DNA of 57,077 bases from Lysobacterales bacterium (GTDB taxonomy: Bacteria; Pseudomonadota; Gammaproteobacteria; Xanthomonadales; Xanthomonadaceae). Below are positions 1-57,077 of this stretch, piece by piece (the stretch's first letter is position 1; every line of letters starts with the position of its first letter). The position numbers and the translations under genes are program-made. The notes under the pieces are model-generated. The model was not told the origin of the DNA and searched no databases. It worked only from the letters and a program-made list of their open reading frames with translations. The stretch lies in contig JAFLEA010000014.1 of assembly GCA_017302035.1 (NCBI GenBank), forward strand, positions 1-57,077, given 5' to 3'.

Positions 1-94
1 GAGCCCGGGAAACCGACAAATTTTACTTTTCGGCATGAAAAAGGCCGGAATTTGTCGATTTTCCGGCCTTTTTGAGGTTTTTCCTCGTTTTTCT
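1..94. other. AT-rich non-coding left edge
   Basis: This stretch is much richer in A and T than the rest of the window and contains no coding frame that continues tolA. A 13-bp inverted repeat occupies most of its centre (see the terminator entry). In related genomes tolB usually follows tolA closely, so this edge does not look like the usual tolA-tolB junction. It may be a natural gene end, a rearrangement or a contig-end artefact. Confidence 0.5.
38..73 (-). terminator. Intrinsic terminator downstream of tolA
   Basis: A perfect 13-bp stem (38-50 pairs with 61-73) surrounds a 10-nt loop. The G/C core GGCCGG is flanked by A and T runs on both sides, so the hairpin could end transcripts on either strand. 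It lies 22 nt beyond the tolA stop codon, which suggests the minus-strand tol transcript ends here rather than running into tolB-pal. Confidence 0.75.
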
Positions 95-751
95 CTACTG
101 CGGGCGCAACTTGGCCATGCGCTTCAAGCGCTGCTCGGCCAGCTCGCGCTCGCGCTCGGCCTTCTCGCGCTGGGCGCGGATCTCGGCCAGCTTCTTCTGC
201 TTCTCCGCCTCGGCCTGCTCGGCCAGCCGGCGCTGGTTCTCGGCCGCCTTCTGCTTCTCGCGCTGCTCGGTCAGGTCGACCTGCTCCTGGCGGCGGCGCT
301 CCTCCTGCTCGCGCTCGGCCTTTTCCCGGGCGATCGCGTCGCGGCGGGCGGCGTCCTGGTCCGCCGTGTCCGGTTGCGGGATGAACTCCTGGGCCTTGGG
401 CTGCGGCGCCACCACCGCGTCCTGCGGGCGCGGCTCGGGCAACGGCTGCGGCGGCGGCACGACCTCCTCCGGCGCCGGTTCCTGCACCGGCTCGGGCAGC
501 GGCTCGGGCTTGGGCGCGTCCTCGGCACGGCGCTGGGCCGCGGCCAGGTCGGACGACGAGATCACCAGCGAAGCCTCGATCGCCGGAGTTCCGGCCGCCG
601 CTTCCACCTGCCGCTGCGGCGACCATCGCCATGCTGCCCAGAACAGCAGCGCCACCAGCAGGTGCAGCGCCAGCGCCAGCCCCAGCGGGCCGGCCAGGCC
701 GCCGTCGCGGTCGCCGGGATTGCGGTAGAAGGCGTCAGCGTGCATTGCCAC
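95..751 (-). CDS. tolA: TolA-like protein lacking the C-terminal domain
   Basis: TolA bridges the inner membrane TolQR motor and the outer membrane Pal/TolB in the envelope-constriction machine. This 218-residue protein has one membrane helix (about 22-42, with His30 in it as in the TolA anchor motif), a Pro/Glu-rich segment (about 78-130) and a charged Ala/Glu/Lys/Arg coiled coil (about 135-215). The globular domain III that contacts TolB, about 100 residues in the family, is missing: the frame stops right after the coiled coil. The start overlaps the end of tolR by 17 bp, as in a normal tolQRA operon. Either the gene is 3'-truncated at this edge or it is an unusually short TolA. Confidence 0.8.
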   Translation of the reverse strand: MAMHADAFYRNPGDRDGGLAGPLGLALALHLLVALLFWAAWRWSPQRQVEAAAGTPAIEASLVISSSDLAAAQRRAEDAPKPEPLPEPVQEPAPEEVVPPPQPLPEPRPQDAVVAPQPKAQEFIPQPDTADQDAARRDAIAREKAEREQEERRRQEQVDLTEQREKQKAAENQRRLAEQAEAEKQKKLAEIRAQREKAERERELAEQRLKRMAKLRPQ

Positions 752-1169
752 CGGGCTGGCTCATCAGGCTCACCCGCGGTACCCCGGCAGCCTGGACCAG
801 GGCCATGGTGTCCATGACCTTCTGGTACTCGACCGCGCCCGGGGCAGCGACGAACACCGGCACGTCCCGGTTCTGGGCCACGAAGGCCTCCAGCCGCGGC
901 TTGAGCTCGGTGGCGTCGATCGGCTCGGGCTTGCCGCCCTGCACGGTCAGGAAATAGCGCCCGTCCGCGTCCACGGTGACGATCACCGGATCCTTCTTGC
1001 TGTCCACCGCGCGTGCGCTGGACTTGGGCAGGTCCACGTCCACGCTCAGGCTCAGCAGCGGCGCGGTCACCATGAAGATGATCAGCAGCACCAGCATCAC
1101 GTCGATGTACGGCACCACGTTGATCTCGGACTTGAGCTTGCGGCGCTTGTGGCGGGTCATCATGCTCAT
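735..1169 (-). CDS. tolR: Tol-Pal motor protein TolR
   Basis: TolR is the ExbD-family partner of TolQ in the proton-driven inner-membrane motor. The 144 residues have the family layout: a short basic cytoplasmic N-terminus, one membrane helix (about 20-40) carrying the proton-path aspartate Asp23 in the motif PYIDVMLVLL, and a periplasmic domain to the C-terminus. The start follows the tolQ stop by 15 bp and the end overlaps tolA, so the three genes are translated together. Length and motif are normal. Confidence 0.97.
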   Translation of the reverse strand: MSMMTRHKRRKLKSEINVVPYIDVMLVLLIIFMVTAPLLSLSVDVDLPKSSARAVDSKKDPVIVTVDADGRYFLTVQGGKPEPIDATELKPRLEAFVAQNRDVPVFVAAPGAVEYQKVMDTMALVQAAGVPRVSLMSQPGGNAR

Positions 1170-1184
1170 CGCGGTCGCCTGGCC

Positions 1185-1949
1185 TTATTCGCCCGCGCCG
1201 GCCTGGCGCTGCAGGATCGAACTGAATTCGTCGGCGAAGCTCTCGTAGCGCAGCGCCAGCCGCTCCACCCGGGTGGTGTAGCGGTTGTAGGCCCACACCG
1301 CCGGGATCGCCACGAACAGGCCGATGGCGGTGGCGAACAGCGCCTCGGAGATGCCCGGCGCCACCGAGGCAATGCCCACCTGCGCGCCCTGGCTGACCAT
1401 GTCGTGCATGGTCACCATGATCCCGAACACGGTGCCGACCAGACCCACGTAGGGCGCGGTCGAACCGATGTTGGCCAGCAGCTCCAGGTTGCCCTCCAGC
1501 TGCCCGACCTCGCGGGTGTAGGCCACCCGCATCGCGCGCTGGGCACCCTCCAGCTGCACCCGGCCGTCGTGGCGGCGCTCGCGCAGGCGGCTGAACTCGC
1601 GGAAGCCGGCCTCGAAGATCGCCTCCAGCCCGGTCACCACCCGGTTGCGGTCGGTGGCCGCCGCATACAGCTTGCCCAGCTCGGCGCCGGACCAGAACCG
1701 GCCCTCGAACTCGTCGGCCTCGTGGTCGGCGGCCTTGAAGGTGCGCAGCTTGCGGAAAATGATCACCCAGCTGATCAGCGAGCCGGCCAGCAGCAGCAGC
1801 ACGATCAGCTTGACCGGCAGGCTGGCGCGCAGCATCAGGTCCAGGTAGTTGATGCCGCCGTGTGCGGCGGTGGCTGCCGCCGCGGCCGCGGCCTCTTCCG
1901 GCAGCGCCTGCACCACGGTGGCCGCCAGGGCCAGGAAGGTTGCGGTCAT
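1185..1949 (-). CDS. tolQ: Tol-Pal motor channel protein TolQ
   Basis: TolQ is the MotA/ExbB-family channel subunit that, with TolR, uses the proton gradient to energise TolA. The 254 residues show three membrane helices (about 45-65, 160-182 and 203-222) with a large cytoplasmic loop after the first; the last two are the conserved [10 protein letters not shown] and [13 protein letters not shown] segments that line the proton path. The N-terminus has an alanine-rich stretch before helix one. It lies between ybgC and tolR in the usual ybgC-tolQ-tolR-tolA order. Confidence 0.97.
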
Positions 1950-2039
1950 CCTGCTGTTTCCTCTGTCCTTCGTCGCATGGGGGGATGTTGCCGCCGGCGC
2001 CGCCCGCGCGCCATGGATGCCTCTACGCCCGGGGGCGCC

Positions 2040-2450
2040 TCATGGGGTCGGACCGGCCTGCAGCCTGTGGAGTTCCTGGTACAGCGCCGGGTCCATCGGG
2101 CAGGGGCGGAAGTCGGCCGCGCGCAGCGACGCCACTTTCACCTCCGCCTCCAGCAACACCTCCTCCCCGCGCAGGATGCGCTGGGAGAAGACCAGGCTGG
2201 CCCGGCCCAGGCGGGTCACCGCCGCGGTGGCCTCGAGCAGGTCGTCCAGCCGCGCAGGGCGCAGGAACTCCAGCCGCATCGAGTGCACCGCGAACACCTG
2301 CCCGGCCCGCTGCAGGTCCCGCTGGCCCCGGCCCAGGATCCGCAGCGCATCGCTGCGCGCGCGTTCCAGGAAAGCCACGTAGCGGGCGTGGTACACCACC
2401 CCACCCGCATCGGTATCTTCCCAGTACACGCGTATCGGAATGCTGAACAT
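2040..2450 (-). CDS. ybgC: Acyl-CoA thioesterase YbgC
   Basis: YbgC is a hot-dog-fold acyl-CoA thioesterase that heads tol-pal operons in many proteobacteria and has been linked to phospholipid metabolism at the inner membrane. The 136-residue protein carries the family signature EDTDAGGVVYHARYV near its N-terminus; Asp14 corresponds to the catalytic aspartate of the Escherichia coli enzyme. It is the first gene of the minus-strand tol cluster, 90 bp ahead of tolQ. Length and motif leave little doubt about family; the physiological substrate is not visible from sequence. Confidence 0.95.
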   Translation of the reverse strand: MFSIPIRVYWEDTDAGGVVYHARYVAFLERARSDALRILGRGQRDLQRAGQVFAVHSMRLEFLRPARLDDLLEATAAVTRLGRASLVFSQRILRGEEVLLEAEVKVASLRAADFRPCPMDPALYQELHRLQAGPTP

Positions 2451-2466
2451 CGGCTGGCCGGACGGC

Positions 2467-4206
2467 TCAGTCCTTGGTCACGCGGTTGATCTCGGCCAGG
2501 CTGGTGATGCCATTGCGGCACTTCAGCAACGCCGACTTGCGCAGGTCGTTCACCCCGGCCTTGAGCGCCACCTCGGCGATCTGCATGGCGTTGCCGCCCT
2601 CCAGCACGATGGCCTGGATCTCCTCGCTCATCGGCATCACCTGGTAGATGCCGGTGCGGCCCTTGTAGCCCTCGGTGCACTCGTCGCATCCCACCGCGTC
2701 GTACAGGGTGAAACCGGCCTTGACCTCGGCCTCGCTGAAACCCTCGGCCAGCAGCGCGTTCTCCGGCAGCGTCACCGGCTTCTTGCACTTGGAGCACAAC
2801 CGCCGCGCCAGGCGCTGGGCGATCACCAGGGTCACCGAGGAGGTGATGTTGTACGGGGCGATGCCCATGTTCATCAGGCGCGCGATGGTCTGCGGCGCAT
2901 CGTTGGTGTGCAGGGTGGACAGCACCATGTGGCCGGTCTGCGCCGCCTTGATCGCGATCTCGGCCGTCTCCAGGTCGCGGATTTCGCCGACCATGATGAT
3001 GTCCGGGTCCTGGCGCAGGAAGCTGCGCAGCGCCGCGGCGAAGGTCATCCCGCGCTTGGTGTTCTGCTGCACCTGGTTCACGCCCGGCAGGCGGATTTCC
3101 ACCGGATCCTCGACCGTGGAGATGTTGCGCTGGTCGTCGTTGAGGATGCCCAGCGCGGTGTACAGCGACACCGTCTTGCCCGAACCGGTCGGGCCGGTGA
3201 CCAGGACCATGCCGTAGGGCTTGGCGATGGCATCCAGGAACAGCTTCTGCTGGTCCTCCTCGTAGCCCAGCTTTTCGATGCCCAGCCTGGCCGCGCTGCC
3301 GTCCAGGATGCGCAGCACCACCTTCTCGCCGAACAGGGTCGGCAGGGTACTGACGCGGAAGTCGATCTGCTTGGTCTTGGACAGGTTGAGCTTGATGCGC
3401 CCGTCCTGCGGCACCCGCTTCTCGGCGATGTCCAGCTGCGCCATCACCTTCAGGCGCGCGGCGATGCGCGGGCTCAGCTTCACCGGCGCCCGGGCCACGC
3501 TCTTGAGCAGGCCGTCGATGCGCAGCCGCACCCGGTAGTCACCCTCGTAGGGTTCGAAGTGGATGTCCGAGGCGCCGCGGCGGATCGCGTCCACCAGCAC
3601 CTTGTTGACGAACTTGACCACCGGCGTGTCTTCGCCCTTGGCGTCCACCCCCGATTCGGAGCCGGCGTCCTCGTCCCCGGCACCGACCTCCAGGGTATCC
3701 AGGCCCTCGCCGTCGTCGTCGCCCAGGTCACCGCTGATCTGGCCACCGAGGTTCTGCCACTGCTCCAGGACCCGGCGGATCTGGTCGTCGTCGACCAGGA
3801 TCGCCTCCACCACCAGATTGGTGTGGAACTGGATCTCGGCCAGGGCGGCGGTCTGGGTGGGGTTGCTGGTGCCCAGGAACAGCTTGCCGCCACGCTTGAA
3901 CAGCGGCAGCACGTGGTGCTTCTGCACCAGTTCCTCACTGACCAGCTTCATCGCATTGTGGGTGGGGTCGAACGCCGTGGCGTCCAGCAGCGGCATGCCG
4001 AACTCGACCGCGTTGGCCGCCGCCATCGATGCGGCGCCGACCAGCTTCTTCTCGGCGATCCATTGCGCCAGCGGCACCTTGGCGGCACTGGCGTCGGCCA
4101 TGGCGCTGCGTGCGGCAGCCTCATCCAAAGCCCCGTCCTGGACCAGCCGGCGAGCGATGCCGGTGATGCCGACGAGGTTGATGTTGGGTGCGGGCACTGC
4201 GCTCAT
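2467..4206 (-). CDS. pilB: Type IV pilus assembly ATPase PilB
   Basis: PilB is the hexameric cytoplasmic ATPase that powers pilus extension. The 579-residue protein has an N-terminal GSPII_E-N domain (about 1-150), an acidic linker (about 160-195), and the secretion-ATPase core with Walker A GPTGSGKT (338-345), Walker B with DIIMVGEIRD (402-411), a His box (about 427-434), and a tetracysteine zinc site (Cys471/474 and Cys507/510). The frame is open 35 codons further upstream, but the ATG at 4206 gives the family length and is preceded by AGGGGG. It belongs to the pilBACD locus, with pilA upstream on the same strand. Confidence 0.96.
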   Translation of the reverse strand: MSAVPAPNINLVGITGIARRLVQDGALDEAAARSAMADASAAKVPLAQWIAEKKLVGAASMAAANAVEFGMPLLDATAFDPTHNAMKLVSEELVQKHHVLPLFKRGGKLFLGTSNPTQTAALAEIQFHTNLVVEAILVDDDQIRRVLEQWQNLGGQISGDLGDDDGEGLDTLEVGAGDEDAGSESGVDAKGEDTPVVKFVNKVLVDAIRRGASDIHFEPYEGDYRVRLRIDGLLKSVARAPVKLSPRIAARLKVMAQLDIAEKRVPQDGRIKLNLSKTKQIDFRVSTLPTLFGEKVVLRILDGSAARLGIEKLGYEEDQQKLFLDAIAKPYGMVLVTGPTGSGKTVSLYTALGILNDDQRNISTVEDPVEIRLPGVNQVQQNTKRGMTFAAALRSFLRQDPDIIMVGEIRDLETAEIAIKAAQTGHMVLSTLHTNDAPQTIARLMNMGIAPYNITSSVTLVIAQRLARRLCSKCKKPVTLPENALLAEGFSEAEVKAGFTLYDAVGCDECTEGYKGRTGIYQVMPMSEEIQAIVLEGGNAMQIAEVALKAGVNDLRKSALLKCRNGITSLAEINRVTKD

Positions 4207-4639
4207 GGGCCGGGATCCCCCTGTTGAACAGACGGGTGCAAAGATAACGCAAACCCCATGCCAGCGTTCCTCCGGCTCCGGCAGCGCACCTGCCCGGAAT
4301 GTGAACCCCACCCTGTTCCAGGTACGGCGCGCCCTCGCAGGTGTCGACCGGCGGTCGGCACAGGCATCCGACGCCTCCCTAGCTCAGGCGACAATCTGGT
4401 GGATTTCCAGATCGGCGTCACCCAACGGATGCCGGATGTTCTAGCGATAGTCCACGATGGCAACGTCGCAGGGGCCGCCCCTGTTGCCAGCGGAAGTAGA
4501 ACCGTCACGTTAGACCCTACGTCCCCCGGTCGGCATCCAGTCTACTGGCGACAGGAAAATCCCGTAACCCGCCGGAGAGGGGGTCGTGGCGGATAACAAG
4601 CCCGACCGAGGCAAGTCAAACCGGCATCTCCTGCGGCCC
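4207..4639. other. Intergenic region pilB / NTF2-like gene
   Basis: No coding frame with convincing protein character was found on either strand. The segment is less GC-biased than its surroundings. No tRNA, strong terminator or repeat array was seen. It presumably holds the pilB promoter on the minus strand, but no clear -35/-10 or -24/-12 pair could be assigned. Confidence 0.4.
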
Positions 4640-5122
4640 TTATTCCCCGGGCGACGCGCCGGACTCCGCAGGACATTCGATGCGATTGTCCTGCACGGCA
4701 ATGATCTGCCACTTTCCGTCGCGAAGGCTCCAGGTGTCGGTCCAGACCAGGCAACGCCGTTCCTGCTTCCCGTCTTCGAGAACAGCCGTCTTCGACTCGG
4801 CTCCGTACACCACAGCGATACTGGAGCCGAAAAACTTCACTTCCGCCTCATCCAGGCTGCAGTCTTTCGACCACCTGGTGGCAGGATCATGCACTGGCTC
4901 GCCGGCCGGCTTGCCGTAGCGAACACCCTTGGGCGAAGTCCCCCGGAAATCGTCGGCAAGCAGACCGGAAATGACCCACTTTCCGCCGCAGGCCTGCTCA
5001 GCCCAGGCCCTGGATTGCTCGATCATGTACTGCGCTGCCGCATCGGTATGCGCATCCTCCGCCAAGGAGGAACCTGCGGATGTCGCGATCACCAAAGCCA
5101 CGACTACAGAAGCCCTGCTCAT
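4640..5122 (-). CDS. Secreted NTF2-like (DUF4440-type) protein
   Basis: This 160-residue protein begins with a Sec signal peptide (hydrophobic core about 5-20, likely cleavage near SLAED) followed by a small alpha+beta domain. The pattern of N-terminal helices, central 'VVYGAES' strand and terminal 'WTDTWSLRDGKWQIIAVQDN' strands is typical of NTF2-like/DUF4440 proteins. Four cysteines in the mature part could form disulfides in the periplasm. GGAG sits upstream of the ATG. It is an accessory gene between pilB and pilA, in a stretch with lower G+C than the pil genes, which suggests later insertion. Its function is unknown; a link to pili would be only positional. Confidence 0.75.
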   Translation of the reverse strand: MSRASVVVALVIATSAGSSLAEDAHTDAAAQYMIEQSRAWAEQACGGKWVISGLLADDFRGTSPKGVRYGKPAGEPVHDPATRWSKDCSLDEAEVKFFGSSIAVVYGAESKTAVLEDGKQERRCLVWTDTWSLRDGKWQIIAVQDNRIECPAESGASPGE

Positions 5123-5589
5123 GGTCGTAGAGTCTCCAATGTCACCAGATAAAACTGATCAGTCGGCCACACGGCATTGCGACCGACAACGTCCGACCGA
5201 TTGGCCGACAACGCTTTCAGGTTCTCCCGAGAAACCGCCTGAATGAATCTCGGAGTGCGAGCACGAGAGATTCTGAGACGGGATTCAGGCGTCTGCGGGG
5301 ACACTGATCGTTACCGCTCATCCCGGTAGGCGTGATGCCCTCCAACTTACGCTGGTCATAACCATGTCCAACCCTGACCGACAGGGTTCTCGGGCCTTGC
5401 CTACGGCCTCCCGAATAAGTAGCTGAACGCAAGAATGGAATATTCGGGGCGAGAGTCAGACTGTTTTCAACCGTCGATTTACTGAATTGCAACGCATATT
5501 CCATGGGGATGTCGGGGATGGACCGACACGGTTGAAGCGCCGTTACAGCCATCCACACATGTCTGATCGTGGCTGTAATGTCCGGAAAG
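5123..5589. other. Intergenic region between NTF2-like gene and pilA
   Basis: The region is comparatively AT-rich and holds no persuasive gene. One minus-strand frame of about 150 codons crosses the pilA stop and terminator, which makes it very unlikely to be translated. The segment probably carries the promoter of the NTF2-like gene. No repeats or RNA genes were recognised. Confidence 0.4.
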
Positions 5590-5617
5590 CACAAACCCCG
5601 CCGAAGCGGGGTTTGTG
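5590..5617 (-). terminator. Terminator hairpin after pilA
   Basis: A perfect 12-bp stem (5590-5601 with 5606-5617) closes a 4-nt loop that reads TTCG on the minus strand. It lies 42 nt past the pilA stop. The U-tract is weak on the minus strand, so it may act as a stabilising hairpin at the 3' end of the abundant pilin mRNA as well as a terminator. Confidence 0.65.
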
Positions 5618-5659
5618 GTGAAGCGAACGGGGTGTAATGCTGCCCCGATTTACCATTTA

Positions 5660-6082
5660 TCAGGTACGGCACTCGGCCGGGCGGTACTTCTGAGCCAGGC
5701 TACCGCCAGTGTTGCAAACCCAAGTGACATTGGTTGCCGGGGGGGTACCCGCCACCAGAGCCGGGCTCGGGGTGAAAACAATGGTGCCGCCACCGGCACG
5801 CGCAGTGGTGGTCAGGGTGATCACACCGTCAGCAGCAATGGCCACACTGGCCGTGTTGCGGGTAGCCGTGGGAGCGGTCCAGCCACCGGCAAGGGCGTTG
5901 CCGTTGGCGGCATTTTCTACGACGGTCACCTTGGCAGCGGACACCAGGCCCATGCCTTCCGCAACGCGCGAGCGCACGACGTAGTCCTGATAAGCCGGCA
6001 GCGCGATGGCCGCCAGGATGGCAATGATCGCGACAACGATCATCAGTTCGATGAGGGTGAAGCCCTGCATGCTCTTCTTCAT
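5660..6082 (-). CDS. pilA: Type IV major pilin PilA
   Basis: PilA is the main subunit of the type IV pilus fibre. The 140-residue prepilin has a short basic leader MKKSMQG cut by PilD before Phe8, then the conserved hydrophobic helix [20 protein letters not shown] with Glu5 of the mature protein, and a C-terminal domain closed by the disulfide pair Cys123-Cys138 (the D-loop). The body is rich in Ala, Thr and Val. The upstream region carries a sigma-54 promoter and an upstream palindrome, and a strong hairpin follows. It is divergent from pilC. Confidence 0.96.
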
Positions 6083-6190
6083 GGTGTTTCCCCTTGGAGC
6101 GGATAGGTGGTTAGGACACTTGCCTGATTAGGACCCGTGTCCTTGCCGGAACGCGGGTTTCGCGTGGTTGAGGCCACGTGCGGATAATGA

Positions 6191-6206
6191 TGCAGGATGC
6201 GTGCCA
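6191..6206 (-). promoter_or_regulatory. Sigma-54 promoter of pilA
   Basis: On the minus strand the sequence reads TGGCACGCATCCTGCA, which matches the RpoN consensus TGGCACGNNNNTTGCA at every defined position but one, with the required 10 nt between the GG and GC dinucleotides. Transcription would start near 6180, giving a leader of about 100 nt before the pilA ATG. RpoN with the PilS-PilR two-component system controls pilA in Pseudomonas and in xanthomonads; the pilRS genes are not in this window. Confidence 0.88.
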
Positions 6207-6288
6207 ACAATTCCAAGGCAGCAGGCGGAGTCGAAGCGCACCCCGGCAAGGGTCGGAGCCAGATTCGCGTCCCGGAAGTGGCAATTTA

Positions 6289-6303
6289 CGTCACATTGTG
6301 ACG
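6289..6303. promoter_or_regulatory. Palindrome upstream of pilA, candidate PilR site
   Basis: CGTCACATTGTGACG is a perfect inverted repeat with 7-bp arms around a single central base. It is centred about 115 bp upstream of the predicted sigma-54 start site of pilA, a typical distance for an enhancer-binding protein. It also lies about 170 bp upstream of pilC on the other strand, so another regulator could use it for either gene. Assignment to PilR is an inference from position. Confidence 0.5.
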
Positions 6304-6468
6304 CAAGAGGGCATGCCGAGGGCTGGGAAGGGAGGTGCCGACCAGCGGCCAGCACCCGGCAAGGGCCGGGCCTGGAAGCGTGATGAGGGTTGCGTGTCAG
6401 GGGCGGGATTAGGGGATACCATGCTGTGATCAGGCCGGCGTGGGGATGCCGGCGGGGAGATTTGAAGC

Positions 6469-7734
6469 ATGTCCGCGACCCGCACCGCCATGAAGAAAGC
6501 GCCACCCGCACCTGTCGACCGTGCCACCAATCAGCTGGTGCCGTTCGTCTGGGAGGGAACCGACAAGCGCGGCGTGAAGATGAAGGGCGAATCGCCTGCG
6601 AGGAACGCCAACCTGCTCAAGGCAGAACTGCGTCGCCAAGGCATTCACCCTACATCTGTCAAGCCCAAGCCCAAGCCGCTGTTCGGTTCTGCAGGCCGGG
6701 TCATCACCCCCAAGGAAATTGCCTTCTTCAGCCGGCAGATGGCCACAATGATGAAGTCCGGCGTGCCGATCGTCTCTTCGCTGGAGATCATCGGCGGCGG
6801 GCAGAAGAATCCGCGGATGAAGGCCATGGTGGACGATATCCGCGTGAATATCGAGGGTGGCTCCTCAATGTATGAGGCGATCAGCAGACACCCTGTGCAG
6901 TTCGACGAACTGTTCCGCAATCTGGTCCGTGCCGGCGAAAGTGCCGGCGTACTGGAAACGGTGCTGGACACCATTGCCAGCTACAAGGAAAACATCGAGG
7001 CACTGAAGGGCAAGATCAAGAAGGCGCTGTTCTATCCGGCCATGACCATCGCTGTGGCGATCATTGTCAGCGCCATCCTGTTGATCTACGTCGTACCCCA
7101 ATTCGAACAAGTGTTTCGCGATTTTGGCGGCGACCTGCCTGCCTTCACCAAAATGATCGTGGCAGCGTCCAACTTCATGGTTTCCTACTGGTGGATATTT
7201 TTGACTATCACAGTTGGTGGCTTCTTCAGCTTTTTCTTCTTTTACAAGCGTTCACCCGCCTTCCAGCACTTCCTCGACAAGGTTGTACTGAAGATCCCGG
7301 TGATCGGCCCGATCATGCAAAACAGTGCCATTGCCCGCTTCGCCCGTACTACTGCCGTGACCTTCAAAGCTGGCGTGCCTTTGGTCGAAGCACTGGACTC
7401 GGTGGCCGGTGCCACCGGCAACAGCGTCTACGAGAAAGCGGTGCATCGCATCCGTGACGATGTGGCGGTCGGCTACCCGGTCAACCTTGCGATGAAACAG
7501 ACCCATCTGTTCCCGCACATGGTGATCCAGATGGCCGCGATCGGCGAGGAAGCCGGCGCATTGGACACCATGCTCTTCAAGGTGGCCGAGTACTACGAGC
7601 AAGAAGTCAACAACTCGGTCGACGCGCTGGCCAGCCTGATCGAGCCGATGATCATGGTGGTGCTTGGTGTACTGGTCGGTGGCATGGTGATCGGCATGTA
7701 TCTGCCCATCTTCAAGCTCGGCGCCACGATTTAA
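6469..7734 (+). CDS. pilC: Type IV pilus inner-membrane platform protein PilC
   Basis: PilC is the polytopic inner-membrane core on which PilB and PilT act. The 421-residue protein shows two T2SSF repeats (about 90-215 and 295-415), each ending in membrane helices: ALFYPAMTIAVAIIVSAILL, a second very hydrophobic segment near 240-262, and the final IEPMIMVVLGVLVGGMVIG. A Lys/Pro-rich linker (SVKPKPKPLFG) follows the short N-terminal domain. GGGGAG precedes the ATG. It is divergent from pilA and upstream of pilD, the usual xanthomonad order. Confidence 0.96.
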   Translation: MSATRTAMKKAPPAPVDRATNQLVPFVWEGTDKRGVKMKGESPARNANLLKAELRRQGIHPTSVKPKPKPLFGSAGRVITPKEIAFFSRQMATMMKSGVPIVSSLEIIGGGQKNPRMKAMVDDIRVNIEGGSSMYEAISRHPVQFDELFRNLVRAGESAGVLETVLDTIASYKENIEALKGKIKKALFYPAMTIAVAIIVSAILLIYVVPQFEQVFRDFGGDLPAFTKMIVAASNFMVSYWWIFLTITVGGFFSFFFFYKRSPAFQHFLDKVVLKIPVIGPIMQNSAIARFARTTAVTFKAGVPLVEALDSVAGATGNSVYEKAVHRIRDDVAVGYPVNLAMKQTHLFPHMVIQMAAIGEEAGALDTMLFKVAEYYEQEVNNSVDALASLIEPMIMVVLGVLVGGMVIGMYLPIFKLGATI

Positions 7735-7800
7735 CCGACTACCAGGCTATTCGAACCCCACAGCGGACCATGCGCCCTTCAAGGCCTGCTTGTCCCACCG

Positions 7801-7826
7801 AACCCCGCCCCGGCGGGGTTTGTTTT
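7801..7826 (+). terminator. Terminator after pilC
   Basis: A 9-bp G/C-rich stem (AACCCCGCC with GGCGGGGTT) and a 2-nt loop are followed by TGTTTT. It lies 66 nt downstream of the pilC stop, so pilD probably needs its own promoter or read-through. Confidence 0.8.
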
Positions 7827-8137
7827 GCCTGCAGCTGCGGCGGAGGCTTTCCTATGTCGCGGCGCGACAGGTTCAGGTGAACCGTGTCCTGCCGTCGGCA
7901 TGACACCGGAAGTCCGGCTCTCAGCGGCTTGCCAGCCATCCTCTAGGCCATGGGCGTGAGATTGCGATACAGCATCCACTGGGAGGAGGAGGGCCCGCGG
8001 GAATGTCCACTTCACCCGCACCAGCACGTTGAAGTACGCGCGGGAGGGGCCAGGGGAAATATCGATTCCAGACGGATATTCCCTCGGGCCCCTTTTTGCC
8101 CGTAACCTGAACGCCTTTCCGCGAACCGACGCCACGC
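7827..8137. other. Intergenic region before pilD
   Basis: No gene was found here. Short frames in this stretch have no protein-like composition. It likely contains the promoter for pilD-coaE; no strong consensus boxes were seen. Confidence 0.4.
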
Positions 8138-9001
8138 ATGGCCTTCCTCGACACCCAGCCCGCCCTGGGCTATCCCCTCGCCGCCGCGCTCGGCCTGGCC
8201 GTGGGCAGCTTCCTCAACGTGGTTATCCTGCGCCTGCCCAGGCGGCTGGAATGGGAATGGAAGCGTGACGCGCGCGAGATCCTGGAACTGCCGGAGCTCT
8301 ACGACCCGCCCCCGCCCGGGGTGGTGGTGGAACCCTCGCACGACCCGGTCACCGGCGACCGCCTGAAGTGGTGGGAGAACATCCCGGTGTTCAGCTGGCT
8401 GGCCCTGCGCGGGCGCTCGCGCTACAGCGGCCAGAAGATCTCCATCCAGTACCCGCTGGTGGAACTGCTGACCGGCCTGCTGACGGTGGTGTGCGCCTGG
8501 CGCTTCGGCTTCGGCTGGCAGGGGTTCGGGGCGATGGTGTTCACCTGGTTCCTGATCGCGCTGTCGGGCATCGACCTGCGCACCCGGCTGCTGCCGGACC
8601 AGTTGACCCTGAGCCTGATGTGGCTGGGCCTGATCGCCAGCCTGGACAAGCTGTTCATCGAACCCAAGCCGGCCCTGCTGGGCGCCATCGCCGGCTACGT
8701 GTCGCTGTGGAGCGTGTGGTGGCTGTTCAAGCAGCTCACCGGCAAGGAAGGCATGGGCCACGGCGACTTCAAGCTGCTGGCGGCGATCGGCGCGTGGGTG
8801 GGCCTGCGCGGGATCCTGCCGGTGATCCTGCTCTCCTCGGTGGTGGGCGCGGTGATCGGTTCGATCTGGCTGGCCGCCCAAGGCCGCGACCGCGCCACTC
8901 CCATCCCCTTCGGCCCCTACCTGGCCATCGCCGGTTGGCTGGTGTTCTTCTGGGGCGGAGACATGATCGGCGCGTACCTGCGCTTCGCCGGGCTGGGGTG
9001 A
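8138..9001 (+). CDS. pilD: Prepilin peptidase / N-methyltransferase PilD
   Basis: PilD cuts the leader from type IV prepilins and type II pseudopilins and methylates the new N-terminus. The 287-residue protein has an N-terminal cytoplasmic domain with the 'ENIPVFSWLALRGRSRYSG' segment and several membrane helices. The two catalytic aspartates are Asp146 (in SGIDLRTRLLPD) and Asp210 (in GMGHGDFKL). The tetracysteine zinc motif of most family members is absent: its positions are occupied by non-cysteine residues such as HDP and RSRYS, and the only cysteine is at 119. It is followed closely by coaE. Confidence 0.95.
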   Translation: MAFLDTQPALGYPLAAALGLAVGSFLNVVILRLPRRLEWEWKRDAREILELPELYDPPPPGVVVEPSHDPVTGDRLKWWENIPVFSWLALRGRSRYSGQKISIQYPLVELLTGLLTVVCAWRFGFGWQGFGAMVFTWFLIALSGIDLRTRLLPDQLTLSLMWLGLIASLDKLFIEPKPALLGAIAGYVSLWSVWWLFKQLTGKEGMGHGDFKLLAAIGAWVGLRGILPVILLSSVVGAVIGSIWLAAQGRDRATPIPFGPYLAIAGWLVFFWGGDMIGAYLRFAGLG

Positions 9002-9056
9002 GGCGCCGCCCTGCCCTCGGCCGCCCTCCTCGGCCACAGACTTGCGAAGGAGCGGG

Positions 9057-9668
9057 ATGAGCGACTTCATCATCGGCCTCACCGGCGGGGTGGCCTCGGG
9101 CAAGAGCGAGGTGGCCCGGCGCTTCGAGGCATTGGGCGTGGCCGTGGTCGACGCGGACCTGGCCGCGCGCGCGGTGGTGGAACCGGGGCAGCCGGCGCTG
9201 GCGCGCATCGCCGAGCGCTTCGGCGCGGGGATGCTGCGGGAAGACGGCACCCTGGACCGCCGGCAGCTGCGCGCGCTGGTGTTCGCCGATGCGCAGGCGC
9301 GACGCGACCTGGAGGCGATCACCCATCCGGCGATCCGTGCGCTGCTGAAGGAGCAATGCCTGGCCGCGACCGGGTCGTACGCGATCGTGGCCGTGCCGCT
9401 GCTGGCCGAAGCCGGGCCCGCGGCGTACCCATGGCTGGACCGGATCCTGGTGGTGGACGCGCCGGAGGAGCTGCAGCACGCGCGGCTGATGCGCCGCGAC
9501 GGCGTGGATGCGGAGTTGGCGTCGCGGATGATCGCCGCCCAGGCCACCCGCCAGGTGCGCCTGGCCATGGCCGACGACCTGATCGTGAACGACGGCGACC
9601 CGCTGCGCCTGGACGCCGCGGTGGCCGACCTGCATGCCCGCTACCGCCAGGCCGCGACCGCCCCGTGA
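9057..9668 (+). CDS. coaE: Dephospho-CoA kinase CoaE
   Basis: CoaE phosphorylates dephospho-CoA on the ribose 3' hydroxyl in the last step of CoA synthesis. The 203-residue protein opens with the P-loop GLTGGVASGKSE and retains the core 'VVDADLAARAVVEPG' and 'VVDAPEELQHARLMRRDG' (LID) segments. The ATG at 9057 is chosen over one five codons upstream because AAGGAG lies just ahead of it. It sits behind pilD, a common xanthomonad arrangement that reflects co-transcription rather than function. Confidence 0.95.
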   Translation: MSDFIIGLTGGVASGKSEVARRFEALGVAVVDADLAARAVVEPGQPALARIAERFGAGMLREDGTLDRRQLRALVFADAQARRDLEAITHPAIRALLKEQCLAATGSYAIVAVPLLAEAGPAAYPWLDRILVVDAPEELQHARLMRRDGVDAELASRMIAAQATRQVRLAMADDLIVNDGDPLRLDAAVADLHARYRQAATAP

Positions 9669-9693
9669 CCTGCCAGGGACGTGATGTTGTGCA

Positions 9694-9716
9694 ATACTAA
9701 CGCCTTACGTTAGTAT
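9694..9716. promoter_or_regulatory. Operator palindrome of the higBA operon
   Basis: A perfect 9-bp inverted repeat (ATACTAACG and CGTTAGTAT with a 5-nt spacer) ends six bases ahead of the higB start codon. Toxin-antitoxin operons are commonly repressed by the antitoxin or the TA complex bound to such a palindrome, so this is the probable HigA operator. It would overlap the promoter or the ribosome-binding region. Confidence 0.8.
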
Positions 9717-9722
9717 CGGGTC

Positions 9723-10004
9723 ATGGCGATCCTTTCCTTCAGGTGCAAAGACACCCGGAGCCTGTTCGAAGAAGGCCATTCGCGTCGTTTCGTGAACATC
9801 GGGTCGGTAGCAATGCGCAAGTTGGCGATGCTCAACCGGGCCGGCGTGCTTGACGACTTGAGGATTCCACCCAACAACCATCTCGAAGCGTTGCGGGACA
9901 ACCGCACCGGGCAGCACAGCATCCGCGTGAATCGGCAGTGGCGGATCTGCTTCGTCTGGACGGACAACGGCCCCAGGGACGTCGAGATCGTCGATTACCA
10001 CTGA
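9723..10004 (+). CDS. higB: HigB/RelE-family toxin
   Basis: HigB toxins are ribosome-dependent mRNA interferases of the RelE superfamily. The 93-residue protein matches the HigB host-inhibition pattern: an N-terminal 'FRCKDTRSLFEEG' helix, a middle 'LAMLNRAGVLDDLRIPPNNHLEALRDNR', and the terminal strands 'HSIRVNRQWRICFVWTDNGPRDVEIVDYH', where the Arg and C-terminal His/Tyr residues form the RNase site in studied members. Toxin precedes antitoxin by 12 nt, the order typical of hig loci. The upstream palindrome supports autoregulation. Confidence 0.93.
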   Translation: MAILSFRCKDTRSLFEEGHSRRFVNIGSVAMRKLAMLNRAGVLDDLRIPPNNHLEALRDNRTGQHSIRVNRQWRICFVWTDNGPRDVEIVDYH

Positions 10005-10016
10005 GGAGAAGCCAAC

Positions 10017-10313
10017 ATGCGCAAGGTTCCATATCCGCATCCGGGCGAGATCCTGATGCAGGAATTTCTCGAGCCGATGGGTATCAGCCAGTACAGGCTT
10101 GCCAAGGAAATCGGCGTGCCCCAGCGCCGGATCGGCGAGATCGTGGCCGGAACCCGAGCGGTCACCGTGGACACTGGCCTGCGCCTGTCGCGATTCTTCG
10201 GCATGTCGGAGGGTTTCTGGACCGGGCTGCAACTGGATTACGAAGCAGCTTCCGCGAAGGATTTGCTGGCCGAGGAGCTTGCGCGGATCCGGCCCTGGGC
10301 GACGGCGGCATGA
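10017..10313 (+). CDS. higA: HigA-family antitoxin
   Basis: HigA neutralises HigB and represses the operon. The 98-residue protein is an XRE-type helix-turn-helix of the VapI/HigA family: 'HPGEILMQEFLEPMGISQYRLAKEIGVPQRRIGEIVAGTRAVT' is the diagnostic segment, with the recognition helix at about 37-50. GAGGAG lies upstream of the ATG. The stop overlaps the ATG of the next gene (ATGA), so the DUF192 gene could be translated from the same message. Confidence 0.94.
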   Translation: MRKVPYPHPGEILMQEFLEPMGISQYRLAKEIGVPQRRIGEIVAGTRAVTVDTGLRLSRFFGMSEGFWTGLQLDYEAASAKDLLAEELARIRPWATAA

Positions 10314-10765
10314 CCATGACGACGGCCATGACCCGCCTCTGCCTGCTGCCCCTGTTGCTCCTGCTCAGCGCCTGCGCCTCGGCGCGTTCGCCCTGGGTGG
10401 AACTGGGCGGGGAGCGCTACGCCGTGGAGATCGCCGACGACGACGCCGAACGCGCGCGCGGGCTGATGTTCCGCGACGAGCTGCCGCCCGGCCACGGGAT
10501 GCTGTTCATCCACGACCGCCAGGAGCCGCAGGCGTACTGGATGAAGAACACGAAGATCCCGCTGGACATCCTCTACTTCGACAATGAGCGCAGGCTGGTG
10601 GCGCAGCAGCGCGACGTGCCGCCGTGCTCGGCCGGCGACCGCTGCCCGCCGTACCCCAGCCATCGCCCGGCGCGCTACGTGCTGGAACTCAACGCCGGCC
10701 AGGCCGCGCGGCTGAAGCTGGAGAACGGCGCCGCGCTGACCTTCGGCCCCGGCATCGCCGACTGA
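10310..10765 (+). CDS. DUF192 lipoprotein
   Basis: The protein starts with a lipoprotein signal (hydrophobic LCLLPLLLLLSAC, lipobox cysteine at residue 22 from this start) and continues into a DUF192 domain, with the family signature 'ERARGLMFRDELPPGHGMLF' and 'YWMKNTKIPLDILYFD'. Members are small periplasmic or membrane-anchored proteins of unknown role. Three in-frame ATGs (10310, 10316, 10328) could start it; the first overlaps the higA stop. It is more likely a chromosomal gene of ancestral order than part of the TA module. Confidence 0.85.
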   Translation: MTMTTAMTRLCLLPLLLLLSACASARSPWVELGGERYAVEIADDDAERARGLMFRDELPPGHGMLFIHDRQEPQAYWMKNTKIPLDILYFDNERRLVAQQRDVPPCSAGDRCPPYPSHRPARYVLELNAGQAARLKLENGAALTFGPGIAD

Positions 10766-10903
10766 ACCTGGTCTCCCTGTTGTGCGCGTGGCCGGCGGCC
10801 GGTCGGCCGCCTTTCGCCTGGCGCGCGTGCGACTGACCGACGGCACCTGCACGATCGGCGCCCCTCTTCCCACCCCGCCGGCCTTTTGCCTTAGTCTTGC
10901 GCC

Positions 10904-11749
10904 ATGGGCATCGATCGCGTGCCACTGCCGGACTGGAACACCCTCGCCGCGCTGGACGACGATGCCCTGCCGTTGCTGCCCGCGCTGTTGCTGATCGCCC
11001 GCGACGAATATCCCGACCTGGATCCGCGCCCCTACGAAGCCCGGGTCCAGGCCCATGCCGACCACCTGCGCGCCGAAGTCGGCATCCTCGACCAGGCGCC
11101 ATTGCAGATGGCGGCGATCAACCGCCACCTGTTCGACGAACTGGGCTACAGCGGCAACCACGACGAGTACTACGACCCGCGCAACAGCTACCTCAACCAG
11201 GTGCTGGACCGGCGCCTGGGCAATCCGATCTCGCTGGCGATGGTGCAGATGGAGGTCGCGCGGCGGCTGGGCATCCCGCTGGACGGGGTGTCGTTCCCGG
11301 GCCATTTCCTGGTGCGGTTGCCGGTGGACGGCGGGCTGCTGGTGATGGACCCGTTCAACGGCGGCCGGCCGCTGGCGGTGGAGGAACTGCGCGAGCGGGC
11401 GCGGCCGCACCTGGGCGAGACCCCCGACGACAACGTGCTGTTGCAGATCCTCGATCCCGCCCCGCACCGCGCGATCCTGGTGCGGGTGCTGCGCAACCTG
11501 CACGGCGTCTATGCCGAAGCCCGGCAGTGGGACCGCGCCGCGCGCAGCGCCGACCGGGTGCTGAAGCTGATCCCCGACCAGACCGAGGCGCTGCGCGACC
11601 GCGGCCTGGCCTACCTGGAACTGGACTACCTGCCCGGCGCCCGCCAGGACCTGGCCCGGTACCTGGAGCTGGCCCCGGAAGCCGCCGACACCGAACAGGT
11701 ACGCGAACGCCTGGTCGATGCGGCCGGCACCCGCGCCATCCTCCACTAG
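10904..11749 (+). CDS. SirB1-family protein with TPR tail
   Basis: This 281-residue protein has an N-terminal alpha-helical part, then the SirB1/transglutaminase-like core 'YYDPRNSYLNQVLDRRLGNPISLAMVQMEVARRLGIPLDGVSFPGHFLVR' (about 85-150), and a C-terminal pair of tetratricopeptide-like helices (about 200-275, 'AARSADRVLKLIPDQTEALRDRGLAYLELDYLPGARQDLARYL'). The family is widespread in proteobacteria without an established biochemical activity; the Cys/His/Asp transglutaminase triad is only partly evident. It stands alone between the DUF192 gene and rubredoxin. Confidence 0.85.
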   Translation: MGIDRVPLPDWNTLAALDDDALPLLPALLLIARDEYPDLDPRPYEARVQAHADHLRAEVGILDQAPLQMAAINRHLFDELGYSGNHDEYYDPRNSYLNQVLDRRLGNPISLAMVQMEVARRLGIPLDGVSFPGHFLVRLPVDGGLLVMDPFNGGRPLAVEELRERARPHLGETPDDNVLLQILDPAPHRAILVRVLRNLHGVYAEARQWDRAARSADRVLKLIPDQTEALRDRGLAYLELDYLPGARQDLARYLELAPEAADTEQVRERLVDAAGTRAILH

Positions 11750-11788
11750 ACTCCGCCCTCCCGCGGCGCCGACCGGCGACCTGAGGGG

Positions 11789-11813
11789 GTAGCCGATCAA
11801 TGGCCGCCTCTAC
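11789..11813. repeat. GTAG-headed REP-like hairpin at the rubredoxin end
   Basis: The segment begins with GTAG and ends with CTAC, so it reads GTAG inward on both strands; the arms can fold into an imperfect stem (GGC/GCC core). The rubredoxin stop codon TAG is part of the right-hand GTAG. The form matches the GTAG REP elements described in Stenotrophomonas. Confidence 0.5.
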
Positions 11814-12001
11814 ACGGGCTCCATCTCGAAATCGGCCTTGGTGGCGCCGCAATCCGGGCAGGTCCAGGTGTCCGGCACGTCTTCCCAGCGCGTGCCCGGG
11901 GCGATGCCCTCCTCCGGCATGCCCTCCGCCTCGCGGTACACGAAGCCGCAGACCACGCACATCCAGTCACGCCAGGGAATCGTTTCGTCGATGGCGCTCA
12001 T
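11810..12001 (-). CDS. Rubredoxin
   Basis: Rubredoxin is a small cytoplasmic one-electron carrier with a mononuclear Fe(Cys)4 centre. The 63 residues contain both iron-binding knuckles, Cys15/Cys18 (CVVCG) and Cys48/Cys51 (CPDCGA), with the usual Tyr and Trp residues in the hydrophobic core. It is divergent from thiE. No partner reductase or alkane hydroxylase is nearby, so its electron acceptor cannot be inferred. Confidence 0.96.
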
Positions 12002-12044
12002 GCGGGGACTGCGGATGCCGGGCTGGCGGGGCGCGCATTGTCAC

Positions 12045-12740
12045 ATGGACCAAAGCGGGGCAGAGTGCGCTTCCCAAGGAAAACGCGCATCGGCCCCCTT
12101 CGTGCTTCCCCGCGGCCTCTACCTGATCACCCCCGACGAGTCCGACACCGTGCGCCTGCTGGCGCGGGTGGCGCCGTTGCTGGACCAGGGCGTGGCGTGG
12201 CTGCAATACCGGAACAAGACCGCCACCGCGGAACTGCGCCGCGCGCAGGCCGCCGCGCTGCAAACGCTGTGCGCCGGCGCCGGCGTGCCGCTGCTGGTGA
12301 ACGACGATGCGGCGCTGGCGCGGGAGATCGGCGCGGCCGGGGCGCACCTGGGCGAGGACGACGGCGATCTCGCCGCGGCTCGCGTCCTGCTCGGCCCGGA
12401 CGCGATCATCGGTGCGTCCTGCTACGACGACCTGGGACTGGCCCGGCGCGCGGTGGCCGCAGGCGCCAGCTACGTGGCCTTCGGCGCGTTCTTCCCCACG
12501 GCGACCAAGGCGACCACGCGCCGTGCCACCCCGGACCTGCTGCGCGCGGCCGCCACCCTGGAGGTGGTGCGGGTGGCCATCGGCGGGATCACGCCCGCCA
12601 ATGCGCGACCGCTGGTGGACGCCGGCGCCGACCTGCTGGCAGTGGTCGGTGGCGTGTTCGACGCCCCCGACCCGGCGGCCGCCGTACGCGCCTACAACGC
12701 CTGCCTCGCCGCCCCCCGCCCCGGCACCGTCGCGGGGTAG
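12045..12740 (+). CDS. thiE: Thiamine-phosphate synthase ThiE
   Basis: ThiE couples HMP-pyrophosphate and thiazole phosphate to make thiamine phosphate. The TIM-barrel core starts at '[10 protein letters not shown]' and includes 'WLQYRNKTA', '[10 protein letters not shown]', '[10 protein letters not shown]', '[15 protein letters not shown]' and '[10 protein letters not shown]', the substrate-phosphate loops of the family. The start is uncertain: ATG 12045 gives 231 residues, while GTG 12102 (before LPRG) gives 212 and is closer to family length. The stop codon TAG is part of a GTAG repeat. No TPP riboswitch was seen upstream. Confidence 0.92.
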
Positions 12741-12823
12741 AGCCGACCATCGGTCGGCCGGCCCCTGGCGCACCATCACGCTCGCGGCACCGCCCAAGGC
12801 GGCCGACCGGCGGTGGGCTCTAC
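12737..12823. repeat. Pair of inverted GTAG REP elements (REPIN-like)
   Basis: Left element: GTAG followed by A and a 7-bp hairpin GCCGACC/GGTCGGC (12737-12759). Right element, inverted: ending GGGCTCTAC at 12823, whose reverse complement starts GTAGAGCC. Two REPs facing each other about 85 bp apart form a REPIN, the mobile unit thought to be moved by RAYT transposases. It fills the gap between thiE and hemL and supplies the thiE stop codon. Confidence 0.7.
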
Positions 12824-12855
12824 AATGGCGGTTTCGCCGTTGCAGGATCGAACCG

Positions 12856-14148
12856 ATGAACCACGACCGCTCCCACGCCCTGTTCGCCCGTGCCCAGCAG
12901 CTGCTGCCGGGCGGGGTCAACTCGCCGGTGCGGGCGTTCAAGTCGGTCGGCGGCGAACCGTTCTTCGTCCAGCGCGCCGACGGCCCCTACCTGTTCGACG
13001 TGGACGGCAACCGCTACATCGACTACGTCGGCTCGTGGGGTCCGATGATCGTCGGCCACAACCATCCGGCGGTGCGCGAGGCGGTGGAGAAAGCCGTGCG
13101 CGACGGCCTCTCGTTCGGTGCGCCCTGCCCGGCCGAGGTCACCATGGCCGAGACCATCGTCCGCCTGGTGCCCTCGTGCGAGATGGTGCGCATGGTCAAC
13201 TCCGGCACCGAGGCCACCCTGTCGGCGATCCGCCTGGCGCGCGGCGCCACCGGGCGCCAGCGCATCGTCAAGTTCGAGGGCTGCTACCACGGCCACGGCG
13301 ATTCGTTCCTGGTCAAGGCCGGCAGCGGCATGCTGACCCTGGGCGTGCCGACCTCGCCGGGCGTGCCGGCCGGACTGAGCGAACTGACCGCCACCCTGAG
13401 CTACAACGATTTCGAGGGCGCGACCGCGCTGTTCGAGGAGATCGGCGGCGAGATCGCCGCGGTCATCATCGAGCCGGTGGTGGGCAACGCCAACTGCATC
13501 CCGCCGCGCGAGGGCTACCTGCAACACCTGCGCGAACTGTGCACGCGGCACGGCGCACTGCTGATCTTCGACGAGGTGATGACCGGCTTCCGCGTCGCCC
13601 TGGGCGGCGCGCAGGCGCACTACGGGATCGTCCCGGACCTGACCACCTTCGGCAAGATCATCGGCGGCGGCATGCCGGTGGGCGCCTACGGCGGGCGCCG
13701 CGAACTGATGGCACAGATCGCGCCGTCCGGGCCGATCTACCAGGCCGGCACGTTGAGCGGCAATCCGGTGGCGATGGCCGCCGGCCTGGCGATGCTGGAA
13801 CTGGTCCAGGCACCGGGCTTCCACCCGCGCCTGGCCGCCGCCACGGCGGCGTTGTGCGAAGGGTTGGAAGCGGCCGCGCGCGAGGCCGGCGTGGCCGTCA
13901 CCACCAATCGCGTGGGTGCGATGTTCGGCCTGTTCTTCACCGGCGAGAAGGTGGAGACCTACGCCCAGGCGGTGGCCTGCGACACCGCCGCGTTCAACCG
14001 CTTCTTCCACGCGATGCTGGAGAACGGCGTGTTCCTGGCGCCTTCGGCCTACGAGGCCGGCTTCCTCTCCAGCGCCCACGACGACGCCGTGATCGAAGCC
14101 ACCCTCGCCGCCGCGCGCCAGGCCTTCGAGGCCGTCGCCGCAGGCTGA
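12856..14148 (+). CDS. hemL: Glutamate-1-semialdehyde 2,1-aminomutase HemL
   Basis: HemL converts glutamate-1-semialdehyde to 5-aminolevulinate in the C5 heme pathway, using PLP/PMP. The 430-residue class-III aminotransferase fold shows the N-terminal '[18 protein letters not shown]' signature, the gating-loop region 'TSPGVPAG', the PLP-contacting Asp239 ('[11 protein letters not shown]') and the Schiff-base Lys267 ('[17 protein letters not shown]'). The ATG lies just after the REPIN. Length and motifs are normal. Confidence 0.97.
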
Positions 14149-14254
14149 TGCCGCGCTGGCCGATGGCCGGCACCTCGATGGCGTGACGCCGCGCACCGGA
14201 CGTCTCCGACATCGACAGGATGCGCATGCGGTCTGACGGCCCGCGGCGCTACCG

Positions 14255-14772
14255 CTACCGCGGCCAGCAGCGTCCGAACAGGCGCAGGTCGTGGAGGCCG
14301 TCGGGCTTGCATACTGCGCCGCGACGCAGGCCTTCTTCGACGAAACCGTTCTTCTCGAGCACGCGCGCCGAAGCCGGGTTGGTATCGAGCACGTTGGCCT
14401 CGACCCGCAGCAATCCCGACCCGGGCACCACCCGGTCCAGGTAGGCCGCCACCACGCGGGTCATCCAGCCATGCCCCCAGTGCGCGCGGCCGAGCCAGTA
14501 GCCGAGTTCGCCGCCATGCGCACGCTCACCGCTGCCCCGGCGCAGCGCGATCCCGCCGCAGGCCTCGCCGGCGATCTCGATGGCCAGCACGGGATCGGAA
14601 AAATCGACCACGTGCCCGGCGAGGAAGGCCTGCCCATCGGCGCGGGTGTAGGGGTGCGGGAAACGATCGCTCAGTCCGCGTGGCACCCACGGGTCGTTGG
14701 CGTGCTTGAGCAACGCATCGAGATCGTCCGTACGCCAGGGGCGCAGGATGAAGCCGGCGTTGCCGTCGGGAT

Positions 14773-14776
<4 letters not shown>
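14255..14776 (-). CDS. GNAT-family N-acetyltransferase
   Basis: The 173-residue protein is a RimJ/RimL-type acetyltransferase (Acetyltransf_3). It has the opening 'FILRPWRTDDLDALLKHAND', the 'GELGYWLGRAHWGHGWMTRVVAAYLD' acetyl-CoA loop, and the closing 'NPASARVLEKNGFVEEGLRRG'. Such enzymes acetylate ribosomal proteins or small amines; the substrate is not readable here. Its ATG overlaps the stop of the upstream argD-type gene (ATGA), so the two are co-translated, which may hint at acetylation of an amine from the same pathway. Confidence 0.92.
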
Positions 14777-15999
<1,223 letters not shown>

Positions 16000-16195
16000 G
16001 GCGGGGATCCGTGGACGGCGGGAACAAACTGCCATTGTGCCGCGACGGCGGGCGGACTTCACTGCCGGCGTGCACGCCCGGCGCCATCGCCGTGGCCTGC
16101 GTGGCAGGGGCTGCCCGGGGACGGGGGCTTGCCGCCTTACGACGACGGCGGCGGTCCGGCCCTCCGCAGGCTGGCCGCGGCCGGGCCGGTGCGGT

Positions 16196-16633
16196 TCACC
16201 AGGTGCCGGTGTTGGGCATCGACGCCCACGGTTCGGCCGGGGCCAGGCGCTCGCCCTTCTGCAGCAGTTCGATCGAGATCAGGTCGGGGGTGCGCACGAA
16301 GGCCATGTGGCCGTCGCGCGGCGGGCGGTTGATGGTCACTCCCAGCGATTGCAGGTGGGCGCAGGTGGCATAGATGTCGTCGACGGCGAAGGCCAGGTGG
16401 CCGAAGTTGCGCGCGCTGCCGTACTCCTCCGGCGGCGAGCCGTCGGCCGGCGGCCAGTTGTAGGTCAGCTCGATCTCGGCCTCCGGGTTCTCCGGCGCGC
16501 CGAAGTAGACCAGGGTGAAGCGGCCGGCGTCGCTGTCCTTGCGCCGGGTCTGGCGCAGGCCCAGGCCTTCGGTGAAGAAGCGGCAGGTGGCGTCCAGGTC
16601 GTGGACGCGGATCATCGCGTGCAGGTATTTCAT
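16196..16633 (-). CDS. gloA: Glyoxalase I-like VOC-family protein
   Basis: A 145-residue protein with one vicinal-oxygen-chelate module pair: 'KYLHAMIRVHDLDATCRFFTEGLGL' at the N-terminus and 'GHLAFAVDDIYATCAHLQSLGV' at mid-length. His7 and His79 with glutamates such as Glu53 and Glu121 are the likely metal ligands (positions approximate), as in lactoylglutathione lyase, which converts the methylglyoxal-glutathione adduct to S-lactoylglutathione. It lies 36 bp downstream of the SDR gene on the same strand. Glyoxalase I is the best call, but other VOC enzymes are possible. Confidence 0.85.
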   Translation of the reverse strand: MKYLHAMIRVHDLDATCRFFTEGLGLRQTRRKDSDAGRFTLVYFGAPENPEAEIELTYNWPPADGSPPEEYGSARNFGHLAFAVDDIYATCAHLQSLGVTINRPPRDGHMAFVRTPDLISIELLQKGERLAPAEPWASMPNTGTW

Positions 16634-16669
16634 CGGGTTTGCCTCCGGGGTGGGTACGATGTTGCCGGT

Positions 16670-17488
16670 TCAGTCCAGGAACAGGTCCGGCAACAGCGGC
16701 CGGGCGGGATCCACGGCATAGCCGGACAGGTCGGTGATGCCGGCTCCGGCCAGCACTTCGTCGTCGATCAGGAACCGGCCGCTGAAACCGGCTGCGGGCC
16801 GCACCAGCACCGCATGGGCGGCGTCGGCCACGATTTCCGGGCGACGGCCGTTGCCCACGCTCACCCCGGGGATCATGTTCAGTGCGTCGGTGGCGATCAG
16901 GGTCCGCGGCCACAGCGCGTTCACCGCCACCCCCTGCGGCCCGAACTCGGCGGCCAGGCCGAGGGTGACGAAGCTCATGCCCATCTTGGCCAGGGTATAG
17001 CCGGTGTGCGGCCCCCACCATTTCGGCTCCAGCGAGGGCGGCGGCGCCAGGGTCAGGATGTGCGGGTTGGGCGCGGCCAGCAGGTGCGGCAGGCAGGCCT
17101 GCGCGCACAGGAAGCTGCCGCGGGCGTTGACCTGCTGCATCAGGTCGAAGCGCTTCATCGGCGTGTCCAGCGTCCCGCGCAGCCAGATCGCGCTGGCATT
17201 GTTGACCAGGATGTCGATGCCGCCGAAGGCATCGACGGTGGCGGCCACCGCCGCGCGCACCTGCTCCTCCTCGCGGATGTCGCATTTCAGCGCCAGGCCC
17301 TGGCCGCCGGCCGCGGTGACCGCCTCGGCGGCGCTGTGGATGGTGCCCGGCAGCTTCGGATTGGGTACCGCGGACTTGGCGGCGATGGCCACGTTGGCGC
17401 CGTCGCGCGCCGCGCGCAGGGCGATGGCCAGGCCGATCCCGCGCGAGGCGCCGGTGATGAACAGGGTCTTGCCGGCCAGGCTGGGCAT
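16670..17488 (-). CDS. SDR-family oxidoreductase (HSDL2-like)
   Basis: This 272-residue classical short-chain dehydrogenase has the NAD(P) motif TGASRGIG (12-19), the NNAS motif, and the Y-x3-K catalytic pair in 'YTLAKMGM'. The 'SEPKWWGPHTGYT'-like stretch (here LEPKWWGPHTGYT) and the C-terminal 'FLIDDEVLAGAGITDLSGYAV' are typical of the hydroxysteroid-dehydrogenase-like 2 group. The ATG at 17488 fits the family start; the frame is open further upstream without homology. The substrate is unknown. It is the upstream partner of the glyoxalase-like gene and divergent from the DedA/PAP2 gene. Confidence 0.9.
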   Translation of the reverse strand: MPSLAGKTLFITGASRGIGLAIALRAARDGANVAIAAKSAVPNPKLPGTIHSAAEAVTAAGGQGLALKCDIREEEQVRAAVAATVDAFGGIDILVNNASAIWLRGTLDTPMKRFDLMQQVNARGSFLCAQACLPHLLAAPNPHILTLAPPPSLEPKWWGPHTGYTLAKMGMSFVTLGLAAEFGPQGVAVNALWPRTLIATDALNMIPGVSVGNGRRPEIVADAAHAVLVRPAAGFSGRFLIDDEVLAGAGITDLSGYAVDPARPLLPDLFLD

Positions 17489-17600
17489 GTCGGTCGATCC
17501 GCTAGGGCACAGGCCTGCATTGTCGCGCGGATGAACGCGGAGCAGGCGACAACCGGCCGCCCGGCCTGCCGCGCGCGGGCAGGCTTCTATAATCCGCGCC

Positions 17601-19700
17601 ATGCAACCCTCATGGATGGACGCCACGCTGACCTGGGTCGGCAACCACCCGGTCCTGGCCGGGTTGGCGTTCTTTGCCATCGCCTTCGCCGACGCACTGA
17701 TCCTGGTGGGGGCGATCGTCCCGGCGCTGCCGCTGCTGATCGCGGTGGGCGTGCTGATCGGCATGGGCGAGGTCTCCGGTGCCTATGCGGTGGCCTGCCT
17801 CACCCTGGGCGCGTTTGTCGGCGACGGGCTCAGCTATTGGATCGGCTGGCGCTGGGGCGCGCGGCTGCACGGGGTGTGGCCGTTCCGGCGCTATCCGCAA
17901 CTGCTGGGGCGCGGCGAGATCCTGTTCCGGCGCAATGCCCTGAAGGCGCTGCTGGTGGCGCGCTACGTCGGCGCGGTGCGGCCGTTCGTGCCGGCCATCG
18001 CGGGGATCTCGAAGATGCCACCGGCGCGCTACGTGTCCATCAGCGCGGTGGCCTGCCTGTCGTGGGCGCTGCTGTTCCTGGCCCCGGGTTGGGTCCTGGG
18101 CCGCGCCTACGACGCGGTGGCGGCGGTGGCCGGCCACCTGGTGATCGTGCTGGGCCTGCTCGCCACGGTGCTGGGCCTGGCCTGGGCGTGGGTGCTCTAC
18201 ACCTACCGCTGGTTCGCCAACCACGCCGACTCGCTGCTGGCACGCGCGCTGGACTGGAGCCACCGGCATCCGGTGGTGGGCCGCCACTCGGCGGCGCTGT
18301 TCGACCCCAGCCACCGCGAATCCACCTCGCTGGCGCTGCTGGCGGTGCTGCTGATGGCCATCGGCTGGGCCTGGTTCGTGCTGCTGCTGGTGGTGATCGG
18401 CCACGGCGAACCGCTGGCGCTGGACCTGGCCGTGCACCAGGCGATGCTGGCCCTGCGCAACCCGCTGGCCGACTATCCGATGGCGGCGCTGGCCTCGCTG
18501 GGCGACTGGCCGGTGCTGGCCCCGGCCTGCATCGCGGTGCTGGGCTGGTTCGCCTGGCGCCGGCGCTGGATGGCCGCCGCGCACTGGCTGGCGGCGCTGG
18601 CGTTCGGCCTGGCGCTGACCTGGCTGCTGGGCAACACCATGGAAGTGGTGCGCCCGCCCGGCGCGAGCAGCGGCTTCGGCTTCCCTTCGATCGCGGTGAC
18701 CATGACCACCGTGGCCTTCGGCTTCTTCGCGGTGCTGATCGCGCGCGAGTTGCCCGGGCGCGACCGGGTCTGGCCGTACCTGGTGTCGGGCGCGGTGGTG
18801 GCGGTCATCGGTTTCGCCCGCCTGTACCTGGGCGCGCACTGGCTGAGCGACGTGGTCGGCGGGATGCTGCTGGGGGTGGTCTGGCTGCTGGTGCTGGGGA
18901 TCGCCTACCGTCGGCGCTTCAACCGCTCGTTCTGGGTCAAGCCCGTCGCGGCGGTGTTCTACGGCGTGTTCCTGGTGGCCGCGCTGTGGTACGCGCCCCG
19001 CAACATCGAGGCCAAGCTGGCCCGCTTCGAACCGCCGCCGCCGGTGCCGGTGCTGGCCGACCTGGAGGACTGGTGGAGCCACGAATGGATGCTGCAGCCG
19101 GCGCGGCGCAACGAGTTCGACGACGACCTGCGCTGGCCCCTGGACCTGCAAGTGGCCGGCCCGCTGGAACCGCTGCAGTCGCGGCTGCTGGCCGCCGGCT
19201 GGCGGGTGCAGCCGCAGGCCAAGTGGGAACAGGCGCTGAGCCTGCTCGACACCAACGTGGAGCCGCACGAGGTGCCGGTGCTGCCGGCCACCCTGGATGC
19301 GCATACCGAGGCGCTGCTGATGGTCCGCGACGGACCCGATCCCACCCTGCGCTACGTGCTGCGGCTGTGGCCCACGCCGCAGCACCTGCAGCCGGGCAAC
19401 GTGCCGCTGTGGGTCGGCACCACCCAGGCCATGCACTTCAAGCAGGACCTGGGCCTGATCGTGGCCTGGCGCCCGCAACGCGGCACCGAGTCGGCGCTGG
19501 GCCAGGTACTGGCGCCGCTGCACGACCTGCCGCAGGTGGTGGCGCTGCATCCGCAGTCGCAGTTGCCGGTGCTGCGGCTGCGCACCGACGGTTTCGAGGC
19601 CAAGGCCGGGATCAGTCCTCGTCCATCCATTCCAGCACCCGGTCCAGGCGCTGGTGGGGATCGTCCTCCTGCAGCAGCGCCAGGCGCTGTTCGTCGCTGA
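17601..19700 (+). CDS. DedA-PAP2-LssY fusion membrane protein
   Basis: The 699-residue protein joins three modules. An N-terminal DedA/SNARE-associated domain (about 1-220) resembles lipid flippases such as UptA. A PAP2 phosphatase domain (about 225-460) has the C1 part 'NTMEVVRPPG', C2 'GFGFPSIAVTMT' (the usual serine-His pair is not textbook) and C3 'FARLYLGAHWLSDVVGG'. A soluble LssY-type C-terminal domain follows (about 480-665). It may recycle undecaprenyl or phospholipid carriers. The last ~30 codons run antisense through the end of the convergent Lon-N gene, an 89-bp overlap. Confidence 0.88.
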   Translation: MQPSWMDATLTWVGNHPVLAGLAFFAIAFADALILVGAIVPALPLLIAVGVLIGMGEVSGAYAVACLTLGAFVGDGLSYWIGWRWGARLHGVWPFRRYPQLLGRGEILFRRNALKALLVARYVGAVRPFVPAIAGISKMPPARYVSISAVACLSWALLFLAPGWVLGRAYDAVAAVAGHLVIVLGLLATVLGLAWAWVLYTYRWFANHADSLLARALDWSHRHPVVGRHSAALFDPSHRESTSLALLAVLLMAIGWAWFVLLLVVIGHGEPLALDLAVHQAMLALRNPLADYPMAALASLGDWPVLAPACIAVLGWFAWRRRWMAAAHWLAALAFGLALTWLLGNTMEVVRPPGASSGFGFPSIAVTMTTVAFGFFAVLIARELPGRDRVWPYLVSGAVVAVIGFARLYLGAHWLSDVVGGMLLGVVWLLVLGIAYRRRFNRSFWVKPVAAVFYGVFLVAALWYAPRNIEAKLARFEPPPPVPVLADLEDWWSHEWMLQPARRNEFDDDLRWPLDLQVAGPLEPLQSRLLAAGWRVQPQAKWEQALSLLDTNVEPHEVPVLPATLDAHTEALLMVRDGPDPTLRYVLRLWPTPQHLQPGNVPLWVGTTQAMHFKQDLGLIVAWRPQRGTESALGQVLAPLHDLPQVVALHPQSQLPVLRLRTDGFEAKAGISPRPSIPAPGPGAGGDRPPAAAPGAVRR

Positions 19701-20211
19701 GCGGCAGCAGTTCGGCCAGGCGCCAGCCGACCCAGGCGGCGTCCTCGAGCTGGCGCAGGTTGGCGCCGGCATGCCCTGAACCGGGGTGCTCTGCGCCGAC
19801 CTTGTCCAGCAGTTCGGCCAGCAAGGTGGCCAGGGCGGCGTGCTGGGGGCGCAGTGGCGCGGTGGACGGGCCTTCGCACCATTGCACCTCGGCGATGAGC
19901 AGGCCGTTGTCGCGCACCCGCAGCCGGTCGACGCGGAAACGGCGCGCGCCGCGCACCTGCAAGGTCAGCAGGCCGTTGCGGTCGTTGCCGAAGTCCTCGA
20001 TCCGTGCCTCCACGCCGAACGCGGCCGGCATCGCCGGAGCGCCGACCTCCTCGCCGTCCAGGATCAGGCACACGCCGAAGCCGCCGTCGCTGCGACCGCA
20101 TTCGGCCAGCATGTCCAGGTAGCGCGGTTCGAACACGCGCAGGCCCAGCGGCGCGCCGGGCAGCAGCACGGTATGCAGCGGGAACAGCGGCAGCGACCCG
20201 GGTGCGGTCAT
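19612..20211 (-). CDS. Lon N-terminal (LAN) domain protein
   Basis: A 199-residue stand-alone LON substrate-binding domain, without the AAA+ and protease parts of Lon. Recognisable are 'LPLFPLHTVLLPGAPLGLRVFEPRYLDMLAEC' at the start, 'FGVCLIL', 'ARIEDFGNDRNGLLTLQVRGARRFRV' in the PUA-like beta barrel, and a helical C-terminal bundle. Function is unknown. Its ATG overlaps the mpl stop on the same strand (ATGA), and its 3' end overlaps the convergent PAP2 gene. Confidence 0.9.
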   Translation of the reverse strand: MTAPGSLPLFPLHTVLLPGAPLGLRVFEPRYLDMLAECGRSDGGFGVCLILDGEEVGAPAMPAAFGVEARIEDFGNDRNGLLTLQVRGARRFRVDRLRVRDNGLLIAEVQWCEGPSTAPLRPQHAALATLLAELLDKVGAEHPGSGHAGANLRQLEDAAWVGWRLAELLPLSDEQRLALLQEDDPHQRLDRVLEWMDED

Positions 20212-21614
20212 GGGCCTGGATCACCGAGCAAGGCCAGGAAGCGCCGCGGCGCACCCTCGAAGCCGCCGTTGGACATGAACACGACGTGGTCGCCCTCGCG
20301 CGCCTGCGCGCGCAGGGCGGCCAGCAGCGCATCGGTATCGGGCACGGCCCGCGCATCGCCGCGCACGGCCGCGATCACCGCGCCGGCGTCCCACGCCAGT
20401 TCGGGCCGATGCAGGAACACCACCGCGTCGGCCAGGTCCAGCGATGGCGCCAGCGCTCCGGCGTGCGCACCCAGGCGCATCGAATTGCTGCGCGGCTCCA
20501 TGGCGACCACGATGCGCGCATCGCCGACCTTCGCCCGCAGCCCCTCCAGGGTGGTGCGGATCGCGGTGGGATGGTGGGCAAAATCGTCGTACACGGTCAC
20601 CCCGCCCCGGGTGCCCAGCACTTCCAGCCGGCGCTTGACGCTGGCGAAGCCGGACAGCGCGCCGATCACCTGCGCCGGCTCGACGCCCACCGCGTGCGCA
20701 GCGGCCAGCGCCGCCAGCGCGTTCATCACGTTGTGCCGGCCCAGCAGCGGCCAGCGCAGGATGCCGACCTCGCGCCCCTGGTGCAGGACCACGAATGCGC
20801 TGCCGTCGGCCTGCAGCAGGCGCGCGCTCCAGTCGAACCCGGCGCCGCCATCGGCACGCGCGATCGCCACCGCCGCTTCGTCCAGGCCGAAGGTCTCCAC
20901 CGGCGTCCAGCAGCCCATCGCCAGCACCTGCGCCAGGTGCGCGTCCTCGCCGTTGACGATCAGCCGGCCGTTGCCCGGCACCGTGCGCACCAGGTGGTGG
21001 AACTGGCGCTGGATCGCGGCCAGGTCCGGGAAGATGTCGGCGTGGTCGTACTCGAGGTTGTTGAGGATCGCCACCTTGGGCCGGTAGTGGACGAACTTGC
21101 TGCGCTTGTCGAAGAAGGCGGTGTCGTACTCGTCGGCCTCGACCACGAACTCGCGGCCGGTGCCCAGGCGCGCGGAGCGGCCGAAGTCCTCGGCCACCCC
21201 GCCGACCAGGAAGCCCGGGTCGCGGCCGGCGGCATGCAGCAGGAAGGCCAGGATGCTGGTGGTGGTGGTCTTGCCGTGGGTGCCGGCCACCGCCAGGGTG
21301 GTGCGCCCGGGCAGCACCCGCTCGGCTAGCCATTGTGCGCCGGAGGTGTAGCGGCGACCGCCGTCGAGCACCTGCTCCACCGCCGGGTTGCCGCGCGAGA
21401 GGGCGTTGCCGACGACAATCTCGTCCGCGTCGGCGGAGATGTTGCGCGCCAGGTAGCCCTGGCGCAGTCCGATGCCCAGGTTCTCCAGCTGGGTGGACAT
21501 GGGCGGATAGACCGCCTGGTCGCTGCCCTCGACCTGCAGCCCCAGCTCCCGCGCCAGCGCCGCCACCCCGCCCATGAAGGTCCCGGCAATGCCGAGGATG
21601 TGGATCTTGCTCAT
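20208..21614 (-). CDS. mpl: Murein-tripeptide ligase Mpl
   Basis: Mpl links recycled L-Ala-gamma-D-Glu-meso-DAP tripeptide to UDP-MurNAc, returning cell-wall peptide to synthesis. The 468-residue Mur-ligase starts with 'KIHILGIAGTFMGGVAALARELG', typical of Mpl rather than MurC, has the ATP loop 'VAGTHGKTTTTSILA', the catalytic Glu/His region 'FVVEADEYDTAFFDKRSKF', and the C-terminal 'VYDDFAHHPTAI' and 'RSNSMRLG'. The start at 21614 is fixed by homology; 39 further codons upstream have no protein character. Confidence 0.96.
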   Translation of the reverse strand: MSKIHILGIAGTFMGGVAALARELGLQVEGSDQAVYPPMSTQLENLGIGLRQGYLARNISADADEIVVGNALSRGNPAVEQVLDGGRRYTSGAQWLAERVLPGRTTLAVAGTHGKTTTTSILAFLLHAAGRDPGFLVGGVAEDFGRSARLGTGREFVVEADEYDTAFFDKRSKFVHYRPKVAILNNLEYDHADIFPDLAAIQRQFHHLVRTVPGNGRLIVNGEDAHLAQVLAMGCWTPVETFGLDEAAVAIARADGGAGFDWSARLLQADGSAFVVLHQGREVGILRWPLLGRHNVMNALAALAAAHAVGVEPAQVIGALSGFASVKRRLEVLGTRGGVTVYDDFAHHPTAIRTTLEGLRAKVGDARIVVAMEPRSNSMRLGAHAGALAPSLDLADAVVFLHRPELAWDAGAVIAAVRGDARAVPDTDALLAALRAQAREGDHVVFMSNGGFEGAPRRFLALLGDPGP

Positions 21615-21751
21615 GGCGGCGATTGTCGCTGAAAAGCACCTTCTCCGGATGGAGCCGCCGCGTCCATGGGCATGGGCGAAAGCGCGTGCGGGGACCGTGG
21701 CCGTGCGCGCCCCGTGCGGCGGCGGCCGCAACCGGACAAGACGCTCTTGTC

Positions 21752-21789
21752 GAAAACAAAAACGCGCGCCGCCCGGAGGCAGCGCGCGC
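21752..21789 (-). terminator. Terminator after adk
   Basis: On the minus strand a G/C-rich stem (CGCGCG arms at 21763-21768 and 21783-21788, with additional inner pairs) is followed by TTTTTGTTTT. It lies about 20 nt past the adk stop codon and between adk and mpl, so these two minus-strand genes are likely separate transcripts. Confidence 0.85.
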
Positions 21790-21809
21790 CTGGAGTTCCG
21801 CCGGTCGGA

Positions 21810-22373
21810 TCAGCCGTTCAGCGCAGCCAGCACGCGGGCGGTGATCTCGTCCATGCTGCCCACGCCGTCGACCCGGGCCAGGGTGCCGCGGTCGGCGTAG
21901 AACCCGATCACCGGGGCGGTGGATTCGTTGTAGACCTGCAGGCGCTTGCGCACCGACTCGGGATTGTCGTCGGCGCGGCCCTCGGCCTGGGCGCGGCCGG
22001 CGATGCGCTCGACCAGCAGATCGGTGGCCACGTCCAACTGCACCACCGCGTCCAGCGGCTGGCCGATCTTGGCCAGCAGCCCGTCCAGCGCCCCGGCCTG
22101 GGCCAGGTTGCGCGGATAACCGTCGAGGATGAAGCCGCCGGCCACGTCGTCGCGCCCCAGGCGCGACTCGAGCATGCCCAGCAGGATCGCGTCGGAGACC
22201 AGGTCCCCGCGCGCCATCACTTCCTTGGCCTGCACGCCCAGCGGAGTGCCGGCGGCCACTTCGGCGCGCAACAGGTCGCCGGTGGAGATGTGCGGGACGC
22301 CGAGCGTGTCCTTCAGGCGCGCGGCCTGCGTTCCCTTGCCCGAGCCGGGCGGGCCAAGCAATACCAGTCGCAT
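21810..22373 (-). CDS. adk: Adenylate kinase
   Basis: Adk balances ATP, ADP and AMP (ATP + AMP to 2 ADP). The 187-residue protein has the P-loop 'LLGPPGSGKGTQA', the AMP-binding 'ISTGDLLRAEVAAGTPLG' and 'GFILDGYPRN' segments, and a short LID ('RAQAEGRADDNPESVRKRL') without zinc cysteines: the short form common in xanthomonads and mycobacteria. The ATG at 22373 is fixed by homology. It is divergent from pfp. Confidence 0.97.
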   Translation of the reverse strand: MRLVLLGPPGSGKGTQAARLKDTLGVPHISTGDLLRAEVAAGTPLGVQAKEVMARGDLVSDAILLGMLESRLGRDDVAGGFILDGYPRNLAQAGALDGLLAKIGQPLDAVVQLDVATDLLVERIAGRAQAEGRADDNPESVRKRLQVYNESTAPVIGFYADRGTLARVDGVGSMDEITARVLAALNG

Positions 22374-22520
22374 CGATCCTCCAGGGAAGAGTGTCCGGTG
22401 GCCGACGGGGGAGGCTAGACTCTGCTTCCCGGCGCCGTATCGCAGCTGCACCGTCGCGATGCAGCTTAACGCATCCGCCCTCCCCGCCCCAAGAATCCCG
22501 CCCCTCGAGGAACCCCGACC

Positions 22521-23777
22521 ATGGTCCAAGGCACCCTGCTCTACGCCCAGTCCGGCGGCGTCACCGCCGTCATCAACGCCACCGCCAGCGGCGTGATCGG
22601 CGAAGCGCGGGCCCGCGGGGTCAGGGTGCTGGCCGCCCGCAACGGCATCCTCGGCGCCCTGCGCGAGGACCTGGTGGATACCTCGAAGGAATCGGCCGCG
22701 GCCATCGCCGCCCTGGCCCACACCCCGGGCGGTGCATTCGGCTCGTGCCGCTACAAGCTCAAGTCGCTGGAAGTGGACCGCGCCCGCTATGCGCGCCTGC
22801 TCGACGTGCTCAAGGCCCACGACGTGCGCTGGTTCCTCTACAACGGCGGCAACGACTCGGCCGACACCGCCTGGAAGGTCTCGCAGCTGGCCCAGGCCTT
22901 CGGCTACCCGCTGCACTGCATCGGTGTGCCCAAGACCATCGACAACGACCTGGCGGTGACCGACACCTGCCCGGGCTTCGGTTCGGCGGCCAAGTACACC
23001 GCCGTGTCGGTGCGCGAGGCCGCACTGGACGTGCAGGCCATGGCCGAGACCTCGACCAAGGTGTTCGTCTACGAGGCCATGGGCCGCCACGCCGGCTGGC
23101 TGGCCGCCGCCGCCGGCCTGGCCGGGCAGGGCCCGGACGACGCCCCGCAAGTCATCCTGTTCCCCGAGCGCGCCTATGACGAAGCCGCGTTCCTGGCCCA
23201 GGTCGACAAGGTGGTGAAGAAAGTCGGCTGGTGCGTGGTGGTGGCCAGCGAGGGCATCCGCGACGCCGGCGGCAGGTTCGTCGCCGACGCCGGCGGCGGC
23301 CAGGACGCCTTCGGCCATACCCAGTTGGGCGGGGTGGCGTCCTACCTGGCCGGCAAGGTCAAGGACGAACTGGGGTACAAGGTCCACTGGACCCTGCCCG
23401 ACTACCTGCAGCGCTCGGCCCGCCACGTCGCCTCCAAGACCGACTGGGAGCAGGCCCAGGCAGTGGGCAAAGCCGCGGTGCAGTACGCGCTCAAGGGCAT
23501 GAACGCGGTGATGCCGGTGATCGTGCGCACGTCCTCGGCCCCGTACCGCTGGAAGATCGAGCCGGCGCCGCTGCACAAGGTGGCCAACCACGAGAAGACC
23601 ATGCCGGCGGGCTTCATCCGCAAGGACGGCTACGGCATCACCGCCAAGGCCCGCGAGTACCTGGAACCGCTGGTCCGTGGCGAAGCGCCCCTGCCCTGGG
23701 GCCGCGACGGCCTGCCCAAGTACGTGGCCCTGAAGAACGTGGCGGTGAAGAAGAAACTGCCTGCCTGGGAGGGCTGA
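22521..23777 (+). CDS. pfp: Pyrophosphate-dependent 6-phosphofructokinase
   Basis: This enzyme reversibly phosphorylates fructose 6-phosphate with PPi instead of ATP, serving glycolysis and gluconeogenesis. The 418-residue protein belongs to the PPi group: it has 'PKTIDNDL' (137-144), where ATP enzymes differ, and GGNDS (109-113) at the phosphoryl-donor site in place of the ATP-type GGDGS. 'EAMGRHAGWLAA' binds the sugar phosphate. It lies divergent to adk. A short hairpin without a T-run (about 23798-23815) separates it from the convergent LpxR-type gene. Confidence 0.95.
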   Translation: MVQGTLLYAQSGGVTAVINATASGVIGEARARGVRVLAARNGILGALREDLVDTSKESAAAIAALAHTPGGAFGSCRYKLKSLEVDRARYARLLDVLKAHDVRWFLYNGGNDSADTAWKVSQLAQAFGYPLHCIGVPKTIDNDLAVTDTCPGFGSAAKYTAVSVREAALDVQAMAETSTKVFVYEAMGRHAGWLAAAAGLAGQGPDDAPQVILFPERAYDEAAFLAQVDKVVKKVGWCVVVASEGIRDAGGRFVADAGGGQDAFGHTQLGGVASYLAGKVKDELGYKVHWTLPDYLQRSARHVASKTDWEQAQAVGKAAVQYALKGMNAVMPVIVRTSSAPYRWKIEPAPLHKVANHEKTMPAGFIRKDGYGITAKAREYLEPLVRGEAPLPWGRDGLPKYVALKNVAVKKKLPAWEG

Positions 23778-23840
23778 ACCGGATCCGGACGAATCCACTC
23801 CCGCCCGCGGCGGGAGCGGTGCCGGAACGCGCCTGCCGCA

Positions 23841-24887
23841 TCAGAACGCGCGGCTGACACTGATGCTGCCGAAGGACGGACGTTCGGCCTGTCCGTCGAA
23901 TTCGCGGCTGCGCTGGTATTGCGCCAGCGTGTAGCGCCAGTGCCCGTGGGCCACCACCAGGCCGTATCCCAGGTCGGCCACGAACGGACGCTTGTCCACC
24001 CGGTGGCTGGACTTGAAGGTGTTGCCGTCCAGGGTGATGTCGCGCAACACCCAGCGGCCCTCCACGCCCACGAACAGGTGCCAGCGCCAATCGCGACGGC
24101 CGGCCGTCGGCGCCACCGCGCCATACGGCTGCCCGGGACGTTGCGAGGAACTGCCGAAGTCGTCCGGCAATCGCCAGCCCCAGCGCCATTCCACGCCGGC
24201 GTTGGCATGGGTGGCGAAATTGCCCAGGCTCGCCCCGGCATGGCCGATGGCGTCCCAGCCCAGGGCATCGCCATGCGTGCCACCGTGCCAGCGTCGCAGC
24301 CGTTCGTGGACCCATTGCAGCACCGGTTCGTCGCGCAGCTGGTGCTGCCAGCCCTGCGGCAGGCGCACGCCGATCACGCGATGCACCGCGTTCTGCACCT
24401 GCTCCCCGCGCGCCGAGGGGCCGACCATGCCGAAACGCCATTGGTCGACGCGCAGGCGTTCGCCTTCGCGCCGGTAGGTTCCCAGGCTCAGCAGCAGCGC
24501 GCCCACGTAGGGGCGGTCATCCTCGATCAGGTCGGTGCGGGTCTTGTCCGCCGGCGTGTAGATGTCGTGCCTGAGTGCGATCAGGCGGTGCAGGGACACA
24601 TCCTGCCCGGGGCCGCCGGTCGCGGCCCGGGGCCGCGAGCCGATGGCCGGCCAGCGCGGACACGAAGGCTGCGCCGGATCGGCCACGTCGGCGGACACCG
24701 CGGCGATCACCATGCCGTTGGAATAGCCTCGATCCTGCGAGGCGCTGCCGAAAGCGTCGTTGTCCCAGCGCAGATCCCATGCGCCGCGCACGGCGTCCGA
24801 ACCGCCCTCCCCGCAGCCGTCCGCCGCCATCGCCTGCGATGGCCACAGCGACAAAAGGAGCAGTGCCGAGAGCCCGTGCATGCGCAT
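23841..24887 (-). CDS. LpxR-type outer-membrane lipid A deacylase (DUF2219)
   Basis: The family includes Salmonella LpxR, an outer-membrane beta barrel that removes the 3'-acyloxyacyl chain of lipid A. The 348-residue protein starts with a signal peptide ([21 protein letters not shown]), then shows '[23 protein letters not shown]', '[30 protein letters not shown]' (the family's YTP...DRPYxG signature), amphipathic strands, and the C-terminal phenylalanine (SRAF) needed by the BAM machine. Enzymatic activity is inferred from family only. It is convergent with pfp and divergent from hppA. Confidence 0.87.
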
Positions 24888-25015
24888 GTCGATCCGTGCA
24901 GGGTAGCAGCCAAGTCCTTTCGAGCCCATACTTCGCCTGCTCCGGGGGAGTATCGGGCGGCGGCCACGGCCCCGCCCCGACCTGCCGGATTCCATCAAGT
25001 CTCGGGGAGGGGTTC

Positions 25016-27043
<2,028 letters not shown>

Positions 27044-27068
27044 TCCTGCGCCCGCGCACGACACTCGA

Positions 27069-27097
27069 AGCCCCGGCCAGCGCCGGGGCTTTTTTTT
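27069..27097 (+). terminator. Terminator after hppA
   Basis: A 9-bp stem (AGCCCCGGC with GCCGGGGCT) is followed by a run of seven T. It lies about 25 nt past the hppA stop and ends just before the queD stop on the opposite strand. Confidence 0.92.
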
Positions 27098-27099
27098 GC

Positions 27100-27453
27100 T
27101 CAGCCGCGGTAGCGGCAGCCCGAGGTGCAGGTCTCGTGCACCACCACCTCGCTCAGCAGCGGCAGCGCCGGCTTGAGCCGTTCCCAGATCCATGCCGCCA
27201 GGCGTTCGCTGGTCGGGTTCTCCAGGCCCTCGATCTCGTTGAGGTAGTGGTGGTCCAGGCGCTCGTACAGCGGCTTGAACGCGGCCTTGAGCTGGGCGAA
27301 ATCCATCACCCAGCCGGTGCGCGGGTCGACTTCGCCCGAGACGTGGACCTCCACCCGGAACGAATGCCCGTGCAGGCGCGCGCACTTGTGCCCGTCCGGC
27401 ACGTTGGGCAGGCGGTGCGCCGCCTCCAGGGTGAAGACCTTGAAGATGTCCAT
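27100..27453 (-). CDS. queD: 6-carboxytetrahydropterin synthase QueD
   Basis: QueD converts 7,8-dihydroneopterin triphosphate to 6-carboxytetrahydropterin in the queuosine (7-deazaguanine) pathway. The 117-residue T-fold enzyme has the zinc histidines His13, His28 and His30, the catalytic Cys24 ('[11 protein letters not shown]'), and '[10 protein letters not shown]' and 'NPTSERLA' segments. The ATG at 27453 starts the homology; an ATG 13 codons upstream overlaps the rhlE end. It is downstream of rhlE on the same strand; no other que genes are present. Confidence 0.94.
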
Positions 27454-27488
27454 GGGCCGATTCTGCGGGGCGTGGCCGGAGGTGGCCA

Positions 27489-28865
27489 TCACGCCGGCGC
27501 GCGCTGGCCGCCGTGGCCGCGACCGCGGCCGTGCTGGGCGCGCTGGCCGCCGCCGGGCGCGGCCTGGCCGCCACCGTTGCGCGGCCCGCCGCCATGCTTC
27601 TTCGGGCCGGCATGCGCGTGCCGCGGCGCATCACCGTGCGGACGACGCGCATGGCGGCGCGGCGGTTGCTGCCCGCCCGGCACCTCGGCCTTGCCCGGGG
27701 CGCTGTTGCCCCAGCGGATCGGCACCTGCGGCTCGAAGCCGGGCAGGTCGCGGATGTCCATGTCGCGATCGAGCAGACGCACGATCTGGCGCAGGTACTT
27801 GGCGTCTTCCTGCGACACCAGCGACAGCGCCTCGCCGCTGGAACCATTCCGGCCGGTGCGGCCGATCCGGTGCACGTAGTCCTCGGCCACCATCGGCAGA
27901 TCGAAGTTGATCACCCGCGGCAGCTGGTCGATGTCGATGCCGCGCGCGGCGATGTCGGTGGCCACCAGCACTTTGACCTTGCCGGCCTTGAAGTCGCTCA
28001 GCGCGCGTTGGCGCTGGCCCTGGCTCTTGTTGCCGTGGATCGCTGCGGCCTGCACCCCGGATTTCTCCAGGAAGGTCGCCAGCTTGTCGCTGCCGTGCTT
28101 GGTCTTGGCGAACACCAGGGTCTGCACGCGCGCGTCCTGCGAAAGCAGGTGCAGCAACAGTTCGCGCTTGCGCGCGGTATCGACCGGATGCACGCGGTGG
28201 GCGATGGTCTCGGCCACGGTGTTCTGCGGGGTCACCTGCACCTCGCGCGGGTGGCGCATGAACTCCATCGCCAGCTGCTTGATGCTTTCCGGGAAGGTCG
28301 CCGAGAACAGCAGGGTCTGGCGGTTCTGCTTGGGCAGCTTGGCCAGGATGCGCTTGATCGAAGGCAGGAAGCCCATGTCGAGCATGCGGTCGGCCTCGTC
28401 CAGCACCAGTACCTCGATGCCCGACAGGTCCACGCTGCGGCGCTCCATGTGGTCGATCAGCCGGCCGGGGCAGGCGATCACCAGGTCCACGCCGCGGCGC
28501 AGGGCGTCGAGCTGGTTGCCCATGCCCACACCGCCGTAGATCACGGTGCTGGGGATGCGCAGGTACTTGCCGTAGCCGCGCAGGCTGTCATGGACCTGGG
28601 TAGCCAGTTCGCGGGTAGGGGTCAGGACCAGGGCGCGCGGCCGGCGCGGGCCGTTGACCGCCTGTGGCGAGGTGCCCAGGTGCTGCAGCAGGGGCAGGCC
28701 GAAGGCGGCCGTCTTGCCGGTACCGGTCTGGGCGCCGGCCAGCAGGTCGTGGCCGGCCAGGACCAGCGGGATGGCCTGCTGCTGGATCGGGGTGGGGGTC
28801 TCGTAGCCCTGCTCGGCCAGGGCACGCAGCAGGAAGGGCGCAAGGCCCAGGGATTCGAACGACAT
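27489..28865 (-). CDS. rhlE: DEAD-box RNA helicase RhlE
   Basis: RhlE-group helicases remodel RNA in ribosome assembly and mRNA turnover. The 458-residue protein has the Q motif ('[11 protein letters not shown]'), motif I AQTGTGKT (45-52), motif II DEAD (156-159), SAT, and 'HRIGRTGR'. The C-terminal ~85 residues form a basic, Gly/Arg/His-rich tail, typical for RNA binding in this subfamily. Translation starts at the homology start. The upstream 500-bp gap may contain a long regulated leader, common for these helicases. Confidence 0.95.
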
Positions 28866-29302
28866 CGGGAAAGCTCCATAAGCGAACGCCCCGCGGGCGC
28901 AATGCCGGCGGGCGGGTCGGTGAGGACCGGGGTGGCTCGGAGCGTTCCCGTGAACCGCGCTGCGAGAAGGATGGGAGGCCGGCAGGGGCCGACCCGGATT
29001 GCGTGGCGAATGGCGTCGGAGTGGGTGGGGCGCCGGAAGTGTCCGGCGCCGCCGGCCCCTGAGGGAAACGGACGGCCGCTGGCAATCAGGGCATGGATTC
29101 TACGCGAAGCGGACGCGGCGCGGGGCGGATCGCTGGGGCGGCGTTCATCGGCCATGGGGAGGCCCGGTGGCGCATTCCGGCCCCGAGGGCACGCTTGGCG
29201 GGCTTGGCGGGCTTGGCGGGCTTGGCGTTTAGCCTTCGTACATATCTATGTATTTGATTTACAAGAATAAGACAAGCATTCGGGGACCTTCCTGCGCGGA
29301 CG
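28866..29302. other. Intergenic region between rhlE and the phasin gene
   Basis: No supportable gene was found on either strand. The part near rhlE should hold its promoter and leader. A four-copy 9-bp tandem repeat lies at 29194-29229, followed by a sharp change to AT-rich sequence (29230-29280) that probably contains the phasin promoter. Confidence 0.45.
29194..29229. repeat. Four-copy 9-bp tandem repeat
   Basis: GCTTGGCGG is repeated head to tail four times, the last copy ending in T instead of G. It sits 145 bp upstream of the phasin start, just ahead of the AT-rich promoter zone. Such short arrays can vary in copy number by slippage. Confidence 0.85.
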
Positions 29303-29317
29303 TGTTGCAATGCAACA
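29303..29317. promoter_or_regulatory. Palindromic operator in the phasin promoter
   Basis: TGTTGCAATGCAACA is a perfect palindrome with 7-bp arms, centred about 65 bp before the phasin ATG; a further half-site TGTTGCA follows at about 29330. Phasin genes are repressed by PhaR, which binds TGC-rich palindromes in studied bacteria, so this is a reasonable PhaR-site candidate. No phaR gene is in the window. Confidence 0.6.
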
Positions 29318-29374
29318 AAAGCGCCTGTATGTTGCATCGCACCATCACGGCCAGACCACATAACGGAGTCCGCC

Positions 29375-29779
29375 ATGTCCTACCAGTTCAACGAGCAGTT
29401 CAACAACCAGTTCAGCACCTACACCCACCAGTTCGCCGCCGCCGCTGCGCGCGTGAACCGGCTGGCCCTGGAGAACGCCGAGAGCGTGTTCGGCGTGCAG
29501 CTGCGCACCCTCGAGAAGAACGTCGACGCCACCACCGCCTTCCTGGGCGAGCTGGTCGAGGTGCGTGACGTGGAAGCCTACAAGTCGCTGCTGCCGAAGG
29601 GCCTGCAGGTCGCCCGCGACAACGCCGAGCGCGTCGCCGCCGCCGGCCAGGAAGTGTTCGGCCTGACCCTGAAGACCAGCGAGGCCCTGGGCCAGATGGC
29701 CAAGAGCCAGTTCGAGGCCGCCACCGAGCAGGCCCAGGCCACCGTCGCCAAGGCCACCAAGGCCGCTTCCAAGCGCTGA
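29375..29779 (+). CDS. Phasin-family protein
   Basis: Phasins coat polyhydroxyalkanoate granules and control their size and number. The 134-residue protein is an all-helical, Gln/Ala-rich amphipathic polypeptide: 'YQFNEQFNNQF' at the start, then 'LALENAESVFGVQLRTLEKNV' and 'YKSLLPKGLQVARDNAERVAAAGQEVFGLTLKTSEALGQMAKSQF', and an Ala/Lys tail. No signal peptide. GGAG lies before the ATG. It is monocistronic with a strong terminator. PHA synthase genes are not in the window, so PHA storage is an inference. Confidence 0.92.
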   Translation: MSYQFNEQFNNQFSTYTHQFAAAAARVNRLALENAESVFGVQLRTLEKNVDATTAFLGELVEVRDVEAYKSLLPKGLQVARDNAERVAAAGQEVFGLTLKTSEALGQMAKSQFEAATEQAQATVAKATKAASKR

Positions 29780-29874
29780 TCCCCCGCGCGTCCGCGGCCG
29801 CCCCACGCGACCGCGACCCGGCCAGCGCTACAGGTACTTGCGCGGATCCCCCCTCCCCTTCCGCGCAAATCCGG

Positions 29875-29909
29875 ACCCGACAGCGTTCCCTCGCTGTCGG
29901 GTTTTTTTT
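29875..29909 (+). terminator. Terminator after the phasin gene
   Basis: An 11-bp stem (ACCCGACAGCG with CGCTGTCGGGT), a 6-nt loop and a run of T form a strong intrinsic terminator, about 95 nt after the phasin stop. The AraC-family gene on the other strand ends 17 nt further. Confidence 0.93.
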
Positions 29910-29925
29910 GTCCCGGCCCTGGCGC

Positions 29926-30801
29926 TCAGGCATCGGTCCCCGCCGAGGCCCGGGCCAGCCAGGCGCGCGGCGACATCCCCACCTTCGCCGCGAACGCGCG
30001 CGACAGCGCGGATGGATTCGCATAGCCGAGTTCATCGGCCAGCAGCTTGATCGGCCGCCCTTCGCGCAGCCGGCTGCGCGCCAGCGCCATCCGCCAGTCG
30101 GCCAGGTAGTCGGCCGGGGTCTGCCCGACCACGTCGCGAAAGGCGCCGGCGAAGGCGGTGCGCGACATGCCGGCGCATCCGGCCATGCGCTGCAGCGACC
30201 ATGCCTCGCCCGGCGCGTCATGGATGGCGACCAGCGCCCGCGCCAGACGCGGATCCGACAGCCCGGTGATGAAGCCCGGGCGCACGCCCGCTTCGCGCGG
30301 GTGGTCGAGCAGCCAGCGCAGCAGCTGGATCAACACCACCTCGAAAATCCGGTCGGCCAGCAGGCGCTGGCCGCAACGCACTCGGTCGGTTTCGCAGAAC
30401 AGCAGTTCCAGCGACTGCTCCAGCCCCGACACCCGGGCCAGCGGCAGCGCGACCAGGGGCGGCAGCGCGCGGGCGAGCGGGTTGCAGGCGCCGCCGTCGA
30501 AATCCAGCCGCGCACAGGTCAGGTCGACGCCCCCCGCGGGCGGATCGTCGAAGCAGTGGGTGAGCGGCCGCGGGTACAGCAGCAGGGTCGGTTCGTCGAA
30601 GCGCATCGTCCGCGGCAACTCGCGCGCATGCGGGTGGGCCACCTGCAACCGGCCGCGGCGCAGCACGTGCAGGTAGCCATGTCCGGCGCAGGCGTCGAAG
30701 CGCTGGGTACCGCACAGCGCGCCGGTGTGGTGCAACTCGGCGCGGACCCGGAACCGCTCGAGGATGCCGGAAAGGCGATCGATGGGAACATCGGCGCTCA
30801 T
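29926..30801 (-). CDS. AraC-family transcriptional regulator (cupin_6)
   Basis: The 291-residue protein has an N-terminal cupin-type ligand domain of the AraC cupin_6 group (about 1-190, with 'CAGHGYLHVLRRGRLQV' and 'LLLYPRPLTHCFDDPP') and a C-terminal double helix-turn-helix (about 195-285, 'SLQRMAGCAGMSRTAFAGAFRDVVGQTPADYLADWRM' and 'IKLLADELGYANPSALSRAFAAKVGMSP'). It is divergent from the AhpD-like gene, 114 bp away, which is the classic layout for a regulator and its target. An in-frame ATG five codons upstream is possible. Confidence 0.9.
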   Translation of the reverse strand: MSADVPIDRLSGILERFRVRAELHHTGALCGTQRFDACAGHGYLHVLRRGRLQVAHPHARELPRTMRFDEPTLLLYPRPLTHCFDDPPAGGVDLTCARLDFDGGACNPLARALPPLVALPLARVSGLEQSLELLFCETDRVRCGQRLLADRIFEVVLIQLLRWLLDHPREAGVRPGFITGLSDPRLARALVAIHDAPGEAWSLQRMAGCAGMSRTAFAGAFRDVVGQTPADYLADWRMALARSRLREGRPIKLLADELGYANPSALSRAFAAKVGMSPRAWLARASAGTDA

Positions 30802-30915
30802 CGTACTGATTGGCATGTTTTGTGGACTATATGATCCCAATCATACATCCGGGGAGCCGATAGTGACCGCACCGGGCCACTGCCCGGCCACTCAAGGCAT
30901 CCTCAGGAGACCGCC

Positions 30916-31449
30916 ATGTCCCGCATCAACCTCCATCCCCAACCCATCCCCGCCGCCAGCGGACCGCTGCTGGCCCAGATCGGGCAGGCCTTCGGCGCAA
31001 CGCCCAACATGTTCAGGGCCGTGTCCAACTCGCCGGCCGCGCTGCAGAGCATGTGGAGCGCGTTCGGCGCCCTGGGCAAGGGCACCCTGGGCGCCCGCCT
31101 GGGCGAGCAGATCGCCGTGGCCATTGCCAATGCCAACCGCTGCGAGTACTGCCTGGCGGCACATACCGTGCTTGGCCAGAACGCCGGTGCGACCGCCGCG
31201 GAAATGGCCGCTGCCCAGGTCGGCCGGTCCGATGACCCGCGCACCGCCGCGGCCCTGGCTTTCGTCCTGAAGGTGGTCGCGCAGCGCGCGCAGGTGGACG
31301 ACGCCGACGTGGCGGGCCTGCGCGCGGCCGGTTTCGACGACGGCCAGATCGTGGAAATCATGGCCCATGTGGCCCTCAACCTGTTCACCAACTACATCAA
31401 CGTCGCCCTGGATGTGCCGGTCGACTTTCCCAGGGTCGCGTTGCAGTGA
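30916..31449 (+). CDS. AhpD-like carboxymuconolactone decarboxylase family protein
   Basis: A 177-residue helical protein with the CxxC-x3-H motif of AhpD-type peroxidase-related proteins: Cys76, Cys79 and His83 in 'CEYCLAAHTVLG'. The dithiol can act in thiol-disulfide or peroxide/alkyl-radical defence. No signal peptide is visible. GGAG lies 10 nt before the ATG. It is divergent from an AraC/cupin_6 regulator, an arrangement often seen with this family, so the regulator probably controls it in response to a small molecule or oxidative signal. Confidence 0.88.
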   Translation: MSRINLHPQPIPAASGPLLAQIGQAFGATPNMFRAVSNSPAALQSMWSAFGALGKGTLGARLGEQIAVAIANANRCEYCLAAHTVLGQNAGATAAEMAAAQVGRSDDPRTAAALAFVLKVVAQRAQVDDADVAGLRAAGFDDGQIVEIMAHVALNLFTNYINVALDVPVDFPRVALQ

Positions 31450-31459
31450 GCGTGCAGGC

Positions 31460-32233
31460 ATGACTCCCGGCGCACCGCGGCGCTGGCCGCAGGCGGAATC
31501 GGTCGCAGACCTCCGCCGCAACCTCGCCGCGGTCCAGGCGCGGATCGAGGCGGCCTGCCGCCGGGTCGGACGCGACCCGGCCGGCGTGCGCCTGCTGCCG
31601 GTGAGCAAGACCCGCGACGAGGCGATCCTGCGCCTGGCCCATGCCGCCGGCTGCCGCATGCTGGGCGAGAACAAGCCGCAGGAGATGCAGCGCAAGTGGC
31701 AGGCGCTGGCGGACCTGGCCGACCTGCGCTGGTCGGCGATCGGCCACCTGCAGACCAACAAGGCCAGGCTGGTGGCGCGTTGCGCCAGCGAGTTCCAGGC
31801 GCTGGACAGCCTGCGCGTGGCCGAGGCGCTGGAGCGGCCCCTGCAAGCCGAGGGCCGCACGCTGGACGTGTACGTGCAGGTCAATACCTCCGGCGAGGCC
31901 AGCAAATTCGGCCTGGCGCCGGAGCAGGTGGCGGCGTTCCTGAAGCAGTTGCCGGCGTTCCCGGCGCTGCGGGTGCGCGGGCTGATGACCCTGGCGCTGT
32001 TGTCGGACGACAGCGTGCGGGTCCGCGGCTGCTTCGCGCGCCTGCGCGAACTGCGCGATCGGCTGCGCCAGGACGCACCGGATGGCATCGCTCTGGATGG
32101 GCTGTCGATGGGCATGTCCGGCGACTACGAGATCGCCATCGAGGAAGGCGCCACGGTGGTGCGGGTGGGCCAGGCGATCTTCGGCGAACGCTCCACGCCC
32201 GACAGCCTGTATTGGCCGAAGGCTGGCTCCTAA
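31460..32233 (+). CDS. yggS: Pyridoxal-phosphate homeostasis protein YggS
   Basis: YggS/PLPBP binds pyridoxal phosphate and maintains B6 vitamer and amino-acid balance without known catalysis. The 257-residue TIM-barrel protein has the PLP lysine Lys50 ('LLPVSKTR'), 'LGENKPQEM', 'WSAIGHLQTNKARL', 'VYVQVNTSGEASKFGL' and the terminal 'LSMGMSGDYEIAIEEGATVVRVGQAIFGER'. It starts 10 bp after the AhpD-like stop. All family motifs are intact. Confidence 0.95.
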   Translation: MTPGAPRRWPQAESVADLRRNLAAVQARIEAACRRVGRDPAGVRLLPVSKTRDEAILRLAHAAGCRMLGENKPQEMQRKWQALADLADLRWSAIGHLQTNKARLVARCASEFQALDSLRVAEALERPLQAEGRTLDVYVQVNTSGEASKFGLAPEQVAAFLKQLPAFPALRVRGLMTLALLSDDSVRVRGCFARLRELRDRLRQDAPDGIALDGLSMGMSGDYEIAIEEGATVVRVGQAIFGERSTPDSLYWPKAGS

Positions 32234-32470
32234 GCGCAGCACAAGAAGCATCTTCTCCGGCCGGGGCCGCCGCCGCAGGGGGTTCCCGTCCGCCGCACAG
32301 GTGCGCTGTCCCTGCTCCAATACGCGGCCGTGGCACATCCCTGTGCCACTCGAACGGGATCCCTTTGCAGCGGCGTCCTTTGCGAGCTCGTGGACCCCGC
32401 GTCCGCAGGAGCCGGGCTTGCCCGCGACCGGGAGGGTCGGATCGCCTCTTCGGCGGAGTACCATGGCGAC

Positions 32471-32956
32471 ATGTCCTTCACCGCCATTCCCCTGACCGGC
32501 GACAAGCCCGCGCAGTATGCGCAGCTGCTCGACCAGGCCCGCGCCCTGCTGCACGGCGAACGCGACCGCATCGCCAATGCCGCCAACCTGTCGGCGCTGG
32601 TGTACCACGCGCTGCCGGCGCTGAACTGGGCGGGCTTCTATTTCCACGACGGTACCGAACTGGTGGTCGGCCCGTTCCAGGGCCTGCCGGCCTGCGTGCG
32701 CATCCCGCTGGACAAGGGCGTGTGCGGCGCGGCCGCGCGCACCCGCAGCACCCAGCGGGTGGCCGACGTGCACGCCTTCCCCGGCCACATCGCCTGCGAC
32801 TCGGCCTCGCGTTCGGAGCTGGTGGTGCCACTGGTGCGCGATGGCGAACTGCTCGGGGTGTTCGATCTCGACAGCCCGGATCCGGACCGCTTCGACGCCG
32901 ACGATCAGGATGGGCTGGAAGCGATCGCCGCCGCCTTCATCGAGTCGCTGGCATGA
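32471..32956 (+). CDS. msrC: Free methionine-(R)-sulfoxide reductase (GAF)
   Basis: fRMsr reduces free L-methionine-(R)-sulfoxide. The 161-residue single GAF domain carries the three catalytic cysteines, Cys75, Cys85 and Cys109, spaced exactly as in the Escherichia coli enzyme, in 'ACVRIPLDKGVCGAAARTR' and 'GHIACDSASRSELVVP'. The ATG at 32471 fits the family start; the open frame extends upstream without homology. Its stop overlaps the ATG of the TfoX-like gene (ATGA). Confidence 0.95.
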   Translation: MSFTAIPLTGDKPAQYAQLLDQARALLHGERDRIANAANLSALVYHALPALNWAGFYFHDGTELVVGPFQGLPACVRIPLDKGVCGAAARTRSTQRVADVHAFPGHIACDSASRSELVVPLVRDGELLGVFDLDSPDPDRFDADDQDGLEAIAAAFIESLA

Positions 32957-33345
32957 GCACCGCCGGGATGCGCAACATCGGTCCGAAGAGCGCGGCGTGG
33001 CTGCGCCAGGTCGGGTTGCGCAGCGCCGAGGACCTGGTCGCGGCCGGTTCGGTGCAGGCCTTCCTGAAGGTCAGGCGGGCCGGCTTCAAGCCCAGCCTCA
33101 ACCTGCTCTATGCGCTGGAAGGCGCGCTGCTGGACTGCCACTGGCACGACGTGCCCGACGCTCGACGCAAGCAGTTGCAGGCCGAGCTGGAAACGGCCAG
33201 CGCCGCCTTGCCGCCCCCGCGCGGGCGGCCGGTAGGCGGGCCGGTGACGACCACCGAGTTCCGCGGCGGGGACGGCGGCGACGCCTCCCCGGCCGACGAC
33301 CACGAACGGCCGGCCGAAGACGACGGCGGCAATCGTTTCACGTAG
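32953..33345 (+). CDS. TfoX C-terminal domain protein
   Basis: A 130-residue protein with a TfoX_C domain (about 1-85: 'MRNIGPKSAAWLRQVGLRSAEDLVAAGSVQAFLKVRRAGFKPSLNLLYALEGALLDCHW') and an acidic disordered tail. It lacks the TfoX N-terminal domain. TfoX/Sxy proteins influence competence gene expression in Vibrio and Haemophilus; stand-alone C-terminal domains resemble helix-hairpin-helix DNA-binding units and have no proven role. It is translationally coupled to the msrC-type gene. Its TAG stop is part of a GTAG hairpin. Confidence 0.85.
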   Translation: MSTAGMRNIGPKSAAWLRQVGLRSAEDLVAAGSVQAFLKVRRAGFKPSLNLLYALEGALLDCHWHDVPDARRKQLQAELETASAALPPPRGRPVGGPVTTTEFRGGDGGDASPADDHERPAEDDGGNRFT

Positions 33346-33360
33346 GCCCGCCGCCGGGCC
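33342..33360. repeat. GTAG-headed hairpin at the end of the TfoX gene
   Basis: GTAG is followed by a 6-bp stem GGCCCG/CGGGCC with a 4-nt loop. The TAG of the TfoX-like gene is part of the head. It may be a single GTAG REP element, though the stem differs from the other copies. Confidence 0.4.
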
Positions 33361-33529
33361 GCTGTCATCGAGCCGGCTGCCAGGCCGGCCGCTTCTGCAT
33401 CGGCGCGAAGGGCGGCCGATCCAACCGTCGGTGCCACGACGGGAGCCGACACGGACAGCGGAGTGAGCCGCCGGCCCGTGCGATGGCTTACAATCGCCGG
33501 CCTGCAAGGTGACCCGGCCGGCATCCGCC

Positions 33530-33750
33530 GTCCGGGTTGAAACGGGAAGCCGGTGCGCCCTCGGGTTCGATCCCGGGCAAGGCCGGCGCTGCCCCCGCAA
33601 CGGTAAGCGACCGCAACGCCGCGACATCCGCCACTGTGCTCCGCACGGGAAGGCGTCGCCGCTGGAGTCCGGCCCCACCCTCGTCGAGGCGCGGGGCCGC
33701 CCGCTCCCGATCGCAAGCCCGGAGACCGGCCTTGCGGATCCCAGGTTGCG
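33530..33750 (+). ncRNA. Cobalamin riboswitch
   Basis: The leader of btuB carries the diagnostic elements in order: GGGAAGCCGGTG (33544-33555), the core GCCCCCGCAACGGTAAGCG (about 33590-33610), CCACTGTG...CGGGAAGGCG (about 33630-33657), and the B12 box AGCCCGGAGACCGGCC (33716-33731). Binding of adenosylcobalamin normally closes the structure and lowers expression of the transporter gene. The btuB ATG lies about 140 nt after the B12 box. Confidence 0.96.
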
Positions 33751-33872
33751 ATGCGGAGGGCGTCGCGGCGTGCCGATGCCGCCGCGCGTGCATCCGTCCG
33801 CCCCCCGCTCTCCCTTCACGACTCCCCGAACTGGCGCCGGGTGCGGCGCCACGCACGCATGGAGTTGCCCGA

Positions 33873-35717
33873 ATGAAGTCCCGCCCGCTTGCCACCGCCG
33901 TCGCCCTGGTGCTGGCCCTGCCTGCCATCGCCTCCGCCTCCGACCGCGCCACCGACCTGGACGAGGTGCTGGTCACCGCCACTCGCACCGAGATCGCGTT
34001 GCGCGACAGCCTGTCCCCGGCCCAGGTCATCGACCGCGCCGAGATCGAACGCAGCCAGGCCACCTCGCTGCAGCAACTGCTCGCCGGCCGCGCCGGCATC
34101 AACCTGACCAACACCGGCGGCCTGGGCAAACAGACCTCGCTGTTCCTGCGCGGTGCCGGCTCCAACCAGCTGCTGGTGCTGGTGGACGGCGTGCGGATCG
34201 GCTCGGCCACCGCCGGCCTGCCGGCGCTGCAGGACCTGCCGGTGGAGCAGATCGAGCGGATCGAGATCGTGCGCGGCCCGCACTCGAGCCTGTACGGCGC
34301 CGATGCGATCGGCGGCGTGATCCAGATCTTCACCCGCCGCGACCGCGGCGGGATGCAGCCGCGCGCGATGCTCGGTGCCGGCAGCAGCAACCTGCGCGAG
34401 GCCAGCGCCGGCATCGGTGGCAGCGGCGAACGCGGCTGGTTCGGCGCCGACGTGGCCTTCCTGCGCACCGACGGCATCAATGCCTGCGAAGGCACCGCCG
34501 AGGGCTGGGGCGCCGGCTGCTTCGCGGACGAGCCCGACCTGGACGGCTACCGCAACCGTTCGGCCAGCCTGCGCGGCGGCACCCGGCTCGGCCAGGCCTG
34601 GACGCTGGAAGGCAGCGCGCTGCGCGCCGAGGGCTACAACCACTACGACGGCAGTTGGGCGAACTACTCCGAAACGGTCCAGCAGGTGCTCTCCGGCAAG
34701 CTGCGCTACGCGCCATCCGCGCGCACGACATGGCTGGCCACGCTCGGACGCAGCCGTGACGAGAGCGACGACTACGGCAACGGCACCTTCGTCGGCGGAC
34801 TGCAGACCCGACGCGACCAGGCCGCGCTGCAGGGCGATTTCGTCCTGGGCGAAGGCCAGCGGCTGACCGCCGGCTTCGACTGGCTCGGCGACCGCATCAC
34901 CGGCACCACCGACTACGACGTGGACAGCCGCGACAACACCGGCGTGTTCGCGGAGTACCAGGGCCGCTTCGGACCGCAGCAGTGGCAGGCCGGCCTGCGC
35001 TACGACGACAACGAGCAGTTCGGCAGCCACACCACCGGCAACCTCGGCTGGGGCTGGCATTTCGAGGGCGGCCTGCTGCTCTCGGCGCGATACTCGACCG
35101 GCTTCCGCGCGCCGAGCTTCAACGACCTGTACTACCCGTACTTCGGCAATCCCGGCCTGCGCCCGGAGGAATCGAGCAACCTCAACCTGGGCCTGTCCGG
35201 CGGCACCGGCCGTGGCCTGCGCTGGACCCTGGACCTGTTCGACAACCGGGTCGACGACCTGATCAGCTTCGATTCCAGCACCTGGCTGCCGGGCAACGTC
35301 GACCGCGCGCGCTTGCGCGGCGGCGAGCTGACCGTGGCCACGACCCTGGCCGGTTGGGAGCTGGCCGGGCAGTACAGCCACGTCGATCCGCGCAACCGCT
35401 CCGGCGGCGCCAACCACGCCAAGCTGCTGCCGCGACGCGCGCGCGATACCGGCCGCATCGACCTGGACCGGCGCTTCGATGCGTTCGCGTTCGGCGCCAG
35501 CGTCAATGCCGCCAGCGGGCGTTTCGACGACGCCGCCAACCTGGTGCGGGTGGGCGGGCATGCGACCCTGGACCTGCGGATGGAATATGCGTTCCACCCG
35601 GACTGGACCGTGCTGGCGCGGGTGACCAACCTGTTCGACCGCGACTACCAGCTGGTGGACTGGTACAACCAGCCCGGCCGCGAGTTCGGCATCAACGTGC
35701 GCTGGCGGCCGCGCTAG
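33873..35717 (+). CDS. btuB: TonB-dependent vitamin B12 receptor BtuB
   Basis: BtuB takes up cobalamin through the outer membrane, energised by TonB. The 614-residue protein has a signal peptide (about 1-22), a TonB box DEVLVTATR (30-38), the plug domain (about 50-160, 'LLVLVDGVRIGSATAGLPALQDLPVEQIERIEIVRGPHSSLYGADAIGGVIQI') and a 22-strand barrel to 'LFDRDYQLVDWYNQPGREFGINVRWRPR'. The specific assignment rests on the cobalamin riboswitch upstream. The last residue is Arg, not the usual aromatic, since the final strand is followed by a short basic extension. Confidence 0.96.
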   Translation: MKSRPLATAVALVLALPAIASASDRATDLDEVLVTATRTEIALRDSLSPAQVIDRAEIERSQATSLQQLLAGRAGINLTNTGGLGKQTSLFLRGAGSNQLLVLVDGVRIGSATAGLPALQDLPVEQIERIEIVRGPHSSLYGADAIGGVIQIFTRRDRGGMQPRAMLGAGSSNLREASAGIGGSGERGWFGADVAFLRTDGINACEGTAEGWGAGCFADEPDLDGYRNRSASLRGGTRLGQAWTLEGSALRAEGYNHYDGSWANYSETVQQVLSGKLRYAPSARTTWLATLGRSRDESDDYGNGTFVGGLQTRRDQAALQGDFVLGEGQRLTAGFDWLGDRITGTTDYDVDSRDNTGVFAEYQGRFGPQQWQAGLRYDDNEQFGSHTTGNLGWGWHFEGGLLLSARYSTGFRAPSFNDLYYPYFGNPGLRPEESSNLNLGLSGGTGRGLRWTLDLFDNRVDDLISFDSSTWLPGNVDRARLRGGELTVATTLAGWELAGQYSHVDPRNRSGGANHAKLLPRRARDTGRIDLDRRFDAFAFGASVNAASGRFDDAANLVRVGGHATLDLRMEYAFHPDWTVLARVTNLFDRDYQLVDWYNQPGREFGINVRWRPR

Positions 35718-35758
35718 GCGCCGGACCTGCCGGTGTCGCAGGCGTTGCGGACGCGGCG

Positions 35759-36853
35759 TTACGGGGGAAGCCCGAACAAGTCGGGCTGCGGCTCGGCTTC
35801 GTCTGGCTCGCGGAAGCCGGACAAGCCGACGCCGACCAGGCGGTAGCGGGTGGTCACGGGCAAGTCCACCCGCTCGCGCAATCCCAGCACGATCTCCGCC
35901 AGCTCGGCGGCAGAGGCCGGCGGATGCGTGCCGGTGTGGCTGCGGGTGAGAAGCCGGAACTGTGCGGTCTTGAGCTTGAGCACCACGGTGCGGGCGATGC
36001 GCTCGGTCTTGCGCGCCGCCAGCCAGGTCTTGTCGGCCAGCCGCCGGATCGCAGGCTCCAGCGCCTGCAGCGGCAGGTCCTCGGCGAAGGTGTCCTCGGT
36101 GGACACCGATTGCACCGGCTGGTCCGGTTCCACCGGGCGTTCGTCGATGCCGCGCGCGCGCCGGTGCAGGGCCGCGCCGAAGCTGCCGAAGCGCTGGCGC
36201 AGCTCCTCCAGCGGCCAGGCGCGGAGGTCGCCGACGGTGGCCACGCCCATCGCCTCCAGCCTGGCCTGCATCACCTTGCCCACGCCGGGAATGCGCGCCA
36301 CCGGCAGCGGGGTCAGGAATCCCTCGACCTGGTGCGGACGGATCACGAACAGGCCGTCGGGCTTGTTCCAGTCCGAGGCGATCTTGGCCAGGAACTTGCT
36401 CGGCGCCACCCCGGCCGAGGCGGTCAACGCGGTGACCTCGCGGATCCTCGCCCGGATCGCCTCGGCCACCGCGGTGGCGCTGGGCAGGTCGGACCTGGGC
36501 GCGGTGACGTCCAGGTAGGCCTCGTCCAGCGACAGCGGCTCGACCCGGTCGGTGTGCTCGAGCAGGATTTCCCGCACCTGGCGCGAAACCGCCTTGTAGC
36601 GGACGAAATCCGGCGGCACGAACACCGCGTCCGGGCACAGGCGTTCGGCGCGCAGTGCCGGCATCGCCGAGCGCACGCCGAACCTGCGCGCCTCGTAGGA
36701 CGCGGCGCATACCACCGAACGGGCACCGCGCCAGGCCACCACCACCGGGCGGCCGCGCAGCGCCGGGTCGTCGCGCTGCTCCACCGACGCATAGAACGCA
36801 TCCATGTCGACGTGGATGATCTTGCGCGGCGCGGGCGTGGTTGCCGGTTGCAT
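35759..36853 (-). CDS. dinB: DNA polymerase IV (DinB)
   Basis: DinB is the Y-family translesion polymerase. The 364-residue protein has the metal-binding '[14 protein letters not shown]' (Asp16, Asp18), 'SLDEAYLDV' with Asp110/Glu111, the HhH region '[20 protein letters not shown]', the little-finger domain, and a C-terminal clamp-binding motif QPDLFG three residues from the end. No LexA-type operator was recognised upstream. It is divergent from fabA. Confidence 0.96.
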
Positions 36854-36963
36854 TCCCGCCCATTGTGCCGCCGCCGCGGAACGGACGCCGGCGTATGGCC
36901 AAACATTTGATTGAAACGGGGTTCGTCGGGCACGATCTAGTGATTTTCTTGCCCGGACCCCGC

Positions 36964-37479
36964 ATGAACCGCGCCTCTTCGTTCACCCGCCAGCAACTGG
37001 AAGCCAGCGGCCGCGGTGAGCTGTTCGCCTCCAGCGACGCCAAGCTGCCCGCCGATCCGATGCTGATGTTCGACCGCATCGTCGAGATCAACGAGGACGG
37101 CGGCCAGTACGGCAAGGGCTTCATCCGCGCCGAGCTCGACATCCGCCCGGACCTGTGGTTCTTCCAGTGCCACTTCCTCGGCGATCCGGTGATGCCGGGC
37201 TGCCTGGGCCTGGACGCGATGTGGCAGTTGGTCGGCTTTTTCCTGACCTGGCTCGGCGCGCCGGGCCGTGGCCGCGCGCTGGGCTGCGGCGAGGTCAAGT
37301 TCACCGGCCAGGTGCTGCCCACGGCCAAGGTGGTGACCTACGAGATCGACATCAGCCGGGTGATCAACCGCAAGTTGGTGATGGCCCAGGGCGACGCGCG
37401 CATGCTGGTGGATGGCCGCGAGATCTACACCGCCAAGGACCTGCGCGTGGGCCTGTTCACCTCGACCGAGGACCTCTGA
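36964..37479 (+). CDS. fabA: 3-hydroxydecanoyl-ACP dehydratase/isomerase FabA
   Basis: FabA dehydrates 3-hydroxydecanoyl-ACP and isomerises the trans-2 to the cis-3 product, the entry to unsaturated fatty acids. The 171-residue hot-dog enzyme has the catalytic His70 and Asp84 at the same numbers as in Escherichia coli ('[23 protein letters not shown]'). The start at 36964 gives the exact family length; the frame is open further upstream. It is followed after 1 bp by fabB, the usual fabAB operon. Confidence 0.97.
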
Positions 37480-37480
37480 G

Positions 37481-38692
37481 ATGCGTCGCATCGCCGTCAC
37501 CGGCATGGGCATCGCCTCGTGCCTGGGCAACGACCTGGACACGGTGTCCGCCTCGCTGCGCGCGGGTCGCCCGGGGATCCGTTTCCTGCCCGACCATGCC
37601 GAGCGCGGCCTGCGCAGCCAGGTCGGCGGCGCGGTCGAACTGGACCTGGAGGCCGCGATCGACCGCAAGCTCAAGCGCTTCATGAGCGATGCGGCGGCCT
37701 ACAGCTACGTGTCGATGCGCGACGCGATCGCCGACGCCGGGCTGGACGAGGCACAGGTGAGCGCTCCGCGCACCGGCCTGGTCGCCGGCTCCGGTGGCGG
37801 ATCCAGCCATTGGCAGGTGGAGACCGCCGACCTGCTGCGCGAGCGCGGGGTGCGCAAGGTCGGCCCGTACATGGTGCCGCGCACGATGTGCTCGACGGTG
37901 TCGGCCAACCTGGCCACCGCGTTCAAGATCAAGGGCGTGTCGTATTCGATCAGTGCCGCGTGCGCGACTTCGGCGCACTGCATAGGCGCCGCAGCCGACC
38001 TGATCCGCCTGGGCGCGCAGGACATCGTGTTCGCCGGCGGCGGCGAGGACCTGCACTGGACCATGAGCGTGATGTTCGACGCGATGGGCGCGCTGTCATC
38101 CTCGTTCAACGACACCCCGCAGACGGCCTCGCGCCCCTACGATGCCGACCGCGACGGGTTCGTGATCGCCGGCGGCGGCGGGATGCTGGTGCTGGAGGAC
38201 TGGGACCACGCGGTGGCCCGGGGCGCACGCATCCATGCCGAACTGGTCGGCTACGGCGTGACCTCGGACGGTGCCGACATGGTCGCGCCTTCCGGCGAGG
38301 GTGCGGTGCGCTGCATGCGCATGGCGATACAGGGACTGGGTGGCGGCAAGATCGACTACCTCAACACCCACGGCACCTCCACGCCGCTGGGCGACGTGAC
38401 CGAACTGCAGGCAGTGCGCGAGGTGTTCGGCGCGGACGTGCCGCCGCTCTCCTCGACCAAGGCGCTGTCCGGCCATTCGCTCGGCGCGGCCAGCGTGCAC
38501 GAGGCGATCTACTGCCTGCTGATGATGCGCGACGGCTTCATGGCCGGCTCGGCCAACATCCAGAAGCTGGACGAGCGCGCCGAGGGCTTCCCGATCCTGC
38601 GCGAGAGCCGCGACGCGAAGCTCGACCTGGTGATGTCCAACAGCTTCGGCTTCGGCGGCACCAACGCGACGCTGGTGTTCGCGCGGGCCTGA
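37481..38692 (+). CDS. fabB: 3-oxoacyl-ACP synthase I FabB
   Basis: FabB elongates acyl-ACP and is essential for unsaturated fatty acid synthesis after FabA. The 403-residue thiolase-fold enzyme has the nucleophile Cys161 ('[14 protein letters not shown]'), the two histidines in '[11 protein letters not shown]' and '[16 protein letters not shown]', and the C-terminal '[15 protein letters not shown]'. It begins one base after fabA, so co-translation is expected. All key residues are present. Confidence 0.97.
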
Positions 38693-38783
38693 TTCGCTGT
38701 CTGGGGCTTGGCGGAAAAGCGGAAAGTTGTGAGCACCGACTTCGGCCGGGGGCCGCCGCTGCGCAGGGATGGCGTTCGCCCCT

Positions 38784-38810
38784 GTAAAGCCGACTGACAG
38801 TGGGCTCTAC
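38784..38810. repeat. GTAG-type REP element after fabB
   Basis: Read on the minus strand the element starts GTAGAGCCCACTG and continues to CAGTCGGCTTTAC, forming an interrupted hairpin with the AGCC/GGCT arms. It matches the REP heads seen near thiE and the cysteine-synthase-like gene. The surrounding fabB/M3-peptidase gap (38693-38902) holds no gene. Confidence 0.6.
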
Positions 38811-38902
38811 ATGGGCGCCAGGAACGATCTGGGCCGAAGTGGGACTCCCTTGCAGTGGCTGCCTTGGACCGAAGTCAGGGCTTTTCGCAGTGGGCCAAGA
38901 CC

Positions 38903-40960
38903 TTAGGCCTCAGCCACCATGCCGTTATGGCGCAGCAATGCGTCGAGGCTGGGCGCGCGGCCGCGGAAGGCGGTGAAGTTCTCCAGCGCGCTGCGGCTGC
39001 CGCCGCGGGAGAGGATCTCGCGCAGGAAGCGCGCGCCGGTCTCGGCCAGGCGGTCCGGCGCCTCCTCGAACGCGGCGTAGGCATCGGCGCTGAGCACCTC
39101 GGCCCACTTGTAGCTGTAGTAGCCGGCTCCGTAGCCGCCGGCAAAGATGTGGCTGAACTGGTGCGGGAAGCGGTGCCAGGCCGGCGCCCGGTTCACCGCC
39201 ACCTCGTCGCGCACCCGCTCCAGCAGCCGCATCACGCTGTCCTGATCCGGGTCGAAGCGGCTGTGCAGCTCCATGTCGAACAGCGCGAACTCCAGCTGGC
39301 GCACGGTGAACATGCCACTCTGGAAGTTCCTGGCCGCCAGCATCTTCTCGAACAACGCGCGCGGCAAGGGCTCGCCGGTGTCCACGTGCGCGGTCATCGC
39401 CCGTACCCGCTCCCACTCCCAGCAGAAGTTCTCCATGAACTGGCTGGGCAACTCCACCGCGTCCCACTCCACGCCGTTGATGCCCGCCACCGGCAACTCG
39501 CCGACCGCGGTCAACAGCTGGTGCAGCCCGTGGCCCATCTCGTGGAACAGGGTGGTGACCTCGTCGTGGCTGAAGGTGGCCGGCTTGCCGTCCATGCCCT
39601 TGCCGAAGTTGCATACCAGGTAGACCAATGGCGTCTGGGTGCCGTTGGCGGTGACGCGGCGGTTGCGGCAGTCGTCCATCCAGGCGCCGCCGCGCTTGCC
39701 CTCGCGCGCGTACAGGTCCAGGTAGAACTGGCCGAGCAGCCGGCCGCCGGCATCCTCCACCCGGTAGAAGCGCACGTCCGGGTGCCAGACCGGCGCCTCG
39801 TCGGGCTTCACTGTCACCCGGTACAGGGACTCGATCACCCCGAACAGGCCGGCCAGCACCTTCGGCTCGGTGAAATAGCGCTTCACTTCCTGGCCGGAAT
39901 AGCTGTAGCGCGCCTGCTTGAGCTTCTCGCCGGCATAGCCCAGGTCCCAGGGCTGCAGCCCGTCCAGGCCCAGTTCGTCGCGGGCGAAGGCGTCCAGTTC
40001 GGCACGGTCGCGGCGCGCGAACGGCAGCGCGCGGGCGGCCAGGTCGCGCAGGAAGTCCAGCACCTCGGCCGGCGACTGCGCCATCTTGGTCGCCAGCGAG
40101 TAGTCGGCGTAGCTGGCGAATCCCAGCAGCGCGGCCAGTTCGGCGCGCAGGGCCAGGATGCGGTCGATCAGGCCGCTGTTGTCCAGTTCGGCCGGACCCG
40201 ATTCGGAGGCGCGCACGCCGTTGCCACGGTACAGCGCCTCGCGCAGCGCGCGGTCCTCGGCGTAGGCCTGCACCGGCAGGTAACACGGCATCTGCAGGGT
40301 CAGCTTCCAGCCGCGGCTTCCATCGGGCGCGTCGCCGTCCTTTTCGGCCGCGGCACGCGCGGCGGCCACCACCTCGGCCGGCAGGCCGGACAGGCGCGAT
40401 TCGTCGGCCACATGCAGCGCGAACGCGTCGGTGGCGTCGAGCACGTTCTGCGCGAACTTCGCCGCCAGCGCCGCCAGTTCCTCCTGCACCGCCGAGAAAC
40501 GCACCTTGGCCGCGGCGTCCAGTTCGGCACCGCCGAGACGGAAATCGCGCAGCGCGTTGTCCACCCCCTTGCGCCGGGCCGCGTCGTAGCCGGCGTACTC
40601 CGGCGAGTCCGCCAGCGCGCGGTACTGGGCGAACAGGGCCAGGTTCTGGCCCAGGGCGCTGCCGAAGCGGGTCACCTTCGGCAGGGCGTCGTTGTAGGCC
40701 TGGCGCAGTTCCGCAGTGTTGACCACGGCCTGCAGGTGCGAGACCTGGCCCCAGGCCCGCCACAGCCGCTCGGTGGCGTCCTCCAGCGGGATCGCGAAGC
40801 TGTCCCAGGTCGGCGGGGAAACCACCGAGGCGGCGTTCACCGCCGCCTCGGCCTGCGCCAGCAGGGTATCGATGGCGGGGCCGACATGTTCGGGGCGGAC
40901 CGCGTCGAAGCGCGGCAGGCCGGAAAGATCGAGCAGCGGATTGTCTTGCATGTCGTTCAC
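38903..40960 (-). CDS. prlC: M3-family oligopeptidase (PrlC/Dcp type)
   Basis: M3 metallopeptidases degrade short peptides, including cleaved signal peptides, in the cytoplasm. The 685-residue protein has the zinc motif HEMGH (473-477) with the third ligand Glu about 25-30 residues on, 'TQTPLVYLVCNFGKG' before it, and the substrate-closing 'FPHQFSHIFAGGYGAGYYSYKWAEVLSADAYAAF'. Length agrees with oligopeptidase A (PrlC) and peptidyl-dipeptidase Dcp; the absence of a signal peptide and general fit favour the cytoplasmic PrlC/Dcp group without separating them. An alternative ATG lies three codons in. Confidence 0.92.
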   Translation of the reverse strand: MNDMQDNPLLDLSGLPRFDAVRPEHVGPAIDTLLAQAEAAVNAASVVSPPTWDSFAIPLEDATERLWRAWGQVSHLQAVVNTAELRQAYNDALPKVTRFGSALGQNLALFAQYRALADSPEYAGYDAARRKGVDNALRDFRLGGAELDAAAKVRFSAVQEELAALAAKFAQNVLDATDAFALHVADESRLSGLPAEVVAAARAAAEKDGDAPDGSRGWKLTLQMPCYLPVQAYAEDRALREALYRGNGVRASESGPAELDNSGLIDRILALRAELAALLGFASYADYSLATKMAQSPAEVLDFLRDLAARALPFARRDRAELDAFARDELGLDGLQPWDLGYAGEKLKQARYSYSGQEVKRYFTEPKVLAGLFGVIESLYRVTVKPDEAPVWHPDVRFYRVEDAGGRLLGQFYLDLYAREGKRGGAWMDDCRNRRVTANGTQTPLVYLVCNFGKGMDGKPATFSHDEVTTLFHEMGHGLHQLLTAVGELPVAGINGVEWDAVELPSQFMENFCWEWERVRAMTAHVDTGEPLPRALFEKMLAARNFQSGMFTVRQLEFALFDMELHSRFDPDQDSVMRLLERVRDEVAVNRAPAWHRFPHQFSHIFAGGYGAGYYSYKWAEVLSADAYAAFEEAPDRLAETGARFLREILSRGGSRSALENFTAFRGRAPSLDALLRHNGMVAEA

Positions 40961-40977
40961 GTCATGGGAACCGGAAT

Positions 40978-41033
40978 GTAGAGCCGAACGCCGGTCGGCA
41001 CCTGCAACGGCGGGCCGCAGGCAACGGGTCTAC
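40978..41033. repeat. Inverted GTAG REP pair at the 3' end of the cysteine-synthase-like gene
   Basis: GTAGAGCCGAACGCCGGTCGGC (40978-40999) faces an inverted end GGGTCTAC (to 41033). The stop codon of the cysteine-synthase-like gene (minus strand TAG) is inside the right-hand GTAG. This is a second REPIN-like unit, shorter than the thiE-hemL one. Confidence 0.6.
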
Positions 41034-42133
41034 ACGTCGCCGCAGACAGGCAGGCCCGCCAATGCGCCGCCGGCCACCGCTTCGGCGATGGCACGGTCCG
41101 CGCCCGCCACGTCGATGCCGTGGCGCGCGTACCAGTCCGGGTCATAGTAGCTGTGCGCGTAGCGCTCGCCGCTGTCGCACAGGATGCTCACGATCGAACC
41201 ACCTTGGCCGGCCTCGCGCATCGCCTGCGCCGCGCGCAGCACGCCGACGAAGTTGGTTCCGGTGGAACCGCCCACCCGCCGGCCCAGCACCGCGCTCACG
41301 TGGCGCATCGCCGCCAGGCTCAGCGCGTCGGGCACCTTGGCCATCGCGTCCACGCAGGACGGGATGAAGCTCGGCTCCACCCGCGGCCGGCCGATGCCTT
41401 CGATCAGCGAGCCGCCGGGCAGTTCCAGCGCAGGATCGGCGCAACCCTTCCGTGCCGCGGCGTAATAGTCGTAGAACACCGAAGTTTCCGGATCGGCGCA
41501 CAGCACCCGGGTGTGGTGGCGGCCGTAGCGCACGTAGCGGCCCAGGGTGGCGCTGGTGCCGCCGGTGCCCGGCCCGCACACGATCCACTCCGGCACCGGG
41601 TGCGGTTCCTGCGCCATCTGCTTGAAGATCGATTCGGCGATGTTGTTGTTGGCGCGCCAGTCGGTGGCCCGTTCGGCGTGGGTGAACTGGTCCATGAAGT
41701 GGCCGCCGGTTTCGCAGGCCAGGCGCGCGGATTCGGCGTTGATCGTGCAGGCGCTCTCGACCAGGTGGCAGCGCCCGCCCTGGAACTCGATCGCCGCGAC
41801 TTTCTCCGGCGAGGTCGAGGCCGGCATCACCGCGATGAAGGGCAGCCCCAGCAGCCGCGCGAAATAGGCTTCCGACACTGCGGTCGAGCCGCTGGAGGCC
41901 TCGATCACCGTGCTGCCCTCGCGCAGCCAGCCGTTGGCCAGCGCGTACAGGAACAGCGAGCGCGCCAGCCGGTGCTTGAGGCTGCCGGTCGGATGGCTGG
42001 ATTCGTCCTTGAGGTAGACGTGGATGCCCGGATAGCCGGGCAGCGGCAACCGGATCAGGTGGGTGTCGGCCGAACGGTTGAAGTCGGCCTCGATCATGCG
42101 GATGGCGGCGGCCACCCAGGCGCGCTGGGACAT
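41030..42133 (-). CDS. PLP-dependent cysteine synthase-family protein
   Basis: A 367-residue fold-type II PLP enzyme related to CysK/CysM and to bacterial Cds1-like cysteine desulfhydrases. The Schiff-base lysine is Lys53 in '[14 protein letters not shown]', followed by '[28 protein letters not shown]' and the phosphate loop '[17 protein letters not shown]'. The extended C-terminus ('[21 protein letters not shown]') is seen in desulfhydrase-like members. Whether it makes or breaks down cysteine cannot be read from sequence. It is divergent from the alpha/beta-hydrolase gene. Confidence 0.87.
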
Positions 42134-42229
42134 GGGAGGTTCGGCACGGGGAGTGGGGCAATTCTACCGCCCTGCCCGGTTAGACTGTCCCTTCACGCGG
42201 ACGACCGCACTCGGGAACCCAGGGGATCG

Positions 42230-43975
42230 ATGATGAACGAGGCAACGACTGGCCCGTCCGGCCCGGCCAAGGGCGTGAAGGCATGGGCGCGGCGCCTGGG
42301 CCAGCGCCTGTTCGCCCGCCTGTGCAACCCCGGGCTGGTGCTGGCGGCGCTGTTCTTCGCCGCCTCGCTCACTCCCAGCCTGACCCCGCGCATCGTCGTG
42401 GCCCAGGCGGTGCTGTCGGGCCTGTGCCTGGCGGTCGGGTACGGGCTGGGCGTGCTGCTGTACTGGACCTGGCGCTACATGGAGTTGCCCCTGCCCGGCG
42501 ACGCCGGCGAGCCGCGCCGGCGCAAGCTCGTATACGCCGTCTGCGCCGCGATCGCCGGCATCGCCCTGTGGCGCAGCCAGCACTGGGAAAACGTGGTCCG
42601 CGAACTGATGCACCTGGACCCGGCCGGGCCCTCGCGGATGCTGTGGGTGGCGGTCGGGGCGGTCGTGGTCGCCGCGGCGGTGATCCTGGTCGGGCGCGCG
42701 GCCCTGATGCTGGTGCAGGCGGTGATGGGCTTCGTGGTAAGCAAGATACCGCGGCGCATCGCCCACGTGGCCGGTTTCATCGCCGGCGTGCTGCTGCTGG
42801 TGGGCCTGGTCAACGGCGTGATCCTGGGCTCGATCCTGGAGATGCTCGACGAGTCCTACCGCCAGCGCGACGCGCTGATCACGCCGGACATGCCGCCGCC
42901 GACCGAATGGGACAGCCCCGGCAGCGCGCAGTCGCTGGTGGCCTGGAACCAGCTCGGGCGCATGGGCCGCCGCTACGTCGATTCCCGGCCCACGGCCGCC
43001 GAACTGGCCGAGTTCGCCGGTCCCGGGGCCAAGTCGCCGCTGCGCGTGTATGCCGGCCTGCCCGCCGGCGAAACGCCGCAGGAACGCGCGAAACTGGCGC
43101 TGGAGGAGCTCAAGCGCGTGGGCGGCTTCGAACGCAAGGCGCTGATCGTGATCACCCCGACCGGCACCGGCTGGGTCGACCCCTCCAGCATCGAGGGCGT
43201 CGAATACCTGTTCCGCGGCGACGTGGCCAGCGTCGCGGTGCAGTATTCGTACCTGTCCAGCCCGTTGACCCTGTTCCTCGATCCGAGGACCGGCCAGGAG
43301 ACCGCGCGCGCGCTGTTCCGCGAGGTCTACGCCCATTGGCGCACGCTGCCGAAGGCGCACCGCCCGAAGCTGTACCTGCATGGCCTGAGCCTGGGCGCGC
43401 TCAACTCCGAGCGCTCGTTCCAGATGTTCGAGTTGCTGGAAGATCCTTTCGACGGCGCGGTCTGGGCTGGCCCGCCATTCGCCGCCAGCCAGTGGGCCGC
43501 CGCCACCCGCGCCCGCAACCCGGGCACGCCGATCTGGCTGCCGCAGTTCCAGGACAGCTCGCTGGTGCGCTTCATGAACCAGAATGGCACCTCCACGCCC
43601 GCCGGCACCCCATGGGGACCGCTGCGCGCGGTGTACCTGCAGTACGGCAGCGATGCCGTCACCTTCTTCGACCGCCATGGCTTCTTGCGCAAGCCCGAGC
43701 TGCTGGAGGGCCCGCGCCCGCCGGACGTGTCGCCCTACATGAGCTGGTACCCGGTGGTGACCAACCTGCAGATCGGCCTGGACACCTCGCTGTCGATGAG
43801 CGCACCGATGGGTTTCGGCCACGTTTATGCGCCCTCGCACTACCTGAACGCATGGCTGGAGGCCACCGGCGTCGACGACTGGTCGCCGCAGGAACTGGAC
43901 CGGCTGCGGCGCTTCCTCGACGACCGGCGCCGGGCGGAGCTGGCGGGGAGCGCGGACGAGACCGTGGACGGCTGA
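42230..43975 (+). CDS. Membrane alpha/beta-hydrolase (Abhydrolase_9 family)
   Basis: The 581-residue protein has an N-terminal membrane part with about four to five helices (between residues 30 and 205; 'LVLAALFFAASLTPSLTPR' is the family start) and a C-terminal alpha/beta-hydrolase domain with the nucleophile elbow 'LYLHGLSLGALNS' (G-x-S-x-G) and the late 'GFGHVYAPSHY' histidine region. The Abhydrolase_9 family occurs in actinobacteria and proteobacteria with unproven, probably lipase/esterase, function. AGGGGA precedes the first of two tandem ATGs. It ends 8 bp before the isoaspartyl dipeptidase gene, so it is probably in the cyanophycin operon. Confidence 0.85.
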   Translation: MMNEATTGPSGPAKGVKAWARRLGQRLFARLCNPGLVLAALFFAASLTPSLTPRIVVAQAVLSGLCLAVGYGLGVLLYWTWRYMELPLPGDAGEPRRRKLVYAVCAAIAGIALWRSQHWENVVRELMHLDPAGPSRMLWVAVGAVVVAAAVILVGRAALMLVQAVMGFVVSKIPRRIAHVAGFIAGVLLLVGLVNGVILGSILEMLDESYRQRDALITPDMPPPTEWDSPGSAQSLVAWNQLGRMGRRYVDSRPTAAELAEFAGPGAKSPLRVYAGLPAGETPQERAKLALEELKRVGGFERKALIVITPTGTGWVDPSSIEGVEYLFRGDVASVAVQYSYLSSPLTLFLDPRTGQETARALFREVYAHWRTLPKAHRPKLYLHGLSLGALNSERSFQMFELLEDPFDGAVWAGPPFAASQWAAATRARNPGTPIWLPQFQDSSLVRFMNQNGTSTPAGTPWGPLRAVYLQYGSDAVTFFDRHGFLRKPELLEGPRPPDVSPYMSWYPVVTNLQIGLDTSLSMSAPMGFGHVYAPSHYLNAWLEATGVDDWSPQELDRLRRFLDDRRRAELAGSADETVDG

Positions 43976-43983
43976 GGCCGGCG

Positions 43984-45162
43984 ATGAGCATGATCCTGAT
44001 CCGCAACGCGGACGTATACGCACCCGAGCCGCTGGGCCGCCGGGACCTGCTGCTCGGCGGCGGCAAGGTGCTGTGGATCGGCACCACCGGGGCGCCCGAC
44101 CTGCCCGCCGGCTTCGGCGCGCAGGTCGTGGACCTGGGTGGCCGCCGGCTGGCGCCGGGCCTGATCGACGGCCACGTCCATGTCACCGGCGGCGGCGGCG
44201 AGGCCGGCTTCGCCAGCCGGGTGCCGGCGCCGATGCTCTCGCGCTATACCCGCCATGGCGTCACCACGGTGGTCGGCCTGCTGGGCACCGACGACGTCGC
44301 CCGCGGCACCCGCGAGCTCGTGGCCCAGGTCAACGCGCTGCGCGAGGAAGGCCTGTCGGCCTGGGGATACGCCGGCGGCTACCACCTGCCGCCGGCGACC
44401 CTGACCGGCAGCGTGCGCACCGACCTGGTCTTCATCGACTGCCTGCTGGGCGTGGGCGAGCTGGCGATCAGCGACCACCGCTCCAGCCAGCCGACCCTGG
44501 ACGAGCTGCTGCGGATCGCGTCCGAAACCCATGTCGCCGGGCTGATGACCGGCAAGGCCGGCATCGTCCACCTGCACCTGGGCGACGGCGCGCGCGGCCT
44601 GGACCTGGTACGGCGCGCGCTGGACCAGAGCGAGCTGCCGCCGAGGGTGTTCAACCCGACCCACGTCAACCGGCGCAAGGCGCTGTTCGACGAGGCCATC
44701 GAACTGGCCCGGCGCGGCTGCAGCATCGACATCACCGCCTTCCCGGTGGCCGAGGGCGAGGACGCCTGGAGCGCGGCCGACGCCCTGGTCCGCTACCTCG
44801 ACAGCGGCGCCCCGCGCCAGCGGGTGACCGTCAGTTCCGACGCCGGCGGCTGCCTGCCGTGCTTCGACGAACAGGGGCGCGTGTGCAGCATGGAGGTGGG
44901 CCATTCCGGCGCGCTGATTGGAACCCTGCGCGAGCTGCTGGCCCGCGGCATCGCCCTGGAAGACGCGCTGCCCGCCTTCACTTCCAACGTCGCCGAGTTG
45001 CTGCGCCTGCCCGGCAAGGGCCGGATCGCCGCCGGAGCCGATGCCGACCTGGTGGCGCTGGATGCCACCGGCGCGATCGTCGACGTGTTCGCCGGCGGCC
45101 ACCCGCACCTGCGCGAAGGCGCCATCGTGCGACGTGGTACGTTCGAGACGCAAGACACCTGA
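43984..45162 (+). CDS. iadA: Isoaspartyl dipeptidase (IadA-like)
   Basis: IadA cleaves beta-aspartyl dipeptides; beside cphB and cphA the natural substrate would be beta-Asp-Arg released from cyanophycin. The 392-residue amidohydrolase has metal ligands His64/His66 ('GHVHVTGGGGEAG'), His198 ('HLHLGDG'), His227 ('PTHVNR') and Asp286 ('SSDAGG'), and Tyr133 ('GGYHLP'). The bridging carboxylated lysine of Escherichia coli IadA ('GVKCAISDHRS') appears replaced by glutamate here ('GVGELAISDHRS', Glu159), so the metal bridge may be a native carboxylate. It is 16 bp ahead of cphB. Confidence 0.9.
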   Translation: MSMILIRNADVYAPEPLGRRDLLLGGGKVLWIGTTGAPDLPAGFGAQVVDLGGRRLAPGLIDGHVHVTGGGGEAGFASRVPAPMLSRYTRHGVTTVVGLLGTDDVARGTRELVAQVNALREEGLSAWGYAGGYHLPPATLTGSVRTDLVFIDCLLGVGELAISDHRSSQPTLDELLRIASETHVAGLMTGKAGIVHLHLGDGARGLDLVRRALDQSELPPRVFNPTHVNRRKALFDEAIELARRGCSIDITAFPVAEGEDAWSAADALVRYLDSGAPRQRVTVSSDAGGCLPCFDEQGRVCSMEVGHSGALIGTLRELLARGIALEDALPAFTSNVAELLRLPGKGRIAAGADADLVALDATGAIVDVFAGGHPHLREGAIVRRGTFETQDT

Positions 45163-45178
45163 AACAGCGGAGCGATAG

Positions 45179-46018
45179 ATGCCAAGCAAGCCCGTCAACG
45201 GGGAGCACCGCGGCTGGATCATCCCGATCGGCGGCGCAGAGGACAAGGACACCAACCCGCGCATCCTGCAGCGCTTCGTCGAACTCAGCGGCGGCGACCA
45301 GGCCGACATCGTGGTCATCCCCACCGCGAGCCGGCTGAAGGAATCGGGCAACAACTACCAGGAACTGTTCCGCGCCATGGGCGCGCCTCGGGTCGAGGTG
45401 CTGGACTTCGATACCCGCCGGGACTGCCAGGAGGAAGGCCGGCTGGCGCGGCTGTCCGAGGCCAGCGGCCTCTTCTTCACCGGCGGCAACCAACTGCGCC
45501 TGTCCACCATCCTCGGCGGCACCCACGTGGCGCGCACCATCCGCCTGCGCAATGCCCAGGGCGTGACCGTGGCCGGCACCAGCGCCGGCGCCGGCTTCCT
45601 CAGCGAGCACATGATCGCCTTCGGCAGCGAGGGCTCCTCGCCGCGCGCCAGCAGCGTGCGTCTCGCGCCCGGGCTGGGCCTGACCAACCGCTTCGTGATC
45701 GACCAGCACTTCCGCCAGCGCGACCGCCTCGGTCGCCTCACGGCCGCGCTGGCCTACAACCCGTTCGCCATCGGCATCGGCCTGGACGAGGACACCGCCG
45801 CGTTCATTTCCCCGGACGACGTCCTGGAAGTCGAAGGCAGCGGCGCAGTCACCGTGGTCGATGCCCACGACCTGCAGTTCTCCTCGATGGCCCACGCCGA
45901 CGAGGACGACCCGGTGTGCATGCTCGGCCTGGGCGTGCACATACTGGTCGCCGGTGCCACCTTCAACCTGCACACGCGGCGGGCCTCGGCCGGAGGCCTG
46001 GCTACCCGCAAGACCTGA
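45179..46018 (+). CDS. cphB: Cyanophycinase CphB
   Basis: CphB is the intracellular exopeptidase that degrades cyanophycin to beta-Asp-Arg dipeptides. The 279-residue S51-like serine peptidase has the nucleophile Ser135 in GTSAGAG, preceded by 'GLFFTGGNQLRLS' and followed by 'LGLTNRFVIDQHFRQRDRLGRL' and 'IGIGLDEDTAAF', all as in characterised cyanophycinases. No secretion signal, so it is the cytoplasmic CphB rather than the extracellular CphE type. It lies between iadA and cphA, 21 bp before the latter. Confidence 0.96.
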   Translation: MPSKPVNGEHRGWIIPIGGAEDKDTNPRILQRFVELSGGDQADIVVIPTASRLKESGNNYQELFRAMGAPRVEVLDFDTRRDCQEEGRLARLSEASGLFFTGGNQLRLSTILGGTHVARTIRLRNAQGVTVAGTSAGAGFLSEHMIAFGSEGSSPRASSVRLAPGLGLTNRFVIDQHFRQRDRLGRLTAALAYNPFAIGIGLDEDTAAFISPDDVLEVEGSGAVTVVDAHDLQFSSMAHADEDDPVCMLGLGVHILVAGATFNLHTRRASAGGLATRKT

Positions 46019-46039
46019 TCCGGACAAGGAACACCCACC

Positions 46040-48106
46040 ATGCGCATCCTCGAACGCTCCGTCTACGTCGGTCCCTCGCAGCATGCGCACTTCCCGGTGA
46101 TCCGGCTGCTGCTGGACCTGGGCGAACTGGAGCAGTGGCCCACCGCGCGCCTGGGCCCGGCCTTCGTCGACGGCCTGGTGGCGGCCCTGCCCGGCCTTGC
46201 CGAGCACGGTTGCTCCTACCGCGAGCCCGGGGGCTTCCTGCGCCGCATGCGCGAGGACGAGGGCACCTGGCTGGGCCACGTGTTCGAGCACGTCGCGATC
46301 GAACTGCAGAACATCGCCGGCGAGGACGTCACCTTCGGCAAGACCCGCAGCGTCGACGGCCGCCCGGGCGTCTACAGCGTGGTCTACGAATACGCCCAGC
46401 GCGAGGAAGGCATCGCCGCCGGCGACCTGGCCCTGCGCCTGCTCTGCTCGCTGCTGCCCGAAGCCATCCGCCCCGAAGGCAGCGTGCCCGGGGACTGGAG
46501 CTGGGAGCAGGCGCGCGACGACTTCATCCGCTACGCCCAGCGCCGCGCGCTGGGGCCGTCCACCGCCTCGCTGGTGCGCGCGGCCGAGGAGCGCGGCATC
46601 CCCTGGCTGCGGCTCAACGCGCAGTCGCTGGTGCAGTTCGGCCATGGCAAGTACCAGCAGCGCATCCAGGCCACCATCACCGGCAAGACCCCCTACATCT
46701 CGGTCGAACTGGCCAGCGACAAGGAGGAGACCAACAAGATCCTCGGCTCGCTCGGCCTGCCCGTGCCGCGCCAGCACCTGGTCTCCAGCCAGACCGAGGC
46801 GCTCAAGGCCGCGAGCCGGCTCGGCGGCCCGGTGGTGCTCAAGCCCTACAACGGCAACCATGGCCGCGGCATCACCATCAACATCAGCGGCGACGAGGAG
46901 ATCCGCGCCGCGTTCGACGCCGCGCGCGAGCATTCGCGCTCGGTGATCGTGGAGACCTTCCAGACCGGCGACGACCATCGCCTGCTGGTGGTCAACGGCG
47001 CACTGGTCGCGGCGACCCGGCGCACGCCCGGCCACGTGGTCGGCGACGGCCAGCGCACCGTGGCCGAACTGGTCGAGATCGTGAACCAGGATCCACGGCG
47101 CGGCGTGGGCCACGAGAAGGTGCTGACCCGACTCGAGCTCGACCGCGAAGCCAACCTGATGCTGGAACGCGTCGGCTACACCGCCGACAGCGTGCCGCCG
47201 CCCGGCGAGAAGGTGTTCCTGCGCTCCACCGCCAACCTGTCCACCGGCGGCACCGCCACCGACGTCACCGACGTCATCCATCCCGACAACCGCGACATGG
47301 CGGTGCGCGCGGTGCGCGCGATCGGCCTGGACGTGGGCGGCGTGGACTTCATCAGCCCCAACATCGCCGAGAGCTACAAGAGCATCGGCGGCGCGATCTG
47401 CGAGGTCAACGCCGCGCCCGGCTTCCGCATGCACGTGGCGCCCAGCGAAGGCACCCCGCGCGACGCCGCCGGGCCGGTGATCGACATGCTGTTCCCGCCG
47501 GGCTCGCCCTCGCGGGTGCCGATCGCCGCGATCACCGGCACCAACGGCAAGACCACCACCGCGCGCATGCTCGCGCACATCGCCAAGATGGCCGGCTACA
47601 CCCCGGGCCTGACCACCACCGACGGCGTCTACATCGACGGCCAGCGCACGGTGGAAGGCGACATGACCGGCCCGGTATCGGCGCGGATGGTGCTGTCCGA
47701 CCCGCACATCGACCTGGCGGTGCTGGAGACCGCGCGCGGCGGCCTGCTGCGCTCCGGCATGGGCGTGCCGGAGGTGGACGTGGGCGCGGTGATCAACGTC
47801 GCCGCCGACCACCTCGGGCTCAAGGGCATCGACACCCTGGAGCAGCTGGCCGAGATCAAGCGGATCGTGGTCGAGGTGGCCCCTGCAAAGCGCCGAACCC
47901 GAGGAAGAAATGCACCCGATGCCTGTTGCCGGAAACCGTCCCTGGCGCCGACATCGACGCCAGCGGTATCTGCAGCCCCTGCCGCCAGTACGCGACTTCG
48001 CCACCGGGCCACTCGGCAAGCGCACCGCACCGGGATGACCTCGAGCGCACCTTGCGCGCCGCGCGCAATACGGCGGGCACTGCTTACGACTGCATCGTGC
48101 CGCTGA
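46040..48106 (+). CDS. cphA: Cyanophycin synthetase CphA, 3'-truncated at ~47880
   Basis: CphA polymerises Asp and Arg into cyanophycin with ATP. The authentic part is about 613 residues: N-terminal domain (about 1-160), ATP-grasp domain (about 220-470, 'GGPVVLKPYNGNHGRGITINI', 'EVNAAPGFRMHVAPSEG') for aspartate addition, and the start of the Mur-ligase domain with the loop 'ITGTNGKTTTARM' (about 497-509) for arginine. After 'KRIVVEVA' (47880) homology ends; the frame then runs 75 codons out of register through the next gene to 48106. Family members are about 850-900 residues, so the Mur-ligase C-terminal part is lost and arginine addition should fail. Confidence 0.93.
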   Translation: MRILERSVYVGPSQHAHFPVIRLLLDLGELEQWPTARLGPAFVDGLVAALPGLAEHGCSYREPGGFLRRMREDEGTWLGHVFEHVAIELQNIAGEDVTFGKTRSVDGRPGVYSVVYEYAQREEGIAAGDLALRLLCSLLPEAIRPEGSVPGDWSWEQARDDFIRYAQRRALGPSTASLVRAAEERGIPWLRLNAQSLVQFGHGKYQQRIQATITGKTPYISVELASDKEETNKILGSLGLPVPRQHLVSSQTEALKAASRLGGPVVLKPYNGNHGRGITINISGDEEIRAAFDAAREHSRSVIVETFQTGDDHRLLVVNGALVAATRRTPGHVVGDGQRTVAELVEIVNQDPRRGVGHEKVLTRLELDREANLMLERVGYTADSVPPPGEKVFLRSTANLSTGGTATDVTDVIHPDNRDMAVRAVRAIGLDVGGVDFISPNIAESYKSIGGAICEVNAAPGFRMHVAPSEGTPRDAAGPVIDMLFPPGSPSRVPIAAITGTNGKTTTARMLAHIAKMAGYTPGLTTTDGVYIDGQRTVEGDMTGPVSARMVLSDPHIDLAVLETARGGLLRSGMGVPEVDVGAVINVAADHLGLKGIDTLEQLAEIKRIVVEVAPAKRRTRGRNAPDACCRKPSLAPTSTPAVSAAPAASTRLRHRATRQAHRTGMTSSAPCAPRAIRRALLTTASCR

Positions 48107-48981
48107 GCGGCGGCAAGGACAGCCTCTATCTGCTCCACCGCCTCAAGGTCGATTACGGCCTGCGCGTGCTGGCTTTCACCTGCGACATCGACCTGCCTCC
48201 GGTAGCCTGGAACAACATCCGGCTCGCCCTGCGCCGGCTGGACATCGATCACGTCGTCTGGCGTCCGGCCTTCGGCTTCCTCACCCGGCTGTTCCGCTAC
48301 CTGCTGTGCAACCAGGAAGCGCGCGGCGCGGTGTACACAGTGTCTTACGTCTATGCCCCGCTGTTCGAGGGCGCAGCCATCCGGCTGGCAATGGAAAAGA
48401 ACGTGCCTCTCGTGCTCGCCGGCTATTCGCCGGGCCAGCCGGAGCCCGAGCGCATGCTCTACGAATTCTCCCCCGCGCTCATCAGCAGCGAGGACTGGAC
48501 CCCGCCCCATCTCGCCGAATGCGGCGGCTTCTCGGCGGCCGACCTGAGCCATTTCTACAATCCGCTCACGCTGCCCGGCGGAACGCGCTTTCCCCGCTAT
48601 CTCGCGCCCTATCACGCCTGGGATTACGATCAGGCCGAAGTCATCCGCCGCGTCACCGAGCTCGGACTGGTGCAGCGCAGCCACCATGCCAACCCCATCG
48701 TCAGCAACTATCCAATCAACTGGCTGATGATGTATTCGGACCTCCGCCACTTCGGCTACAACCCCTACACGCCCGAGTTCTCCGCGCTGATCCGCGAAGG
48801 CAAGGCCAGCCTGGGTTACTGGAAGCTGATGACGCCAGTGGTGAACTTCATGATCCGCAACAAGCTCGGCATGGGTCGAGAGGTGAAGCGCAGTATGGCG
48901 TGGCTGGGACTGGAAGAAGGCGATCTGCGCATCACCCTGCCCAAGGGCGCCTACGACCCACCGATGTTGCGACGGAACTGA
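47881..48981 (+). CDS. PP-loop ATPase / amidotransferase-like protein, 5'-truncated
   Basis: This frame has no start codon of its own: it emerges directly from the cphA break. The ~365 visible residues start with a zinc ribbon CxxC (in 'KKCTRCLLPET') and a second CxxC ('GICSPC'), then the PP-loop 'IVPLSGGKDSLYLLHRL' of the adenine-nucleotide alpha-hydrolase fold. The layout resembles N-acetyl sugar amidotransferases (WbpG/PseA-like) and thiolation enzymes, which adenylate a substrate and transfer ammonia or sulfur. The stop is one base before the next ATG, so it leads an operon with the acyl ligase and reductase. The true substrate is unknown. Confidence 0.82.
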   Translation, partial: PCKAPNPRKKCTRCLLPETVPGADIDASGICSPCRQYATSPPGHSASAPHRDDLERTLRAARNTAGTAYDCIVPLSGGKDSLYLLHRLKVDYGLRVLAFTCDIDLPPVAWNNIRLALRRLDIDHVVWRPAFGFLTRLFRYLLCNQEARGAVYTVSYVYAPLFEGAAIRLAMEKNVPLVLAGYSPGQPEPERMLYEFSPALISSEDWTPPHLAECGGFSAADLSHFYNPLTLPGGTRFPRYLAPYHAWDYDQAEVIRRVTELGLVQRSHHANPIVSNYPINWLMMYSDLRHFGYNPYTPEFSALIREGKASLGYWKLMTPVVNFMIRNKLGMGREVKRSMAWLGLEEGDLRITLPKGAYDPPMLRRN

Positions 48982-48982
48982 C

Positions 48983-50767
48983 ATGGACGCCCCACCGCCC
49001 ACCGTCCCCGCTCGATTGCGCCATCGTGCGCTGCTGAGCCCCACGGCGGCCGCTTTCATGCATCGGGAAACGGACGGCGAAGGATGGCGGGCGGTGAGCT
49101 GGCGCGAGGCCGTCGACACCGTGGACACCCTCGCCGCGAACTTCACCGGGCTTGGCGTCCGCCCCGGCGACCGCATCGCCATCATGTTGCCGACGTGCCC
49201 GCAATGGGAATACTGCCATCAGGCTGCCCTCGCCGCCGGGGGCGTGGTGGTCGGGCTCGACAGCCACGACTCGGAACAGAACCTGCGACACGTTCTTCTG
49301 CTCACCGAACCGCGGGCGCTGATCGTGCAGACGCTGGCCGATGTCGAACGCCTGAGCGCGTTCTGGCCGCAGGCCGAGCTTTTCATCATCGTCGAACGCG
49401 CCGACGTGCGCCCCCGCGCGGTGCATTGGCTTGCTGACCTGCTGGGAACGACACCGCAGCCCCCGGCACGGTCTTCCCGCCTGCCGCAGCCCGACGACCT
49501 CGCGACGATCATTTTCACGTCGGGCAGTACGGGCCAGCCAAAAGGCATCGCCTACACGCACCAGCAGCTGCTGCTCGCGACCGACGCCCTGATCGAACGC
49601 TTTCCCTCGGTGCGTGAGGGTGATCGCATGGTGTGCTGGCTGCCGATCTCGAACCTGTTCCAGCGCATCCTGAACCTGTTCGCGATGAGTTGCGGTGCGA
49701 CGAGCTATTTTGTCACCAGGCCGGAGGAAGTCCTGCGCCTTACGCCGGACATTCGCCCGACCCTGTTCGTGGGCGTGCCGCGCTTCTTCGACAAGCTGCA
49801 CGGCGGCATCGTCGCCGAGCTGGAGCGACAGCCCGTGCTGCCGCGTGCGATGGCCCACGCCGCGTGGGCCATCGGCTGCCGGCGTGCGGCTGCCCTGCGC
49901 GACGGCCTTGCGCCGCCCCCCTGGGTGCGGCTGCTTCATCCGCTGGCTGACAAGGTGTTGCGCCGCATCCGGGCACTGCTTGGGCCCGACCTCCAGTTCA
50001 TGGTGAGCGGCTCGGCGCCCTTGCCTGCCTCACTGCTGGCGCGATTTCACGGACTGGGCTGGCTGGTGCTGGAGGCCTATGGCATCAGCGAGAACGTCAT
50101 GCCCGTCGCCATCAACCAGCTCCACGATTACCGTTTCGGCAGTGTGGGCCGCCCCCTGCCCGGCAACGAACTCCGTTTTGCCGCCGATCGCGAGCTACTG
50201 CTGCGCGGGCCTGGCGTCTTTCGCGGCTACTATCGCGACAGCGCGCCCAGCGACAACCTCGATGCCGAAGGCTTCCTGCACACCGGCGATTACGCACGCC
50301 TCGACGAGGACGGCTACCTCTGGCTGGAAGGGCGCAAGAGCGAAGTGTTCAAGACGTCGACCGGCCGCCGCATTGCGCCGGTGCCGATCGAAGCCGCACT
50401 CAAGACGCTCGCCTACGTCGACCACGCCGTCGTCGTGGGCCGGGACCAGCCGTTTCCAGTCGCTGTGCTTACCCTCGACGCGAGACATCCTCGCCTCGCA
50501 GCGATGGCTGGTGCAGCCCTGCAGCACTCGATCGCCTCCGACGCCCTCGCCGCGTGCGCAGCGTTACCGGACCACCAGCGCCCCGGCGCACTGATCGTTT
50601 CCCCGCACCCGCTCACCGTCGCCAACGGCGAGCTGACCCCCAACCTCAAGCTCAGGCGCCGGCAAATCGAAACCCGATTCTCCGATTCGATCGACGAGGC
50701 GTATCGCCGAGCCGCCCAGCAGCCCCGCGCCGCACTCACCATGCTGCCCGTCATCGAGGTGCCATGA
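48983..50767 (+). CDS. Long-chain acyl-AMP/CoA ligase (AMP-binding)
   Basis: The 594-residue ANL-family enzyme activates a carboxylic acid with ATP. Motifs: P-loop 'IIFTSGSTGQPKG' (176-188), 'FMVSGSAPLPASLLARFHGLGWLVLEAYGISEN' (A4/A5), 'FLHTGDYARLDEDGYLWLEGRKSEVFKTSTGRRIAPVPIEAAL' (A7-A8). The long spacing and 'LPISNLFQRILNLFAMSCGATSYFV' segment match long-chain FadD15-type ligases; the C-terminal domain is shorter and more divergent around the A10 lysine region ('LTPNLKLRRRQIE'). It overlaps the reductase ATG (ATGA), so acid activation and reduction are probably consecutive. Confidence 0.9.
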   Translation: MDAPPPTVPARLRHRALLSPTAAAFMHRETDGEGWRAVSWREAVDTVDTLAANFTGLGVRPGDRIAIMLPTCPQWEYCHQAALAAGGVVVGLDSHDSEQNLRHVLLLTEPRALIVQTLADVERLSAFWPQAELFIIVERADVRPRAVHWLADLLGTTPQPPARSSRLPQPDDLATIIFTSGSTGQPKGIAYTHQQLLLATDALIERFPSVREGDRMVCWLPISNLFQRILNLFAMSCGATSYFVTRPEEVLRLTPDIRPTLFVGVPRFFDKLHGGIVAELERQPVLPRAMAHAAWAIGCRRAAALRDGLAPPPWVRLLHPLADKVLRRIRALLGPDLQFMVSGSAPLPASLLARFHGLGWLVLEAYGISENVMPVAINQLHDYRFGSVGRPLPGNELRFAADRELLLRGPGVFRGYYRDSAPSDNLDAEGFLHTGDYARLDEDGYLWLEGRKSEVFKTSTGRRIAPVPIEAALKTLAYVDHAVVVGRDQPFPVAVLTLDARHPRLAAMAGAALQHSIASDALAACAALPDHQRPGALIVSPHPLTVANGELTPNLKLRRRQIETRFSDSIDEAYRRAAQQPRAALTMLPVIEVP

Positions 50768-51903
50768 ACCGCTATTTTCTCACGGGCGCCTCGGGTGCCG
50801 TCGGCAGCGCGATCGTCCCGATGCTGCTCGGAGACCGCAACACCCGGGTACGTCTCCTTCTGCGGGCTCAATCGGATGAGCACCTTGCACAGCGCTTCGA
50901 CGAGATCTGCCGATACTGGCACCTCTCGCCCGATGCCGAAGCCCGCGGCAGGCTGCAACCGATGCGCGGCGACGCCTCACAGCCCGAGTTCGGCCTCTCC
51001 GCCGCGGACTATGCAGCCCTGGCGACCGACACCACCCACATCATTCACTGCGCCGCCAGCGTGCGCATGAACGATACCCTCGATTACGCCCGCCGCTCGG
51101 CGGTCGGCTCCGCTCAGGCCATCCTCGCGCTTGCCCGCAGCCTGGCCGCCAAGGGCACATTGCAGAAAGTGGAGTTCGTCAGCACGGTCGGCATCGCCGG
51201 CAAGCGCCAGGGCCTCCTGCCGGAGCGCTGGATCGACGAACCGCGCGCCTTCCACAACACCTACGAGCAATCGAAAGCCGAGGCCGAGGAACTCGTTCGC
51301 GCCGCCATTGAACTGGAAGGGCTGCCGATCACGGTGCACCGACCGAGCATGGTCGTTGGTGACTCCCGCGACGGGCGCATCATCCACTTCCAGATCTTCT
51401 ACTACATCTGCGAGATCCTCTCCGGACGCCGAACCTTCGGCTTGTACCCCGATTTCGGCGATGTGAAGCTGGACGTCATCCCGGTGGACTGGGTGGCGCA
51501 CGAAATCGTCAGCAGCAGCCGCGATCCGCACGCCACAGGCCGCATCTTCCACCTGTGCTCCGGTCCCGAGCGCGCTCCGCGTCTGGTCGACCTCAAGCAG
51601 GTCCTGCGGAAAAGCTTCCGCTCCCATGGACTACCGGTCCCGATGGGCATCACCATTCCGCGGAGATGGTTCGGGGCCCTGCCCCGCACCATCGGCTGGC
51701 TGCTCCCCTTGCGCAGGCGTCGTGCCCTCGGCACCCTGCCGATCTACATGGACTACCTCGCCGACCAGCAGGATTTCGGCAACGCGGACTATCTCGCGCG
51801 GCTGGCGCAGCGCGGCGCCACGCTGCCTGACCCGGCGAGCTACCTGCCCGTCGTCCTCGATCGCTACCTCCGGCGGCCCCCTCTGGACAGCGCTTCCGCC
51901 TAG
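50764..51903 (+). CDS. Thioester-reductase-like SDR
   Basis: A 379-residue extended short-chain dehydrogenase of the thioester reductase / fatty acyl-CoA reductase type. It has TGASGAVGS (7-15) for NAD(P), the 'HIIHCAASVRMNDTLDYARRSAVGSAQ' stretch typical of NAD_binding_4 domains, the catalytic Ser140/Thr141 ('FVSTVGIAGKRQG') and Tyr167-x3-Lys171 ('NTYEQSKAEAEEL'), and 'ITVHRPSMVVGDSRDG'. Such enzymes reduce acyl thioesters or adenylates to aldehydes or alcohols. It is translationally coupled to the acyl ligase and overlaps the end of the convergent MMPL gene by 4 bp. Confidence 0.88.
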   Translation: MNRYFLTGASGAVGSAIVPMLLGDRNTRVRLLLRAQSDEHLAQRFDEICRYWHLSPDAEARGRLQPMRGDASQPEFGLSAADYAALATDTTHIIHCAASVRMNDTLDYARRSAVGSAQAILALARSLAAKGTLQKVEFVSTVGIAGKRQGLLPERWIDEPRAFHNTYEQSKAEAEELVRAAIELEGLPITVHRPSMVVGDSRDGRIIHFQIFYYICEILSGRRTFGLYPDFGDVKLDVIPVDWVAHEIVSSSRDPHATGRIFHLCSGPERAPRLVDLKQVLRKSFRSHGLPVPMGITIPRRWFGALPRTIGWLLPLRRRRALGTLPIYMDYLADQQDFGNADYLARLAQRGATLPDPASYLPVVLDRYLRRPPLDSASA

Positions 51904-54218
51904 TGCTTCGCGGGGTTCTCCCGTCGTCCCCACGGCAGGCGCACGCGACTCCACAGGACCAGCAGCGCGGGCAACAACAGCAGTTCCATGAGTTGGCCCG
52001 ACAGCAGGCCGATGGCGGTGAGCATGCCGAAGTTGGACGTGGGCACGAAGGCCGAGGTAGACAGGACCACGAACTGGGACACCAGCAACAAGGACACCGC
52101 AACGACGGCGCGCCCGGACGCCTCAAAGCTGCGCGCGACCGCAAACACGGCGCTGTGACCCTGGGCGCGGCGATGCAGGTAGCTATGGAAGAGGTGGATG
52201 GTGTCGTCGACGGTGATGCCCAGCACCACGCCAGCAATGAGCACTGTCGCCATGTCGAGGTAGATGCCGGCGGCTCCCATCAGGGCGAACACGAAATACA
52301 GCGGCGCCAGGTTGGGCAGCATGCCGATCACCGCAGCCGGGAATGAGCGCCACAGCAGCACCAGCAGAATGAAGATCTGGCCAAATGCGCCGATGAAGCT
52401 GTGCAACTGGCCAACGACCAGCAGATCTTCCTGATCGGCGAACAGGCGCCCGTAACCACCGATCTGCCATTTGAGGTCCGGGGCATCGACCGTTGCGATG
52501 AGCGCCTCGATCTGCTCGATCACGCCCTGGATCGCGTTCGCGCCATGTACGTTGACGTTCAGCATGATGCGCATGCGCTGATATTCGCCGTTCACAAGCT
52601 CCTGCACGTCGCGTCCGTCATAGATCAGAAGCAGCTGGCTGAGCAGCTTGTCGTCGTCGGGCAGGCGGCGGAACTGCGGATCTTCCTCGTTGAAGGCCCA
52701 GTTCATTTCCTCGACGATGTCCATCATCGACAAGCTCCGGTCGACGGCCGGCAGGGCCTCGACGCGCTCCTGCAGCGCCTTGATCGCCTGCAGGCGCTTC
52801 GCGTTCTTGAATGCGTCGCGGCCTGGACCGTCGACGACGATCTCGAGCGCCGTCACACCGACGAGTTCGGACTCGACCTTCGCTGTCGCCAGGGTCAGCG
52901 GGTGACGCTCGCCGAAGAACTTCAACAAGTCCGACTCGGCCTCGACGCTCAGCACCATCGGCAGCGCCGCGATCACCGCAACCAGGGCACCACCTGCCAC
53001 CCATCCTGCCTGGCGCATGCCAATGCGCGCCAGCGCGAAAGAAAACCGTCGCGTCCACGCGAAACCGGAACCGCTCTTGGGCCAGCGCCGGTTGTCGAAC
53101 TTCATCAACAGGGCCGGGACGAGATAGAACACCACGAAGTAGATTGTGACCACCCCAACCGCGGCAATCACGCCGAAGACCTGGATCGGCGGAATCTGCA
53201 CCAGCACCAGGCTCAACATGCCGGCCGCGGTCGTGAGCACATTGAACATGGACGGTGCATGCACGCTCTGCAAGGCGAAGACGATGCGCTTGGGCCGGCG
53301 GAATCCCAAGTCCTGCATGCGCTTTGCAGCCGCGTAGAGGTGCAGCAGGTTCGAAACGGTGTAGGCCGACAGCAAGGTGGGCGTCATCGCCGTGACCAGC
53401 GTGTAGGGCTGGCCAACGGCCGCGAGCAGCCCCACGCAGACCACCACAACGGTGCTCATCGCCACGGCGCCGATCACGACCGGCACGACCCGGCCCACCA
53501 CCCAGTAAAGCAGCGCGAGCCCAAGCCCCATCACGAGGGGGGTGAACAGCAGCGTGTCGTGCAGCATCGAGCGCAGCTCCGCCGCGTCGAGCGCGACGGT
53601 TCCTGCCACCGCCACGAGCTTGTCCTGCAGCTTCTCGTCGGCCGCCGCAGCAAGGAACTCACGCTCGATCGACTGTCGCTGCCGGCTCTCATCGAGCTTG
53701 CGGGTACGCACCACCACGGCCAGCGACTTGCCATCCTTCGAGGCGAGCCAGCCCGGCACGAAGCGATCGGCAAGCACCCGGGCCCGGCGCGCCTCCTCGG
53801 TCTGCACCTGCAGCTTGTCAGGATCGATCAGGGCCTCGACGACGAAGCCATCCTCCGTGCCGGCGATGTGCTCGACACTCGTGACGGAAAACACCCGGTC
53901 GACGTCGGGATGCCGCCCCATGCGCTCGACAAGCCGATGGATGGCTGCGAGCGTGGGCGCGGCGTAGATGTGCTCGTCGGTAAACAGCCCGATCAGGAAT
54001 TCGTCGCTCGGAAACTCCCTGCGCAGTTCCCGCTCGAGCACCGTCGCCGGGGCGTCCGACGGAAAGTAGAGTCCGGGGGCATTGTTGATGTCGAGCCGCA
54101 ACAGCATGGCGCCGAAGATCACATGCGCAACAACGATGATCACCAGCGCCGGCCGCCAGCGAATCAGGTGCGGCTGCATGACCGCCAGCTTGAGCGACTG
54201 GAACAAGGAATTGCGCAT
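51900..54218 (-). CDS. MMPL/RND-family transporter
   Basis: A 772-residue polytopic protein of the MMPL (HpnN-like) RND group: one helix (about 25-42), a periplasmic loop (to about 230), a five-helix bundle (about 230-370), a seventh helix (about 408-428), a second periplasmic loop (to about 600), and five final helices containing 'GVVLGITVDDTIHLFHSYLHRR' with the Asp pair of the proton relay. MMPL proteins move lipids, hopanoids or lipid-linked metabolites to the outer envelope. It is downstream of the DUF1302 and LolA-like genes on the same strand, likely one transport unit. Confidence 0.92.
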   Translation of the reverse strand: MRNSLFQSLKLAVMQPHLIRWRPALVIIVVAHVIFGAMLLRLDINNAPGLYFPSDAPATVLERELRREFPSDEFLIGLFTDEHIYAAPTLAAIHRLVERMGRHPDVDRVFSVTSVEHIAGTEDGFVVEALIDPDKLQVQTEEARRARVLADRFVPGWLASKDGKSLAVVVRTRKLDESRQRQSIEREFLAAAADEKLQDKLVAVAGTVALDAAELRSMLHDTLLFTPLVMGLGLALLYWVVGRVVPVVIGAVAMSTVVVVCVGLLAAVGQPYTLVTAMTPTLLSAYTVSNLLHLYAAAKRMQDLGFRRPKRIVFALQSVHAPSMFNVLTTAAGMLSLVLVQIPPIQVFGVIAAVGVVTIYFVVFYLVPALLMKFDNRRWPKSGSGFAWTRRFSFALARIGMRQAGWVAGGALVAVIAALPMVLSVEAESDLLKFFGERHPLTLATAKVESELVGVTALEIVVDGPGRDAFKNAKRLQAIKALQERVEALPAVDRSLSMMDIVEEMNWAFNEEDPQFRRLPDDDKLLSQLLLIYDGRDVQELVNGEYQRMRIMLNVNVHGANAIQGVIEQIEALIATVDAPDLKWQIGGYGRLFADQEDLLVVGQLHSFIGAFGQIFILLVLLWRSFPAAVIGMLPNLAPLYFVFALMGAAGIYLDMATVLIAGVVLGITVDDTIHLFHSYLHRRAQGHSAVFAVARSFEASGRAVVAVSLLLVSQFVVLSTSAFVPTSNFGMLTAIGLLSGQLMELLLLPALLVLWSRVRLPWGRRENPAKH

Positions 54219-54246
54219 AGAGAGCCCGCTAAGCCGCCTGGCTACG

Positions 54247-55524
54247 TCAGAATTTCGCCTGCCAGCCCACCATCACCAGATCATTGCGGTCGTAGAAACC
54301 GCCCAGCGTCTTTTGCGCGCCATCGAACAGATGCGCGGCGATGTAGATCTCGTGCTGGTCGATGCCCGTGTAGGAGAGCTTGGGATTCAGGTACAGATCG
54401 CGCTCGTCGAGCCCGACGACGAAGCGCAGGTCCGCGCGCCAGCGCCCGTGCGCGAACGGGTGCTCGATCTCGCCGTTGAAGGTATAGATCTCCTTGCGCT
54501 CCAGCACACGCTGCTCGACGAAGGTCCTGTGACCGCCGAGTTGCAGGGTCACCCGCGTCTCCGCATCGCCGGGGAAGAATTCGGCGCCGACCACCATATC
54601 GAAACCGGGCTTGGTCAGATACTGGAAGCCGCGCGTCGTCACCGGCACGTCACTGCTCCACGCCGCCTCCATGCGCCAGGTCGCCCCCAGGCGCTCGGCC
54701 TCGAGCTCCGCGCCCACGACCGTACTGTAGGGATGCACCGCCTGCAGCACGCCAGGTGTGACGCGGTAGTAGGGTTGCGACTGACGCACGCGCTGGATGC
54801 TGAAGCCGTAATCCAGTTCGTCGCCACCACGCGTCAGGCGAACGCCGCCGCCGCCGGTGTCATGGTTCGCGTCCTTCACGCGAAACCCCTTCATCAAGGG
54901 CAGGTCACCGATCCCGAGCAGCCGGCCTGCGCGCGTATCCACCGGATTCCAGACGCTGCGCCGGTCGGGCATCACCGCGTCGTCGAACGTCGGCAGCCAC
55001 ACCGCGTCGATCTTGAAATCGTCGGCGAAGCGCTCCAGACGCACGGCCGGCACGGCGCGCCGGCGTTCGGGGAGCTTGTCGAGTATCACCCGGGTGAGGT
55101 CGGCGCGGCTCATGCGGTCGATCGGCGAAATCTCGTCCACCCGGCCCCACAGCACGTTCTGCGCACCGACCGTCAGTCGGGTGGCGTCGTCACGCCAGCG
55201 CAGATAGTTCTCGCCGTAATCGACCCGCGTCCGCGTGAAGTCGCGGTCGCCAAACTGCGCGTTGGCATCGAAGCGCGCACCGAGCGCATATTCGAACGCC
55301 CCGCTGCTGCCCTTCGCGCTCACCGCGCCGTGAAGCAGCCCGGTGCCCGACGCGTCGGGATGGTCGAAGATGCGCCCCGCTTCCATCCAGAGCTTGTCCA
55401 CCCCCGCCGCGAACGCATCCCCGCCGTCGTCGGCCGCAAGGCCGCTCATCGGCAAACCCGCCACCAATGCCACCACCAGCGCCGTTGCCAGCGGGCCGCG
55501 CGCCTGCCTGCCAAATTCCACCAT
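54247..55524 (-). CDS. DUF1302-type outer-membrane protein
   Basis: The 425-residue protein has a signal peptide (about 1-30, cleavage near GLAADD), amphipathic beta strands throughout, and a C-terminal phenylalanine ('MVGWQAKF') typical of outer-membrane barrels. The 'RVDYGENYLRWRDDATRLTVGAQNVLWGRVDEISPIDRMSRADLTR' stretch is the DUF1302 signature. DUF1302 genes often travel with LolA-like and MMPL genes, as here. It probably forms the outer-membrane part of an export path; substrate unknown. Confidence 0.87.
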   Translation of the reverse strand: MVEFGRQARGPLATALVVALVAGLPMSGLAADDGGDAFAAGVDKLWMEAGRIFDHPDASGTGLLHGAVSAKGSSGAFEYALGARFDANAQFGDRDFTRTRVDYGENYLRWRDDATRLTVGAQNVLWGRVDEISPIDRMSRADLTRVILDKLPERRRAVPAVRLERFADDFKIDAVWLPTFDDAVMPDRRSVWNPVDTRAGRLLGIGDLPLMKGFRVKDANHDTGGGGVRLTRGGDELDYGFSIQRVRQSQPYYRVTPGVLQAVHPYSTVVGAELEAERLGATWRMEAAWSSDVPVTTRGFQYLTKPGFDMVVGAEFFPGDAETRVTLQLGGHRTFVEQRVLERKEIYTFNGEIEHPFAHGRWRADLRFVVGLDERDLYLNPKLSYTGIDQHEIYIAAHLFDGAQKTLGGFYDRNDLVMVGWQAKF

Positions 55525-55570
55525 CAGCTACCCCCTCGATGTCACCGTCCGCCCCCGCGCACAACCTGGC

Positions 55571-56407
55571 TCAGGGCCGGAACTCCTTTTCCGTTCGCTC
55601 TTCCTCGAGCGCCTTGGAGCCGAACAGGCGTGCCGGCAGGCCTCGATCGTAGACCATGCGATTGACCGTCAACCGGGTCTGGTGCCCGCTGCCGAGATCG
55701 GTCAGGGTGCTGTCCATCACCGTCCAGTAACCCTTGACCTGTTCATGCTTGTCGACGATCAGGCGCTTGGTCGGCTTGTCCATGTCCTTCTCGAAGAAAT
55801 CGACCCGCATCGGCAGCAGGCTTGCCGGATCGATCCAGCTGACGCGCCGCAGATACACCGAATTGCTCGCCTCGACCGGAACGCTCTCGAGCACCTCGCA
55901 CTCGATCTTGCCGACCCGCTCGCGCCCGATGATGCGATGCGCGTCCATGGCCGGCTTGCGATCGCGCAGATCCTCATAGTAGTAATCCGAATTCACGAAG
56001 CGGCCGCCCTTGCGGTTGGCATCCACCCTGCGCACCCGCTGCATCGCCGGAAGGTAGATCCATTGGTTCGAGGTGCCGTCGGCGGCATCGAGCGTCAGCA
56101 GGCCGGTGCCCTCGATGTCGGCCGGCTCGGTGAAGCGGATCAGCGTCGACACTTCGCCCGACGCCCCGCTCAGCCGGTACAGGAACAGGCTGCGCGACCG
56201 CGGCGCGCGCCCCTCTTCGGTCAGCGTCATGGTGACGGCGGACGAGGCGTCGTTGCCGTCGGCGCGGTCATACACCCGTTGGGCGAGCTTCGCGCCCGCA
56301 TCGTCGGCCATCGCCTGCGCGCACATCAACAGCCCGGCAAGCAGGCCCACGAGACCGCCCCGCATATGCCACGCCCGCCCGCAGGGACGCGCTGGTGTCG
56401 TCGTCAT
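55571..56407 (-). CDS. LolA-like outer-membrane lipoprotein-sorting protein
   Basis: A 278-residue periplasmic protein with a signal peptide (hydrophobic core 'GGLVGLLAGLLMCAQAMA') and a LolA-like half-barrel: 'VYDRADGNDASSAVTMTLTEEG', 'RSRSLFLYRLSG', 'TLIRFTEPADIEGTGLLTLDAADGTSNQWIYLPAMQRVRRV', 'VSWIDPASLLPMRVDFFEKD'. This family resembles lipid carriers that shuttle between membranes and pairs with MMPL/DUF1302 genes. GAGGG lies 8-12 nt before the ATG chosen at 56407; the frame is open upstream. A lipid-shuttle role is inferred from fold and neighbours. Confidence 0.85.
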   Translation of the reverse strand: MTTTPARPCGRAWHMRGGLVGLLAGLLMCAQAMADDAGAKLAQRVYDRADGNDASSAVTMTLTEEGRAPRSRSLFLYRLSGASGEVSTLIRFTEPADIEGTGLLTLDAADGTSNQWIYLPAMQRVRRVDANRKGGRFVNSDYYYEDLRDRKPAMDAHRIIGRERVGKIECEVLESVPVEASNSVYLRRVSWIDPASLLPMRVDFFEKDMDKPTKRLIVDKHEQVKGYWTVMDSTLTDLGSGHQTRLTVNRMVYDRGLPARLFGSKALEEERTEKEFRP

Positions 56408-56498
56408 CGTCAGATCCCTCGAAAGTGCGCCGCGCAAGGCTCGCGCGCCGTACGATTCTAACCTACGCACCGCGCCGCGGACGCCCGTGCCACGAGGC

Positions 56499-56955
56499 TC
56501 AGGACGCGGGACCGAGCCTTTCCAGGCGCTTCTTGGCAACGTAGCTCTTGATGCGCTGCAAGGGGTGGCGGTTGCCCATCCAAAGACGCTTGTGCACGAA
56601 GCGGCTCAGCCGCGCATCGAGGTAGGTGTACCACGGTACACAGCGCAGCTCCTCGGGGTGCAGCAGCGCGATCAGCGCCTGCGTGACGATGAAGCCGGTG
56701 CACAGCTTGCAGCCGGCGATCGAGCTCGGCCCCTTGCGCGCCTTCAGGTTGATGAACTTCGGGTCGAGATACTTCAGGTGATACATCTCGGGCGCGAAGC
56801 CGAGCATGAACTGCACGATCTTCTCGTCCTCGCTCATCTCGGGCCTGATCGCAAAGTAGTCGGCATACGGCATGCCCTGCGGCCCGAAGGCCAGCACCCC
56901 CGCCCCGAGCCCCAGCGGCACGGCCGCGATCGTCGCCAGCCCGCGCGCACTCGCC
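56499..56955 (-). CDS. ThiF/E1-like adenylyltransferase, C-terminal fragment
   Basis: About 150 residues match the C-terminal part of ThiF-family (E1-like) enzymes: 'LGLGAGVLAFGPQGMPYADYFAIRPEMSEDEKIVQF', 'GPSSIAGCKLCTGFIVTQALIAL' with one CxxC of the zinc site, and 'NRHPLQRIKSYVAKKRLERL'. The nucleotide-binding N-terminal half is missing. The frame remains open to the window edge, but the residues beyond about 56950 are an antisense reading of an FHA domain, so the gene is cut there. It would be the first gene of the LolA-DUF1302-MMPL strand. Confidence 0.75.
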
Positions 56956-57077
56956 TGACCGATCTGAACAGTACCAACGGCACCTTCGTGAACCGCAAGC
57001 GTATCGAAGGCTCCTGCCTGCTGCAGGAAAACGACATCATCCATTTCTTTACGGCGGAGTTTCGCCTCCGCCGGCAC
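56955..57077 (+). CDS. FHA-domain fragment
   Basis: Forty-one codons read 'LTDLNSTNGTFVNRKRIEG' and 'LLQENDIIHFFTAEFRLRRH', the C-terminal half of a forkhead-associated phosphothreonine-binding domain with its conserved S-x-N-G-T-x-V-N. Its N-terminal half is absent to the left, where the opposite-strand ThiF fragment begins, and the frame leaves the window to the right. The 'LQENDIIHF..AEFRL' ending resembles FHA modules of signalling proteins (for example FHA-EAL proteins), which is only a suggestion. Confidence 0.8.
   Translation, partial: MTDLNSTNGTFVNRKRIEGSCLLQENDIIHFFTAEFRLRRH

Follow-up and report, generated by a model that had tools for sequence, protein, structure and literature searches.

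A truncated cphA gene at the first join of a very probable three-genome chimeric contig in a Pseudoxanthomonas draft genome

Organization of the contig

The window analysed here (57,077 bp) is the entire contig C32 of the draft genome G000, which comprises 2,912,550 bases in 125 contigs, with completeness put at 99.36% and contamination at 0.57%. By its figures G000 appears to be UWPOB_PSEUDO1, tabulated as a Pseudoxanthomonas genome of 2.91 Mb in 125 contigs, with a mean of 23,300 bp and a GC content of 69.3% (PMC8103865). The sections of that report used here describe 86 metagenome-assembled genomes (MAGs) from a photosynthetic phosphorus-removing bioreactor and an assembly run with default SPAdes settings; its table also includes the Thauera MAG UWPOB_THAU1 and six Accumulibacter MAGs, one of them at a mean relative abundance of 11.4 (PMC8103865). 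Across the three samples, whose read runs are SRR13786854, SRR13786855 and SRR13786856, PSEUDO1 is listed at relative abundances of 1.50, 2.18 and 0.47 and THAU1 at 0.56, 0.58 and 0.41. In its right-hand part the contig harbors, in order, the 5' part of a cyanophycin synthetase gene (cphA), a segment of Thauera sequence that includes a PP-loop gene, and a short tail from a third genome (Table 1). Neighboring parts overlap at each of the two joins in a few bases common to both parents.

Table 1. Features of the right-hand part of the contig.
Feature	Position	Strand	Basis
cphA 5' part (cyanophycin synthetase), 614 codons	46040..47882	+	TIGR02068 positions 1-601 of 862; G016 identity ends at 47882
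First join; both parents contain the 4 bp GCCC	47879..47882	.	G016 and THAU1 matches overlap
Thauera sequence, 9,077 bp	47879..56955	+	L036 9996-19072 (UWPOB_THAU1), one mismatch, no gap
PP-loop gene, WbuX-like below curated cut-off, complete but for start codon	47902..48981	+	TIGR03573 score of 101 bits, cut-off 203
Only mismatch to THAU1, inside PP-loop gene ATG	47903..47903	+	Segment alignment to L036
Rest of Thauera segment	48983..56955	.	AMP-dependent acyl ligase (+), thioester-reductase-like SDR (+), MMPL transporter (-), frame without family (-), LolA-like protein (-), cut ThiF-like frame (-)
Second join; both parents contain the 5 bp TCGCC	56951..56955	.	THAU1 and G049 matches overlap
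Tail, 127 bp, part of FHA domain of presumed FHA-EAL gene, Accumulibacter-like genome	56951..57077	+	100% identical to G049

The cphA locus and the first join

The Pseudoxanthomonas-type sequence of the contig ends with the last cphA base, at 47882. Positions 44194-47882 are 90.9% identical in DNA to G016, a relative of the same genus, and 79-84% identity to G030 and G019 is observed from 43975 on; left of 43975 the sequence is assigned by the composition test given below and by that test only. The identity to G016 halts within 2 bp of position 47880, where the original prediction had placed the end of cphA homology. The truncated gene product scores 857 bits on TIGR02068, above the curated cut-off of 850, and does not comprise complete ATP-grasp and Mur-ligase halves. 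With this score, automatic annotation may still name it cyanophycin synthetase.

The whole 613-residue cphA query was matched in 8 of 30 relatives, and in one (G016) of the 16 belonging to the same genus. In G016 an intact cphA of 932 residues precedes another Mur-ligase protein, of 599 residues, which we take to be cphA'. The contig shares with the iadA-cphB-cphA-cphA' locus of G016 the genes iadA and cphB and the first 614 codons of cphA, and differs from it in having neither the 3' part of cphA nor any of cphA'. An own-genome search detected no 3' third of cphA elsewhere in G000, and a cphA' query retrieved only the truncated cphA itself. Aligning cphA with close relatives, as had been suggested, thus confirms where the match stops and leaves the 3' part unaccounted for in the bin. 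A 34% match on contig C48 was considered as the lost end of cphA and rejected (E 0.0128; C48 has Mur-ligase domains). A second Mur-ligase frame lies closely 3' of cphA, on the same strand, in all eight relatives with a full-length match (45-50% identity over about 120-137 residues), and cphA-cphA' is a conserved pair in these genomes.

We performed a search for signatures of mobility around the join. No transposase or integrase family was found in a Pfam scan of eight proteins (cphA and the seven frames right of the join), three of which had no match to any family. No tRNA or Rfam family was detected at 46000-57077, and no direct repeat closely flanks the first join within the surrounding kilobase. 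Two repeat families occur near the join, one wholly inside cphA and the other of 16 nt and 88% identity with copies at 47624 and 47944. These searches bear out the earlier reading of the join as free of transposase, integrase, tRNA and direct repeat, and a signature of integration (mobility gene, tRNA site, target repeat) is absent as far as the scanned proteins extend.

The Thauera segment

Among 42 loci retrieved with the PP-loop protein from a collection of species genomes, which may leave out the window's own genome, the best (L036, on contig JAFLDS010000013.1 of THAU1) is 100% identical. Six loci were compared at the DNA level, and the next best after L036 reached 75.6% identity over 3.7 kb. 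There is no change across 9,052 bp of the segment, and the sole mismatch adjoins the join, 21 bp past the last cphA base. The chance that one random mismatch would fall at most 25 bp from the left edge of the segment is 0.003.

The PP-loop gene is without a start codon because this mismatch hits its ATG. The L036 copy begins with ATG. In the contig, the PP-loop frame from 47806 encodes no Met, Val or Leu before the zinc ribbon, which confirms the reported lack of ATG, GTG or TTG, and the first upstream start codon in this frame is a GTG at 45916. The claim that both genes are broken at one point therefore holds for cphA but not for the PP-loop gene, which is not truncated and has a start codon one base off in an otherwise identical gene. 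Base 47903 is probably wrong, as would fit a junction that only a few reads support.

Two MAGs share this DNA and either could be wrong, so that the segment might be native to Pseudoxanthomonas and the THAU1 contig might be the chimera. The gene neighborhood argues against this reading. The segment adjoins obgE and proB of THAU1 on their downstream side, and the order obgE-proB-PP-loop-acyl ligase recurs in L037, L040 (titled Rhodocyclaceae) and L041 (titled Thauera), three of a further 12 loci examined. Another, L048, has obgE, proB and the PP-loop gene up to the end of the latter, and neither obgE nor proB was found in the available stretch of the remaining eight. The distribution of the PP-loop gene points the same way, as it is present in one of 297 genomes of the window's family, namely G000, and in none of the other 296 (E at most 1e-20). 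A chimeric THAU1 contig is thus extremely unlikely. A search of 31 genomes gave G000 and two partial matches (38-39%). Against G000, the THAU1 DNA upstream of the segment gives six alignments no longer than 879 bp; their identities span 67-85%, and none is near-identical.

A comparison of tetranucleotides across the join, which had also been suggested, places the segment with Thauera: the chunk 47879-56878 lies at a distance of 0.094 from the THAU1 mean and 0.186 from the PSEUDO1 mean, and six chunks taken left of the segment are nearer the PSEUDO1 mean, but this is a weak test, in which 4 of 16 PSEUDO1 reference chunks are also nearer THAU1.

A plasmid origin of the 9-kb segment was rejected, as no near-identity match was found in a plasmid collection. 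The acyl ligase gene lies directly 3' of the PP-loop gene in 11 of the 13 loci L036-L048, from Thauera, Aromatoleum, Thiobacillus, Methylomonas and others, and the other two loci end there; the two genes form a conserved cluster. Two MAG contigs titled Klebsiella pneumoniae (L061 and L070) carry a PP-loop gene of 59% identity that resembles those of environmental gammaproteobacteria, and these titles appear doubtful.

The second join and the tail

The original prediction described a single join. A second one lies at the other edge of the segment, where the match to THAU1 stops at 56955 though the THAU1 contig continues. The tail was found at 100% identity in G049 and at 83% in the next best genome; 98 of 297 genomes of the THAU1 family, an even draw from a larger group, match it at E 0.001. 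In G049 the corresponding stretch sits within a complete gene that, as regards its partner domain, we take to be FHA-EAL. An origin of the tail from THAU1 was rejected for want of a significant match (best E 0.9), and so was an origin from elsewhere in G000, where a search returned the tail itself and two short matches of 80-81% that fall entirely or for the most part within the Thauera bases of the query.

Sequence identities suggest that G049 groups with Accumulibacter; its match to the PP-loop gene, at 29%, was uninformative as to a name. A query of 9,990 bases from an Accumulibacter MAG has two main matches in G049, of 76 and 85%. The same query gives 80 and 90%, 78 and 87%, and 75 and 82% in three genomes titled Accumulibacter, and 72 and 76-77% in two titled Propionivibrio. 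An intergenic stretch of about 200 bp from this MAG (L055:4734-4938) recurs at many sites in its own genome, in G110 and in G049, with 72-100% identity among the matches listed, and is a dispersed repeat of this group.

The second join bears on whether the contig reflects a genomic event. An insertion would have host sequence on both sides, but what follows position 56955 is G049 sequence. A large insertion and illegitimate recombination, both proposed originally, are not supported, as the right part is all but identical to THAU1 and is followed by a third genome. A real rearrangement of another kind, within one genome holding all three parts, would fit the binning of the contig into a genome of 0.57% contamination. 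The tail and the Thauera segment, however, match different genomes at 99.99-100%, and THAU1 does not have the tail, which makes such a rearrangement exceedingly improbable.

A very recent transfer was also considered, in which at least 9 kb of Thauera DNA would have entered cphA of the reactor Pseudoxanthomonas by microhomology, ending cyanophycin synthesis and hardly changing since, and only the right contig end would be an artefact. Both organisms shared the reactor, a real join in the sample would yield an identical contig, microhomology also suits end-joining in a cell, and the lost cphA end is absent from the bin. Such a transfer nevertheless needs an unrelated error to have occurred at the far edge of the segment as well, and it would have to account for an unchanged segment whose sole mismatch stands beside the join; the proteins scanned include no mobility gene, and neither a tRNA nor a flanking repeat was found. 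We consider it very unlikely.

Assembly signatures and origin of the chimera

The Thauera segment and the tail match different genomes nearly perfectly, and the borders at both joins are sharp. We compared contig ends sampled from PSEUDO1 and THAU1 (141 ends, of which four, from C29 and C30 of G000, were excluded because they read as N). Among the 137 readable ends, three pairs of the 40 THAU1 ends share exactly 127 bp, and no pair of the 97 PSEUDO1 ends does so, tip overlaps of 32 and 45 bp being all that appeared there. Overlaps of 127 bp are what a de Bruijn graph built at k = 127 produces at the meeting points of paths. The lack of a PSEUDO1 pair and the default settings named for the assembly, since the default k values of SPAdes stop at 55, count against this signature. 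The tail has the length of the THAU1 end overlap and is one assembler k-mer long, with k taken over from the THAU1 ends; the contig thus ends one k-mer after entering the third genome. When these sequences were joined at random 200,000 times, a shared stretch of 4 bp was reached in 2.8% (0.028) at the first join, and one of 5 bp in 0.8% (0.008) at the second. Overlaps of 4-5 bp are too short for shared k-mers, so chimeric library fragments seem likelier than a repeat in the graph.

Three genomes are joined here inside genes, two of them from one metagenome, and neither a mobility gene nor a tRNA nor a close repeat was found; on these sequence comparisons the contig is therefore very probably a three-genome chimera that arose during library preparation or short-read metagenome assembly. 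The intact cphA of G016 supports this conclusion, and the chimeric contig listed among the original explanations is now strongly favored. As to the parents having been in one sample, PSEUDO1 (by its figures) and THAU1 share a table, and for G049 the link is its grouping with Accumulibacter. A few chimeric fragments might have arisen at the 4-5 bp microhomologies, and the assembler would have accepted them at places where few reads covered the true continuation. The deviating base at 47903 would then be a mistake in a junction path with little support, and the real cphA would continue into a part of the genome outside the bin.

Microhomology-induced chimeric Illumina reads with wrong bases near the join are reported, in the part of the study used here, for formalin-fixed human samples (PMC8674242). 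The contig resembles these reads in its joins at short shared sequences and in the wrong base near a join, and differs in that it stems from bioreactor DNA and is known from assembled sequence alone. It also resembles inter-genome chimeras of short-read metagenomes, with near-perfect parts from what are probably different members of one community, joins within genes and a k-mer-long end. It differs from these in having two joins.

The apparent break of cphA is thus very probably not a genomic event and is hardly informative about the cell's biology. The loss of cyanophycin synthesis with retention of cphB and iadA, as first put forward, is unsupported, since the contig is very probably chimeric. 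About 9.2 kb of the public draft genome, equal to 16% of the contig and 0.3% of the whole, very probably come from other organisms, and its completeness and contamination figures fail to reveal them. Taken at face value, the contig would suggest, mistakenly, that Pseudoxanthomonas has a PP-loop, acyl ligase and MMPL cluster and has lost cyanophycin synthesis.

A separate observation concerns the left part of the window, where positions 4001-8000 have a G+C content of 58-64%, against about 70% elsewhere in 1-47878. The open reading frames of this region presumably belong to type IV pilus genes, which they resemble, and include a pilin-like frame at 5660-6082.
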